From Cristatella mucedo (Eukaryota > Bryozoa > Phylactolaemata > Cristatellidae): DNA of 64,000 bases. The notes under the pieces were generated by a model. That model searched no databases. It worked only from the letters and a program-made list of their open reading frames with translations, and was not told where the DNA came from. Made by a program: the position numbers and the translations under genes. The stretch is from contig WPIO01000136.1 of NCBI GenBank assembly GCA_009760855.2, positions 1 through 64,000 of the forward strand. The letters run 5' to 3'. Each line of letters begins with the position of its first letter. Positions within the stretch are counted from its first letter, which is position 1. This document shows, one piece after another, positions 1 to 64,000 of the stretch.

Positions 1-1989
1 CTTACCGATTTTCATGAATTTGCTCTACGGCAGGTCAAACACATGTAAGGGTAGGATAATCGCAGTATAGCTATTGTAGGGTGGGACCAAGAAAGCAGGC
101 TTAAGATTGCGAATAGTCCCCAGCACATAGAGTGGATATATGAAAAATATTACGGCTCACATAAATGGTGGTGCCATTTTAGCAGGTTACAACATCAACA
201 TCCTTAGAAATGCGTGTCGCAGCGACACTCAGTTCAAATGAAGTTTAATTACCTTTAAATCAACCTGAGCAAAGTTTACATTATGCGCTCGAGCTGGTGT
301 CGCGCAATTTAAAGTCAAGAATCTCAAAGAAAACGGCTCATAAACCGAAAGGACGACTAATACCTATAAGCTCTCAGTGGAGTTGATAGGGGTGTGACTC
401 CACGGTAAGCCATGGCCCGCATTGTTGTCTGCTGCAAGAAAAACAGTGCAAGGTACTCATATTAAGGTCACAAACTGCAACACGTTTGGAAAAGCCAAAA
501 ACCGAATTAGAGGGCAATGCTGCATGCGAATTGGCTCGAGTTTACGGTAAACCAAGGTGAGGGGGCTGAGGGAAAATCCTGGTTGCAACAAAGAGTGCCA
601 GGCAAAAGTATTAATTCTTGGTTGCATGCACTTAAAGGCAGAGTGAAAGCTCCTACTGCTGCCAAGAGTCTTTGGTAGTTTTTCCTGAAATTTATTTTTA
701 CTTTCCTTTGCTACTTATTCAATGGACATATCCCTAAGCATCGAAGGGGCAGCATAGTTCGCTACTGACTTGACATCGGCAGAGGGCAACGGGAGAGAGC
801 AGAAAGCAAAATCGCACAATCTCTACCAAGTAGTATGAGCAAGTAGATATGTCTTCATTTCACTGCCACGGGGGGGGGAATCCTACGATGGCATCTGATA
901 TCAAATAGAATGAGCGGGTTCTTGACGAACTGGGACGACGTACTCATAACCGAATTGGTAATGTAAATGTCATTTGGTTATACTAGGTGATAAAAACGTT
1001 TTTTACTCAATGACACCCTTTTTTCGTATAATATGTAAAATACCAAAGCGTTGTTATCAATTAGTCTTGCCTTCGATGTGGGTTATCAGCAGGTGTGCTT
1101 GCCACACTGGACTTTGCAAAGTTCATGGTTTCATATATCCACATTGTGTGGCTTATTTTTTCCTTGGGTAAGTCTCGGCGTGCGAAATATCACGGCTCCT
1201 TATTTGAGATACTGGGTCATGATCTATGCCACTTCCTGAAAACCGACCCATTCCAAAGATGAGGTAATTGATCTGAATGTTTAGCTAGGGTAAGGCGTGC
1301 TAGTTGCTAGGGGGGCAGGGAAAAAAAAATAAGCAGTAAACAAACATTACAAAACCTTTCTGGTCATCTATCCGGCAACAATCGTTACTTGCCCTGCCAA
1401 ATACCCTCGAGCATTATGCATTTCAAGGTGTTCGTCTCGCTGCTTCAAGTGAAGGCCATCCGGAGGCATGATGCTAGAAATTGCAAGTGCTTAAGTATTT
1501 GAGATGCAGGCAAGCTTCCTGTTGCTAGGTGCTCCACCAAACGGATTTAAGAGTACTTGGGTCTAAGCAAGCACGTAGTTTGCACCCGTGGTAGATGGTT
1601 CGGTAGTCCATAGCACCCTGCAAAGGTTTGGTTATCTGCAGGGTGTTACTCCATTGACTGTGCATCGGAAGGTGGAAGGCAGAGGCTGCTTTCTCCTTCT
1701 ATAGTTGCTTCAGTGTATCAATACCATTGGCCTACAGCCAGAAAAGTGAAGAAGAAACACTAGAATGTTGCACATTTAGCGTACTCACAATGCGAAACGT
1801 TCTCTTCCTCTGTTGCTAAGCACACCTCAAATATCAATATGCATGCACCGCGAAATTATTAAATGAGATACACTCCTTAGCGATTGTAGCCTCGGCTATT
1901 CCAGCGACTGCAATAATGTATAAATTAGTATTATTAGAATTGGAAGATAAGGCACAATTTCCTTAATTAAATAAATTATGTATAAGTGT
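1..1989. other. No gene recognised
   Basis: Moderately AT-rich sequence. I saw no open frame longer than about 65 codons, no paired splice sites with a coherent frame, and no repeat that recurs elsewhere in the window. Confidence 0.5.
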
Positions 1990-2110
1990 CGTCTTTGTAT
2001 AGCACCATAAGAGAACGTAATCTCTATTCAGGCGCTTCACAAATGCCACGGGGCTCAAGCCCACGATGGCCTAGGTCAGACCTTGCTTAGGTCATGCTTG
2101 AGCAATAATT
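1990..2110 (-). mobile_element. Diverged tRNA-derived SINE fragment
   Basis: This matches the SINE found in every unit of the 30-44 kb array: a 'tagcacc...agagaacgtaatc' tail, then 'aggcgcttcaca', then a 'ggggctcaagccc' B-box-like palindrome. The tRNA-related head past the B box is degraded. It shows that the SINE exists outside the array. Confidence 0.6.
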
Positions 2111-2864
2111 AACCACTTGTCCAGTCCCCAATGCCTGCCTTAGATAATTAGCAGAGCTTTAGCAATTAATAATGCTCCCCCACCGCAAAGACACTTCCTA
2201 TTTAATTTCCTTTAAAGGTGAATTCGCCCAAGTTTTGATTTAACCACATATTTCTAATGGAATCCATCAATTCAATAAAATACGGGATCCCCTGCCTATG
2301 AAGGCACGTATATTAATGTACAAGGTTATGCGTCCTGACTCTTTGGCTATTACTCCAGTAGTGCTAATTCCCTCAAAGATCTTTACTACTCATAAGTTAA
2401 TAGATTATTACATAGTTGCATAGCGCTATACAGAGGCCACACTGGTTGACTAAATGTGCTGTGTTCACCGGCTGCTTATAATGATCATACTTGTGGCATT
2501 AAGCTGATAAAATTTAAGAGCTTTTTTCAAAGCCAACTTTTATCTAGGGCAAAAAAACTGGCACAATGAAATAAATGACTCTATATTTAGCTTAGGGTCC
2601 AACATGCTAGCCGTTTACGACTAAGATTGTGGGGTTCGAGTATTGCAGGGCAGGTCGTTCTTCCTTGCCGACGGCTGGCCAGAATTCCTGCTTGCTGCAT
2701 GAGCATCAGCAAGCATTATGCTCTATGAATCATAAGATCAGCTGACCTTAATTTTACCTTCTACACTCTGCAGTAGTTTGGCGAAATAATATATGCATCA
2801 GACAACATCACTTGTCAGAAGTATTCAAAAAATAATACCTTTCGCGTCATCCCATAAAATAGTT
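2111..2864. other. No gene recognised; weak tRNA-like stretch
   Basis: AT-rich intergenic sequence. Around 2,590-2,650 (plus) an A-box-like 'gggtccaacatgctagcc' is followed by 'ggggttcgag', which resembles a SINE head, but the B box is imperfect and no tail was found. Confidence 0.3.
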
Positions 2865-3057
2865 TTATTTTGATCGTCTGGGAAGCTCATGTTTACTGCC
2901 CGTGACGTTTGCTCTGTGGAAAACAGTCTGAAGAATCCAGAGAGCCTCTTCCAAAAGCCTCTCGCTGGCTTTTCTGTTTTCTACAGAATAAAGAAAGCAT
3001 AAGTTACGGGCTGCATCAATGAGCCGCCCACTGGCAACTCCTAGCCTCAAATGTGCA
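2865..3057 (-). CDS. Terminal exon of an unrecognised gene
   Basis: A 64-codon open frame (stop included) follows acceptor 'gtaattcag' at 3,058 and needs one base to complete its first codon. The protein is helix-like (GRLIDAARNL ... ERLLEEALWILQ) with a basic tail. The TAA stop at 2,865-2,867 overlaps an AATAAA poly(A) signal on the minus strand (2,864-2,869), which fits a true 3' end. It is phase-compatible with the exon at 3,379-3,457 (the two join through a TAT codon). No family was recognised. Confidence 0.55.
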
Positions 3058-3378
3058 CTGAATTACACTTGGCTAACGTTAGTGACTATTCTTGGAGGTT
3101 GCACGTGCCAACCAACGATATCAAGCATAAGCTCTAACCTAGTGAACGTGTTGGGCCTGAGTGTTATCATAGCTGGCCTGGACATAAGCTAAAACACGGA
3201 TTGGATTCGGCCACTGTACTTTGTAGTAAAAGGCATTTGCCTAGGCTTAAAGGTTCGGGCTAGCGCACAGTATTACTTTAGGTGTCCTTGTTAGTCTAGC
3301 GCAGACCATGTTGCTATGATAATACTAGTGTCTAGCTTTGATACTCGCCCTTTTTTCGAAAGCAAAATGCCACCTCAC

Positions 3379-3457
3379 TAGTTTTGGTCCTGCTCAACCA
3401 GTCCACATTGAGTTCCAGTGTGCACAGAATGAGCATTAAGGGCAGCGCATGGATTTA
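3379..3457 (-). CDS. Internal exon, unrecognised gene
   Basis: A 79-base exon between acceptor 'gaccactcag' and donor TA|GTGAGG. It enters in phase 1 and leaves in phase 2, exactly what the exon at 2,865-3,057 needs. It encodes 25 full codons, including HTGTQCGLVEQDQN. The upstream partner is not resolved. The 4,080-4,157 exon ends in phase 0 and does not join it directly. Confidence 0.45.
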
Positions 3458-3693
3458 CTGAGTGGTCAACGATTTATGGTTTTTAGGCTTTAAGAATTAA
3501 CGTTTCGATAAGTGAAAATTAGTGCACTGTTGGCAGCCAGTGACTTGTGATTTGACTGCTGCTCTATAAATTGGTACTGCAGGCTTATCTTGACTGAATA
3601 AATGTCACATTCAATAATCCTCAGCAAGGCAAGCGTTGTACACTAGGTCCAGATTGTGATCTGTTTTTCCAGTCTCAATATAGTATTTCCTGA

Positions 3694-3699
3694 TTTATT
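3694..3699 (-). terminator. Poly(A) signal AATAAA
   Basis: On the minus strand AATAAA begins one base past the TGA at 3,700-3,702 (TGA-A-ATAAA context). It marks the 3' end of the transcript containing the exon at 3,700-3,774. Confidence 0.45.
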
Positions 3700-3774
3700 T
3701 CAGTTTGCCTTTGAAAAAAAAGGCTTCTGGGCCTGGATCGAGCGTCCGTTTAGCTCTAGAAACCGTAGAGACGT
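3700..3774 (-). CDS. Terminal exon of a second unrecognised gene
   Basis: The strong acceptor 'ctttcgtcttcag' precedes a 25-codon phase-0 exon (TSLRFLELNGRSIQAQ ...) that ends in TGA with AATAAA immediately after. It joins in frame to the exon at 4,080-4,157. Being short, it is supported mainly by splice-site quality and phase. No family was recognised. Confidence 0.5.
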   Translation of the reverse strand, partial: TSLRFLELNGRSIQAQKPFFSKAN

Positions 3775-4079
3775 CTGAAGACGAAAGCATTGTATCCAAC
3801 TATGGCTCCTCAACCACAAATGTCAACCGTGACGGAGAATAAAAAACGAAAACTACTGGGGATCTCCCTACTTAGCTGCTGGAATGAGTGTTTGCAACAA
3901 CGCCAATCAGTAATAGATTTGAAATAACAGAGCTGAATTGGGCAAGACATTCGGCGAAAACTTAATAGTTTTAGCAAACACAGAAAGGACAGTTTTGCTG
4001 TAAATGCATCTGTTCTTAGCTGGCTACACGCTTGAGGAATGAAGAGCCTGTCATGTGAAGACCTACATCGTTGACTTAC

Positions 4080-4157
4080 CACCCTGACACCTTGAAGATT
4101 AGGAGTGTGGCCCCTGGAAAGATTCACGGTGAAGTGCACCGGCCTCGGATAATGTGA
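4080..4157 (-). CDS. Internal exon, phase 0-0, unrecognised gene
   Basis: A 78-base exon with acceptor 'gtcctgattcag' and a near-consensus donor GTG|GTAAGT. Only one frame is open (HYPRPVHFTVNLSRGH ...). It splices in phase to 3,700-3,774. A further 32-base exon may precede it at 4,215-4,246 (donor A|GTAAGT, ending in phase 0), but that one is T-rich and uncertain. The function is unknown. Confidence 0.5.
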
Positions 4158-4290
4158 CTGAATCAGGACGGTGGTCCTCACGAAGGAATCCGTCTGGGAA
4201 TACCAGCTACTTACTAAAAAAATCCTAGACAAAAAAAGCCAGCAGTCTAAGAAAATGCATCTGTACTTGAACTTAGGGTATGCTGGCATC

Positions 4291-4518
4291 TACTTAGCTC
4301 TTTTGCATGACATAACCTGCTATTTTCAAATTTTTTCATTTATATTGTCGAAATGGTTAGAAGCCAGGCATTAGTACAGCAAAATGGTACGACAGTGAGA
4401 TGGCCCGACATATACTTAGCTCCTTTGCATGACCTAACCTGCTATTTTCATTTTTCTTTCATCGACCTTGGTCGAAATGTTAGAAACCTTGCTCTTAGTA
4501 CAATGAAAATGGTACCAG
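4291..4518. repeat. Two-copy tandem duplication, period 122
   Basis: 'tacttagctc' at 4,291 and 'tacttagctc' at 4,413 begin two diverged copies that share 'ttgcatgac-taacctgctattttca' and a 'gtacagcaaaatggtac'-like end. I saw nothing coding in it. Confidence 0.75.
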
Positions 4519-5206
4519 ATAATAGCCTTGTTAAGGAAATTGAACAGACGAATGCACCGCGTGACCTAACCGTCAAGGCTATGACAACAAACATGTGTTT
4601 TTGAACTTACAACTTGGCTCCTAAGCTGAGAAGGGCCTTCTCTTTTGTATCAAAAGTCTCTGAGTTCTCATCTTGTTCGGCCTGTTCCTAATGACTCGTA
4701 AAAAATATCAAGTTATGAGAAAATGTAATCGAGGAATTTTAAATGGGCAATATAGGCATTGCAGCGATTTTGTCCTGGCATAAGCCAAAAAAACCTATAA
4801 GAACTGCAATGCCCTGGTGAAGTTTGGCACATTAATATTTGCGCTTAAACCTCGAACCACTACACCAAAGTTAAGAAAGGTTGCTAAGAAACTTAAACCG
4901 CCATCTCTACCATCGAAGCTACTGCTGTAGTGACATAAAGTGTTGAAACGGAATGACTAACGTAGTTGTACACCTGATAGAATGTATTACCCGGAGAAGA
5001 GGGTCTCAACGTTTTTCTGACAATCAGCAGGCTATAAACAGTGATTGCATCAAAAGCAAACATTACAGTACTAGAATGCGTGAAAGAAAAAAATGCCATG
5101 CTGTCGCTGCAATAGATCGAGGAGGTCTGGCTCAATTTCTTGTGCAGTAAATTGTGAAGCTGCACTAAAAATTGGGATCGAATGGCAATCGGGTTGAGGC
5201 AGGTCC
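4519..5206. other. No gene recognised
   Basis: No supported feature. ORFs of 60-90 codons occur on both strands without splice or start context. Confidence 0.4.
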
Positions 5207-5470
5207 CCGTGATTCATCCTCTATGTACTCATGCCTGCCAGACACTGTGCATGCTGCCAAGCTGCACCTAACCTTACTTGCATTCTGACCCTGTGCATGT
5301 TACCTCTAATCATGTTATTCTTCTTGTTTATCGACCGTGCAACCGCTAATCATTTGATCGTGCTTTCTTTGCAGCAAACATGAAGGGCCTAGATGGAGAT
5401 TGAGTTGTCTGAGGGGGCTAAATCCAATTTAGTATTATTATTATTATTATCATCATCATTATTATTATTG
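5207..5470 (+). mobile_element. LINE (CR1/L2-like) 3' end, untranslated part only
   Basis: It shares with the copies at 23.6 and 52.4 kb the block 'ccccgtgattcatcc', 'gcatgctgccaagctgcacc', 'ttctttgcagcaaacatg', and the terminal 'gagattgagttgtctgagg' hairpin, followed by a (TTA)n tail. It is 5'-truncated beyond the ORF, as is usual for LINE insertions. Confidence 0.75.
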
Positions 5471-7842
5471 TTCCCTACCCGTTTGTATTTGCATCTGTCT
5501 ATCTTGGCATCGAACTACCAAAATATCTGCTTCAGCCAATAATCCTGTCATTGATCTATATATCTAGAAGCTCCTTCTCATTCAGTAGCAATCCAAAGTG
5601 AAAACGGTTAGCCCCTAACTAAAGATTTTCCGTTGTGTTTCTTGCAAAATAAGAGATTCAAGTGCCCATAAAAGTGCCAACATAGATAGAGAACTGCATC
5701 ATTTCTAAACTCAAATTAAAAATGAGCAATTATGATATATAGATATGGGTTATATTCGAAAATAAAGTGACGCTTGGCAAAGAAAACAATTTTTCAAGAG
5801 ATTTTAAACAGCATCCTAGAGGGAAGTGATCATTAAATTCCGCAAGAGTCACTGTCCTGTGGAACTGGGGAAAATATACTCCTCCTGATGTTTGTATTTT
5901 CGTCGTGATGTGCCACCGACAACCAGTAACACTGGCTTAGTTATATTTATCGGGGTCATCTCCGCGGAACTTGTTTATAGTTTCCAATTGTTGAGACATT
6001 TAAATAACTGCCCACAAATTACTTACCTGTCTGACATTTTCTCTAACAAAGAAATCTTTAAATTAGATAATGTTAACAGTATCTAATTTAAATTAATTTT
6101 TTATTTGTTCTTGCATCCCAGCAAACGCAGTACATTTAGTCTTAACAAACCTTATGTCGTGCAAACAACCAACCATCTTAAGTGAACATTTATGCAAAAT
6201 AAGTCGATTTGACGAATTGATGAGAACACGCTATACATATGAGAAAAGACAATCCCTACAATTGCCTCAGCACTTTGTGAGCTTAATGCAACTTGAAAGA
6301 TGTGAGCTGTTTGATGTTTTGCAAGCAGATATTATACTGTATTTGCTAACCGAATCGCAGCAATTTGAAGGGTTTTTATTTATGCCCTGCAGGAGGTGAA
6401 AGCACGATCAGCATCTAAAGCTTGCTCACCATCAGTAATCACTTTTGTATTATTAAAATAAGTTCGTGGTGTACACTAAAATAAGTAAAAACCACTTATC
6501 TCTTTTTTAATTATCAGTGTCTCTACCAGGAATAGATATACTTTTTTTTTTTTTTTAGTAAAATTAACCTGAGTTTTGACTTAACAGTATTCCGACAATG
6601 TCACAGCAATTAGCATTCTGTCTCTATGAATACGTAAAGCGATAGGTTCATGCCTTCCGTTGCACAATAACAAAAAATTCTCAATTGAAACATTGCTCTG
6701 CACTTTTCATTTTGTTGCATACAAAGGGAATGTATAAACGTGTAAAATGGTCCAAAAAAGAAAACAGCGATGCGTATATGCTACGAGACCATACGAGCAA
6801 AAGCTCAAAGAAAACTGACACTTTACGTTTAAAGAGAGGCTTTGAAGTTAGCTGACCTAGCTACTGAGCCTACACAACCAGCAGGTAACCAATCTGAGTT
6901 TTATGAATTTGTATATTTTTAATTTAATTTATAAATTTGTACCGAAAGAGTAAATTTTGTCAGTAGTATATTACATGGACTGTCTTCTCATTTCTCAGCA
7001 CCGGCTAGCAAGTCAGCAGTGACCTCTATTCGAGCTAAATAGGTGCAAAAATTCTTGCAAGCAAAATTGTAGAGGCTCATACTCACAGAGTATGCACGAG
7101 TGCGTTCTAACACTCTGACTTTTTGAACGCTAGTTTTTTATCTTTCTCTTTCGGTCATGCCAAGTATGGCAAACTAAATGTATTCATTTATGGATACAGT
7201 GTATAGTTGGGTCCTAGGATAAAATTGTTGCTAACTAATAGCACACTGATATTAATAATACGAAATATTTTGGTTGCTGACAATTAGGGTGACATAATTA
7301 GCTATGGAATACTTGGGACGTCCAGCAGACCGACGAATTCGTGCATACCGTTGCCATGGTACCGGAATGGTCATCCCTGACATCGCGAGTTCTGTCGCTG
7401 TTTTCTTCGGGCTCATAAATCTGACTGACTTCTACAACGACGAAAAACCCAGCTGTTAAAAATTGTCAACCTAAATAATTCAGCTAATCAGTCCTGCACA
7501 AGCACGGGTTTGACATACATTAATGTACTGAGCAAATGTCACAAATTCAAGGTCACCCTATGCTTAGCATTATTCACCGAAAACTTAGTGAATTTGATGA
7601 GGCAGTATGCCAAGGAGCTTAATGAGGAGACAATGTTCAAATGTTTCTTGTCATAGCTATTTCTTGTCATATATTCATATATTCTTGTCATAGTCAAATA
7701 TAGTTAAAATGGTCAGCATAGAGTGAATAAGAAGTCACTTGCACACTTTTCTGCATTTGCTGTCCCCATTGCTTTTTTCATACTGCTGAGGGTTTTAAAG
7801 TGTCTTTGCATCCAAGAGCTGCATGAAAATTTCGTGTTCAAG
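5471..7842. other. AT-rich stretch, no confident gene
   Basis: The only notable frame runs on the plus strand from about 6,130 to 6,399 (about 90 codons, containing SEHLCKISRFDELMRTRY). It follows a possible acceptor 'caaacgcag'. I could not link it to other exons or to a family. There is a T-run near 6,541-6,556. Confidence 0.3.
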
Positions 7843-7886
7843 TCATTGTGAGACATACTCTTTCTGAGCACACATATCGGGCTCGG
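7843..7886 (-). CDS. Possible last exon of SEC16
   Basis: A 14-codon tail (stop included) follows acceptor 'gcacacaacag' and is in the right phase (1) for the donor of the 8,103-8,396 exon. The acceptor has a poor pyrimidine tract and no AATAAA follows, so the true 3' end may lie elsewhere. Confidence 0.25.
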
Positions 7887-8102
7887 CTGTTGTGTGCAAC
7901 ACAAATGCCACAAGAGGCACATCTTTCCTACTTGCACCTTCTACCCATTAGCAGCCTATTCTCTCCTAGGTCCAGTCGCAACTCTCAGACGCCTTCCCTT
8001 AAGCTCTGTCTAACCTATCTAAAATATTAAATTCGCAGGCCTCTTTTTGCAGTACGACCTGATTGTTTGACGTGGCAGAGCTTGAGCAATACATAAGCCT
8101 AC

Positions 8103-8396
8103 CAGAATTCACATATGCTCCAGGCTGTTGCCAAGAAGGTATTGCCTGCTGTTGCTGCCACTCTGCAACCGGATCATCATGCATATTTTGCTGCTGGTAA
8201 TGCATCTGTGGCTGGAAGCCGTCTGCTGAAGGGCAGAGCTCAACGGAGCCTGTCGAGTGGGAGACACACGAGCCACTGTCAGCAGAGAGCTGTGGCTCCT
8301 TCTGCAGATTGCCATTGTCTTCCAGGGCAAGGTCAACCGACCAATGACCGGCTGCTGCTCGACCTTGGCTGCCGTTTCCATTGACTGTGCCTGCTT
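8103..8396 (-). CDS. SEC16: SEC16 C-terminal Gln-rich exon
   Basis: A 98-codon-long open exon between acceptor 'ctgtagcag' and donor CTG|GTAGGC. It enters in phase 1, matching the 9,100-9,373 donor, and leaves in phase 1. The protein is Gln/Trp/Tyr-rich and disordered (MHYQQQNMHDD, AEWQQQQAIPSW), as expected for the variable tail of Sec16. The assignment rests on phase continuity with the conserved core, not on direct homology. Confidence 0.65.
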
Positions 8397-9099
8397 CTGC
8401 TACAGATCAGAAACATAAGGATTTCAATCTAATCGAAAAAGATACCGAAAACTAAATGTGCCCATCACTTAAGACTTGCATGCTGACAGGCACCGAGAAA
8501 CTGCAGAGTAACACTGCACAGGATATGGAAATAACTGAATAACGAATGCAGAATAGCACTTTTTGAGGCATTCAAACGGCTATACAGAGCTGTCAGGTTG
8601 ACGGCAAATCAATCGCTAGGAAAGTTTGCATAGGCACGCACCGTGCTGCTCCACGACCATCTGACTCAGCAATGCTTGCCATATTCTCTTTGTTGCTTTA
8701 GACTAAGTTAGTTGGATATCGTAGGAGCAATGAAAGTAGCTTGCTCTCAGTGCAGCAAAGACACTTTTCCAGCATAACGTCGACCTAGTCTTTGTGCTTT
8801 GTCGAGTTTCAGGTAGAGACACATTGCATTTCACGATTCACCTAACCTGAATTACAGAGCTAACATTTTACTAGTGAGTATCTCAGCACTCGAACTTTCG
8901 ATATTGTAATCTTTAGCTATCTCTGGCATGAATTTACTTATCTGTACAAGCCGAAGGGTTTTTTACATCACAGTCCGAATCGAGGATTTGAGTACTGCAG
9001 AGAGAAATAGTCTAGTAAGTGATAGTGCAACTGTATCTCTTGCGTTGAGTGGTTTCTGTTCAACGTATTGCATGACAGCTCGTTATGGCAGTATCTTAC

Positions 9100-9373
9100 C
9101 TTGCAGGCCCAGCAACTGGGAATGCTGCACAAACTTCCAAGGCTGCTGCACACTGTGGCATTGGGGCGCCTGTCGATGACTCAATTCGGCATGGCCGTCG
9201 AGCGGCAGAGGTTGTTGGCACGGATAAGCCGGCGGCAAAATCGATTGATCGTCGACACCGGTGTAATTTTGCATATAATGTCGGAGGCCAGTGCCTTTGT
9301 ACTGATGCTGAGACTTGGACTGAAGCAGTTTTTTCCATATCTTCTCCATGACTGGCCTGCCAAGTCTCAATTC
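9100..9373 (-). CDS. SEC16: SEC16 C-terminal exon
   Basis: Acceptor 'ggttttccag' and donor CAAG|GTAAGA. The frame that reaches the donor (LRLGRPVMEKIWKKLL ... SQLLGLQ) enters in phase 0, while the previous exon, as read, ends in phase 2. A one-base discrepancy therefore lies at this junction (see findings). Gln/Pro-rich. No conserved domain was recognised. Confidence 0.6.
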
Positions 9374-9475
9374 CTGGAAAACCAAAGAAGGATTTTTCGA
9401 TGAGGTATTAAGGTAATGAAGCAAGTAGTGCACACAACACACAGTGCATGGGACTGCTGCAAGCAGCATGCTCAC

Positions 9476-9873
9476 CCGGTGGTGCTGCTGTTACTGCTGC
9501 TACTACAAACTACTGGCTGAGCTATTGACAGCTCTGGAATTGCTAGTTCAGGAGCAGATCGTAGGACAGTTACAACTGGTGTAACTGTATTAGGTGCTTG
9601 GAGCAATGCTGGTGCGGGCATTGGTGTAGAAGCTGGCATCGATGCAGATCCCATGTCAAATGTTGGTGCTGGCACAGACGCAGACACTGATGTAGGTACA
9701 CAACCTGAAACTTGAGTGTTCAAACTGTGAGGGACTTCCATCCTGCGTTGATGTTCTGCAGCTAATAGGTCAAACCAGGGCACCAGATTGTTGCTAGGAT
9801 GCAGACGGTCAAGGCATCCCGTGTGTAGTTGGATTGTCTCAGCTACCGGCTGGCTCTTAAGTAGTATAGACAA
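9476..9873 (-). CDS. SEC16: SEC16 exon after the central domain
   Basis: A 132-codon exon with acceptor 'gtgtttttag' and donor CGG|GTGAGC. The first third carries NLVPWFDLLAAEHQRRM, which aligns by eye with the PxWLxxLxxxERQ segment that follows the ACE1 domain in animal Sec16. The remainder is low-complexity Ala/Pro/Ser/Val. The frame required by that motif starts in phase 0, but the upstream exon ends in phase 2: a one-base break. Confidence 0.75.
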
Positions 9874-10203
9874 CTAAAAACACACTGTTAAAATGACTTC
9901 CTAAATATTAAAAGCATTTAACTCTAGAAATAAAACCACAGGAAAGGTTTACAACAATATAATAGAGCTGGAAACAGTTTGCCAATTTGTTATGCAAATG
10001 TAATGCATACACTCATTTTGCTCTTTCCTTGCGCTAATCTAGCACAGCACACCGTCTTCTCTTTCTCATACTCTTCCTCCTACCCATCCGACGGTGTCTA
10101 AGTATCTCAAGTCTAATTGCATTGTTAGCTCTAGCGGGTTAGATGACAACCCAGTTAGTATTCTATTTGAAGAAATCCTCTCGAATGTACACATATGGTT
10201 TAC

Positions 10204-10415
10204 CTTGCCAACAAAGTATTTTTAAAGTCCAACTTTTCAGCAGTCGTGAACAGCAGAGCGAGCAGATCGCCTACCTCTAACAGGCTGTGGAGCATGTCGG
10301 TAGAAAAGAGCGACGGCTCGACCAGAACTCTGCCGGCTATGGCCTCGCAGTAGCGCAGCGCTTCCGGCAGCTGCCCGCCCTCCAAATGGATCCAAGCTTT
10401 GGCAAGCTTGTAGCT
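10204..10415 (-). CDS. SEC16: SEC16 central-domain exon (YCEAIA helix pair)
   Basis: A 70-codon exon with acceptor 'cttactattgcag' (phase 0) and donor GCAAG|GTAAAC (phase 2). It encodes ALRYCEAIAGRVLVEP, matching the highly conserved AxxYCEAIAxxxxxxP segment of Sec16. That segment belongs to the alpha-solenoid that binds the Sec13 beta-propeller blade unit and organises ER exit sites. Confidence 0.92.
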
Positions 10416-11063
10416 CTGCAATAGTAAGAAGCATGAAGTGACCTCTAAGTGCCAATCAGTCATGGACATGTGCACTGGGGTGGGTTAGATGCATGATTTT
10501 AGGACATCGTCAGGTATGATCGTTTGCTGTAACCAAAAGCACTACTAGGCATTAACTTTAACGGCACCGCCAGTTTGATTGAAAGAGAACTGAATGCACA
10601 GATCCTGGTGAAACAGCTGGCTAATGCCTAAGCTGAAGCATTAGTTCCTGTAGCTGAAGCATGCTCTGCAGCAGGTAGATAGTGAGTGCAAGGCATCCAT
10701 AGGTACAAGGTGAAGGCTTTGTCAAAGAATGTGTTGCTTCTGTGTTTTCTTATTAGAACCATGTCTGAGAGATAGTTGAGCAGTTGCTCTGAAACATCCA
10801 CAAGCTTTTTAAGGCTGGCAGCCACCAGCCAGTGAATAACGATACCAGAAAGAGAAATGAATGCTTGAGTGTCAGCAGTGTCATTGAGCAGCAACACTTT
10901 GTTAAATGGAACCACAGAAACCCAATTGGATCTGCAGCATCAAAGTAAAACTTATTGAGGAGTCAGAACATCACATTGGACAGAGGGTGCAGTGCCAGGT
11001 GCAAAGGCTCTGAAAAAGCGGCTACGACGGTTAACTTCAGTAGCACATCCTTGCCATTGCAGT

Positions 11064-11065
<2 letters not shown>

Positions 11066-11149
<84 letters not shown>
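11066..11149 (-). repeat. (CTG)28 / sense-strand (CAG)28 microsatellite in a SEC16 intron
   Basis: Twenty-eight uninterrupted triplets. On the SEC16 sense strand they read CAG and begin 18 bases inside the intron that starts at 11,167 (donor CTGCAG|GTATGG). The poly-Gln, poly-Ser, poly-Ala and poly-Leu frames across it are therefore not expected in the spliced protein. Confidence 0.97.
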
Positions 11150-11151
<2 letters not shown>

Positions 11152-11167
11152 TTGGGTGCCACCATAC

Positions 11168-11274
11168 CTGCAGGTGTGGTAGCACGAAGGCCGGTCTTGA
11201 TAGACTCCATGCAAATTCTAAAACCTCCGTGCATTTAATATATTTGTCTGATAAAAAATGTTGTCTCGGGCATT
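11168..11274 (-). CDS. SEC16: SEC16 central-domain exon
   Basis: A 107-base exon (phase 1 in, phase 0 out), acceptor 'aaatgttgtag', donor CAG|GTATGG. It encodes KCTEVLEFAWSL ... VLPHLQ, aligning with the TEAYEYAQSL ... LPxFQ helices of animal Sec16. The CAG repeat tract follows in the next intron. Confidence 0.9.
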
Positions 11275-11510
11275 CTACAACATTTGACAAATCTTAAATG
11301 TTTTGAAATGTTGCTAGTTATCTCAGGTACCAATAATAAGCTGTAAATACTGGCTATGGTTAATTGGTCGTTGGCTGCTGATTGGAGTTGAGACACGATG
11401 CCAGCTCGATGTCATCACATACTAGCTTGAAATGCAACCGACGTTTAACAGAACTGCCGTTCAAGGACAAGGCCATTTCGAAAAGGCACCAGACACGGAA
11501 GCAGGCTCAC

Positions 11511-11736
11511 CTCGTATGCCCCCGAGCAAGCTCAGCTTGGCGCTCTTGTTTCCGAAGCCTTCAAACGGCACGCCGGCAACCAAATAGCAGAACTGACTGG
11601 CTATGACTCGTCCTTGGGCAGCGAGGGCGTCTCCCAGCTGCTCGGCCGCTCGCCGTGAGTCTAATTCGTCACGTGTCGGGTGCAGCATCATGGCCAGGTG
11701 CTGACGCCAGTCGCTGCAGTCACCATTGACGATGCT
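11511..11736 (-). CDS. SEC16: SEC16 central-domain exon (DWRxHLAMxL)
   Basis: A 226-base exon with acceptor 'cttttcttgcag' and donor CGAG|GTGAGC. It encodes CSDWRQHLAMML, then GDALAAQGRVIASQFCYLVA, the hallmark GDxLAxxGxxxAAxFCYLxA motif of the Sec16 ACE1 domain. This gives family assignment with very little doubt. Confidence 0.96.
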
Positions 11737-11904
11737 CTGCAAGAAAAGTGTACCGAGCCCATGCACTCTGAATCCAGTGTAGCTTTAGCAAATGCCGCTC
11801 ATGCTGCCGCAAGCCGAGACACAGCCTTACAAGCAGCTGCATCATGATAAAGCAGACAGGTAGATGACATAGCCAGCCATCGTTTGTCAATTTGTAGCAC
11901 ATAC

Positions 11905-11992
11905 CGTGACCACACTTGGCTGCTTGTGCAGCATCATCAGCTCATAGAGCGTAGTGATGGGATCTTTCTTGCTCATGCACGTTGCAAGAAAC
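11905..11992 (-). CDS. SEC16: SEC16 central-domain exon
   Basis: An 88-base exon, acceptor 'acaaatattgcag', donor ACG|GTATGT. It encodes KKDPITTLYELMM, matching the xxDPLxTxYxLM segment of Sec16. It is in phase with both neighbours. Confidence 0.92.
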
Positions 11993-12202
11993 CTGCAATA
12001 TTTGTGTTAGAGTTTTCACACTCACAGAAATTAGGGAAATACTGCGATGCAATTAAGCTATGGCAGACATGCAATGGCAGACAGGCATACACAGGTAGGT
12101 TCACTGACACAGAGCCTCTCACGAACTAACACAAGTGGGCATTCTCTCAGGCACACATCATGCACAGAAGTACAGGTCAAATGGTAGTGTATTGCTGCTC
12201 AC

Positions 12203-12474
12203 CGTGAAGTAACATAGGTCTCAGTGCGGCTGTCCACTTTTGCGAGAAAGAATGCATGCCCCCAAAGACCATTTTTGACAGCAAATGTGACAGCTTCTCT
12301 CGTGTGACCAGCTAGTAGCAGCAGACGAAGGTGGTCGGTGTTGGCATCAAGGTTTTCCTTGTCGGCAGCTGTAGCAAATTTTTGCTGTTGCTTAGGGGCT
12401 GGCTCTCCATCATCGTGTGAGAAACTGCCATCTTCCTCGATTAGAAGTTCTACGATGTCCGAGTTTATATAAGT
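12203..12474 (-). CDS. SEC16: SEC16 central-domain exon (LWGHA motif)
   Basis: A 272-base exon encoding INSDIVELL, a charged linker, then HLRLLLLAGHTREAVTFA and NGLWGHAFFLAKVDSRT. The last is the diagnostic LWGHAxxLAxxxDxRT signature of Sec16. Donor CG|GTGAGC. The conserved frame begins in phase 0 at acceptor 'acatttcag', whereas the upstream exon delivers phase 2. Confidence 0.96.
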
Positions 12475-12561
12475 CTGAAATGTAGATGAAGAGTCTAGTT
12501 AAACCATTTTGCAAAGCAGATCGTGCCAAGGAGGGTGCAGTTTCAATGTGGGTACACTCAC

Positions 12562-12702
12562 CCCGTTTTTTGCCTGACTAGCATGGCCAAAAAGTTCCAC
12601 ATGAGAACTGATGCCTCCTTGTCAACACTGTCTTTCTCAAGTTTGCACTCACTGATCTGTCGTTTGCAAAAGTCAATAACATCTCGCTTTCGAGTCTTGT
12701 CC
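12562..12702 (-). CDS. SEC16: SEC16 exon at the start of the central domain (disrupted RQNG)
   Basis: A 141-base exon, acceptor 'tgtttcgttcag', donor GG|GTGAGT. It encodes DVIDFCKRQ ... DKEASVLMWNFLAMLVRQ, aligning with the DxINFxxxx ... DKESxxLWNFxxLLCRQNG segment of animal Sec16. After RQ the sequence reads KTG instead of NG, across CAAAAAACGGGG, and the outgoing phase does not fit the next exon. Either a two-base loss or a one-base gain in the A6 run would restore the phase. Confidence 0.93.
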
Positions 12703-12907
12703 CTGAACGAAACATAGTAAACGTTTTTTTTGCATGCAGTACTCTGAATAGGCACAAGTTGACAAACAGTTCTCAGTCAGAGACTAGTCAGGGCCATTTT
12801 TGTCAGAGTAGTGGTCAATTTGTTGGTAGATTAATCTAATAATAATGCACATAAATATTCGAATTCAAAGTATGCTCTGTTGCAGTTTGTTTATGTTAAT
12901 GACTTAC

Positions 12908-13187
12908 CTTACAAGGGGAAATTCGAATGCATATGGAATCTCGGGCCTTGTCTGTGCATGCACGCTGGCTGTAGTTGCGAATTGCTGCAGAATCGGTGCT
13001 AGCTCGTGAATTTGAATCATGTGAGGATTCTTTGCACTACTCGGAAGTACTGTAACAAGCTGTCCATACTTGCTGAAGCTCACACGTGCTTGAGCAGTTG
13101 CAGACAATCGGCTTAAAAAAGCAGGATGGGATGCTGAATTGGCACTGTGCTCATTGCAGATCCTTGTAGCTGTGAGACTCTGCTGCA
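12908..13187 (-). CDS. SEC16: SEC16 exon upstream of the central domain
   Basis: A 280-base exon, acceptor 'gatgccgttgcag', donor AAG|GTAAGT. It contains RVSFSKYGQLVTVLPS and an acidic/hydrophobic stretch ending EFPLV, equivalent to the ARFGPCGQLIxVxPN ... FPGPLV block that precedes ACE1 in animal Sec16. In phase with both neighbours. Confidence 0.92.
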
Positions 13188-13273
13188 CTGCAACGGCATC
13201 AAAACTTATAATTAATTGGTACTGACAGCTGACCTTTAAAAAAAAGACCAAATAACAAAGTGCAGCTTCTTAC

Positions 13274-13677
13274 GTTGGTAGCTGCTGTCACTACCGTCGG
13301 TCTTTGCTCTGATGCTGCCTTTGCTGGCAACATCGGCACCGATGGTGGCAGCCTCGATCCCATCGCTTGTGCTTACTGTCTTACTGCATCCCTGCATCTT
13401 GGCATCTCTGTTGTCTTGGAGAAGTGCTACGTCACTGATTGAGCTGATACCGGGGCTTGCTTCATCTTTTGAGCTTGCTGCATGGCGGCTGTTTGGGTAA
13501 GTTGTATTGCCATCTAACGTCTGTGAAACTGCTGTCATGTACTGCACTGGGAAGTGGTGGACTGCAGTGACCCCATTGGCCGTTGCTCCGGCAGCTGGCA
13601 AAACATTATCTATTTCATTGATCTGCTCATAGTTGCTCCGATTCTTGTACTCCTCCATGCTACGTTGAACATATTTG
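13274..13677 (-). CDS. SEC16: SEC16 exon, linker region
   Basis: A 404-base exon, acceptor 'gatgataattgtag' (phase 2 in), donor CAAC|GTAAGA (phase 1 out). It is rich in Ser/Thr/Ala/Asp with a Tyr/Asn-rich start (EEYKNRSNYEQ), similar in position to the Tyr-rich linker before the conserved domain. Membership is shown by phase on both sides. Confidence 0.85.
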
Positions 13678-13778
13678 CTACAATTATCATCAGGATGAGT
13701 TTGAGTGCTAACGAGTTAAAACATGCCCTGAACAGTCCTAGCTTATCTGAACGTGATAGAAAAAAAGACGAAACCTAC

Positions 13779-13905
13779 CTGTAAGCAGAGCCAGCAGCAA
13801 AAAGCTGATGCGAATATGCCCAAGCACGGTGTAAATGGCTGTACTTTTGATACTCCGGATCGAGATCAAAGAATGCTTGCATGGCTGCAGTACTGCTTCT
13901 ATAAC
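13779..13905 (-). CDS. SEC16: SEC16 exon, Tyr-rich linker
   Basis: A 127-base exon, acceptor 'tgaatgttgtag', donor TACAG|GTAGGT. It encodes 41 codons including FFDLDPEYQKYSH. Phase 1 in matches the donor of the giant exon (GCAG|GTACAG at 14,609) and phase 2 out matches 13,677. It is too short to stand out as an open frame by itself. Confidence 0.85.
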
Positions 13906-14609
13906 CTACAACATTCAGGTCCATGGCGATGCCATATTTATAGAGGCAAGCCGCAGTGAACTGCTTGATATCTCATGATATCAACATGGTATCTCGACAA
14001 ATGCACATATCTAAAGTTTGTTATAGAAAATGCTGCATGCCCATCAGAGCAACATTACTAAGGCTCGCTACAAATGTACTAGAAATAGGAGTAGTATCAG
14101 TTCCCTTCCTGAGATTTGCCGAGACAGGAAAGGTCTGAAGAGGTAGGGGCGCCACAATTAGAGATCTGGTCTCAGTATTTCGTGCAGAGTTGAGAGTGCT
14201 GTCTTATATTTTAACAAGGTGATGCTCTCGGAGTATCATGTGATAAGCAGTCAGATTCAAAATCTATTTCTATTAGTCAGCTTGAAAAGGAGCTGACAGA
14301 TTTTTCAGCTTCAAAGAAATATATGCAAATGAGTGTTTGGGCAAAGAAAATCCATATTAGCTGCGGAACTACATTGGCTCTGCCTTGATATCGCTATTTG
14401 ATGATTAATAATCGGTAAATATATAAACGCAATACAAAATCTAAAATCTGTATAGAAATTTAAAAGAATAGATAGCTTCTTCGAGGGTACTTTAGGTTAT
14501 CTAGAAAGAAACTCGCGAGTGCATGCATTTTTGGAACTTAATGGGGTACAATATGGGTGACATCGATACCATTGTAATGTACCTGTACCACAACAATTAT
14601 GAACTGTAC

Positions 14610-17600
14610 CTGCTTCACCAGGCAGATTATTCAGAGGTAATAGTGGCAGCACTTGTGGAGGCAGTGGCCATGCTGGTGCTAGCGAGCTTGGTACTGGTTC
14701 TGGTAGTGTTTTCGTTGTCTGGTCATCGTAAGCGTGGTATCCACCTGACAAGCCTGCTGCACAGTACTTCTCGTCAGCAGCAGCAGCAGCAGCAGTCTGA
14801 TTCTCAGGAGCATCACCGTGTCTAGTCAGAGGTCCAGTCGGCAGAGAATGATTCGGTGAATTCTCAGGATATGTAGCCGGAAGAACCGGCCTCTGGATCC
14901 CATATGAACTATGAACGCTCTGGCTGATAAGTTGAAGGCAGCCTGTTTGAAAATCATCTAAGACACCTGGGACGGGCTCTGGTCTAGTATAAGAGGGGAG
15001 CTGCTCTGGGCTGAAACTGGACTTTGCAAGAATCTGCTTGGCCTTTAAATCGCAGCTTCTGCCTAGATGCTGCTCATTTCCTGTTCCTGCACCATGTGAC
15101 CCAGACTGCACATTATTGCAGAGCTGCTGCTGAAAGCTTGTTCCCTGAGTTGCAATAGCAGCAGATGAAATCGCAGGAACTTTGTCGTACTGGGGGTCAG
15201 CAGCAGCATCTGCTGAGTAGCCGTGAGAAAATGGGTTCATGGGCTGCTCTGCAGTGCTGCTAGTAGCTGCCTGCAATGCTTTGGGTATAGTAGCTGCCTC
15301 TAGGGCGTTGGAAGCATGTGCCTCAAAGACGTTGGGAGCAGCAGCATTTTGAATCGTAGCAGCAGATGCTTTGAGTGCATTAGGAGCTGATTCATCAAAG
15401 TAACTAGAAGCAGCTGGTTGGAAGTTGTAGGTATGGTCCACTTCCTGTGCATAAGTAGCCGAGACATGCTGACTAGCTGCTACAGCAGCCCAAAGGGCAT
15501 AGGTTGCAGCTGCCTTGTGGCCATCGGTAGCAGCTACTTCCAGGATGTTGATAGAAGAATCCTGTTTTTTGGTATCATATGCCTCTCGAATGCTTGTAAA
15601 AGATGCACGACAGCTACTGGAACCATCAGCCTTAATTGTTGCAATAGAAGCCACACCCGGAACGCTTGCTGCAGCAGTGTCCATGGCATTTGTATCAGCT
15701 GCCTGCCACATGTCAGTAGGAGTAACACTGGCCAGTTTGGTAACAACGGCCTCAGGGCTGTGAATAGAAGCTTCATCCCAGACGTTGGTTTCAGCAGCAG
15801 CAGCAGCAACAGCCTGGACATTGATATCAGATACCACTTGGATGTTGGTAGCTGCTGAATGCGCAAGTTTCTTAACCTCAACCTCGAGGGCATCGCTAAA
15901 CGTGGCATCCAGGGCACCGGCACTGCCACCAGCAACCTGAGTGTTGATCTCCAAGACGTTGGTGGCACCTGCCAGGCAGAATTCAGTGGCATCAGTCTCG
16001 AGGGCTGGGATAGAAGCTTCATCCACCACGTTGGTAGCAGCTGCAGCCTGGGCGTTGACTGTGGCTGTCTCGTGAATGGTGATAGCTGCTGCATGCTCGG
16101 ATGTAGTTGCATCAGCCCCGAGGTCTTTTGTATGCGACCAATCCGGTGCATTGATAACAGTGTCAGCCTGCACACTGGACACAGCTTCTGCAGTCAAATT
16201 TGGATGTGTAGGTTCTCCAGTGCTCATTATTTCAGCAGCGCAAAGGCTGGCTGGCATTTCAGCTGCAAGGGTAGCAGCTAAATGCTGGCACTTCATAGCA
16301 TGCACACCGATGGAATTGTTGTAAGGAACATCCACGTTGTTGGTAGCAGCAGCAGCTTGGGCGTTGGCTGCTGCTGGTACATGGATCTTGGTAGCAGCTG
16401 ACTGGCAGAGTTCAGTAGCATCAGCCTCAACAGTGCCAGTCGAAGTAGAATCCGTGGTGCTAGTAGTAGCTGCAATAGCCAGAGCTCTGACCGAAGCTTC
16501 CTCCCACATGCAAGTAGCAGCTGTATGCTGAGGTTTGCTTGCATCAGTGCTGCTGCCATTTGTCGAAGCACACTCCAATTCATTGGTAGCAGTGTCAGCC
16601 TTTGCCCTGGACACAGCATTTACCAGCAATATGGGACGAGCAGATTCACCAATGCCCATCGTTTCAGCAAGGAAGGTGCTAGTACAGGCTCCATCCAGGG
16701 TACCGAGAAAGTTGGCAGTCACACTGACATTTGCATTGGTTGCAGCAGCATCCCGACTGTTTGCTGAAGCTGCTCCGGGTGCACTTCCAGCAGCCCATTT
16801 CAAGCCACATCTCCTCGCTCCCACCAAATGATGAGAAGAACCTGTTTCGAGTAAGTCGCTGGGAGCTGCCTCCGATAAGTCAGCAGCTGCTTCATTAGGA
16901 TTCCTAGCAGCAGTCACCTGCAGGTTTGTAGAAGCTGCTTTATAAATATCTGTAGCAACTTCCTCCTGGAGTTTGGCTGTGGCAGCCGCGATGTAGTCGG
17001 CAGAAGCTGCCTCATCGATGTCGATACATGTTTCATGCCTGACTGGTGGCATACATGGTTTCGGGTACATGGGAGCAGCTGTGCCCTGTCCTTGGTGCTC
17101 CAGGGTTTGCCGAAGTTGGTAGGATGGCCCTTTCGTCACGGCTGTAGGCAGGTGCACTAAAGCTGCTGAGTACGGTGGTTCCTGTGTATGGAATGTATCC
17201 AAATATCCAGTGTCATTTCTCTGCTTTAGCAACATCAACTTTTCATTAGTCAGCGGCTGAGCTTGTGAATGACATGATTGCGGACCATTATTTCTCTGCA
17301 GGTGGCGAAGTCGGAGGCCTGGGTGACCAATGCCTGCTGCTCCTGCTGCTCCTGCTGCCGTGGCATTGCCTGTACCCTTCGGATGCAAAGCACCATGAAT
17401 AGATCGAGAATGGTCACGAATGACAGACATTGAAGCATGTTTGTCCCCGACAGCGGCATCCATTAGAGTAAATCGAACTGGGCACGTGGAGTGGTAAATT
17501 TTGTTTAAACCAGCAGCATGCTCCAAGTGATCAAATCCTAATGTCAGTCCCTCACATTCTGCAGATGGTAGATTCACAATCGTGACTGGGATCGGATGAT

Positions 17601-18222
17601 AATAATTTGCTTGGCCTGACCCGGCATGCTCATACACAGACGGTACACTCTGGGCAGTTGCATGTAATGTGCCCTGACTGATTTTGTATGCTGGGGATGT
17701 AGAGAGAGCGTCCCTGTCCCCAGCATTATCGCCTAGGTAGTGATCAAGAGCCAGCGACTTGTAATCCGACTGTGCCATATGGTGGACCACTTTCGTAGGA
17801 GCAGCAGTCATATTCAAAGGCGTTAACATGGAATCACCAGCCGTTGACGGTGAAGTCTGAACATGGCTCCTGAGGCTGGTCTCTGGCTGGAGATAGACGA
17901 CAGGATTATGCTGTGGTTGGTCATGCCACCAATTTTCAGTCAACGCAAAGTCTTCTGAAATTGGCATGCTTGCAGCAGCACTAATTTCGTGCTTAACTGT
18001 TGGTGATACAGTTTGTTGCCTAGTAGCACTTGACCTGCTCTGCATGGTTTGTACAATGGATGAAACCATTTGTGTGGCCCCGTGAACAAATTTGTTATAC
18101 CAGCCGGTCACAGGATGCTCGAGGCCATCAAACAAAGTGGGCCGTGTGCTGCTACTAGGGCACTCAGCACTCGATGATGTCATCTTGTCAGGGGACCGGT
18201 TAGACTGAAATCGTCGGAACAT
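14610..18222 (-). CDS. SEC16: SEC16 first coding exon: giant Ala/Thr/Ser-rich N-terminal region
   Basis: 1,204 uninterrupted codons from the ATG at 18,222 (in-frame TAG 12 bases upstream) to donor GCAG|GTACAG. Reading on past the donor gives a meaningless tail to 14,497. The N-terminus has LEHPVTGWYNKFVHGA, a possible amphipathic helix. From about residue 420 to 980 the protein consists of degenerate 12-20-residue repeats around ATN(V)xDEASIxALE and xxAxNALEAAT, suggesting internal tandem growth. Animal Sec16 N-termini are long and disordered, but this composition is unusual. Sec16 is a peripheral ER-membrane scaffold that gathers Sec13/Sec31, Sec23 and Sec12 at exit sites. Confidence 0.88.
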
Positions 18223-18261
18223 CGCGAAATGCTAAATTTTGAAGTATTCCTCTTCGGAAAC
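18223..18261 (-). other. SEC16 5' UTR part of exon 2
   Basis: A splice acceptor 'aaaattgaa...ttttag|GTTTCC' lies at 18,262 on the minus strand, so transcription probably starts in a non-coding exon further right. No promoter element was identified. Confidence 0.5.
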
Positions 18262-19542
18262 CTAAAATTGAAAAAAATTTATCTTGATGAATGTTTGCAC
18301 AAAATAGACTAAGTCACCTCTTCGATGCTCGACAGATGTAGTACGGCTGCTATTCTAACCCAGTTCGTTCATGCGTTTTTCTTTTAGCTGGCTCTAGGAA
18401 TGACTGGCTTGTATTAATCAATGGTGCTGCAACACTGAATTTGGTTCATTTGACTTTCGTCAGGAAAATAAAAGTATATAGCTCTAAATAATTGGAAAAG
18501 ACTTTCAAGCTATTGCGAAAAAATGTGGACAAGCGAATAGTACACTACTTACTTTTTTTCTTCTTTTTAAAGACCACAAAACCTGTACCTTTAATGCATA
18601 TATTTGGTTAAATAAGGTCACATGAATCAATTAATATACAGAATCAAGTACATCAATGGAATTTCTGGGCGTTTTACAAATGTTAAGGCTTTATAGCACT
18701 ATTATCAAACACCACAGCCATATTCTGCATGCCAGAGGCCAAGCCCTTCCTGTTATCTCATGAATCGCTAAAAAATGACGCAGATTAACAGTTTAACATA
18801 TTAAATGTTTCTTTTTATTGTAAGTACTACATCAAATACAAAACGCTTACACATTCACTCTCACTTTATTGATAGGGAATACGTATTAATATTAGTTCGT
18901 TTCTATAGCCTCTGTATTACCTATAGCCGCTGTATCACCTAATCGCCTATGCAGATACAGTGAAAATATTTAAGGCGCTCTCAGAATTTAAAAATGCACG
19001 ATCAAGCAGTAGAGAGGCTCAATAGGGCAACAAATTTCATTCAGAGTGAGCTTGGAACTCGGGCAGATGTGTGGAACTATTTGGGAAATGGTCAGGAGAC
19101 CTGCCAGAAAGAAGTGCTGAAACTGGCAGTCCTTAAAATCTTCTTAAACCAAGCTCAGCCTAACAAATAGGCTATTTTCTGACTTTCCAAGTCAAGCGCA
19201 TGTAGGGGCTCCTAAGCTTCTAAATTGTTTTCCAGGAAACGCTAAAATCTCTATTATGTCAGACGTTCCTTGCAAATAACGTTTGAATTTAGGTGAGCTG
19301 AACTGGTCGCGGACATCACTGACCTATTTACAAGCCTAACTTTCACCATACCAACATGCATGCTAAGCAATTTCCTGCTCTTAGAGTGAAGCATGCGCCC
19401 ATGCTTTATCGTTATATTAGGCTGTTCTGACGTTTCTCTAGAATTTTTCCAGGATATTGAAACCTCGAATCTAGCTGGCCTGTTCTCAGCCGATTGCTTT
19501 GCCATAGCAGGCTCGTCAGGCTAACTATGCCAACGACTAAGC
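18262..19542. other. Upstream region of SEC16, no gene recognised
   Basis: AT-rich. It should contain the SEC16 5' UTR exon(s) and promoter, but I could not place them. Confidence 0.35.
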
Positions 19543-19750
19543 CAAGGACTCGGTCGTTTTCCATCGGTAGAAGCTGGCTTAGGAAAAAGGTTCAGCTTGT
19601 ATAGGTGGGGTGCATCATCTGATTTAACTGCATCTTTTACAAATCAGCAGAAAACTCTTAACAGCTATCACTGCCGCTAGCAACGGTAGCTCTTGAAATA
19701 AATCAAACCTTCGCAAGAACAAAATCGCACACACTTGTGCTGGCAGCAAG
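19543..19750. repeat. Diverged direct repeat, left copy
   Basis: It shares with 20,604-20,820 the order 'ctcgg-cgttttccatc', 'tagaagctggcttagga', 'ataggtggg', 'aacagctatcactgccg', 'taaatcaaacc--cgcaagaac'. The two copies flank the LINE remnant at 19.9-20.5 kb. Confidence 0.65.
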
Positions 19751-19894
19751 CGCACTGTTGAGCCCAAAATTTCGACAGGTACATTATTGTGATAACAATA
19801 ACAATATTGATGCATTTGCAATCGCCGTCAAAGACTTTGTCCCAAGATTAGAAACGCTGAGAGCCGACGTTTACTTCGCCTGGGAGTTAACGAA

Positions 19895-20520
19895 AAACTA
19901 AAACTCAGCTGCCAGGCTTGTCTGTCGTGATGTCGCAGTTGTCACATCACGCCTCTTCTTTCCGACCTGCACTTGCTCCCAGTCAAGCAGCGCATCAACT
20001 TCAGGGTTTCGTCACTCACTTTTAGGTTCTGTCATTCTTTGGCTTGAGCTTACCTATCAGATTTACTCCCCCACCAGGTTAAGTGCCGTACCACCCACTT
20101 TTCGGAATCTAATTGTTTATCCATACCTCATACAAATCAAAAGCTACGGAGGTCGTGCTTTTAGTTCGCATGCAACCAAAGCCTGGAGCTCGCTCCCGAC
20201 ATGCTTCACGACATCTCCCGATTTGACAGCATTTAAAAAGAAACTAAAACGCATCTATTTATGGCAGCATTTAGTGGGTCATTGCGATTCGTCCTTTATG
20301 TGCTTATGCGCACTGACACTGAGCATGCTGCCACTAACCACACTTGCATGCTGATCGTGCGCATGTCACCCCTAACCGTGCTATTCTTGTTGTTAATTGA
20401 GCACGGTACCACTGACTATTCGATCGTGCTTCCTTTACAGCAAATGCAAAGTACCTTGAGAGAGATTGAGTTCTCTGTGGGCGCTTTATCAAGTGCATTA
20501 TCATTATTACCATCCTCTCA
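19895..20520 (+). mobile_element. Degenerate LINE (CR1/L2-like) 3' end
   Basis: It matches the 23.6 and 52.4 kb LINE ends in the reverse-transcriptase C-terminal tail (HWLPVKQRIDF equivalent, degraded) and in the 3' UTR down to 'agagattgagttctctg', 'gggcgctttatcaag' and an ATT-rich end. It has many frameshifts. Confidence 0.75.
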
Positions 20521-20603
20521 GCCACGGGAACTGGAACTTCGGCTCTGGCTGGCTGTGCTCTACCGATTGCTCCGCCGTAGCAGCTTCGTCGGGAAAAGTG
20601 ATA

Positions 20604-20820
20604 CCTAGAACTCGGCCGTTTTTCATCAGTAGAAGTTTGCTTAGGAGAAAGATTCAATTAGGATAGGTGGGGGTAAAGTAAAAAAAAATGCCGATTAGTG
20701 CCATGTTTAGTAATCGACAGAAAAGCCTCAACGGATATCACTGCCGATTGCAATGGGAGCTCTTATGATAAATCAAACCACCGCAAGAACTGAATCACAA
20801 CCAGTCTCACTAGCGGACCT
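20604..20820. repeat. Diverged direct repeat, right copy
   Basis: Partner of 19,543-19,750. Offset about 1.06 kb. Confidence 0.65.
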
Positions 20821-21739
20821 TGTTTTTGCTGCTGCTATAAATTACGTAAGGTACAATAATGCACAATGTGTGGTTGAATCAGACGGGCTGCACTTTTAAA
20901 CTTGTAAAAATGACTGAGCAACGCCGAAGCGAAGCTACGCCCGAAATCAAAATTGAGGCTGCGACAATGGCTTCCCTTTGCTTGCTTAGAGTATGACGTA
21001 CGACGTACCGCGTCGGGTAGACGTGCTGCCAGAAAACTAGCCGCAGATACGCGATAGAGCTTGAAAGAAAACATTTAATTAAGCTTTTGCGGAAAATAAA
21101 TGAAGACCATCTCATCTATTATTCGGATAGCATGGTACGTTATCTTATGCGCCTTGATTACTATATTCATGCAAAAGAACTAAAACCTTAGCCTAAAATT
21201 TCGGAGACGACCTACTTGCCAGACTAACTAATGACCGATTTTAGACCGATTAGCTTAGCGCCATCGCGTATACACACTGTTTAATGCTACCGATCAAAGA
21301 AACAACTTTAGCTGAGAATAGTGTGTTCTCTAATTACGAATGCTCGAAGTATTAGCGTCTCCAGCACTGTTTAACTTATCTAGCGAGAGCGAATTAAAAC
21401 TCTGACCTGTGGGGTCTAAGGGCAAGCGTTGCCGCTACCACGTGACGCATCTAAGATTGCAGCCCAGGGAATGGCGATGTCTGCAGCCGGCACTCATTTG
21501 GTGTGCCCACCGCTGAGTTCAGCGAGCCTACTTGCGACAGCCCTAGGTTGAGTAAAACACGCCGGCACTTGCGTGGCTGCCGTGAAGTACCTAGGCAGTT
21601 TCACTTATGCCCAGAGCTCGTGGTTGTCAGCTACGGCCTATTGATGCGTACGGGTAAGTCCAAGAAGTTGACAAAGATCAACCGAGAAAGCTCGGGTCAT
21701 TGAAAGATCAAAGTGGCAATCTACTCACCGACGGCAGCG
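20821..21739. other. No gene recognised
   Basis: No splice-linked coding frame, and no repeat seen elsewhere in the window. Confidence 0.4.
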
Positions 21740-22060
21740 GCTCTTCAGGCGTCAGACGACAGTTGCATAATCATACGAGAATTCAAGCATACACGACGTA
21801 CGCAAGTGTATCGGTAGCCGTGCACTCCAGACAGCTGGCGGTATCTGACTCAAATGTACCGAACCAAGGCTTCTCTGGAAATCGCAGCGTACCTACCAAC
21901 AATGGCTTTCCTTCCGCTAGCTTCCAGTCCGACGCCAAGCTCTGCGAAGCCCGAAGGACGCTGACAATTCATTGGTCGGAAAGATACGATGCAAATACGG
22001 TTCGATTTCTCTGCTTCAACTTTCTGCAGCGAAATGGCTACCGAAACCTTTGCCAGCGTT
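21740..22060 (+). repeat. Dispersed repeat, copy 1
   Basis: Shares 'agttgcataat', 'caacaatggct', 'ttcaactt-ctg', 'aaatggctaccgaaa' in order with 26,660-26,995, over roughly 320 bases. A 138-codon plus-strand ORF (21,700-22,116) spans it, but the other copy does not preserve that frame. Confidence 0.45.
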
Positions 22061-23539
22061 TTAGCACTCGGTCTGTTGGGCACCAGTTGCTGACGCTGCG
22101 AGTATGCTGGCTGTAAAAAAACTCTCTCTTAAATAAAACCCTAAATAATTAAATTAAACTCTTAAATAAAACTTAGTCTTTGTGGACTAGCGGAATCACA
22201 TGCAGAGATATAATACTGTGTCCTCGCAAGAGGCCGCTAGTCGATGACTTGCAAGCACGAGAATTTACAGCGTCTCTTACAGTAAACCTCGCTGGCAGGG
22301 CTGCAGAAGCGACGTCCTGCATCTGAGCTAGCGAGCGGCAGGCGAACTCGCAGCTAATGCTGGCTGCTCGAATGCGGAGATTCAGGCTGCATAATAGCCT
22401 GGCTGCTCTGACAGGAAGTGAAAAATGCAAACGTATGAGCTTCACCTAAGGCCAGGAGTTGAATGTGAAGAGATTCTCCAGAGCTGCACCATTAAGGCTT
22501 AGCTCTTAAAACATAATCCTGTCTAATTTAAGACCGTCATTTGAAGTCACATAGACCTACGAGGATGCGTCAGGGCGAAGGTTTCTTAGGTTTCTATGTT
22601 TCGGCAGCATCTTGCAAGCCAGCAATGCAACCAGCCACCAAAGTATACCACGATTACTCATTTCCTGTAGTTGCTCAAGGAGTTTTGCTTGAGAATCTAA
22701 AATGTACGCCCTACCTGCATGATAACTACTGCTGGACGCTGTTGGATTGTACGTTTTCACAGTGGCCCAGGCAACGCTGAGAATACCCGATAGTAATTCA
22801 AAGGTCAAATGAAACGAATCTAATTGCAGCTCCGCGAGCCGAAACGATACCGGAAATAAAGCACCGTATATATTTACACTGCACAAAGTTGCCCTTTATC
22901 AGATCCTTTCAAAATTCCAATACTCCGAGGAGCCACTAATCCATAGAATTGTATGCTTCAAATGCAGAAATACTGGCAAATACATTCGATATAGCACCCT
23001 CGTAGAACACAATCTCTATTTAAGAACTTTACATTTGCGGAAAAGGAAGCGATCAAAGGTATCGCAAACCAATTTTACCGTATTATTAATCTCAGCGGGG
23101 AAGAATCGGCCTGCACGAATTTTGAAAAAAAAATCTACATGTGCCCTAGAAAAAGTCTAGTCTCTTGCGATTGCTAACTGATCAGATTGCCTCAACGCCA
23201 GAGTAGTATTCACTTACAAAGCTATTGCATTATACTTGTTAGTACGTGTCTGGCACACACATGCCGTTTAAATATTTCTTCGTTTAGGTAAGCTGGCTTT
23301 ACATACAACAGCACCTGAAGACTGTCTGACACGATGCCTCTCGCTTGCTACTTCAGTTTCTCAAAACAAGAGGAGGCGACTAAGAGTCCTTCGGGTAACA
23401 AAGCTTCGGCAGGCAGACTACTCATTGGTTTTTAAGGGAGGCTATTTTTCTCAGCAATACTGTAGTGGTAAATTGTATTAACATTTTTTCAGGGGCATAT
23501 AGATATATATGTATATATTCCCGTGGAAAACGTCGTTTC

Positions 23540-23540
<1 letters not shown>
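22061..23540. other. No gene recognised
   Basis: No supported feature. Short ORFs only. Confidence 0.4.

Positions 23541-23620
<80 letters not shown>
23541..23620. repeat. Compound microsatellite (AC)23(AT)17
   Basis: Perfect AC dinucleotides at 23,541-23,586 run directly into AT dinucleotides at 23,587-23,620. A LINE 5' truncation lies 25 bases downstream. Confidence 0.97.
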
Positions 23621-23622
<2 letters not shown>

Positions 23623-23645
23623 GCATCGCTACATACACGTTTATA

Positions 23646-24375
23646 TGTTTAGATAAGGATACCACGTCTAAGTTGGTCCATGCATTTGTGACATCCCGTC
23701 TTGACATCTGTAACTCACTGCTTGCTGGCCTACCGGCATGTGCAATCAGGCGATTATAGACCGTGCCAAACTCCACAGCTTGGCTTGTCTGTCGTGAGCG
23801 TCGAAGTTGCCACATCACACCACTTCTCGCCGACCTGCACTGGCTACCAGCCAAGCAACGGATCGACTTCAAAGTCTTGTCACTCACTTTTAGGTCACTT
23901 CATTCTTTGCCTCCAGCCTATCTATCAGATCTACTCTCCCACAAGGCCCAGCATCGTACCACTCTCTTTTCGAAATCCAACAGTTTATCAATACCTCGTA
24001 CAAACCTCAATTCCTTTTTATACCGTGCATTTAGTTCGTATGCACCCAAAGCCTGGAACTCATTCTTGACTTGAGTTACGACATCCCCTGACTTGACTGC
24101 ATTTAAAAAGAACTTAAAAACACCTATTTTGGACATGATTAAGTTGGTCCCTGTGATTCGTCCTTCATTTGCTAATGCGTGCTGACACTGTGCATGCTTC
24201 CATTAACCACACTTGCATGCTGACCCTGTGCATGTAACCCCTAACCATTTTATTCATGCTGGTTATCAAGCATGATACCACTCGATCGCATTTTCTTTGC
24301 AGCAGATGTAAAGCGCTTAGAGAGAGATTGGTTTCTGAGGGCGCTTTATTAAGCGTATCACTATTATTATTACGT
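23646..24375 (+). mobile_element. 5'-truncated LINE (CR1/L2-like) with degenerate RT tail
   Basis: The translated remnants match the other LINE copies: AFVTSRLDICNSLLAGLPAC, HWLPAKQRIDFKVLSLTFRS, YLSDLL, SYAPKAWNS. This is the widespread C-terminal region of CR1/L2-clade reverse transcriptases. The frame is broken near 23,757 (TAG). The 3' UTR ends in 'agagagattggtttctgag', 'gggcgctttattaag' and (ATT)n. Confidence 0.88.
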
Positions 24376-26398
24376 TCTATTTGTTTGGAACCTATATACG
24401 TCAAAAGAATTGGTCCCAGCAGCCACAGCACAATTAACTAAGCCACCGGAAGGGCTCGTGCTCTTTGGTGATTAATAATAGTAACAATAATAATTTACGT
24501 ATGCCTACTGTTTGCATTACCTGGCATATCAGTGCACGTCATCATCCAAAGAAAAGTTGTATTCTATGTCTAGTTGCAATATATGTCTTTTATGATTAGC
24601 AAATTAGTGGTTTTCTTATTTTGCTTAGCACACTTTAGTCCAGCTGTCATTATTACCATCAAATGACTAGTAAGGGCAACGGAAACTCTATTTCATACAG
24701 CTACCGAACCATTTCTCGGTGGGAGGAAAAAACTGATAAACACTAACCAATGGATGGACTCCGACTCACTAGGTCAGCTAATGGCGCGCAAAGCAATAGT
24801 TCAGTCGTAAGCAGGGAATAAAAGTGCCTGCATACCACAAATTAAGTCTGCACGGGGAGGTCAAGGACTCGAGCACATACTACCGGAATATGTACGAATA
24901 CATTCCATCCAAGGTTACTCTTTCTGGAAGATGTTTGAATCCGCTTTTGGGATTTCTGTAAGTGAGACCATATTAACTTCTTACTAATTAGTTAGGTGAA
25001 ATAATGCTTTGTTTCTTATATTTTAATGCATTTAAATTTATTAAAACTTACACGAAAAAGGATTATTAATTGGCAAGAATTTTTGGTAGCCGGTGTTAGT
25101 ACTCATAATGCTTTTAGGTAGCGTAAGTTAAGCAAAATGATTCCCAATCAAATAATTTCAAAATCAAAGCCAGCTTCGGTTCGGTTGTAATCACGATTCA
25201 CTTATTTCTTACTCCGTGACTGGGTTCCGTCGACTGAACTGTGCACTTAAAGTTAGTTGTAGCTGCTAAAAGCATACGAAGCACTTGGATGCTGTGATTC
25301 AGTGCTGAAAACTACTTGCTACTGGCTTCCTCTTCTCCCTCCCCCTCCCGATCGCTTCCTTCCTCCCTCCTCCTCCCGATCGATTTGAGCATATTTGGGA
25401 CTTTTCTCATGCTGGATTTGACCCAAGGTAGGTAGTTTATTCGAGCTGACTGGTGATTGGTAGTCAGTAGCATGGCAACCGGTTGTGAAACCATCCGTAC
25501 ACAATAGACCTATGTAGATAGACTTAGTTTGATGGTGAGCTGGTTTGGTGGTCCTTTTGTGGTCCTAAACCCTAAACCCTAACGTTTTGTAACAATGCTG
25601 CCGAGGTGTTGCACAAATGTCACAGGTGACATTTGAGATACACACTCCTTGATATGTGCTTCAAATTTGTATGACAGTAAACCGAGTGACTCTGGTCCTT
25701 TTTGAAATATTTGCATGTTTTTTTGATTATAACTTGTCTGTAACATAGTTTTCCTAAAAGTTGTCTTTTGTACCTTGAAAAGTCTACAGATTTACCCATT
25801 CTGGCCGCATCGACTAAAAATTTTGAATATAATCGTGGGTTAATTTTTTCAAATAGAGGCAACCACGGTTGGATTTACGTCAATCAAATATGGTACCAAC
25901 GTTCTTGAATGTCATATAATCAGTTTTCGCTAATCGCAGTTAATGTTTGACCGTTAAATAATTCTGTTTATATACCTCTCCTCATTTTTGCAAAAGTGTC
26001 CTGCATCTTTAGAGAGGTTTTCGACGTATCTTTACAGTGCTTGGTATTTCATCTGTTTGCTTTTTAAGATAGCCTTGTCTGGCTTAGGTCGACTGAAAAA
26101 CGTGACCTTGACTTTTACAGGTCATCGGTAGGTCAAGACTTCAGATATGGTGACATCAAAAGATGGCTTATGCAATCTTTTTGTTTGTGCCCCTCTGCAT
26201 GCCAGTCGTTCCATTGGTATTTTAGAAATATTAATAAAAGTGATGATGTAGAGATACATCCAACAGGGGGTGGAAACATAAGTCCCGACGCCCTCGGTCA
26301 TGCCCAATTTGAGTAAGCTGAGGCTATTCCCTAGCAACCAAATTTGAATGCTGTTATATTTGAATTTTTGATAATGAAAATGAAAATTTGAATGCTAT
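24376..26398. other. No gene recognised
   Basis: AT-rich. It contains a pyrimidine-rich stretch at 25,328-25,378 with two 'cccgatcg' copies, and a telomere-like motif at 25,564. No coding evidence. Confidence 0.4.
25564..25583. repeat. Short interstitial telomere-like motif (CCCTAAA)
   Basis: Two full CCCTAAA heptamers with partial flanking ones (20 bases). This is the plant/algal-type telomere unit rather than the animal TTAGGG. The length is short enough to be chance. Confidence 0.5.
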
Positions 26399-26554
26399 TA
26401 TAGTTAGCTCTGCTCATAAGCGACACCGCCTAGGCGGTGTTGCTCATAAGCGACACCGCCTAGGCGGTGTTGCTCATAAGCGACACCGCCTAGGCGGTGT
26501 TGCTCATAAGCGACACCGCCTAGGCGGTGTTGCTTATGAGCAGAGCTAACTATA
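26399..26554. mobile_element. MITE-like palindromic element with 4 x 30-bp internal array
   Basis: Perfect 23-bp terminal inverted repeats lie at 26,399-26,421 and 26,532-26,554 (TATAGTTAGCTCTGCTCATAAGC-type ends). TA at both ends could be a TA target duplication, as in Tc1/mariner-derived MITEs. Between them are four identical 30-bp units (26,411-26,530), each holding the 18-bp perfect palindrome ACACCGCCTAGGCGGTGT. Zero divergence implies recent expansion. Confidence 0.8.
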
Positions 26555-26659
26555 GTCAGCAGCAGCCTAACTACGTTTAGGAGTAAGTGCAAGAATCGAA
26601 AAATATAAGATCGCGAAAGCTAGAGGCAGTCAAAGAAGAGAGTATCGATTTACTGACAA

Positions 26660-26995
26660 ACAAGGGCCGCTTTATAAACTTCAGGCAAGAGTTGCATAAT
26701 TGGATGATTCAGATTCACCTTGACGAATGCACGAAATTTCTATCAAAATACTCCCGATAGCCAGACACGTTTCACTCGACGAAGGCTGCTCTGTAAATAC
26801 CGACAGGCACGCCAACAAATAATGGCTATCATTTCTCAAGCTTTCAGATTATTAAGGAGCTCCGGGCAACTAAAACGACAGAGAAATGCGATCGGTCGGC
26901 TAGCGATGATGCTGAAAGGTTGAATGTCTCTGGTTCAACTTGCTGAAAAGAAATTGCTACCGAAATCTCAACAACTTTGCAAGATACAGGTGACA
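26660..26995 (+). repeat. Dispersed repeat, copy 2
   Basis: Partner of 21,740-22,060. More AT-rich and more degraded. No intact ORF. Confidence 0.45.
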
Positions 26996-28610
26996 CTCCA
27001 AATGCACCACCGTGTGCATATTGTCGGACATGGCATGCGAATGAACAGAGACTCTCGAAATAAAGGTTTCTAATACAGTATCAAAGGTAAAATCCGCATT
27101 CAGGTAGAAGAAGCGACCTGTGAGGTAATAGTTACGGCTTTTGTACGTGTCATGTATTACGTATAAATGATACCTATTTCAGAGCCAAAGTGCTCCGAAT
27201 AATGGAAATACTAATAAAGCAGGAGCTGAAAGTAAAACTAAACGTTAAGGATGGTCGTATTTTTTAGAGTTGGGTCATAATTGAACAAGCATTTAAACAC
27301 TATCCTTCATAACTAAATATCTTCCTTTTGGAGCAATATAGAAAAATGACTCAGCGTAGTCACATGACATTCGCCAAGACTTTCTGTAGAGATTGGAGGA
27401 GCTTTGAATATTATATGGGGTCTACAAGTGTGACTTTAGTTTAACCAAACAATTAAATGATGCAGCCAGCCCAATTAACTGGCAATTCGTTCGCTACAAT
27501 GGATCATGTTCAGACAGGGGTTATTGGTTGTTCTTGAGCAAGACCCAGTCTTTGTGAGTAAGCACGCCTTGCATTTTCGTGCTGAAAGATAGAGACAGTT
27601 GGAAATACCAAGTATTCATGGCTTTTCGGCAGGAGACGGTTAGCTCTGAAGATGATAATTCAAATCAAGCATTCTTCTGAATATGCGCAACGCATTTGAG
27701 CTTAAAAATAAAGTGTCGATTCAGGAAATAATTTTTTCTTTGCGTCAAATTCATGTTTATCTAATGCTCTAAATCAGTAGAGGATGGACTTTTCTTAAGG
27801 ATTTATCTTCACGAGAAATAGAAATGCTGAGCTGCTGCTTCATCGGCTAAATCCTTATTTGGGCTAATTTATTTAGCCTTATTTGGGCTTCTGGCGAGGT
27901 TCCATAAGGTGGCTAATCTAACGAAAAGAAATCACCCGGAGCAGCTCTTGCCTTATGCACCCGTACTGGCAGAGCAAACTCAGGTTTCGTGTACGTATGG
28001 CCTAATAGGAAAATGCCGATCTGCCACCAACGTGAGGCATTGTATCAACCTTGATGCAACAAGTTAATTTCGTTTGTAAATTCAATCCGCCCCATGATCT
28101 TATGTGATATATGGGTGAATAGCACCGAGCGTAGCCTTCAAAGGCAGAAGCACAACTGACTGACTGGTATATCAATTGTGTGCTATGACGTAACTGGTTT
28201 CCAACCGTTAGATTTATGGACTGCCATTTAGCAAGCCGATTTTTCTGTGGTAGAGCACGTAGAATTCGGTTCAGTTCGCTCAATTGAATTCGATATATTT
28301 TTTACATAAGTGCCTAACATCACGAACACATCACTCCTGGGCAAGAGCGTAGCCAGGATTAAGCAACAGATGTACTAGTGACTTGAAGTGGAGATAGACA
28401 GCTAATCTTAAGCATTCTTAATCAAGTTGTAAATCGCAATATATAAGACATGCACCTTAATTTTTAATAATCGAGCTTTGATTGGTTGGTTACTCAATTT
28501 TCGAAAATGCACGCTTCAGTAATTTTTTAATTAAATTATTTTCGTCGAAGACCGTCTGACCTAGGTCGCAATAGTATGCATATCAGATACGTACAATTCC
28601 GAGAAACAAT
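26996..28610. other. No gene recognised
   Basis: No supported feature on either strand. Confidence 0.4.
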
Positions 28611-29060
28611 ACTCTAGCTATCCCGGTCCTGTACAATACCTCGCGTTCGTTTTCGTTCAGGCTGGGCAAGCCAGCTGTCCAGCATAGTGAGAGCGGATGA
28701 TGGCTGGCACCACAGCTGTAGCTGGATAGATGTCTGCAGTCCTAACGAAGCAGACTGTACTATCCGGAGCTGTCTCTCAGGATTACTGGAGAGGGCGGAG
28801 CTAAGCCGTCAGCAGGTCAGCACCTCCCTCCCTATACTCTAGCTACCTCGGTTCTTTAAATACCTCATGTTCGTTTGCGTTCAGGCTGGGCAAGCCAGCT
28901 GTCCAGCATAGTGAGAGCGGATGATGGCTGGCACCACAGCTGTAGCTGGATAGGTGTCTGCAGTCCTAACGAAGCAGGCTGTACTGTCCGGAGCTATCTC
29001 TCAGCAGCACTGGAGAGGGCGGAGCTAAGCCGTCCGCAGGTCAGCAAGTTAGCACCTCTC
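28611..29060. repeat. Two-copy tandem duplication, period about 224
   Basis: Copy 1 starts at 'actctagcta' (28,611) and copy 2 at the same motif (28,836). The shared core 'ggctgggcaagccagctgtc' lies at 28,660 and 28,884. The copies differ at few positions. GC-richer than the surroundings. No recognised function. Confidence 0.9.
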
Positions 29061-30164
29061 TAGGAAAGCCTAGGCTGTATGGACTAGCTAAGGTCTATAA
29101 ATGGTAGTTCACGGTGTGCAGCCGCAAACAATTGGCGATCGGCTTCCTGCGACAAATTAAATTGAGAATCAATTCAACTTATTAAAGCTTTCTTCATTTC
29201 AACATAGGTGGACTGCCCTGCAATTACAGTGTAAGGTAATCCAAGACAGGTGGAGCTCGATGTCTCTGAGGTCTTGAGCTCTTGGTAGCAAAGGCCAAGC
29301 TGCCTGAAGAGCTGGATTCGATAGCTAGCATGACCAGCAACAGCTCCAAGCACGGGCCATTGTCGGACTTGGAAATGCAATAGAGGTTTTCTGTTGGCGG
29401 CAGAGACGAGACATTTCGTGGCATCATACACCGTAGCTAGTTTTTCGGAAAGGCTATGTTTTCAAAACACAAATTTATAATTAAAGATTTATTTGCACAG
29501 TAAGCATTTCGGTCACCAGGATGGCAACCACGTCTGTCAGCGAGTAACCGTCCGAGACAATCAATGAATTCCATGTACTATATGTCATCGAAGACCGACA
29601 TACGATCATAGTGACTTTCCCAGGAAATAGCACTAAAATTGAGCTTGCCTGCAACACACTACTGCGTCATAAATAGTTGAGTGTTGTGCCGGTAATCCTT
29701 GATAGTAGTGCAGCTTCCGTGTGCCGCCAGTCAAGAGCTGACGCAGTTGCAGCGAGCGCCGAATTTTCTCACCTGAACACAAGGCCTAAAACTGCAATAG
29801 AACTCTTTGTCAGGAAAGTACACTTACACGTGCCAGCTTCAGTCCTAACATTCATCATTCGCAAGCTTGAGATGCAAAGGCCTGAGCTCGGGCCTGAGCC
29901 AGGCAAGCCGTAGCCTTCACCTTAGCTTCACCGAACACACAGCAGTCGATTCGCATATTCGATCAGGCCCCAAGTGGCAGCTACAGCCAAGCAAATAACA
30001 TCAACGCATGACAATCCGATTCATTTAGCCAACGTCACGTACTCAGCAAGTTACCGTAAAAAAGTTTATCTAGGCTCGCACACCCGTCATGCTTACAAAC
30101 TTGGTGAAATTGACACAACACACTGGATGCGAAGATCCTTAACAGCATTGAAAACGTACTAAAG
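29061..30164. other. No gene recognised
   Basis: The minus-strand frame at 29,174-29,431 (85 codons) has no splice context and matches no family known to me. Confidence 0.35.
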
Positions 30165-33100
30165 AAGTGGGATTTCCCAAACGAGAAATCTTTCTGGTTA
30201 TCATTACTGACCAGCCACGATGCTACTACTAATTAATATAGTTCATGTTTGGTTAATAACTATTGTCTTCTATTAAAGCATGTAGCCGCAACCTTAACTT
30301 AGCTTCGAAACCTGAGTTAGCTGCAACTCCTCCCTACATGCAAATGTAGTCGGGGTCAGCTTGGATGAAGACAACTATTTGAAAAGATAAACAGCAAATG
30401 ACGACCTGCTTTACAAGCTGTTTTCCTACGGCGACCGAGTAGTCCATGGTATATTCTTATCAGCTGACCGTGGTCGAGCAGTATGAAGGACTAATACGTC
30501 GGACTGGAATGCCGATCTTTCCATGGAACATCAGAGCCGAATAGCAACACCGTGGAAAAGTCAAATAAATAAAAGTGTAGGATAGAACCTTGTCCTCACT
30601 GCATACATTCTGCAATGCAGACAGACAATTCTCCAAGCAGAGCTAAGCTGGTCAAGGGAGTCGGACGACGGCGATAAGGAAATGCATCGGGCACATATTG
30701 CCAGTTAAAGCAGATACCGATTAGCAGCCGGGATAAAGCTACCGCTGACGGTGCCCGTGACGATTGGCAGTGGATCGATCGGAATGCGGTTCGAACTTCC
30801 GATAAGAAAATGCTCGAACCGTTTCTGGAGAATTAATAACCAGCCTGGATAAGAAAATATAATTCAAAATATAATTAATTTGTATAGCGCCCCAAGAGAA
30901 CTTAATCTCTATTCACGAGCTTCACATATGCCTCCGGGCTCGAGCCCACGATCTCAGACAGTCCGTGGTCGGGAGGGGCTAGCACCTTAACCGCTGGACC
31001 AAACCAGCTCGGATAAAGCTTCAAACGACCGTGCCGGCAGCGATCGGCGGTAGGTGGATCGGAATGCGGTTCAAACTTATGATCGACAAATACTCCAACA
31101 ATTGCTGGAGAACCGGCGAATCACGTGCTGCTACCGCTTCGATACTATCTGCTGTCGAGTGGGCCCCAGGCCGACTTAGGACGTGTGATTTCCACGATGC
31201 GAAATCTTTAAGGTTATCGTTATTGACATGCCACAGCACTAATACCAATTAATATAATGTATTTCCGTCTGTAACTCTACAAAGTCATAAAGACCATGTG
31301 GGTGTTACGCAGAAGAGTGGTGTATAGACCACTAGCAGCCAAAGCGGCTTTCGGTACGCATTCGGTAGCCGACAGGCTTCGTCTCACGCAACAAAGAGAA
31401 AGTGGAAAGCGTGGCAAAGTCAGGAGAGCAGTTGAGGTAGTGAGTATTGTGGAAGTAGCAGCTCAGGACAGCTGAAAATGTTGAGCCATAGTCGTCGTCA
31501 GTAGGAGAGTCTTATTCCTATTCGGGTAACTGTCATTGTCTTACTATTATAGTTCGCAGCACCAACCCTGACATAGCTTCAGAACCTGACTTAGCTGCAC
31601 CTCCTCCCTGAATGCAAATGCGGTCGGGGTCAGCTTGGGTAAAGTTAATGATTTGAAGAGATCAACACCAAATCACAATATTCTTTACAAGCTGTTTTCT
31701 TGTAGCGACTGAGTAGCTGTAGGTAGAACTTTATCAGCTGCACGGGCAAGCAACGATGGGTAGTTGCAGCTCACGTAGGAACGCTGATTCGTTCAAACAG
31801 CATTTTCTAGCAGTTGTAAGAATCGTTTGTAAACGCAAACGATGAGATTACCCAGTTCTAAAGCAGCTAGATACCGATATCGTCATCACCGCTAGCAATT
31901 GACAGTGCACCCGTCACCAGGCATATCACAAGTTAATTGCGACTGGCATGAATACAAAAGCCATTTCCAGCACGATTCAAGCAAGTAGCTGAAACGCCAG
32001 TGCACGAAAAGATGAGAACGAGCAGTATAAAGAACTAATACGTCGGACTGGAATGCCGAGCTTTCCATGGAACATCAGAGCCAAATAGCAACACCTTGGA
32101 AATGTCAAATAAATAAAAGTGTAGGATAGAACCTTGTCCTCACTTCCCACATTCTGAAATGCAGACAGACAATTCTCCATGCAGAGCTAAGCTGGACAAG
32201 GGAGTCGGACGACGGCGATAAGGAAATGCATCGAGCACATTTTGCCAGTGAAAGCAGATACCGATCAGCAGCCGGCATAAAGCTACCGTTGACAGTGCCC
32301 GTGGCGATTGGCATGGATCGATCGGAATGCGGTTCTAACTTTCAATCGTAAAAACGCTTGAACCGTTTCTGGAGCACTGATCACCAGCCTGGATAAGAAA
32401 ATATAATTCAAAATTTACCTCGTTTGCATAGCGTCCCTAAAGAAATTAATCTCTATTCACGAGCTTCACATATGCCTCCGGGCTTCAGCCCACGATCTCA
32501 GCCAGACCATGGTCGAGGGGGCAAGCACCTCCACCGTTGGACCAATCCAGCTCGGATAAAGTTTCAAACGATTATGCCGGCAGCGATCGGCGGTAGGTCG
32601 ATCGGAATGTGGTTCAAACTTAAGATCGACAAATACTCCAACACTTGCTGGAGAACCAGCGAGTCACGTGCTGCTACCGCTTCGATATTGTCTGCTGCCG
32701 AGTGGGCTGCAGGCCGACTTAGGACGGGGGATTTCCACGATGCGAAATCTTTAAGGTTATCATTATTGACATGCCACAGCACTAATACCAATTAATGTAA
32801 TGTATTTCCGTCTGTAACTCTACAAAGTCATAAACACCATGTGGGTGTTACTCAGGAGAGTGGGGTATAGAGCATTAGCAGCCAAAGAGGCTTTTGGTAC
32901 GCATTCGGCAGCCGACAGGCTTCGTCTCACGCAACAAAAAGAAAGTGGGAAGCATAGCACAGTCAGGAGAGCAGTCGAGGTAGTGAGTATATCGGAAGTA
33001 GCCGCTCAGGACAGCTGAAAAGGTTGCGCCATAGTCGGCAGTAGGAGAGTCTAATTCCTATTCGAGTAACGGGTATTGTCTTACTATTATAGCTGGCAGC

Positions 33101-34584
33101 ACCAACCCTTACTTAGCTTCAGAACCTGACTTAGCTGCACCTCCTCTCTGAATGCAAATGCGGTCGGGGTCAGCTTGGGTAAAGTTAATGATTTGAAGAG
33201 ATCAACACCAAATCACAATATTCTTTACAAGCTGTTTTCTTGTAGCGACTGAGTAGCTGTAGGTAGAACTTTATCAGCTGTACGGGCAAGCAACGATGGG
33301 TAGTTGCAGCTCAAGTAGGAACGCTGATTCGTTCAAACAGCATTTGCTAGCAGTAGTAAGAATCGTTTGTAAACGCGAACGATGAGATTACCCATTTCTA
33401 AAGCAGCTAGTTACCGATATCTTCATCACCACTAGCAATAGACAGCACGCCCGTCACGAGGCTGATGACACGTAATTGCGATTGGCATGAATACAAAAGC
33501 CATATTATGCACGATTCAAGCAAGTAGCAGAAACGCCAGTGTACGAAATGATGGGAAGGAGCAGTATAGAGGACTAATACGTCGGACTGGAATGCCGAGC
33601 TTTCTATAAAACATCGGAGCCAAATAGCAACACCGTGGAAAAGTCAAATAAATAAAAGGTTAGGATAGAACCTTGTCCTCACTGCCTACATTCTTCAATG
33701 CAGACAGACATATGTCCAAGCAGAGCTAAGCTGGGCAAGTAAGTCGGACGACGGCTATAAGGAAATGCTTCGGGCACATATTGCTAGTGAAAGCAGATAC
33801 CGATCCGCAGCCCCGATAAAGCGACCGGTGACAGTGCCCGTGGCGATTGGCATGGATCGATCGGAATGCGGTTCGAACTTCCGATCGGAAAACGCTCGAA
33901 CCGTTTCTGGAGAACTGATCACCAGCCTGGATAACAAAATATAATTAAAAATATAATTCATTTGTATAGCGCCCCAACAGAACATAATCTCTATTCACGA
34001 GCTTCACGTATGCCTCCGGGCTGAAGCCCACGATCTCAGCCACACCGTGGTCGGGGGGGGTCAAGCACGTCAACATTTGGACCAAACAAGCTCGAATGAA
34101 GCTGCAAACGACCGTGCCGGCAGCGATCGGCGGTAGGTCGATCGGAATGTGGTTCAAACTTATGATCGACAAATACTCCAACAATTGCTGGAGAACCAGC
34201 GAATCACGCGCTGCTACCGCTTCGATACTATCTGCTGTCGAGTGGGCTTCAGGCCGACTAAATACGTGGGACTTCCACGATGCGAAATCTTTCAGGGTAT
34301 CGTTATTGACATGCCACAGCACTAATACCAATTAATGTAATATATTTCCGTCTGTAACTCTACAAAGTCATAAACACCATGTGGGTGTTACTTAGGAGAG
34401 TGGGGCATAGAGCAATTAGCAGCCCAAAGCGGCTTTCAGTACGCATTCGGTAGCCGACAGGCTTCGTCTCACGCAACAAAAAGAAAGTGGGAAGCCTAGC
34501 ACAGTCAGGAGAGCTATCGTGGTACAGAGTATATGTGGAAGTAGCAGCTCAGGACAGCTGAAAAGGTTGCGCCCATAGTCGGCA

Positions 34585-37500
34585 GTAGGAGAGTCTAATT
34601 CCTATTCGGGTAACGGGTATTATCCTACTATTATAGTTAGCTGCACCTACCCTGACTTAGCTTCAGAACCTGACTTAGCTGCACCTCCTCCCTGAATGCA
34701 AATGCGGTTGGGGTCAGCTTGGGTAAAGTTAATGATTTAAAGAGATCAACACCAAATCACAATATTCTTTACAAGCGGTTTTCTTGCGGCATCTGAGAAG
34801 CTGTAGGTAGAATTTTATCAGCTTCTAGGGCAGGCATCGATGGGTAGCCGCAGCGAACGTAGGAACGCTGATTCGTTCAAATAGCATTTGCTTGCAGTTG
34901 TCAGAATCGTGTGTGAACGCAAACGATGAGATTACCCAGTTCTAAAGCAGCCAGATACCGATATCTCCATCACAGCTAGCAATTGACAGTGCACACGTCA
35001 CGAGGCATATCACAAGTTAATTGCGACTGGCATGAATACAGAAGCCGTTTCCAGCACAATTCAAGCAAGTAGCAGAAACGCCAGTGCACGAAATGATGAG
35101 AACGAGCAGTATAAAGGACTAATACGTCGGACTGCAATGCCGAGCTTTCCTTGGAACATCAGAGCCAAATAGCAACACCTTGGAAAAGTCAAATAAATAA
35201 AAGTGTAGGATAGAAACTTGTCCTCACTGCCTACATTCTGCAATGCAGACAGACAATTCTCCATGCAGAGCTAAGCTGGACAAGGGAGTCGGACGAGGGC
35301 GATAAGGAAATGCATCGAGCACATATTGCCAGTGAAAGCAGATACCGATCAGAAGCCGGCATAAAGCTACCGGTGACAGTGCCCGTGGCGACTGGCATGG
35401 ATCGATCGGAATGCGGTTCAAACTTCCGATCGGAAAACGCTCGAACCGTTTCTGGAGAACGATCACCAGCCTCGATAACACAATATAATTAAAAATATAA
35501 TTCATTCGTATAGCGCCCCAAGAGAACATAATCTCTATTCACGAGCTTCACGTATGCCTCCGGGCTGAAGCCCACGATCTCAGCCTGACCGTGGTCGGGG
35601 GGGGGCGAGCACGTCAACCTTTGGACCAAACAAGCTCGAATGAAGCTGCAAACGACCGTGGCGGCAGCGACCGGCGGTAGGTCGATCGGAATGTGGTTCA
35701 AAGTTATGATCGACAAATACTCCAACAATTGCTGGAGAACCAGCGAGTCACGTGCTGCTAGCGCTTCGATACTATCTGCTGTCGAGTGGGCCCCAGGCCG
35801 ACTTAGGACGTGGGATTTCCACGCTGCGAAGTCTTTCAGGTTATCGTTATTGACATGCCACTGCACTAATAACAATTAATGTAATTTATTTCCGTCTGTA
35901 ACTCTACAAAGTCATAAAGACCATGTGGGCGTTACGCAGGAGAGTGGTGTATAGAGCACTAGCAGCCAAAGAGGCTTTCGGTACGCATTCGGTAGCCGAC
36001 AGGCTTCGTCTCACGCAACAAAAAGAAAGTGGGAAGCATAGCACAGTCAGGAGAGCAATCGAGGTAGTAAGTATATCGGAAGTAGCAGCTCAGGACAGCT
36101 GAAAAGGTGCCATAGTCGGCAGTAGGAGAGTCTAATTCCTATTCGGGTAACGGGGATTGTCTTACTATTATAGCTAGCAGCACCAACTCTGACTTAGCTT
36201 CAGAACCTGACTTAGCTGCACCTCCTCCCTGAATGCAAATGCGGTCGGGGTCAGCGTGGGTAAAGTTAATGATTTGAAGAGATCAACACCGAATCACAAT
36301 CTACTGTACAAGCTATTCTCTCGTGGCGACTGAGTAGCGGTAGGTAGAACTTTATCAGCGGCACGGGCAAGCATCGATGGGTAGTTGCAGCGAACGTAAG
36401 AACGCTGAATCGTTCAAATAGCATTTGCTTGCAGTTGTAAGAATCGTGTGTGAACGCGAACGATGAAATTACCCAGTTCTAAAGCAGCTAGTTACCGATA
36501 TCTTAATCACCGCTAGCAATTGACAGTGCACCCGTCACCAGGCAGATCAAACGTTAATTGCGACTGGCATGAATGCAAAAGCCATTTCCAGCACGAATCA
36601 AGCAAGTAGCAGAAACGCCACTGCACGAAATGATGGGAACGAGCAGTATAAAGGACTAATACGTCGGACGGGAATGCCGAGCTTTCCATGGAACATCGGA
36701 GCAAAATAGCAACACCATGGAAAAGTCAAATAAATAAAAGTGTTGGATAGAACCTTGTCCTCACCGCCTACATTCTTCAATGCAGACAGACAATTCTTAA
36801 GCAGAGCTAAGCTGGGTAAGGGAGTCGGACGAGGGCGATCAGGAAATGCATCGACCACATTTTGCCAGTGAAAGCAGATACCGATCAGCAGCCGGCATAA
36901 AGCTACCGGTGACAGTGCCCGTGACGATTGGCATGGATCGATCGGAATGCGGTTCTAACTTTCGATCGTAAAACGCTCAAACCGTTTCTGGAGAACTGAT
37001 CACCAACCTGGATAAGAAAATATAATTCAAAATATAATTCATTTGTATAGCGCCCCAAGAGAACTTAATCTCTATTACGGAGCTTCACATATGCCTCCGG
37101 GCTCGAGCCCACGATCTCAGCCAGACCGTGGTCGAGGGGGCTAGCACCTTAACCGCTGGACCAAACCAGGTCGGATAAAGCTTCAAACGACTATGCCGGC
37201 AGCGATCGGCGGTAGATCGATCGGATTGCGGTTTAAACTTATGATCGACAAAAACTCCAACAATTGCTGAAGAACCGGCGAATCACGTGCTGCTACCGCT
37301 TCGATACTATCTGCTTTCGATTGGGCTGCAGGCCGACTTAAGACGTGGGATTTCCACGATGCAAAATCTTTTAGGTTATCGTTATTAACATGCCACAGCA
37401 CTAATACAAATTAATGTAATATATTTCCGTCTGTAACTCTACAAAGTCATAAACACCATGTGGGTGTTACTTAGGAGAGTGGGGTATAGAGCATTAGCAG

Positions 37501-37660
37501 CCTAAGAGGCTTTTGGTACGCATTCGGTAGCCGACAGGCTTCGTCTCACGCAACAAAAAGAAAGTGGGAAGCATTGCACAGTATGGAGAGCTATCGTGGT
37601 AGTGAGTATATCGGAAGTAGCCGCTCAGGACAGCTGAAAAGGTTGAACCATAGTCGGCAG
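34585..37660. repeat. Higher-order block A (two satellite units)
   Basis: A dimer of two 1.54-kb units that is nearly identical to the next block at an offset of 3,076-3,079 bases. For example, the 306-base ORF at 35,224 recurs at 38,301 with identical translation. The identity is far above that between neighbouring single units. Ends are approximate. Confidence 0.85.
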
Positions 37661-40600
37661 TAGGAGAGTCTAATTCCTATTCGGGTAACGGGTATTATCC
37701 TACTATTATAGTTAGCTGCACCTACCCTGACTTAGCTTCAGAACCTGACTTAGCTGCACCTCCTCCCTGAATGCAAATGCGGTTGGGGTCAGCTTGGGTA
37801 AAGTTAATGATTTTTAAAGAGATCAACACCAAATCACAATATTCTTTACAAGCGGTTTTCTTGCGGCATCTGAGAAGCTGTAGGTAGAATTTTATCAGCT
37901 TCTAGGGCAGGCATCGATGGGTAGCCGTAGCGAACGTAGGAACGCTGATTCGTTCAAATAGCATTTGCTTGCAGTTGTCAGAATCGTGTGTGAACGCAAA
38001 CGATGAGATTACCCAGTTCTAAAGCAGCCAGATACCGATATCTCCATCACAGCTAGCAATTGACAGTGCACACGTCACGAGGCATATCACAAGTTAATTG
38101 CGACTGGCATGAATACAGAAGCCGTTTCCAGCACAATTCAAGCAAGTAGCAGAAACGCCAGTGCACGAAATGATGAGAACGAGCAGTATAAAGGACTAAT
38201 ACGTCGGACTGCAATGCCGAGCTTTCCTTGGAACATCAGAGCCAAATAGCAACACCTTGGAAAAGTCAAATAAATAAAAGTGTAGGATAGAAACTTGTCC
38301 TCACTGCCTACATTCTGCAATGCAGACAGACAATTCTCCATGCAGAGCTAAGCTGGACAAGGGAGTCGGACGAGGGCGATAAGGAAATGCATCGAGCACA
38401 TATTGCCAGTGAAAGCAGATACCGATCAGAAGCCGACATAAAGCTACCGGTGACAGTGCCCGTGGCGACTGGCATGGATCGATCGGAATGCGGTTCAAAC
38501 TTCCGATCGGAAAACGCTCGAACCGTTTCTGGAGAACGATCACCAGCCTCGATAACACAATATAATTAAAAATATAATTCATTCGTATAGCGCCCCAAGA
38601 GAACATAATCTCTATTCACGAGCTTCACGTATGCCTCCGGGCTGAAGCCCACGATCTCAGCCTGACCGTGGTCGGGGGGGGCGAGCACGTCAACCTTTGG
38701 ACCAAACAAGCTCGAATGAAGCTGCAAACGACCGTGGCGGCAGCGACCGGCGGTAGGTCGATCGGAATGTGGTTCAAACTTATGATCGACAAATACTCCA
38801 ACAATTGCTGGAGAACCAGCGAGTCACGTGCTGCTAGCGCTTCGATACTATCTGCTGTCGAGTGGGCCCCAGGCCGACTTAGGATGTGGGATTTCCACGC
38901 TGCGAAGTCTTTCAGGTTATCGTTATTGACATGCCACTGCACTAATAACAATTAATGTAATTTATTTCCGTCTGTAACTCTACAAAGTCATAAAGACCAT
39001 GTGGGCGTTACGCAGGAGAGTGGTGTATAGAGCACTAGCAGCCAAAGAGGCTTTCGGTACGCATTCGGTAGCCGACAGGCTTCGTCTCACGCAACAAAAA
39101 GAAAGTGGGAAGCATAGCACAGTCAGGAGAGCAATCGAGGTAGTAAGTATATCGGAAGTAGCAGCTCAGGACAGCTGAAAAGGTGCCATAGTCGGCAGTA
39201 GGAGAGTCTAATTCCTATTCGGGTAACGGGGATTGTCTTACTATTATAGCTAGCAGCACCAACTCTGACTTAGCTTCAGAACCTGACTTAGCTGCACCTC
39301 CTCCCTGAATGCAAATGCGGTCGGGGTCAGCGTGGGTAAAGTTAATGATTTGAAGAGATCAACACCGAATCACAATCTACTGTACAAGCTGTTCTCTCGT
39401 GGCGACTGAGAGTAGCGGTAGGTAGAACTTTATCAGCGGCACGGGCAAGCATCGATGGGTAGTTGCAGCGAACGTAAGAACGCTGAATCGTTCAAATAGC
39501 ATTTGCTTGCAGTTGTAAGAATCGTGTGTGAACGCGAACGATGAAATTACCCAGTTCTAAAGCAGCTAGTTACCGATATCTTAATCACCGCTAGCAATTG
39601 ACAGTGCACCCGTCACCAGGCAGATCAAACGTTAATTGCGACTGGCATGAATGCAAAAGCCATTTCCAGCACGAATCAAGCAAGTAGCAGAAACGCCAGT
39701 GCACGAAATGATGGGAACGAGCAGTATAAAGGACTAATACGTCGGACGGGAATGCCGAGCTTTCCATGGAACATCGGAGCAAAATAGCAACACCGTGGAA
39801 AAGTCAAATAAATAAAAGTGTTGGATAGAACCTTGTCCTCACCGCCTACATTCTTCAATGCAGACAGACAATTCTTAAGCAGAGCTAAGCTGGGTAAGGG
39901 AGTCGGACGAGGGCGATCAGGAAATGCATCGAGCACATTTTGCCAGTGAAAGCAGATACCGATCAGCAGCCGGCATAAAGCTACCGGTGACAGTGCCCGT
40001 GACGATTGGCATGGATCGATCGGAATGCGGTTCTAACTTTCGATCGTAAAACGCTCAAACCGTTTCTGGAGAACTGATCACCAGCCTGGATAAGAAAATA
40101 TAATTCAAAATATAATTCATTTGTATAGCGCCCCAAGAGAACTTAATCTCTATTACGGAGCTTCACATATGCCTCCGGGCTCGAGCCCACGATCTCAGCC
40201 AGACCGTGGTCGAGGGGGCTAGCACCTTAACCGCTGGACCAAACCAGGTCGGATAAAGCTTCAAACGACTATGCCGGCAGCGATCGGCGGTAGATCGATC
40301 GGATTGCGGTTTAAACTTATGATCGACAAAAACTCCAACAATTGCTGAAGAACCGGCGAGTCACGTGCTGCTACCGCTTCGATACTATCTGCTTTCGATT
40401 GGGCTGCAGGCCGACTTAAGACGTGGGATTTCCACGATGCAAAATCTTTTAGGTTATCGTTATTAACATGCCACAGCACTAATACCAATTAATGTAATAT
40501 ATTTCCGTCTGTAACTCTACAAAGTCATAAACACCATGTGGGTGTTACTTAGGAGAGTGGGGTATAGAGCATTAGCAGCCTAAGAGGCTTTTGGTACGCA

Positions 40601-40740
40601 TTCGGTAGCCGACAGGCTTCGTCTCACGCAACAAAAAGAAAGTGGGAAGCATAGCACAGTCAGGAGAGCTATCGTGGTAGTGAGTATATCGGAAGTAGCA
40701 GCTCAGGACAGCTGAAAAGGTAGCGCCATAGTCGGCAGTA
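37661..40740. repeat. Higher-order block B (copy of block A)
   Basis: Second copy of the two-unit block. It differs by a handful of substitutions and small indels, such as the extra 'ga' near 39,411. This is consistent with a recent unequal exchange. Confidence 0.85.
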
Positions 40741-43195
40741 GGAGAGTCTAATTCCTATTCGGGTAACGGGTATTGTCTTACTATTATAGCTGGCAGCACC
40801 ATCCCTGACTTAGCTTCAGAACCTGACTTAGCTGCACCTCCTCCCTGAATGCAAATGCGGTTGGGGTCAGCTTGGGTAAAGGTAATGATTTGAAGAGGTC
40901 AACACGAGATCACAATATTCTTTACAAGCTGTTTTCTTGTGGCGACTGAGTAGCTGTAGGTAGAACTTTATCAGCTGCACGGGCAAGCATCGATGGGTTG
41001 TTGCAGCGCACGTAGGAACGCTAATTCGTTCAAACAGCATTTGCTAGCAGTTGTGAGAATCGTGTTTAAACGCGAACGATGAGATTACCAAGTTCTAAAG
41101 CAGCTAGTTACCGATATCTTCATCGCAGCTAGCAATTGAATTCGCACCCGTGACCAGGCTGATTACACGTTAATTGCGAATGGCATGAATGCAAACGCCA
41201 TATTATGCACGATTCAAGCAAGTAGCAGAAATGCCAGTGCACGAAATGATGGGAACGAGCAGTATAAAAGACTAATACGTCGGAATGGAATGCCGAGCTT
41301 TCCATGGAACATCAGAGCCAAATAGCAACACCGTTAAAAAGTCAAATAAATAAAACGGTAGGATAGAACCTTGTCCTCACTGCCTACATTCTTCAATGCA
41401 GACAGACATATCTCCAAGCAGAGCTAACTGGGCAAGTAAGTCGGACAACGGCTATAAGGAAATGCTTCGGGCACATATTGCCAGTGAAAGCAGATACCGA
41501 TCAGCAGCCCCGATAAACCAACCGGTGACAGTGCCCGTGGCGATTGGCATGGATCGATCGGAATGCGGTTCGAACTTTCGATCGTACAACGCTCGAACCG
41601 TTTCTGGAGAACTGATCACCAGCCTGGATAAGAAAATATAATAAAAAATATAGTTCTTTTGTATAGCGCCCCAAGAGAACTTAATCTCTATTCAGGTGCT
41701 TCACATATGCCTCCGGGCTCGAGCCAACGATTTCAGCCGGACCGTGGTCAAGGGGGCTAGCACCTTACCTGCTGGACTAACCAGGTCGGATAAAGCTTCA
41801 AACGACCATGCCAGCAGCGATCGGCAGTAGGTCGATCGGAATGTGGTTCAAACTTATGATCGACAAATACTCACAAAATTGCCGGAGAACCAGTGAATCA
41901 CGTGCTGCTACGGCTTCGATACTATCTGCTGTCGCGTGGGCTGCAGGCCGACTTAAGACGTGGGATTTCCACGATGCGAAATCTTTCAGGTTATCGTTAT
42001 TGACATGCCACAGCACTAATACTAATTAATGTAATGTATTTCCGTCTGTAACTCTACAAAGTCATAAACACCATGTGGGACTTACGCAGAAGAGTGGTGT
42101 ATCGAGCACTAGCAGCCAAAGCGGCTTTCAGTACGCATTCGGTAGCCGACAGGCTTCGTCTCACGCAACAAAAAGAAAGTGGGAAGCATAGCACAGTCAG
42201 GAGATCAGTTGAGGTACTGAGTATTGTGGAAGTAGCAGCTCAGGACAGCTGAAAAGATTGAGCCATAGTCGGCAATAGGAGAGTCTAATTCCTATTCGGG
42301 TAACGGGGATTATCTTACTGATATAGCTAGCTGCACCTACCCTGACTTAGCTTCAGAACCTGACTTAGCTGCACCTCCTCCCTGAATGCAAATGCGGTCG
42401 GGGTCAGCATGGGTAAAGTTAATGATTTGAAGAGATCAACACCAAATCACAATATTCTTTACTAACTGTTTTCTTGTGGCGTCTGAGTAGCTGTAGGTAG
42501 AATTGTATCACCTGCTAGGGCAGGCATCGATGGGTAGCCGCAGCGAACGTAGGAACGCTGATTCGTTCAAATAGCATTTGCTTGCAGTTGTCAGAATCGT
42601 GTGTGAACGCAAACGATGAGATTACCCAGTTCTAAAGCAGCCAGATACCGATATCTCCATCACCGGTAGCAATTGACAGTGCACCAGTCACGGGGCATAT
42701 CACAAGTTAATTGCGACTAGCATGAATACAAAAGCCATTTCCAGCACAATTCAAGCAAGTAGCATAAACGCCAGTGCACGAAATGATGAGAACGAGAAGT
42801 ATAAATGACTAATACGTCGGACTGGAATGCCGAGCTTTCCATGGAACATCGGAGCAAAATAGCAACACCGTGGAAAAGTCAAATAAATAAAAGTGTTGGA
42901 TAGAACCTTGTCCTCACCGCCTACATTCTTCAATGCAGACAGACAATTCTTAAGCAGAGCTAAGCTGGGTAAGGGAGTCGGACGACGGTGATAAGGAAAT
43001 GCATCGAGCACATATTGCCAGTGAAAGCAGATACCGATCAGCAGCCGGCATAAAGCTACCGTTGACAGTGCCCGTGACGATTGGCATGGATCGATCGGAA
43101 TGCGGTTCGAACTTTCGATCGTAAAACGCTCGAACCGTTTCTGGAGAACTGATCACCAGCCTGGATAAGAAAATATAATTCCAAATATACTTCAT

Positions 43196-43330
43196 TTGTA
43201 TAGCGCCCCAAGAGAACTTAATCTCTATTCAGGAGCTTCACATATGCCTCCGGGCTCGAGCCCACAATCTCAGCCAGACCGTGGTCGAGGGGGCTAGCAC
43301 CTTAACCGCTGGACCAAACCAGGTCGGATA
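43196..43330 (-). mobile_element. tRNA-derived SINE inside each satellite unit (representative copy)
   Basis: On the minus strand: an A-box-like TGGTCCAGCGGTTAAGG, then a B-box-like GGGCTCGAGCCC, then a tail with 'gagattaagttctcttgg' and 'ggcgctata'. Equivalent copies lie near 30,878, 32,420, 33,962, 35,505, 37,045, 38,583, 40,123 and 41,660. The tail resembles the 3' end of the LINEs in this window, which would let LINE machinery mobilise it. Confidence 0.8.
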
Positions 43331-44435
43331 AAGCTTCAAACGACCATGCCGGCAGCGATCGGCGGTAGGTCGATCGGAATGTGGTTCAAACTTATGATCG
43401 ACAAATACTCCAACAATTGCTGGAGAACCAGCGAATCACGTGCCTCTACCGCTTCGATACTATCTGCTGTCGAGTGGGCTGCAGGCCGACTTAGGACGTG
43501 GGATTTCCACGCTGCGAAATCTTTCAGGTTATCGTTATTGACATGCCACAGCACTAATACCAATTAATGTAATGTATTTCCGTCTGTAACACTACAAAGT
43601 CATAAAGACCATGTGGGCGTTACGCAGGAGAGTGGTGTATAGAGCACTAGCAGCCAAAGCGGCTTTGAGTACGCATTCGGTAGCCGACAGGCTTCGTCTC
43701 ACGCAACAAAGAGAAAGTGGGAAGCATAGCACAGTCAGGAGATCAGTTGAGGTACTGAGTATTGTGGAAGTAGCAGCTCAGGACAGCTGAAAAGATTAAG
43801 CCATAGTCGGCAGTAGGAGAGTCTAATTCCTATTCGGGTAACGGGTATTATCTTACTATTATAGCTCGCAGCACTGACCCTTACTTAGCTTCAGAACCTG
43901 ACTTAGCTGCACCTCCTCCCTGAATGCAAATGCGGTTGGGGTCAGCTTGGGTAAAGTTAATGATTCGAAGAGATCAACACCAAATCAAAATCTACTTTAC
44001 AAGCTGTTTTCTCGTGGCGACTGAGTAGCTGTAGGTAGAACTTTATCAGCTGCACGGGCAAGCATCGATGGGTAGTTGCAGCGAACGTAGGAACGCTGAT
44101 TCGTTTAAATAGCATTTGCTTGCAGTTGTAAGAATGGTGTGTGAACTCTAACGATGATGTTACCCAGTTCTAAAGCAGCTAGTTACAGATATCTCCATCA
44201 CCGCTAGCAATTGACCGAGCACCCGTCACCAGGCAGATCACACAATAATTGCGACTCGCATGAATACAAAAGCCATTTCCAGCACGATTCAAGCAAGTAG
44301 CAGAAACGCCAGTGCACGAAATGATGGGAACGATCACTAGAAAGGACTAATACGTCGAACTGGAACGCCGGGCCTTCCCTGAAACGTCAGAGCCAAATAG
44401 AAATACTGCGGCAAATTCAATAAATAGACATGTAG

Positions 44436-44759
44436 TGTTTTGTGTGCCTGTTGCTTCCTGGTCAGTGGTGTGATGTGCCTGCTCTCGGTGGGTGGTTTGG
44501 CGGTTGGCTCGATGCTGCCTTTGATGTGGGCAATTGTTTATGTGGTTGGCTCGGTGCAGCCATTAATGTGGGCTTGTGGCCCCACAGTGGTGGCTCACCA
44601 CGGATGCACTCCCTTATCTGTGGTGAGTCAGCCCCTAGCTTATATATGTACCTGCTGGGGGAATAAAGGTGGAGTCTAGTTCACAGCTCACGGTCGCCTG
44701 CTCGTGTCTTCGTGAGACTCCACCAGTGCTGCTACAGCCGGAGACAGAGTGACATAACA
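44436..44759 (+). mobile_element. 5' LTR of a degenerate LTR retrotransposon
   Basis: Begins TGTT and ends AACA, about 324 bases. A TATA-like 'cttatatatgta' and an AATAAA at about 44,662 lie in the right order for U3-R. Inside the LTR a 30-base motif 'ggttggctcg-tgc-gcc' is repeated at 44,502 and 44,546. A primer-binding site follows directly. The left end is the last base of the satellite array. No matching 3' LTR was found in the window. Confidence 0.75.
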
Positions 44760-44761
44760 AT

Positions 44762-44779
44762 TGGTAGCAGAGAATGGTT
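44762..44779 (+). other. Primer-binding site of the LTR element
   Basis: TGGTAGCAGAGAATGG lies two bases after the LTR. It resembles the TGGTATCAGAGC-type sites complementary to an initiator-Met tRNA 3' end, seen in many LTR retrotransposons. Confidence 0.6.
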
Positions 44780-45134
44780 TACTCGAGCCGGAAAAGAGTA
44801 CCAGACCTTCTACGGGATAGATGGAGCGACTATACTGAAGTACGAAATGTTCAACGGCAGAACAGACCTTATGCCTTGGCTTCTAAAGTTGGAGAAGGCC
44901 GTAGCAAGGCTAAAGATTCCGATGCCGCTGAAACATGTTGTGCCAGTGTGTCTGGGCGATAAAGCCATACACGGTTGTGGTGGTCAGCCGGCCGAAGCTA
45001 AAGAAGATTACCAAAAGCTAAGAAATGAATCAATCCTGAGCTTCTCGTGCTTGACGGATGAGGAGGCCGAGCTTGAGGCCGAGAGGTTTCGGCTGGAGCA
45101 GGAGCAGCTCGCTATGGGACCGCTTTCGACATAG
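44780..45134 (+). pseudogene. Gag-like remnant of the LTR element
   Basis: The open frame contains YEMFNGRTDLMPWLLKLE, resembling the 'F(D/N)G ... W(L)xxFE' start of Ty3/Gypsy-type Gag capsid regions. It ends in TAG at 45,132. A shifted frame carries on for about 60 codons. No protease, reverse transcriptase or integrase was seen downstream, so the element is non-autonomous or truncated. Confidence 0.5.
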
Positions 45135-46140
45135 TAGCCACAACAGCCGAAGTGAGCCAGAACGATGTAAGTGCAAAGCAGCAACAGCCAGCGAATAAGG
45201 AGGTGCAGCATGCAACGTCTTCCGGCGGCGAGGTGGTAGTGGGCAGCGTCGAGGCGATAGTTGCCTGCGACAAGGCGCGGACGGCCCAAGCGAGCGACGT
45301 CTCGGCGGCATAGCACAGCAGTGAGAGCGTCGCGGCGGCAAAGCCTGCCCGAGAGAGCAACGTCTTGGCCGCAAAACTCAACGACGAGAGCTTCATCGAA
45401 GTGGAGAGCATCCGCACAAGCACCTTGGCCAGAGCGCTGAGGAGCACTGCGAGATTTCGGTCACCGGCGAGGCGGCAGTAGCCTGCGACCAGGCCCAGGC
45501 AGCCCACGAGAGCGACGTCTTGGCTTCGCGGCTGCGGCAGCAGGAGCCTCGCGGCAGCAGCGACGTGTATTTGTGAGACCGATGCCTTGGCTGCCAAGTG
45601 CAGCAGCGAGAGCGCACTAGCGGCGGAGAGCATCTCAGCTGCGGCAGATGTCTTGGGAACTTAAGGAACGGTAAGGAAATGAGGAAATGATGTTCGAACC
45701 GACCGCCTGTAGCACACACGGGCGGAACATCCGGAGCTCCTATCTACCTCTCAGCTGGAACAGCAGGTGACTGAGTGCGAGGGAACACGACTCTTGCAAC
45801 CTGCGAGCACTGGGTGGACACCTTGCGATGGCTCAGACTGCCTAAGCAGCCTCAAGCTCACGACCGGCGGAAGGGCAGACGATGACTTGGCAGTCCTGCC
45901 CAAATCCATGCATTGGTGGCATCTGTGGGGACATCCAGCTACCGCAAACTGCTGCCAGCTGTCGAGCGGGTTTGGAACGAACGATGGCCCGACAGTGCGA
46001 AAAAAACAACGCATGCATGGAATAAAAGGGCCCCTGAAAGGATTCCTATAGGAATGAGAGGACAAGATTCCTCGCCGCCAGCAGCCGCCTAGTGTGTGTA
46101 GACTCGGCTTGGCCGGCATAGTTTTGAAATAAAGGTTTTG
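45135..46140 (+). mobile_element. GC-rich internal part of the LTR element, without pol
   Basis: Strikingly GC-richer than its flanks. Two diverged copies of a motif coding for V-A-C-D-x-A-x-x-A ... SDV lie at about 45,218-45,305 and 45,460-45,545, suggesting a repetitive Gag tail. Frames are broken. The right boundary of the element is unclear. AATAAA occurs at about 46,021 and 46,129. Confidence 0.4.
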
Positions 46141-46844
46141 GTGGTGAAATGCTCGGTCCTGCTACCCAGCCTGACGACAGGTCGTGCTGAAGGCTGTCAC
46201 ACTGCGAAAGAATACATGGAAAATCTTGCTAAGGAATGTAAAGTGAGGAGTATCAAACAGCTTCTAGTATGCGCCTATTGCGACTGCCCCACGCACCTAA
46301 TGATGGGAGCTCTCCTTCCATCTGATTGGACCCCTCCCACGGAGGGAAAGCGAAACTCAGTAAAAGAGGGCAGTTCAGCGTTCAACTGACCTGACCACTC
46401 TCGTGGAAGAAAGGGGTTCAGCAGCTGAAGCCTGCTAAGACATCGATCGCGGTAGAGTGAAGGCTCAGCACCAGCACGTGTTGAAGGCAAGTTCAGCACT
46501 AAGAGAAGTGGCTTCAGAACGGGCTGACAAGACAATGGGGAATAAAAAATAAAGTGACCGGGGAACACAGAGTCTGTAACAAGCCGAGACAGCAATGCAT
46601 CAAGGCACAATAGTAGTCACACGAGACACCTTTCATAGAATCCGTTGGCAGGCTGGTTTTGTACCGCTGAAAGGGATCACCTAATGATTCAAGTGACAAG
46701 GAGCAAAAAATAATCATTAATACTCGTCCTTGACCACGAGTCGTCATTGCGCCCTGAGCACTCGCTCACCAAAAGCAAATCTCATAACTATCATGGCTCA
46801 GTCACCACTGCGACGTTGTGGAAAAAAACACGAGCGTATCGGTC
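46141..46844. other. No gene recognised
   Basis: No supported feature. Confidence 0.4.
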
Positions 46845-46940
46845 CTATAATGTAATGAAACGTATCTCCGTCTGTAACTCCACAAAGCCATAACGACTAT
46901 GAGGGTGTTAGGCAGGAGCCAGTGCTAGGGCACTGAATAG
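46845..46940. repeat. Isolated fragment of the 1.54-kb satellite
   Basis: 'cgtatctccgtctgtaactc', 'cacaaagccataac', 'gggtgttaggcaggag' follow the order of the satellite landmark region. They are diverged and lie 2.4 kb beyond the array end, on the far side of the LTR element. Confidence 0.75.
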
Positions 46941-47104
46941 GCAAAGCTTGGATCATTGAATGCATGGCAACCGAGAAAAACCACAGTAATGAAATGGCAG
47001 TATTGCAAAGTAGAAATTAAACGTAAATTTAAAGTATTTCGGCTTCCTAACTAAGGTATAAGAGCTTAAGCTGCCATTGCTTCTACTAGATAGATTCAAC
47101 AATG

Positions 47105-47190
47105 TGGAGCTGCCTGCTGCGGGATTCGAGCCGGCGACCTGGATCGTGAAATGTCATCCCTTAACCCCCTAGGCTGTTACAGAGAGTAGG
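47105..47190 (-). other. tRNA-like sequence (SINE head or tRNA pseudogene)
   Basis: On the minus strand, A-box-like CCTAGGGGGTTAAGG and B-box-like GGCTCGAATCC sit at tRNA spacing. The T-arm pairs 4 of 5 bases. The acceptor stem does not close convincingly. Confidence 0.4.
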
Positions 47191-47592
47191 CAAAGACTCA
47201 TTAAAAAACTTAAATGGTTAGGTGTTCAATTCTCTAGAACACATGTGACCAAATTAGTCACCACACGGCAAAACAATATTATGTTGCTTACTTACCACAG
47301 GCTTGCATTTTGATAGTCTTTACTGCTGAGCAATTCATAAGAAGTTTGTGAGTCTAGGTCACTGGTCGACGTAAGTGTGCTGAAGGCTTCTTACCCTATA
47401 GTATCGAATCGTAGAGCACGAAGACGGGCTACTGCTGCGACTCATGCAGATTGACTCTGACAACTACGAGTGCTGGTTGGTGGTAATTACTGCATTGTCA
47501 GCTTGACTGACTTCACTAATGCTGGTCAAGTGCTAAAAAATAAATACTTATCCCAGAGTATTACGAAAGATTACACGAGCATCACGTCGTAG

Positions 47593-47769
47593 GGTCTTAA
47601 GAAGCCTAACTGTTATGCTATACAAGCCGTAGCACTCGACAGGTATGAGGCAATCTCTGCCCAGGAGTACTTCACAGAATGGCTGCAGTCAATTTCCTGG
47701 CAGGCTTCAAATGCTGGGCTTAAAGTGAAAAATCAATCGAGATGTCCGAAATATGTTGAACCTGAGTGA
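47593..47769 (+). CDS. Exon-like open frame, unrecognised
   Basis: 58 codons without an ATG start, protein-like in composition (LDRYEAISAQEYFTEWLQ, then WQASNAGLKVKNQ). It could be an exon or a retroelement Gag fragment. No flanking splice partner was established. Confidence 0.3.
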   Translation, partial: GLKKPNCYAIQAVALDRYEAISAQEYFTEWLQSISWQASNAGLKVKNQSRCPKYVEPE

Positions 47770-47849
47770 CTGAATACTTGGCCAAAAGAGAAGTAGCATA
47801 GCTGCTGATGGGGGCAATACCAAGACGCGGCTTCACTTACCGTGATAAC

Positions 47850-48034
47850 CTATCCAGCTCCACAGCTGCCAAGCCGTGCAGGTATCCAAACGAGATCCAT
47901 CGAGCCATCGAGCAGTGCCTGCTGCTCGATGGCCGTCGAGTCACAACCAAGGCCTGCGGTCGTCGTCAGTAGATCAATCGGGCATGACGAATGGCTCACT
48001 TCACAAGCCAGCTCCTCGCGAGAAGCCTGATCGA
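47850..48034 (-). CDS. Possible terminal exon, unrecognised gene
   Basis: Acceptor 'cttagattttcag' is followed by a 60-residue frame in phase 1 (DQASREELACEVSHSSCPID ... ARLGSCGAG) ending in TAG. Balanced amino-acid composition supports coding. The upstream exon is not resolved and no poly(A) signal was found close by. Confidence 0.35.
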
Positions 48035-50190
48035 CTGAAAATCTAAGAGGCTCTCTATCGATCACCTAAGCTTCCAACACTGCAACAGTTGGCTTGTAGC
48101 AACATTAAAGCTTGCCTTATGCCTCTCCATCTGAATCCAGCTACCAAGTAATTAACAGGCAGGGCCACCTCAAACAAGGCAGCTTCGAAATGCAGCTGCT
48201 GAACCGAGTCAGTGCGAGCATATCAGGTTCGCCGTCCTACCTTAGTTTGACATCGCAGTCATTAGTCTTTTATTTTCGCATATTTCGAAAGCACAGGGCA
48301 TCGCCGATGACTCCCCTAACTGGTATAAACTTCAAGATTAGTAGCCCGTCTGTAAGCAAGCAGCCATTTGCCTCACCTGAGGGAACCGGAAAAGACCACC
48401 CGACAGGTGGGCACACGTGCACACTGGTAGCTTGGATGCAATATAATAAATGTGCTTGGACTTTGGCTAATTTCAGCCAAAATAATTTTATTTTTTAATC
48501 TTTTTTGAGAGGATTACTTTTGGCGTCCTAACACTAAGCGCACACTGCAGCACTACAGCTAAGGACGGCAGTGCATCCGGCCAAACCTGGCCGCGCTGAT
48601 ACCATGGTGATCCTACAGAGCAAGAGCAGCAGCGGCTGTGAGCTCCCACAGCTGCAAGGTGGGCAACAAGGCTGTGGGCAATGTAAATTTCAGGTAACTA
48701 GACTGCTGAAAGTGAATCGTCTAGTCGCAGCTGCGATGTTCTTCGTTTCGACAAGACTGCTGTTGCTGTTGGCGGGCATATCTAATGGAGCACTCGTGCA
48801 ATGGTCACTAGTCAAAAAGTGAGCTTCCCGTTCTTAGTTCATTAATTATCTTGGCGAAGCAGTAAATGCAGCAACTCCCAGCAGCAGACTCTACCGACCT
48901 ACCAGCAGTGGACTTTGGGAGAAGCAAGTGGCTCGCAGACCTTACCTCTATTGGACAGCTCGGTGAAGGAAGGGAGCAAAGGAGAGGCATATGCAGCCCA
49001 CCCATGGAGTTGCTGCGGCACGTCGGTGACGTCACTGCTACTAGGCCATCGCTAAGGGGACGGCGTGGTCTTCCCACCTTATCGTTGCTTTGATGCTTTG
49101 CAGACTAGGTGGAATAGCACCTGGACCAGCGGTAGCAGACGACAAGAGCCCGTTAGCTGCCGGCAGTAAGCATAATGAAAGCAACAATATTTTCGTCATC
49201 GCTACTGCCCATTATGTATTGACCTGTTCCTGTCTCTGAAAACTCTTGGGGGGGGTTCTTGCAGAGACTCGGCGCCTCAGGGGGTGGCTGCCTTTGCTCT
49301 GTGGTCATTCGACATTGCCGCGCGGACATTGTCGATCTCCCCGCGATGTTTTCTGTAAGAGCTAGGGTGATCGGCTAGTGGAGGACAGGACCCGACGGCC
49401 CCTCCAAAGCCGTTTCCTTGCGGTCGGGAACAGCCGAACTGTCCTGCCTCTGCTCGGTGCCGCATGGCTGGCAAGCAGTAAAGCAGCATGTGACTCGCTA
49501 GGGCATAAACTTGCTCATTGAGGCCAGGCTTAATGTAGTCACCTTGTGCAGCGCTTAGGCTTTGAGCTAAGCTATGCTCGGTCTGGTTAAAACGGTGCTG
49601 CTCTATACCGATGTGGTGATGATTTTTCTGCTTGCTTGCACTCAGTGATAACCCTTGTCTCAACTTCGCAGAATGCTGCTCACATTTGGGTCTCGGTCGA
49701 CCCTGGTTCCCTAGAAAGTGGACCGCTGCCTGACATAATCGACATGCTGATCGCGTTCTAATCGACTGTCCTGGACGATTGTGCGTGTCAGATTATGAAA
49801 GTAGCTACATCGATGCTCAGAAGCAGGGCGAGGCCGAGCTGCATCCAGCAACAAAATCGAGCACGCAAGATGAGCTCTCACTCTGGGATAGCTCTGGGAA
49901 CTCTGGGATAGCCTTTGCTGGAATGAGCACTTATCATGCAGTAGCACCTTGGATGGACTGGTTCATTGTTACAAAGCACCCACCGTGAAGCACGTTGTTT
50001 GTAGTCGCAACAAACCCAGTTATGTGCACTACGCCTCCTTCTGCAAGGAGCAAAGGAGGCCAAGGCAGGCAGTGGACTTGACACTTGCATTTGGGCTGAG
50101 CCCTTTCACTCACCCTGCTGACCGCCATTTGCAGCAGCCGGCAGCTGCTATACCATTGAAAAATACGAGCTGACTTAATAGCCTCTTTTG
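48035..50190. other. No confident gene
   Basis: Several 75-130-codon frames overlap on both strands (for example minus 49,277-49,663). None has a recognisable domain or phase-linked splice sites. Confidence 0.3.
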
Positions 50191-50256
50191 TATGGCGATA
50201 GAAGAGCCTTTACGGCTCTCATGTATGGCGATAGAAGAGCCTTTACGGCTATCACC
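50191..50256. repeat. 33-base direct repeat, two copies
   Basis: 'tatggcgatagaagagcc' begins at 50,191 and 50,224. Each copy includes the inverted pair AGAGCC/GGCT(C/A)T around a short loop. Confidence 0.85.
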
Positions 50257-50280
50257 ACAGCTTGCAGTGGCTACAAAGGA

Positions 50281-50371
50281 TAGCCCACCACAGGATTCGA
50301 ACCCACGTCTTCGGGACCGATGTCGTAAAAAGCAACCGCCCTACCTGGTGTGCCATCGTGGCTCCTCACTC
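50281..50371 (-). other. tRNA-like sequence (SINE head or tRNA pseudogene)
   Basis: Minus strand: A box TGGCACACCAGGTAGGGCGG and a perfect B box GGTTCGAATCC, with a T-stem of five pairs including wobbles. The acceptor stem pairs only 3 of 7, so a working tRNA is unlikely. Confidence 0.45.
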
Positions 50372-51849
50372 GGCATCCTCAGCGTTTCAAGAGCTTGCAT
50401 GTGTCTCGTGCACGTCCCAAGACGAGCAAGCCGTTTGCATTGCATTGCTTTGCTATGCAAAGCAGATGCAATCGTGTGGTAAGCCACGTAGTCCTTCAAC
50501 TACCCTCTCCTTCCGCTGTCACCACCACTAACAGAGTCGAAACTATTTGCGTTTTCATTGGCGGATACTTTTCAGGTTCACATTTTAATGAGTTCCATCT
50601 CTTCAGCCTTGCTGAGGTCGCGTAAAACTCGAGACTTTGCCCCTTGCCCATTCGTTCCCACTTGCCACTGCTCTGTCATCTTTGGCCTCCGCTGAGTGCA
50701 GCATTCCCTATCTATATTTGTAATTATCCACCTCATAGAAAGAGGATAGCTGGCTGCTACTGCAATTGGCTGTAATCATTACTCAATAGCTTGAGTACCG
50801 ACAAGCAATTGCTAGACGGCTGTATGAGTGCCAATTGGCTGCTACTAGTAACTAGCTCAGGGAAAAAGCTGCTAATCATCAAACGCACTCGTCCATTCTA
50901 CATGCAGGTCAAACGCTTGCTAGCTTAATGGATGGTTTAATCCTGGTGCCATAATCCTGGTGGTCTGCTTTACTGCTGGGGTCCGGCGGTAAGTGGGTTG
51001 GGTGATACCCTGCAGGATCTACAGGAAGTCCGGAAAATCCTGTTATGCATCGTCTTAGGGCTCCTCGGCAGGCTGGGTTTCACGGACAGTGGTTCTACTT
51101 GGCGGTTGATAGCGATGAGATTACTCTAGTCCAATGTCGATGTCAACTGAGTCTCGTTCCATGTGTCTGTCAGCGACTTCACCATAATTTGGCTAACCTG
51201 GCAGTTGAAGTGTGTGATATTAAGCTTTTGGAAAAAGTCCTTCTGTTTCGTTTGCATTGCTGCATAAGAACAACGGCAGCTTTTTAAGCACGAGCTCTAT
51301 GCAGGGCGTCCTTCCACCGACCCGGGTTAGGCTCACATCTAGTGAATAGAATCAACAACAGAATCCCAGCAAGTTACCACATGATCATTGCTGGCTGCTT
51401 GCATGTGAAGCCAGTCTTGGAGACGTTGGCTTCGTGGACAGCCAGCCGTCCATTTCAATGCTATCATAGGTCGGGACAATGCCTCGCAAAATGTCGCCAA
51501 CCTAAGCACTCAAAGCAGTGAATTCCAACAGACCGGTTAAGCTCACGGCCAGAATTCTGGCTTCTATGGCTGAAAGCTTCATCTCCGTCATTTGCATTAT
51601 CACTCAAGGTGGCAGCCGCGAGTTATTGGGCATTCTTGCTTTTCTCTACCACACAAGTCAGCGCGCCGGTTAGTTTCGACACTGCTCCGAATTTGCTGAG
51701 GCGTACAGTTGCTCAAGTTCGTCCCTATAGTTGCCGGATGCACATAATTGACATCGTCTGGTCCATTGCTTTGTGTCGCCTTACAGTCGTTCAAAGTGGT
51801 GAGCAGATCAGATAATCTTTTTTGCTAAAAATTGATCTCCTGCCTAAGT
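50372..51849. other. No confident gene
   Basis: Short overlapping ORFs only. Confidence 0.3.
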
Positions 51850-52105
51850 TCTCCTCAAGTGAGATTGTCCCTCACGGAAGCTTAGAGACTTAACTGTGTC
51901 TGAAGTCACACCTCTCACAATTTCGGGGTCGAATGCTGCTTCTACAGCCATTTCTGTAACGTTAAAAGTCCAAATGGCAGTTGGTAAATCGCGATCTGTG
52001 TTGAGAGTCCTCCAATCGAAGAAAGGCAAGCAGTTTTCCAGTCTCGCGTCCCATTACTTTGCTGCAACACAAACTTTGAAAAGTTATAACGGGTTTCAGT
52101 TATAG
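51850..52105 (-). CDS. Probable coding segment, frame unresolved
   Basis: Good acceptor 'tttgtgttgcag' at 52,105. Downstream the most protein-like frame is FFDWRTLNTDRDLPTAIW ... EAAFDPEIVRGVTSDTVK, up to a possible donor CC|GTGAGG near 51,873. The frame entering from the acceptor is different (KVMGRETGKLLAFLRLED), so either an indel or another splice is needed. No family was recognised. Confidence 0.3.
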
Positions 52106-52162
52106 GAGCAGCAGTCGTTTCTTTCTTGTAGTAATATGGGGTCCATTCCCTGCTACCCAGTA

Positions 52163-52975
52163 ATAATAATAATAATAGTAACAATAATAATCTACTTGAT
52201 AAAGCGCCCTCAGAGAACTTAATCTCTCTCTAGGCGCTTTACATTTGCTGCAACGGAAAATGCAATTAAATGATAATTAAAATCATGCTTGAAAAACAAA
52301 AAAATGAATAACATGGTTAGGGGGTGACATGCACAGGGTCAGCGTGCCAATGTGGTTAGTGGCAGCATGCACAGTGTCAGCACGCATAAGCACGTGAAGG
52401 ACGAATCACAGGGACCCACTAAATGCTGTCCTAAATAGGTGTGTTTTTAAGTTCCTTTTAAATGTGGTCAGGTCAGGGGATGTTCTGACGCAGGTCGGGA
52501 GGGAGTTCCAAGCTTTGGGAGCATACGAACTAAATGCACGGTCTCCAAAGGATTTGAGGTTTGTACGAGGTATTTCTAGACTGTTGGATTCCGAAAAGCG
52601 GGTGGTACGATGCTTGGCCTGATGGGGGAGTATGTCGGAGAGATAGGCTGGAGCCATAGAATGAAGGGACCTAAAAGTGAGCGACAAAACCTTGAAGTCA
52701 ATCCGTTGCTTGACTGGTAGCCAGTGCAGGTCGGCGAGAAGTGGAATAATGTGGCAACTGCGACGCTCACGACCGACAAGCCTAGCTGCCGAGTTTTGCA
52801 CCAGCTGCAATCGCCTGATCGCACATGCTGGTAGGCCAGTAAGCAGTGAGTTGCAGAAGTCGAGACGAGATGTCACGAATGCATGGACAAACTTAGACGT
52901 GGTATCCCTATCTAAACAAGCCCGAATTTTAGCAATATTATGAAGCTGAAAATAATAGTGTCCTTTGAGCACCTA
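52163..52975 (-). mobile_element. 5'-truncated LINE (CR1/L2-like) with the longest intact RT tail in the window
   Basis: A minus-strand frame from 52,972 to 52,406 encodes about 180 residues of the reverse-transcriptase C-terminal region: FVTSRLDFCNSLLTGLPAC, QNSAARLV, DLHWLPVKQRIDFKVLSLTF, AYLSDIL, SYAPKAWNSLP, FKRNLKTHLF. This block is typical of CR1/L2 clades. A 3' UTR of about 220 bases ends with 'gagagattaagttctctga', 'gggcgctttatcaag' and an (ATT)n tail at 52,163-52,195. The least degraded copy here, so probably the youngest. Confidence 0.93.
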
Positions 52976-53083
52976 TTCTATTTGAATAAATTACTCGATA
53001 ATTCCACATGGCAGTGACGATCGATACTAATTGTTCAAGCTTGGAGGGATTGTGCATTGCGCCTTCTCTCCCCTCAGCCTCTG

Positions 53084-53278
53084 CTAGTCGTTTCTATCTA
53101 GTTGTTGCTGTGCTGCCTCGATGCTTAGGTTTCTGTACTTTGAAGAAGCGAAAAGTGAAGTAAAATTAACACTAGCTGATTCAAAAGCCTCTGCAGTTTC
53201 AGGAGCTTTCCAGTCTGTCATTCTGCTTGCAATGAAGAATTTATAATCTTGGTCATTATTGTGTGGCTGATCCTTCAT
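53084..53278 (-). CDS. Small open frame, unrecognised
   Basis: 64 codons from ATG to TAG with balanced composition (DYKFFIASRMTDWKAPETAE ... IEAAQQQLDRND). No splice or family evidence. Could be a 3' exon. Confidence 0.25.
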   Translation of the reverse strand: MKDQPHNNDQDYKFFIASRMTDWKAPETAEAFESASVNFTSLFASSKYRNLSIEAAQQQLDRND

Positions 53279-53771
53279 AGCACACTTTGATTTACGTAAT
53301 CGCAGGCTATCCGCGTGAGCATTGTCTTTATTCGTTGTTTGTGTTACCCTATGTTGCGGTTTTGCCTTACTATGAATATCTCAACCTGTTTGTTGCAGAC
53401 AAACGACTCTTATGGATCAAGCTTCACTTGAGAAATGTAGGATTTTTTTCTTTCGTTATAGCCGTTTTGAGATTTTTGTTTAATTTCTCACTGACCACGA
53501 GGGCTCAAGTACAAAGTCTTCGGCTGTAATAAGTTTAATAAACTCCATTGAATTAGTTTTGCGAGGAATTTCTTGGATTTTTTTATGCTAGTGCTAAAAT
53601 AGAAAAACATGGAGGCAGCGTTCTCATCCTCACTCATGTCTGGATTATTAACACATTTAGGCTTTTTTTCTTGGTCACTGAAATTGCTGATTGATAAGAC
53701 CTTACATGTTTACTTGATGCGCAATTGCCACTAGAACGGCACTTGGGCCACTCTTATTAAGTTACCAAAGG

Positions 53772-53853
53772 TTTCTGATGGCAAAGTAATGTCTCATCCC
53801 AAATAAAATAGCTTTCTGATGGCAAAGTAATGTCTCATCCCAAATAGAATAGC
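53772..53853. repeat. 41-base direct repeat, two copies
   Basis: 'tttctgatggcaaagtaatg' starts at 53,772 and 53,813. The copies differ by one base (aataaaatagc / aatagaatagc). Confidence 0.92.
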
Positions 53854-56332
53854 AATCATCGATTTAGGCACTCAATGAAGTCAGGCAGATATCACGACCT
53901 GTCAATGTGAAGTGAACCTTTGGCGCGTGTTTGTTTAGCTAGTGATCGCTTCCTTGGGAACAGGTGAGCCAACGAATTAAATGGCGGAGCTGTGGTGGCC
54001 GAGCGAAATGAGCAAATATCTATCATGCTTCGACTAGCTTACTACTGCACGAAAACCATTTCTCTCGGCAACTTTCATGATTAATCTAGGTGAAACATTC
54101 GGAAAATTCTAGTGGCCTTCATTTTTGTAGCATGAAATAAGATTAACATTTTTTTAAGGTTGATGATAAATAGTGATTTTATTTTTTTAACCAGTGACTT
54201 AAATTATTTGATTGATGCGTCAGTATGCAAGCTTTTGTAATCAACTGGATATGGTGCATTCAGGCCTAAATAAAATAAGTGCCTGCTCTGAGAACAGACA
54301 TCTGCAGAAGAGTATATTAGATAGGCTGGCAGCTAATTATCAAACGGAATCCTTCAATCTTTGCACCTCTTTCAAAGAATAATAAGTAAACACGTGTAAA
54401 AAGGAGCGTAAACACGTATTCTGCAGATACTGGGACTAAGCAGTTAAATCAGCTGACTTTAATGCTTTTACACTCAAAGCCATAACACGCCCATGGCAAT
54501 GAACGCAAGCACATTTATATATCGTAAACACAATCAGCCCATGCTAAAGTAAACAAAGCAGTACATATCTAGACGGAAGGACATAATAAAATCACGTGTA
54601 CACAACGCTTACTCATACTGAATAATAAAAGTCTTCCTAGCAGTGGATTGAGGCGTTGGCCTCTGCACTTTCTGCATTCGGTTGCATGGGAACAGGCGCG
54701 ACCGACTGTACGAAATTTGGTGAGTAGACTTGAAAACTAGAAAAGTTCACTATGCATTATAAATTGGAGCTTTTCGAAGCTATTTTCTCTTGAATTTTTA
54801 GTTCATTTCGATGGATTTTGGTGGATTGCAATAGTGACCAACTTCTGTAGAGCCCATTTGCATGGGAGCGTGCAAGCGAAATGGCAGCACGTTTCGTGTG
54901 AACATTACAATGACCATGTACTGCAATATTCAACATTAACTCAAAATTTCGAGCATCGTACCAACAATTTTCGGTTAACTGCATGCCTAGCTAACTTGGA
55001 TTTTGAGGGATTACTTTAATCAGTGTAACCCCAAATGACGGTAACAATTGTGATCGAGAATAACTTCGGATGGAGTGCTGCTAGCATGGAATTGATGTGC
55101 CACATTGCACGCTCCGTCACTCGGTCCTGCTAAAGTCTGGACGCAAAAGCAAGAGCGCAGCAAGCAGTCATTTTAAACTTAAAATTGTGTCAATTGAGAA
55201 CGCGACTGCATGCAAAGAATAAGTAAGCTCTACTTGCTGGCGCGTTAAGAATGTATATCAACAACGATGCACAAGCGTACTAAGCCTGCCAAGTTCACCC
55301 ACGTTCACGCGCAGGCAAGCGTATACATAAGCTTGCAAAAATTAATGCATTAACTTGGATTCATTATTCGTAAATAGATTAAATTTTTTTTGAAGTCAGG
55401 ATAAGTGAAAATAAAATAAAACATAAATAAAAATTGAAGGTAGAAATGTGCAAATAAAAATTAGTGCATTGGAGCTCTTTTATAGGCGCCTTTCTGTCGC
55501 TGAATTTGTAGACGATGCTGCCGTTGCGAGTGAAAGGAAAGGCTACTACAATAGCAATGGCACTGGCCTCTAAGCATTGGCTACCAAGGTGCCAGCGAAG
55601 CGCACCTTGCTCTCCACTCCGAGTTTGTATTTGACACAAGCATGGCCTCTATGACCCGAGACAGCCGACAGCATGCAAACCGTTGCTGACAAATGCTTCT
55701 CCGGAAAACAAATGGTGTATTTATTTTTGGAGCGCTCACTGAACTCGGCGGTAAAATGGATGAGCGGTGAGTTGTCAGAAAGCATGGCTTCTAGAGCATG
55801 CCAAGTTTCGGCGCAGCGAGAGCTCAGTAAGACCTACTGCTGCAGCCTCGTCAAATGCGTCAGCTAGAAAGAAGTGATGAAGTTCAGCTGACTCGGCCAA
55901 ACGGTGCACACTGCTAGCATTGGCAAAGTACAAAGCAGGAGAACTCGCGTATTCTGAAACGTAATTTCTGTGTGAAGTTCCTCTGTTTGTATAATTGCCA
56001 CTGAACAATCGACATTAATCAATAAAGTTAGTTACAGTTTAATGACGCATAATAACTTGCATAATAATCTCGACTTTAGCAGCTTCTTCAAACAGCTGAG
56101 CTATGCCGCAACGGTCTGTGAATGCCAGTTAGGTTCCTTGTGCGGTTCACTGCACACTGTTTCCTATTGACTTCTGCTGGTTGTGGTACCGGTACGTTGT
56201 GACTGCCTTCGGAGCTGCTTCGGTGGGTGCTGGTCTCTACAGCGTCAGTCAGAAAGCCAGCTGAACTGGTCTCCGATGGGGGAGCAATGGGCAAAAGCTC
56301 ATGATCGATATCGCTTCGGCCCGAGCTTTCAG
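53854..56332. other. No confident gene
   Basis: A possible first exon lies at 55,673-55,766 on the plus strand: ATG, 31 codons (MQTVADKCFSGKQMVYLFLE ...), donor GCG|GTGAGT, phase 1. It would suit a gene running rightwards but has no confirmed next exon. A minus-strand frame at 56,088-56,354 is also protein-like. I could not decide between them. Confidence 0.3.
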
Positions 56333-56372
56333 AAAGCTGTGCGACGATAGGCACGCACTCGACGCCGCCAAA
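56333..56372 (+). CDS. Probable exon, plus-strand gene
   Basis: Acceptor 'cgagctttcag', 13 codons (KLCDDRHALDAAK), donor AAA|GTGAGT. Phase 0 out agrees with the exon at 56,470. It is short, so support comes from the donor strength and this phase match. Confidence 0.4.
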
Positions 56373-56469
56373 GTGAGTGCGTGGGTGGAATCGTGGAATC
56401 GCTGTGCTACGTCAAACCAGCTCTTGGCGGTTTTTTGTGCCGAAGTGAGGATTCCACCGATGGGGGCAG

Positions 56470-56627
56470 CTGGTTATAGTATGCGACGGAAAGAGCTCTT
56501 TCTGTCGCATGCAACTGGCATTTATGGAGAACGTCGAAACTATTTTATACAGGAGCACTGTGCTGTCGCAGATGCACGTTTTAAAGAGCAGGCGTCAGCC
56601 ATTTTCCATTTCCTTAATCCCATCCAA
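56470..56627 (+). CDS. Probable exon, plus-strand gene
   Basis: After acceptor 'gatgggggcag' the phase-0 frame reads LVIVCDGKSSFCRMQLAFME ... TVLSQMHVLKSRRQ, ending at donor CCAA|GTCAGT. This overlaps a longer 168-codon ORF in another frame (56,301-56,807). I prefer this frame because of its hydrophobic strand-plus-helix pattern and its phase match with 56,333-56,372. Confidence 0.4.
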
Positions 56628-56827
56628 GTCAGTACCGTACCTAGTGATATTCGCCCCGGTTTAGCTGATTGTTCTTGTCGCTACGTCATCAGAAAGATTG
56701 ACAGCGTCAGTGAGTGGAACCTCGCGGTATTATACTCTCCTCAAGATTCTTTAAATTTAGTTCAGTGTTCTTCCTCCATACTTACCTCTAAGTCTGCCCC
56801 TATCTAATATATACCCGTATCGTGCAG

Positions 56828-57087
56828 TCATCAACCTGCCTAAAAAGCCTCAGCATATGTTAGGTGATTTAATAGCCTCATTTCAGTTATGCAGTGGCGG
56901 GAGAGAATTCACGGCTCCTTCCGCCATGATAACGGATCAAACTCACCAGGACTTAAAACAACGACCTAGTTCGTTCGTAAAGAGCCAGCACCTTACTTCC
57001 TGGGCTGCGACCCATCTTCTAGACTTCGTACCTACGATGCTCCTCCTGGAATGCCCAGATTTGCTGCTTCCCTGCCTAACTGATTAA
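56828..57087 (+). CDS. Exon-like frame, unrecognised
   Basis: Acceptor 'gtatcgtgcag', then 85 codons in phase 1 (INLPKKPQHMLGDLIASFQL ... LLLECPDLLLPCLTD) to TAA. The phase does not fit the 56,627 donor directly. Confidence 0.3.
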
Positions 57088-57690
57088 AACCGTCATTGGC
57101 TGCGGATTCTGTCGCAACATTTACCAAGGAGTCTGTTTGTTTATGTTACGTGCGTTCGTCTCTTCTGCTTTTGCTTCATGAGAATATTTCGGGAGGGGGG
57201 CATTGCAGTAGGATTGAGTGATAGGCGATGCTTCCTACTTAAGGAAAATACAGTCAGTTGCAAGGGAACACTATGGGCTTGAGCTTCGATAGAGTTGTGA
57301 TAAGCAGCCTTCATACTTTATGCCAGGAGCTCGCTGCGAAAAGTTAATCGGCTCCAAGGTTAACCTGTGATCCCCAATGTAAAAAATTCAATAATAATAT
57401 TAGAGATTACTACTACAAACTACGAGAAAACATTTCTCATAAAAATAGCACATTTTTTGGAAAGAAAGCTTGACAATTGGTCAATAATCGCTTCCGTGGA
57501 TTTCATTTGTGATTCGCCCCACAAAAAAACTATAAATAGACTGCATGTGGTTGCTTATTTAATGCAGAGACTTGGAGAATTATGGTGACTTGTATAGCTG
57601 CAAACCAAAAAGTCTATTGCAGGTCTTAGTAAATGTAGGTCTGTTCACCAACATCGAGAGTCAAATAACGGTAAAAAACTTTCTTTATAG

Positions 57691-57810
57691 AAGCAATGAA
57701 CCTTCTGTGGTTGATGAAGCAATTAACAGTAGAATCTACTGGATTAAACATGGAGGAACTGTGCATGCTTTCACCTCTCTCTCTGCTGATCTGCAGTTCT
57801 ATGTGACATA
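57691..57810 (+). CDS. Exon-like segment, frame uncertain
   Basis: Good acceptor 'aactttctttatag'. Two frames stay open: AMNLLWLMKQLTVESTGLNM... and SNEPSVVDEAINSRIYWI.... Either could be an exon of the plus-strand gene. Confidence 0.3.
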
Positions 57811-58237
57811 GTCATAGTTGTGCTACCCTATGTTAATGTGGGAGTGAGTTGCATAACCAAGTTCGTCTATTCGGCACGCCGCTAAATTTGTGGCTTGATT
57901 GTTTTGGAATCGTATTGGGCAGTCGAAGGCCATCATGACCATTGGCTATATTTATTTTTTAGGAGACTCAGCTCTTGGTATTGAGTCTAGTCTTACTTCA
58001 TGTTAGTCAACTTATTCGCTTCAGACACAATTGGCTGCTATTTGTCAGTCTGATCGAACTATGTTTGAGCGATAGCAGGTTGTATTGCTTCTTGTAAACG
58101 CCGTTTCTTAGCTTGATGAAGTATGAGAATGCAGTATTATTATATTAAGACTTGCACGCTCTCAATTAACGTGAGGTATATTTATGCCTAAAAAAAACAA
58201 ATACCGCATATTTTGGTTAACGCTCACTATTTTCTAG

Positions 58238-58428
58238 AAGACTTTATGGGATTGCTTATCTCCATTAGGATGGCAGCTGCCCCCTCCGCGTCCGTGCTGT
58301 GCCAACGTCTGAGAGTCTCTACCAACGAATCGCAAATGAAGTATGTATCTTACGCTAGTGGTCCTCTGCTCGTAAATGGTGCAGCCATGTACAGCGATTG
58401 CAAGAGGTGCTTTCCAAAAATGATGGCA
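58238..58428 (+). CDS. Exon of an unrecognised plus-strand gene
   Basis: The excellent acceptor 'cgctcactattttctag' precedes a 63-codon frame (DFMGLLISIRM ... YASGPLLVNGAAMYSDCKRC). Suggested donor GGCA|GTACAC leaves phase 0, as needed by 58,524. The donor is weak. The frame itself stays open to 58,548. Confidence 0.5.
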
Positions 58429-58523
58429 GTACACGGGCTCGTGTCAGTGGCTAAACCATTGCTCGTTGTTAGCAGTTTCGGAATATCTTCATGCTTAGTT
58501 TGCATAGTCCAGCTGGTTTGCAG

Positions 58524-58587
58524 CGATTGCAAGTGGCTGCCGGCTTGAGGCACCTGAGAGCTGAGATTTCCGGTATTTTGGGGAAGA
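58524..58587 (+). CDS. Exon of an unrecognised plus-strand gene
   Basis: Acceptor 'gctggtttgcag', 21 codons of helical character (RLQVAAGLRHLRAEISGILG), donor GAAGA|GTAAGC. Phase 0 in, phase 1 out, fitting the exon at 59,091. Confidence 0.6.
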
Positions 58588-59090
58588 GTAAGCAAAGATC
58601 TTCTCGTTTGGACCTCTAAATTAATTAAATTAAATTGCCTTTTAATTAATGATTAGATTTAATTAATTGCCTACATAATTAATTAAATCCAACTTAATTG
58701 CCAGTGGGTCTCCCAATGGGATTAAGGTTTACACTTTTTCAACCTGCAGTAAATGACCTAGCCCGACAAGCGAAGGTTTGGGCTGCGTGCTTCTCAGAAT
58801 GCGAAGATAATACGTATATGCATGCATCTTCATTAGCAAGTAGAAGGAGACTCTATTATCCAGACTTATAAAACGCACAATTTTATGCCATACCTTTTGC
58901 TTTTGAGGAACAGTGTCTCATATAAGTTCCGACTATGACAGTTTCAAGGTTGCTAATAGGTGCTCTTAGTCGTACTCTTTCTTCAGCAAAATTGCATTCC
59001 CTTTATGTAAATTTACACTTCGTTTAGATTTTTCTTTTGAAAAAAATTGCTGGGACGACTCCTGATAACCTCTGGCTACCTAAGGCACAG

Positions 59091-59204
59091 CCCGTCTGGT
59101 TGAAGCAAACTTAAACGGAGCTCTATTTAGCAGTGCTGATAGAATTCGATCGCAGTTTGGCCATACCGAAAAACGTGTTGATATTTCGGTGCAGTGTTCA
59201 CAAG
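59091..59204 (+). CDS. Exon of an unrecognised plus-strand gene
   Basis: 37 full codons (RLVEANLNGALFSSADRIRS ... EKRVDISVQCSQ) between acceptor 'cctaaggcacag' and donor CAAG|GTTGTT. In-frame stops lie on both sides, so splicing is required. Phase 1 in and out. Confidence 0.65.
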
Positions 59205-59265
59205 GTTGTTGAAGAGTAAATTATAGCTAGTCAGCAAAGCCGGAATGAAGCGCAGGGAGATAGTC

Positions 59266-59350
59266 AGGCGGTCATAGGTCATAGGTCATAGGCGGTCATA
59301 GGTCACAGTCATGGGCGGTCATAGGTCACAGGTCATGGGCAGTCGGTCGC
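59266..59350. promoter_or_regulatory. Minisatellite of AGGTCA half-sites (two DR1 pairs) in an intron
   Basis: AGGTCA occurs at 59,276, 59,283, 59,300, 59,323 and 59,330. The first two and the last two are direct repeats with a one-base spacer, the DR1 arrangement bound by RXR/HNF4-type nuclear receptors. The block is a degenerate 'ggcggtcataggtca' repeat, so regulation is only a possibility. Confidence 0.4.
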
Positions 59351-59453
59351 ATGACAAGACAAGCCCTGTCAGTAGCCGACCGCTAGCTGACCGCTAGCCG
59401 AAAGAAGAAAGCAGTGGCTAACGTGTCCTAGGAAAGTTTGTTGTCTCCTGTAG

Positions 59454-59543
59454 TTGATATTGAGTATGAAAGGAGACAACTTCCACCAGTGCTGTTTGAA
59501 AATAAAGCACATGTATGGTACAAATGTCAACCCACTAGCGACA
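59454..59543 (+). CDS. Exon of an unrecognised plus-strand gene
   Basis: 29 full codons (DIEYERRQLPPVLFENKAHV ...) between acceptor 'tgtctcctgtag' and donor GACA|GTAAAT. Phase 1 in and out. It joins 59,204 through a GTT codon and 59,888 through an AAC codon. Confidence 0.65.
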
Positions 59544-59654
59544 GTAAATGCTTGTTACTATGCCTCGCCTGAGGTTGATCACAGTGCTGCATCTGCAGCA
59601 GCTTTTTCAAAATGCGACCTTTTAGCAAGTCCATAGTTAAGCATTGTATTCAGG

Positions 59655-59720
59655 GCACGCACACGCACACACACACATTCACACACACCGCACACACACA
59701 CACCGCACACACACACACAC

Positions 59721-59813
<93 letters not shown>

Positions 59814-59832
59814 ACGCTCACGCACACGCACA

Positions 59833-59869
<37 letters not shown>

Positions 59870-59887
59870 GCGCGCACACATACACAG
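59655..59887. repeat. Long (CA)n microsatellite, intronic
   Basis: About 230 bases of CA-rich repeat with CG, TT and GC interruptions. Its right end forms the acceptor 'cacatacacag' of the next exon. The long His/Thr and Cys/Val ORFs across it are artefacts. Confidence 0.95.
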
Positions 59888-59984
59888 ACGGCTCTTTGGT
59901 TGAAACTTCTGCATCCGGCATATTAACGCCCGAAGGAGCAGTTCATGGAAAGTCTCCATTTTTGCACGCTGACTTCGATGTCTG
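59888..59984 (+). CDS. Exon of an unrecognised plus-strand gene
   Basis: 31 codons (GSLVETSASGILTPEGAVHG ... HADFDV), entering in phase 1 straight after the CA repeat and leaving in phase 2 at donor TCTG|GTAATG. Confidence 0.6.
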
Positions 59985-60155
59985 GTAATGGATCCTTATC
60001 GCGCGTGGAAGCAACGCCTTCTTCTTTAGCTGTGTGGGTTACGAGAGCGCTGCTTACAATTAACAGTAATCCCATGCATTTACAGCTGGCAATATTGTTA
60101 AAAGAAATTAAATAATCCTCACAGATTCTCACGAGAATGCAGGACTGTAGTTTAG

Positions 60156-60451
60156 GTATCCTGTTGGATCAATGATTCCGACCAATCTGGCTGTATCACG
60201 AACGTCAACAGAATGCACTAAAATCAGAAAAAACTGCCTTGCTGCTGGATTGCAAGGCAGCTCCGGCTTTTCCGCTGACATGGCAGAAACAAAAGGCACT
60301 CGTTGCTTGTCTAGCCCCTTTAATGCGCTTGCTAAAAAAGTCTAGCGTTGTGCAGATGAAAATATGCGCCATTCGAACTCTTGAAGCACCCGAGGGCCTT
60401 GAGATACCGAACAATTTGATTGATCAACTAAAGCGAATGCTTCTCTTCTGA
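60156..60451 (+). CDS. Last exon of the plus-strand gene, frame broken at an A6 run
   Basis: Acceptor 'gactgtagtttag'. The phase-2 frame gives YPVGSMIPTNLAVSRTSTEC ... SSPFNALAKKV and then TAG at 60,343. Dropping one A from the A6 run (60,334-60,339) continues without interruption into KKSSVVQMKICAIRTLEAPE ... DQLKRMLLF and TGA at 60,449. AATAAA signals lie at 60,564 and 60,591. The end is either the TAG, or the longer reading if the A run is miscounted. No family was recognised for this gene. Confidence 0.55.
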
Positions 60452-60599
60452 ATCAGCTCAACTGACGATTTGGTAGGCCACTCCCAAGCTCCGAAAAAGC
60501 TATTTTTGAAGTTGTTGAATCGTTTGGTGTAAGCCTTGCTTATTTTAAAGACCAAAAAAAAGGAATAAACTATGAATTTTTGCTTGTCTGAATAAAAAG

Positions 60600-62980
60600 A
60601 GGGTCTACGTCTTGGTTAAAGCGATAGCAACAAAGCTTCTTCACAACAGACGTTCATACCATTCCTGCCTGCTATGCATGACCAAGATCTCCTTGAGTAA
60701 CTGTTGTTTCTTTGCCCCGGTCTCTATGTTGGAGCAAATGGTTTTTTGGAAGTTGTACTACTTTGGACACTATGTTTAAAATTTTCTTAAGTGTGGCAAT
60801 TTAAAGCAGTATCAAAGTATAATCATCTTTCAGCCGGGCGTTAGTTGTATCCTGTTTGCTAATTGCTAATAAGAAAATACGTGGTTATAAAGTTCACGGT
60901 TCCTGCTTATTATATTTTGATTATTCTAGCACTGAGCAAACGATTCTTAGCTCTATCAGGAATGTTATGCTTTCTGTAAACTGCGCTCTATCAGATGAGA
61001 AATTACTATGCTTGGCTGTTTATTATGTAAGCAGTGCTCAGCATAGAGCACGTGTCTTGCTTGTAGCCTAAATGCTAGATCTCGTGGTTTCTTGAACTTA
61101 AGGATCTAGGTTATAAGCAATTGAGAAATTCTTCGGTATTGTATCTCACTTGCAAATCTAAATCAGCTAGCTGATGGGCAAAATGGTGCCATCCGGCGAC
61201 AGTGTTGATGTGTCTACTTCATTTTATTTGTTCGAACTGAGAACTATTCTCAATATTTGTCTATCAAACAATGTTTTGAGCATTTTATGTGTATAAGCAT
61301 ACATATTTTATGGTGCCCGAAGATAACTTAATTTACCCAGGCGCATTACGGATTTTTAACAGCTCTCGCCCAATACTTTTGTCATTAAACGGGAGGACAT
61401 TACTTCTGGGTAAAACCAGGACTGCATGGAATCAGTAAAAGAACCATTTCCATGTGGTGTAGACATGATAAAACTTATAATATTAATAATAGTAATGCAC
61501 TTGATAAAGCGCCCTCAGAGAACACAATCTCTTTCTAGGCGCTTATTTTGTCCTTCTTGAAATCGCATATTCGTGGTCTTTTTTGCACGCCCTAAAGGAT
61601 TCTATATGGACGTCATAAAAACGAGCAGAAACTGGTGTACTTATGTTAGGCTCCTATGTCATTAAATACTAAAATTCAAGTGACATAAGCATGTTGTGGC
61701 AGCATGCACTGTTTATTCAAGAAACGCATTGAGCCAGTAGTGCTTGAATCTCCACTGAGCTATGAGACTTCATTTAAGGGAAAACGACTTGAAGGCATAG
61801 TTGATGACAGGTAGACAAGAAACTGCACAAATACTCGGATTATGTAGTTCCTATTTTCTCACCCAGAGCAAAAAGACTACAGTGACTTTGTTGGCGAAAA
61901 ATCAAAAGTCTCCTGGAGATGCTGATGGACCTTTGCCTACTTTGGAGATCAAATTACGATTAACTCAACGTAGAAGGAAAGCCCCACTACATCGGCTATT
62001 TATCACGCCATTGAGGTTAGCTCTACAGGGTCCGGCGTAGGAGGGTAGCACAGGCTTCCAACTCTCCGAACCGCATGTGCTGTCCTGTCATGTGCCTTGT
62101 CATCGCTGTGCTGCCCTCATGGTTGGATATGTTTGAGTTGCACGACCATATTGATAATTATTTCTCGTCTGCATCTTTTTGGCTTCTATGGTTGTATGTC
62201 ACACTATGAAATTACTGAATGTCTGCATGAGCTTTGGTGAGCTTTGGTGTCTGCATGAGATTGGCTGTGTTTGCTGTCCTGAATGCTCAATGATTTCACT
62301 GAATCTCACCTAACTCTGAGTATCTCATCTGAACTTGTTCAGATAAAATCTACTATTAACTCAGTCGGATCGAGCTAAAGTTAAGCAGTGCATGCTCATA
62401 GCTTTCGTAAAAGCTATTTTCAGATTTTTTTCAATTGTTTTTAAGCCCGGCGGGATTATAAGTGTGCAGCCGTCGGCTGCTGTAAGTTAACAACACGCGA
62501 TTCGAGTAGTTTATGCTTAGTACATTTTTGGAAGTAGGGTGCTTAACGCATGTTTGTGTAGAACGATCCGGAAATATCTAACCGGTTTCAGCTAATATCC
62601 GGGTACTAAAGTAATTTTGGGCTTTATTTTTGTCACTTTAATGCTAGTAGATAAGACTTTTGATTTTTGGTTGGCAGGGCCTCTTCTGCAGCTCACAAGG
62701 AAACGAATGGACGGTAAGTAAACGCATCCAGTCTCCTGAAGCTGTTTTCTCGTCGGCGGCCAGGCTAGCTCAGCGACAACAATAGACAGCAGATCTCACG
62801 TCCACATCCTGGCTGAAGTCACTCGGGTCTTGCTTTTTGATATGGCCAAGTAAAAACCATTGCTGTCTGAGCACGTCTCTATCGTTGGGTGCCTAGTCGA
62901 ACGAAGGGGCTCCACTTTGAATTACTCCAAGGACCGACTTGCTTTTAGCCAGAGGATCCATACTAAGAACTAATGTCGCT
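60600..62980. other. Intergenic, between convergent genes
   Basis: It holds a LINE tail fragment (see 61,470), a plus-strand 79-codon ORF at 61,801-62,040 without support, and a possible 34-base plus-strand exon at 62,679-62,712 ('ttggttggcag' to ACG|GTAAGT). Nothing else was supported. Confidence 0.35.
61470..61550 (-). mobile_element. LINE 3' tail fragment
   Basis: An ATT-rich end, then 'cttgataaagcgccctcaga' and 'gaacacaatctctttctagg', the reverse complement of the LINE 3' hairpin and tail. Only the last ~80 bases remain. Confidence 0.75.
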
Positions 62981-63098
62981 TCACAAAAGGAATAACTGAT
63001 TTGCCAAACGCATTTCGGGCTCAAATAAAGCGAAAGCTGCCTTGCTGATTAAGCTAAATAGCGATTTCCATAAACCAATCTCGAGCTCTGCAACAGCT
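62981..63098 (-). CDS. Terminal exon of an unrecognised minus-strand gene
   Basis: Acceptor 'gcactaaccttacag' (CACTAAC branch-site match), then 38 residues (AVAELEIGLWKSLFSLISKA ... ANQLFLL) and TGA. Phase 2 in, matching the 63,148 donor across an intron of only 49 bases. No AATAAA was seen just downstream. Confidence 0.6.
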
Positions 63099-63147
63099 CT
63101 GTAAGGTTAGTGCTTTGTGCAATTGTCTTGTGAATCCATTTGCTTAC

Positions 63148-63232
63148 TTAGACAAGTTTGGAAGGAAGAATAGAAGACCATTGTTTGGATACTTAAATAA
63201 AAAGAGTCTCTTCTTCTTCTTCAAGAAATCAT
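63148..63232 (-). CDS. Exon, unrecognised minus-strand gene
   Basis: Acceptor 'acgctttcctgcag', then DDFLKKKKRLFLFKYP ... FLPNLS, donor TCTAA|GTAAGC. Phase 1 in, phase 2 out. If unspliced, a stop follows two codons later. Confidence 0.6.
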
Positions 63233-63368
63233 CTGCAGGAAAGCGTATTCACAGAAGATTATTGTTAGTGAAGTGATTCCCTGTCGTAGAGACGCAGGCT
63301 CAAAATAGTAAGCAAGCAGTGGTGGTCAGCTAAGCCCATGAGCCTTGTGTTTTGAAGACATGCCTTAC

Positions 63369-63452
63369 CTGCAGTCCCTTTTTCAATGGGAACGAAGCCT
63401 GACGGCTCAGTGCTTGTTACTCTCTTGACGATTGGAAGGTGCCCTGTGTGCA
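63369..63452 (-). CDS. Exon, unrecognised minus-strand gene
   Basis: An 84-base symmetric 1-1 exon. Acceptor 'aattaacatcag', 27 codons (HTGHLPIVKRVTSTEPSGFV ...), donor GCAG|GTAAGG. Confidence 0.65.
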
Positions 63453-63800
63453 CTGATGTTAATTTTTGCTTACTGCCAGAGATTGTTGTGCACTGCAGTC
63501 ACGCAACACATTAGTTCCTCCTAGGCCCAATGGTTGAGCCAGGGCGCATCAGCCGCCCCCAACCATTGTGGCGCAGAGATCTGGGCCTTATTGCTCGGTG
63601 CAAGCTGCGGGGGTTACCTATAAAGGCTCTTCTAAAGCTATTAAAATGAAGCTATTGAATCACCTTGCTTTATTATTGCGACACCCCAAAGGCTTCTGGT
63701 ATGGCTCAGTAGCATGGGCATTTTCCCTGGGGAAGCCAGTTCTCAGGGGCTACCGGACTTATAGGAATTACTATGCGTATTAGTATAGGACAGCACTGAC

Positions 63801-63904
63801 CAGGAGAAGTATTCAGATAATCAGCAGCGGCAATGCTTATGTTAGGCATTGATGTTGTGAGATTTGAGACCCCAGTTTTTGCAATCCTCACAACTCCACG
63901 CCTG
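63801..63904 (-). CDS. Exon, unrecognised minus-strand gene (continues off the right edge)
   Basis: 34 codons (RRGVVRIAKTGVSNLTTSMP ...) between acceptor 'tatattcaacag' and donor CCTG|GTCAGT. Phase 2 in, phase 1 out, joining 63,452 through GTG. Upstream exons must lie beyond 64,000. Confidence 0.55.
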
Positions 63905-64000
63905 CTGTTGAATATATTCGTTGTGTGGTGTTGCTATGCCAATGCAGATGTTGTGAAAGCTTGCTGCAAAGTATCTAAGAGATGAAAAGTGCTTTCGATG

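What the first reader, a model, noticed from the sequence alone, without database searches (positions are those of the whole stretch)
30165..44435. 14-kb macrosatellite with a SINE captured in every 1.54-kb unit
Eight complete periods with spacing of 1,535-1,544 bases, no recognisable protein, and a tRNA-derived Pol III-type promoter in each unit. The SINE must have inserted before amplification. Such an array may be centromeric, heterochromatic, or a source of tandem Pol III transcripts.
Basis: partly seen in the sequence, partly recalled or inferred. Interest (0 to 1): 0.7.

Follow-up and report, generated by a model that had tools for sequence, protein, structure and literature searches.

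The report
Nine-unit tandem repeat carrying two retrotransposons

Summary
The array is real: nine units of 1,537-1,545 bp, about 91% alike, run from a decayed edge copy at 30158 to 44435. The window starts contig C40 of a held 572-Mb assembly. A core probe finds four places (this array, a near-identical nine-unit array on C11, two older mini-arrays on C11) plus two short weak hits. The mini-arrays have an empty SINE site, and some of their units have empty LINE sites. So the order core, LINE, SINE, amplification is shown. Low copy number speaks against a centromeric or genome-wide satellite. The Pol III promoter is decayed: the B box is intact in 5 of 9 units, and the A-B region is among the more variable parts of the unit. 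The two 14-kb arrays, in flanks 96-99% identical, have reshuffled units and a recent two-unit duplication in one of them, as unequal exchange and conversion predict. It is a composite, TE-bearing macrosatellite, a known kind, with no evidence of function. Transcription and chromatin could not be tested.

The parts
30158..30470 (+). Decayed left-edge partial unit (unit 685-774 joined to 1023-1252): lacks the LINE insert, i.e. an empty-site relic of the older unit
30475..44435 (+). Tandem array of nine 1.54-kb units (unit starts at 30488, 32032, 33571, 35116, 36653, 38193, 39731, 41269, 42806; partial unit from 44344)
30867..31012 (-). SINE in unit 1 (A box TGGTCCAGCGG, B box GGCTCGAGCCC); further SINEs, about 145 bp each, at about 32411-32555, 33949-34095, 35493-35639, 37030-37173, 38570-38715, 40108-40251, 41646-41789, 43183-43327 (bounds estimated from the profile hits and the family bounds)
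31250..31510 (-). 5'-truncated LINE 3' end in unit 1 (unit position 763-1023; same offset in every unit), a dispersed family
30725..30832 (+). Internal sub-repeat X (unit about 238-345), first copy in unit 1; its partner X' (unit 516-624, about 31003-31111) lies on the other side of the SINE
   Evidence: 109 bp, 72.5% identity in the unit consensus
34573..40891 (+). Recent two-unit duplication: 34573-37813 against 37648-40891 in pieces of 98.6-100% identity, near-identical up to about 37550/40625 (estimated); units 4 and 6 are 99.7% identical
1993..2087 (-). Dispersed, diverged copy of the same SINE outside the array, same window
52163..52972 (-). LINE copy whose 3' end resembles the SINE tail (similar tails at 5374-5443, 20440-20503, 24302-24352 and 61492-61544; 22975-23038 also matches, but whether it is a LINE or a SINE tail is not settled)
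44435..45134 (+). LTR-retrotransposon-like remnant abutting the right edge: LTR-like stretch to about 44760, primer-site-like TGGTAGCAGAG, 155-aa ORF with no Pfam match (LTR and primer-site labels recalled, not from a call)
   Evidence: sequence
28604..30150 (+). Left flank, also present beside the C11 mini-arrays (96.1% over 1,317 bp to L009; 89.8% over 696 bp to L010), marking the array as part of a segmentally duplicated region

Best explanation
It is a low-copy, region-bound composite macrosatellite in a segmentally duplicated region, made in steps. (1) A non-coding core existed as a short tandem array (shown: mini-arrays on C11). (2) An internal segment X of about 110 bp was duplicated, and one unit received a 5'-truncated LINE copy (shown: neighbouring units without X' and without the LINE; the order of these two is not resolved). 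(3) A tRNA-derived SINE then inserted at the start of X' (shown: the site is empty on C11, with an approximate repeat TTATCC on the two sides of the insert). (4) That doubly marked unit was amplified to nine copies. (5) About 60 kb around it was duplicated, or exists as two haplotypes (C40 and C11). (6) The two arrays have since been reshuffled, with a fresh two-unit duplication in the window's copy. Unequal exchange and gene conversion between tandem copies is the inferred mechanism of steps 4 and 6. The SINE was probably mobilised by a LINE with a matching 3' end (inferred). Nothing indicates a selected function.
For: Array. SINE family: 40 of 3,256 first-look candidates scored, giving 40 matches, 12 in the two arrays and 28 elsewhere; 12 of the 28 fetched, sharing a 141-bp consensus and differing outside it. 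Empty SINE sites at L009:4734 and L010:4694. Empty LINE sites at L009:3871, L009:6013, L010:3921 and the window's left edge; filled LINE without SINE in the L009 middle unit. The LINE family varies in 5' end and has a short tandem 3' tail; of four copies tested, two encode a stretch 44-45% identical to the window LINE protein (E 3e-39 and 3e-38), one 36% (E 6e-8), one has no significant match. Core probe: four places plus two weak hits. Old units pair with 100/100 support and C40 and C11 units intermix. C40-C11 reshuffling: u1/v1 and u2/v2 99.7%, distal units mosaic, against flanks of 96.2-99.3%. Two-unit duplication only in C40: 99.7% against at most 96.9% between C11 units.
Against: The exchange mechanism is inferred from mosaicism, not observed. 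The target-site repeat is short (6-7 bp) and imperfect, more so in units 3, 4 and 6. Whether C40 and C11 are paralogues, haplotypes or partly an assembly effect is unresolved: collinearity stops at 59593, and the two C40 probes beyond it found no long second copy. If they are alleles that still exchange, intermixed units in the tree do not date the amplification. Function was not testable here. Copy counts depend on an assembly that may collapse arrays, and only one part of the core (unit 1058 to 365 of the next) was counted on its own.
Confidence: 0.9

Rival explanations
1. The array is a source of tandem Pol III transcripts, or a TFIIIC-bound boundary element, and is kept for that.
For: SINE A and B boxes 53-58 nt apart, a run of four or more T in the tail of all 18 units, and 5 of 9 (C40) and 4 of 9 (C11) units with an intact B box.
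Against: B box broken in 4 of 9 and 5 of 9 units. Diversity of the A-B stretch is 0.127 against a unit mean of 0.084, and only 7.3% of same-length windows are as variable. The same promoter exists in a large dispersed family, so the array is not special for it.
Confidence: 0.05
2. It is a local outpost of a centromeric or pericentromeric satellite.
For: Tandem, apparently non-coding, with a local two-unit duplication.
Against: The core probe matches only C40 and one 0.53-Mb stretch of C11, apart from two short weak hits. Units are about 91% alike, the array is short with a decayed edge, and its left flank is shared with the C11 mini-arrays.
Confidence: 0.03
3. The second array on C11 is an assembly duplicate: C40's first 60 kb and C11 are the two haplotypes of one locus, so the genome has one such array.
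For: Collinear over 59.6 kb, 96.2-99.3% outside the distal array, with the same array edges and nine units each.
Against: Collinearity ends at 59593, where C11 turns into a second copy of window 47210-48004; the probes C40:60500-63500 and C40:69000-72000 found no long second copy.
Confidence: 0.4
4. The unit is itself a mobile element (for example one with internal tandem repeats) that spread to C40 and C11.
For: Four loci with unit-core tandem copies.
Against: Left-flank sequence is shared by window, L009 and L010, the loci are few, three of the four lie within 0.53 Mb of one contig, and no coding match reached a cut-off. Segmental duplication explains it.
Confidence: 0.04

Closest known systems
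Human TE-bearing megasatellites (PMC2588610; passages seen)
   Different: Smaller unit (1.54 kb) and array (14 kb); different genome; pre-insertion units survive nearby
Composite repeats of ape X and Y chromosomes (PMC11168930; passages seen)
   Same: Tandem composite units catalogued apart from canonical repeat annotation
   Different: Other species; those were found by genome-wide annotation
DXZ4-type macrosatellites (PMC8662614; passages seen)
   Same: Single-locus, structurally fast-changing tandem array with a large unit
   Different: DXZ4 has CTCF motifs, CpG islands, transcripts and a described role in X inactivation; none was shown or tested here
tRNA-derived SINEs with a LINE-like 3' tail (general knowledge, recalled)
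   Same: tRNA-like head with A and B boxes, tail alike to LINE 3' ends in the same window
   Different: Family sequence not found in the held papers by one 19-base query; partner LINE not identified exactly

Membership tests
Macrosatellite / TE-bearing megasatellite | Large non-coding tandem unit (about 1 kb or more) in head-to-tail array | tested here: met
Macrosatellite / TE-bearing megasatellite | One or few loci, not genome-wide | tested here: met
   (subject to assembly collapse)
Macrosatellite / TE-bearing megasatellite | TE insertion common to all units | tested here: met
   SINE 9 of 9; LINE fragment 9 of 9
Macrosatellite / TE-bearing megasatellite | Copy number or structure varies between chromosomes | tested here: inconclusive
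   Structure differs between C40 and C11 arrays but both hold nine units; alleles or paralogues not resolved
tRNA-derived SINE | A and B boxes at tRNA-like spacing | tested here: met
   Both in 5 of 9 units or 4 of 9, and in the family consensus; box consensus recalled
tRNA-derived SINE | Dispersed copies with shared ends | tested here: met
   5' end: 11 of 12 fetched copies start at CCGAG, one 5 bases later; 3' end runs into a variable AT-rich tail; copies were chosen from the high-ranking ones
tRNA-derived SINE | Insertion with empty-site counterpart and target duplication | tested here: met
   Empty in L009 and L010; the target repeat is short and imperfect
Centromeric satellite | High copy number in long arrays | tested here: not met
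   (subject to assembly collapse)
Centromeric satellite | CENP-A chromatin | not testable with these tools
   no chromatin data
Pol III transcript array | Transcripts from the array | not testable with these tools
   no RNA data

The most novel reading that the evidence does not exclude
The SINE-bearing units act as a cluster of TFIIIC-binding sites that insulates this segmentally duplicated region; units with intact B boxes are retained in both arrays while array structure turns over.
Probability: 0.04. Interest if true: 0.55.

Novelty: new member of a known kind. Interest (0 to 1): 0.25.

Why it matters
It gives a readable step-by-step record of how a composite satellite is born: empty, half-filled and filled units coexist in one assembly, and two near-identical arrays show how units are reshuffled after a recent split. 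It does not change what is known about satellites.

Tried and rejected
Coding function: two Pfam calls on 20 ORFs (of 323 of 60 aa or more in the window), none above cut-off, several sub-threshold matches. Structured RNA: Rfam gathering on the window and E up to 1 on 3.2 kb of the array found none; ARAGORN found no tRNA. A genome-wide satellite: not supported. Array as tandem LTRs: considered because a retrotransposon-like remnant abuts the right edge; rejected because the C11 mini-arrays contain the core, and no match of L009 or L010 to window 44440-46800 was seen. Higher-order repeat of two units across the array: rejected, since one recent two-unit duplication accounts for it. Viral contigs: a 22-base SINE pattern gave 0 matches. 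A literature search with a 19-base SINE string gave 0 papers; some searches gave listings, and passages of three papers were seen. The organism was not identified. The A/B-box and diversity tables were wrong (fuzzy matching hit other places) and were replaced, where the A box of unit 8 is offset by one base because of a deletion; one search finds it.
Full report
What was claimed.

The array. Self-alignment shows one diagonal at about 1.54 kb from 30475 to 44426. Nine anchor copies are spaced 1535-1544 bases apart. The nine units are 1537-1545 bp long and 88.9-99.7% identical in pairs; mean identity is 90.8% for neighbours and 93.3% for next-but-one neighbours. The latter comes mainly from one recent event: 34573-37813 matches 37648-40891 in pieces of 98.6-100%, near-identical up to about 37550, and units 4 and 6 are 99.7% identical. 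Other stretches are mosaics: units 5 and 8 have no differences over one 100-column block and 5-14 over most others. The left edge (30158-30470) is a decayed partial unit. The right edge meets what looks like an LTR-retrotransposon remnant (label recalled).

What is in the unit. (a) A SINE on the minus strand in 9 of 9 units. Its family has 3,256 first-look candidates in the genome; 40 were scored and gave 40 matches, 12 in the two big arrays and 28 elsewhere. Twelve of those 28, high-ranking ones, were fetched. They are 96.5-100% identical to a 141-bp consensus made from themselves; 11 of 12 begin at CCGAG, one 5 bases later, and all run into a variable AT-rich tail. Three array copies compared are 95.0-95.7% identical to it. 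The SINE tail resembles LINE 3' ends at several places in the window (E from 4e-8 to 0.006 in a one-window search; the match at 22975-23038 may be another SINE). (b) A segment of about 260 bp (unit 763-1023) that is a dispersed family as well. Copies share their 3' end with a short tandem tail and are cut at different points at the 5' end. Of four copies tested against the window's LINE protein (52406-52972), two match at 44-45% (E 3e-39, 3e-38), one at 36% (E 6e-8) and one not significantly. (c) An internal repeat X/X' of about 109 bp, 72.5% identical, on the two sides of the SINE. (d) The rest has no coding or RNA-family match above threshold.

Where else it occurs. The window is C40:1-64000 of a 572-Mb assembly of 688 contigs. 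A core probe without SINE or LINE gave 28 candidates, all scored, with 33 matches: this array; a second array on C11:1794812-1808921; mini-arrays on C11:1345484-1348154 (L009) and C11:1875529-1876714 (L010); and two short weak hits on C188 and C125, not followed up. The window's left flank is also next to the mini-arrays (96.1% and 89.8%), with a clean join in the window after the shared sequence. Other window segments (11126-13116, 13741-14011, 15858-16144, 20766-21542) match the other side of the L009 mini-array. The region is therefore a set of low-copy segmental duplications.

Order of events. In L009 the middle unit has X and X', has the LINE, and lacks the SINE; its neighbours lack the LINE, and the first unit has a single X. 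L010 also has an empty SINE site; the LINE state of that unit is not seen because the match stops short. At the empty site the plus strand of L009 reads CAGCCTGGATAAAGCTGCC. In the array the SINE lies between CAGCCTGGATAAG and CGGATAAAGCTTC, a short imperfect target repeat that has decayed further in units 3, 4 and 6. The SINE therefore came after the LINE and before the amplification. Precise loss of a SINE is not expected, so the empty sites are read as ancestral (established knowledge of retroposons). In a tree of 18 core pieces, L009 and L010 form one fully supported pair, and units of the two big arrays intermix, which puts amplification before the C40-C11 split unless the two still exchange.

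After the split. C40 and C11 are collinear from window 1 to 59593: 96.2% over 1-17495, 98.9% over 17497-37948, 93.2% over 37992-45179 (the distal array, on the same-order diagonal) and 99.3% over 45274-59593. Units 1, 2 and 4 have a same-position partner at 99.5-99.7%; unit 6 matches C11 unit 4 at 99.6%; the others are mosaics or have diverged. The two-unit duplication of C40 has no counterpart on C11, where the most similar pair is 96.9%. Both arrays hold nine units, one on C11 being about 60 bp short. The C40 probes 60500-63500 and 69000-72000 found no long second copy (40 of 2,121 and 40 of 178 candidates scored), so the pair may be a segmental duplication, two haplotypes with a structural difference, or partly an assembly effect.

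Does it do anything? The B box is intact in 5 of 9 units here and in 4 of 9 on C11. The A box fits a loose, recalled consensus in 8 of 9 window units (in unit 8 it is found) and equals the family form in 4 of 9. The A-to-B stretch is more variable (0.127) than the unit average (0.084), and 7.3% of same-length windows are as variable. Selection for Pol III transcription is not visible, but transcription itself was not tested.

Comparison. Human megasatellites made of repeating patterns of TEs, thought to have grown by unequal crossing over, are described in PMC2588610 (passages). Composite repeats are described in PMC11168930 (passages), and DXZ4 in PMC8662614 (passages). The array is a new member of that kind. 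It is not a centromeric satellite by the copy-number test, with the caveat of assembly collapse.

Noticed in passing
14497-18231 (-): A 1,244-aa uninterrupted reading frame rich in alanine and threonine, no Pfam match; more frames on the same strand down to about 8000 and a 28-copy CTG run at 11066-11150 suggest one large gene. Pieces of this stretch match the far side of the L009 mini-array on C11.
   Followed up: partly
1-59593: Near-identical, inverted second copy on C11:1779766-1838756; collinearity stops just before a (CA)n run at 59656-59886, where C11 turns into a copy of window 47210-48004.
   Followed up: partly
28609-29046: A 224-bp segment present twice in tandem here (92%) while one stretch of the paralogous flank in L009 matches both copies, so L009 seems to hold one.
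   Followed up: no
SINE B box, array units 2, 3, 4, 6: The family hexamer CTCGAG has become CTGAAG in unit 2 and CTTCAG in units 3, 4 and 6: the two variants are reverse complements inside a GGG...CCC palindrome, as a small hairpin-templated inversion would give.
   Followed up: no
44435-45134: LTR-like stretch, primer-site-like motif and a 155-aa frame at the right edge of the array, in both C40 and C11 (labels recalled).
   Followed up: partly
26411-26541: A 30-bp unit repeated 4.4 times at 98%, palindromic in part by eye.
   Followed up: no
47101-47180 (-): A stretch with a B-box match (GGCTCGAATCC at 47132, no A-box match by the pattern used), possibly a second SINE family.
   Followed up: no
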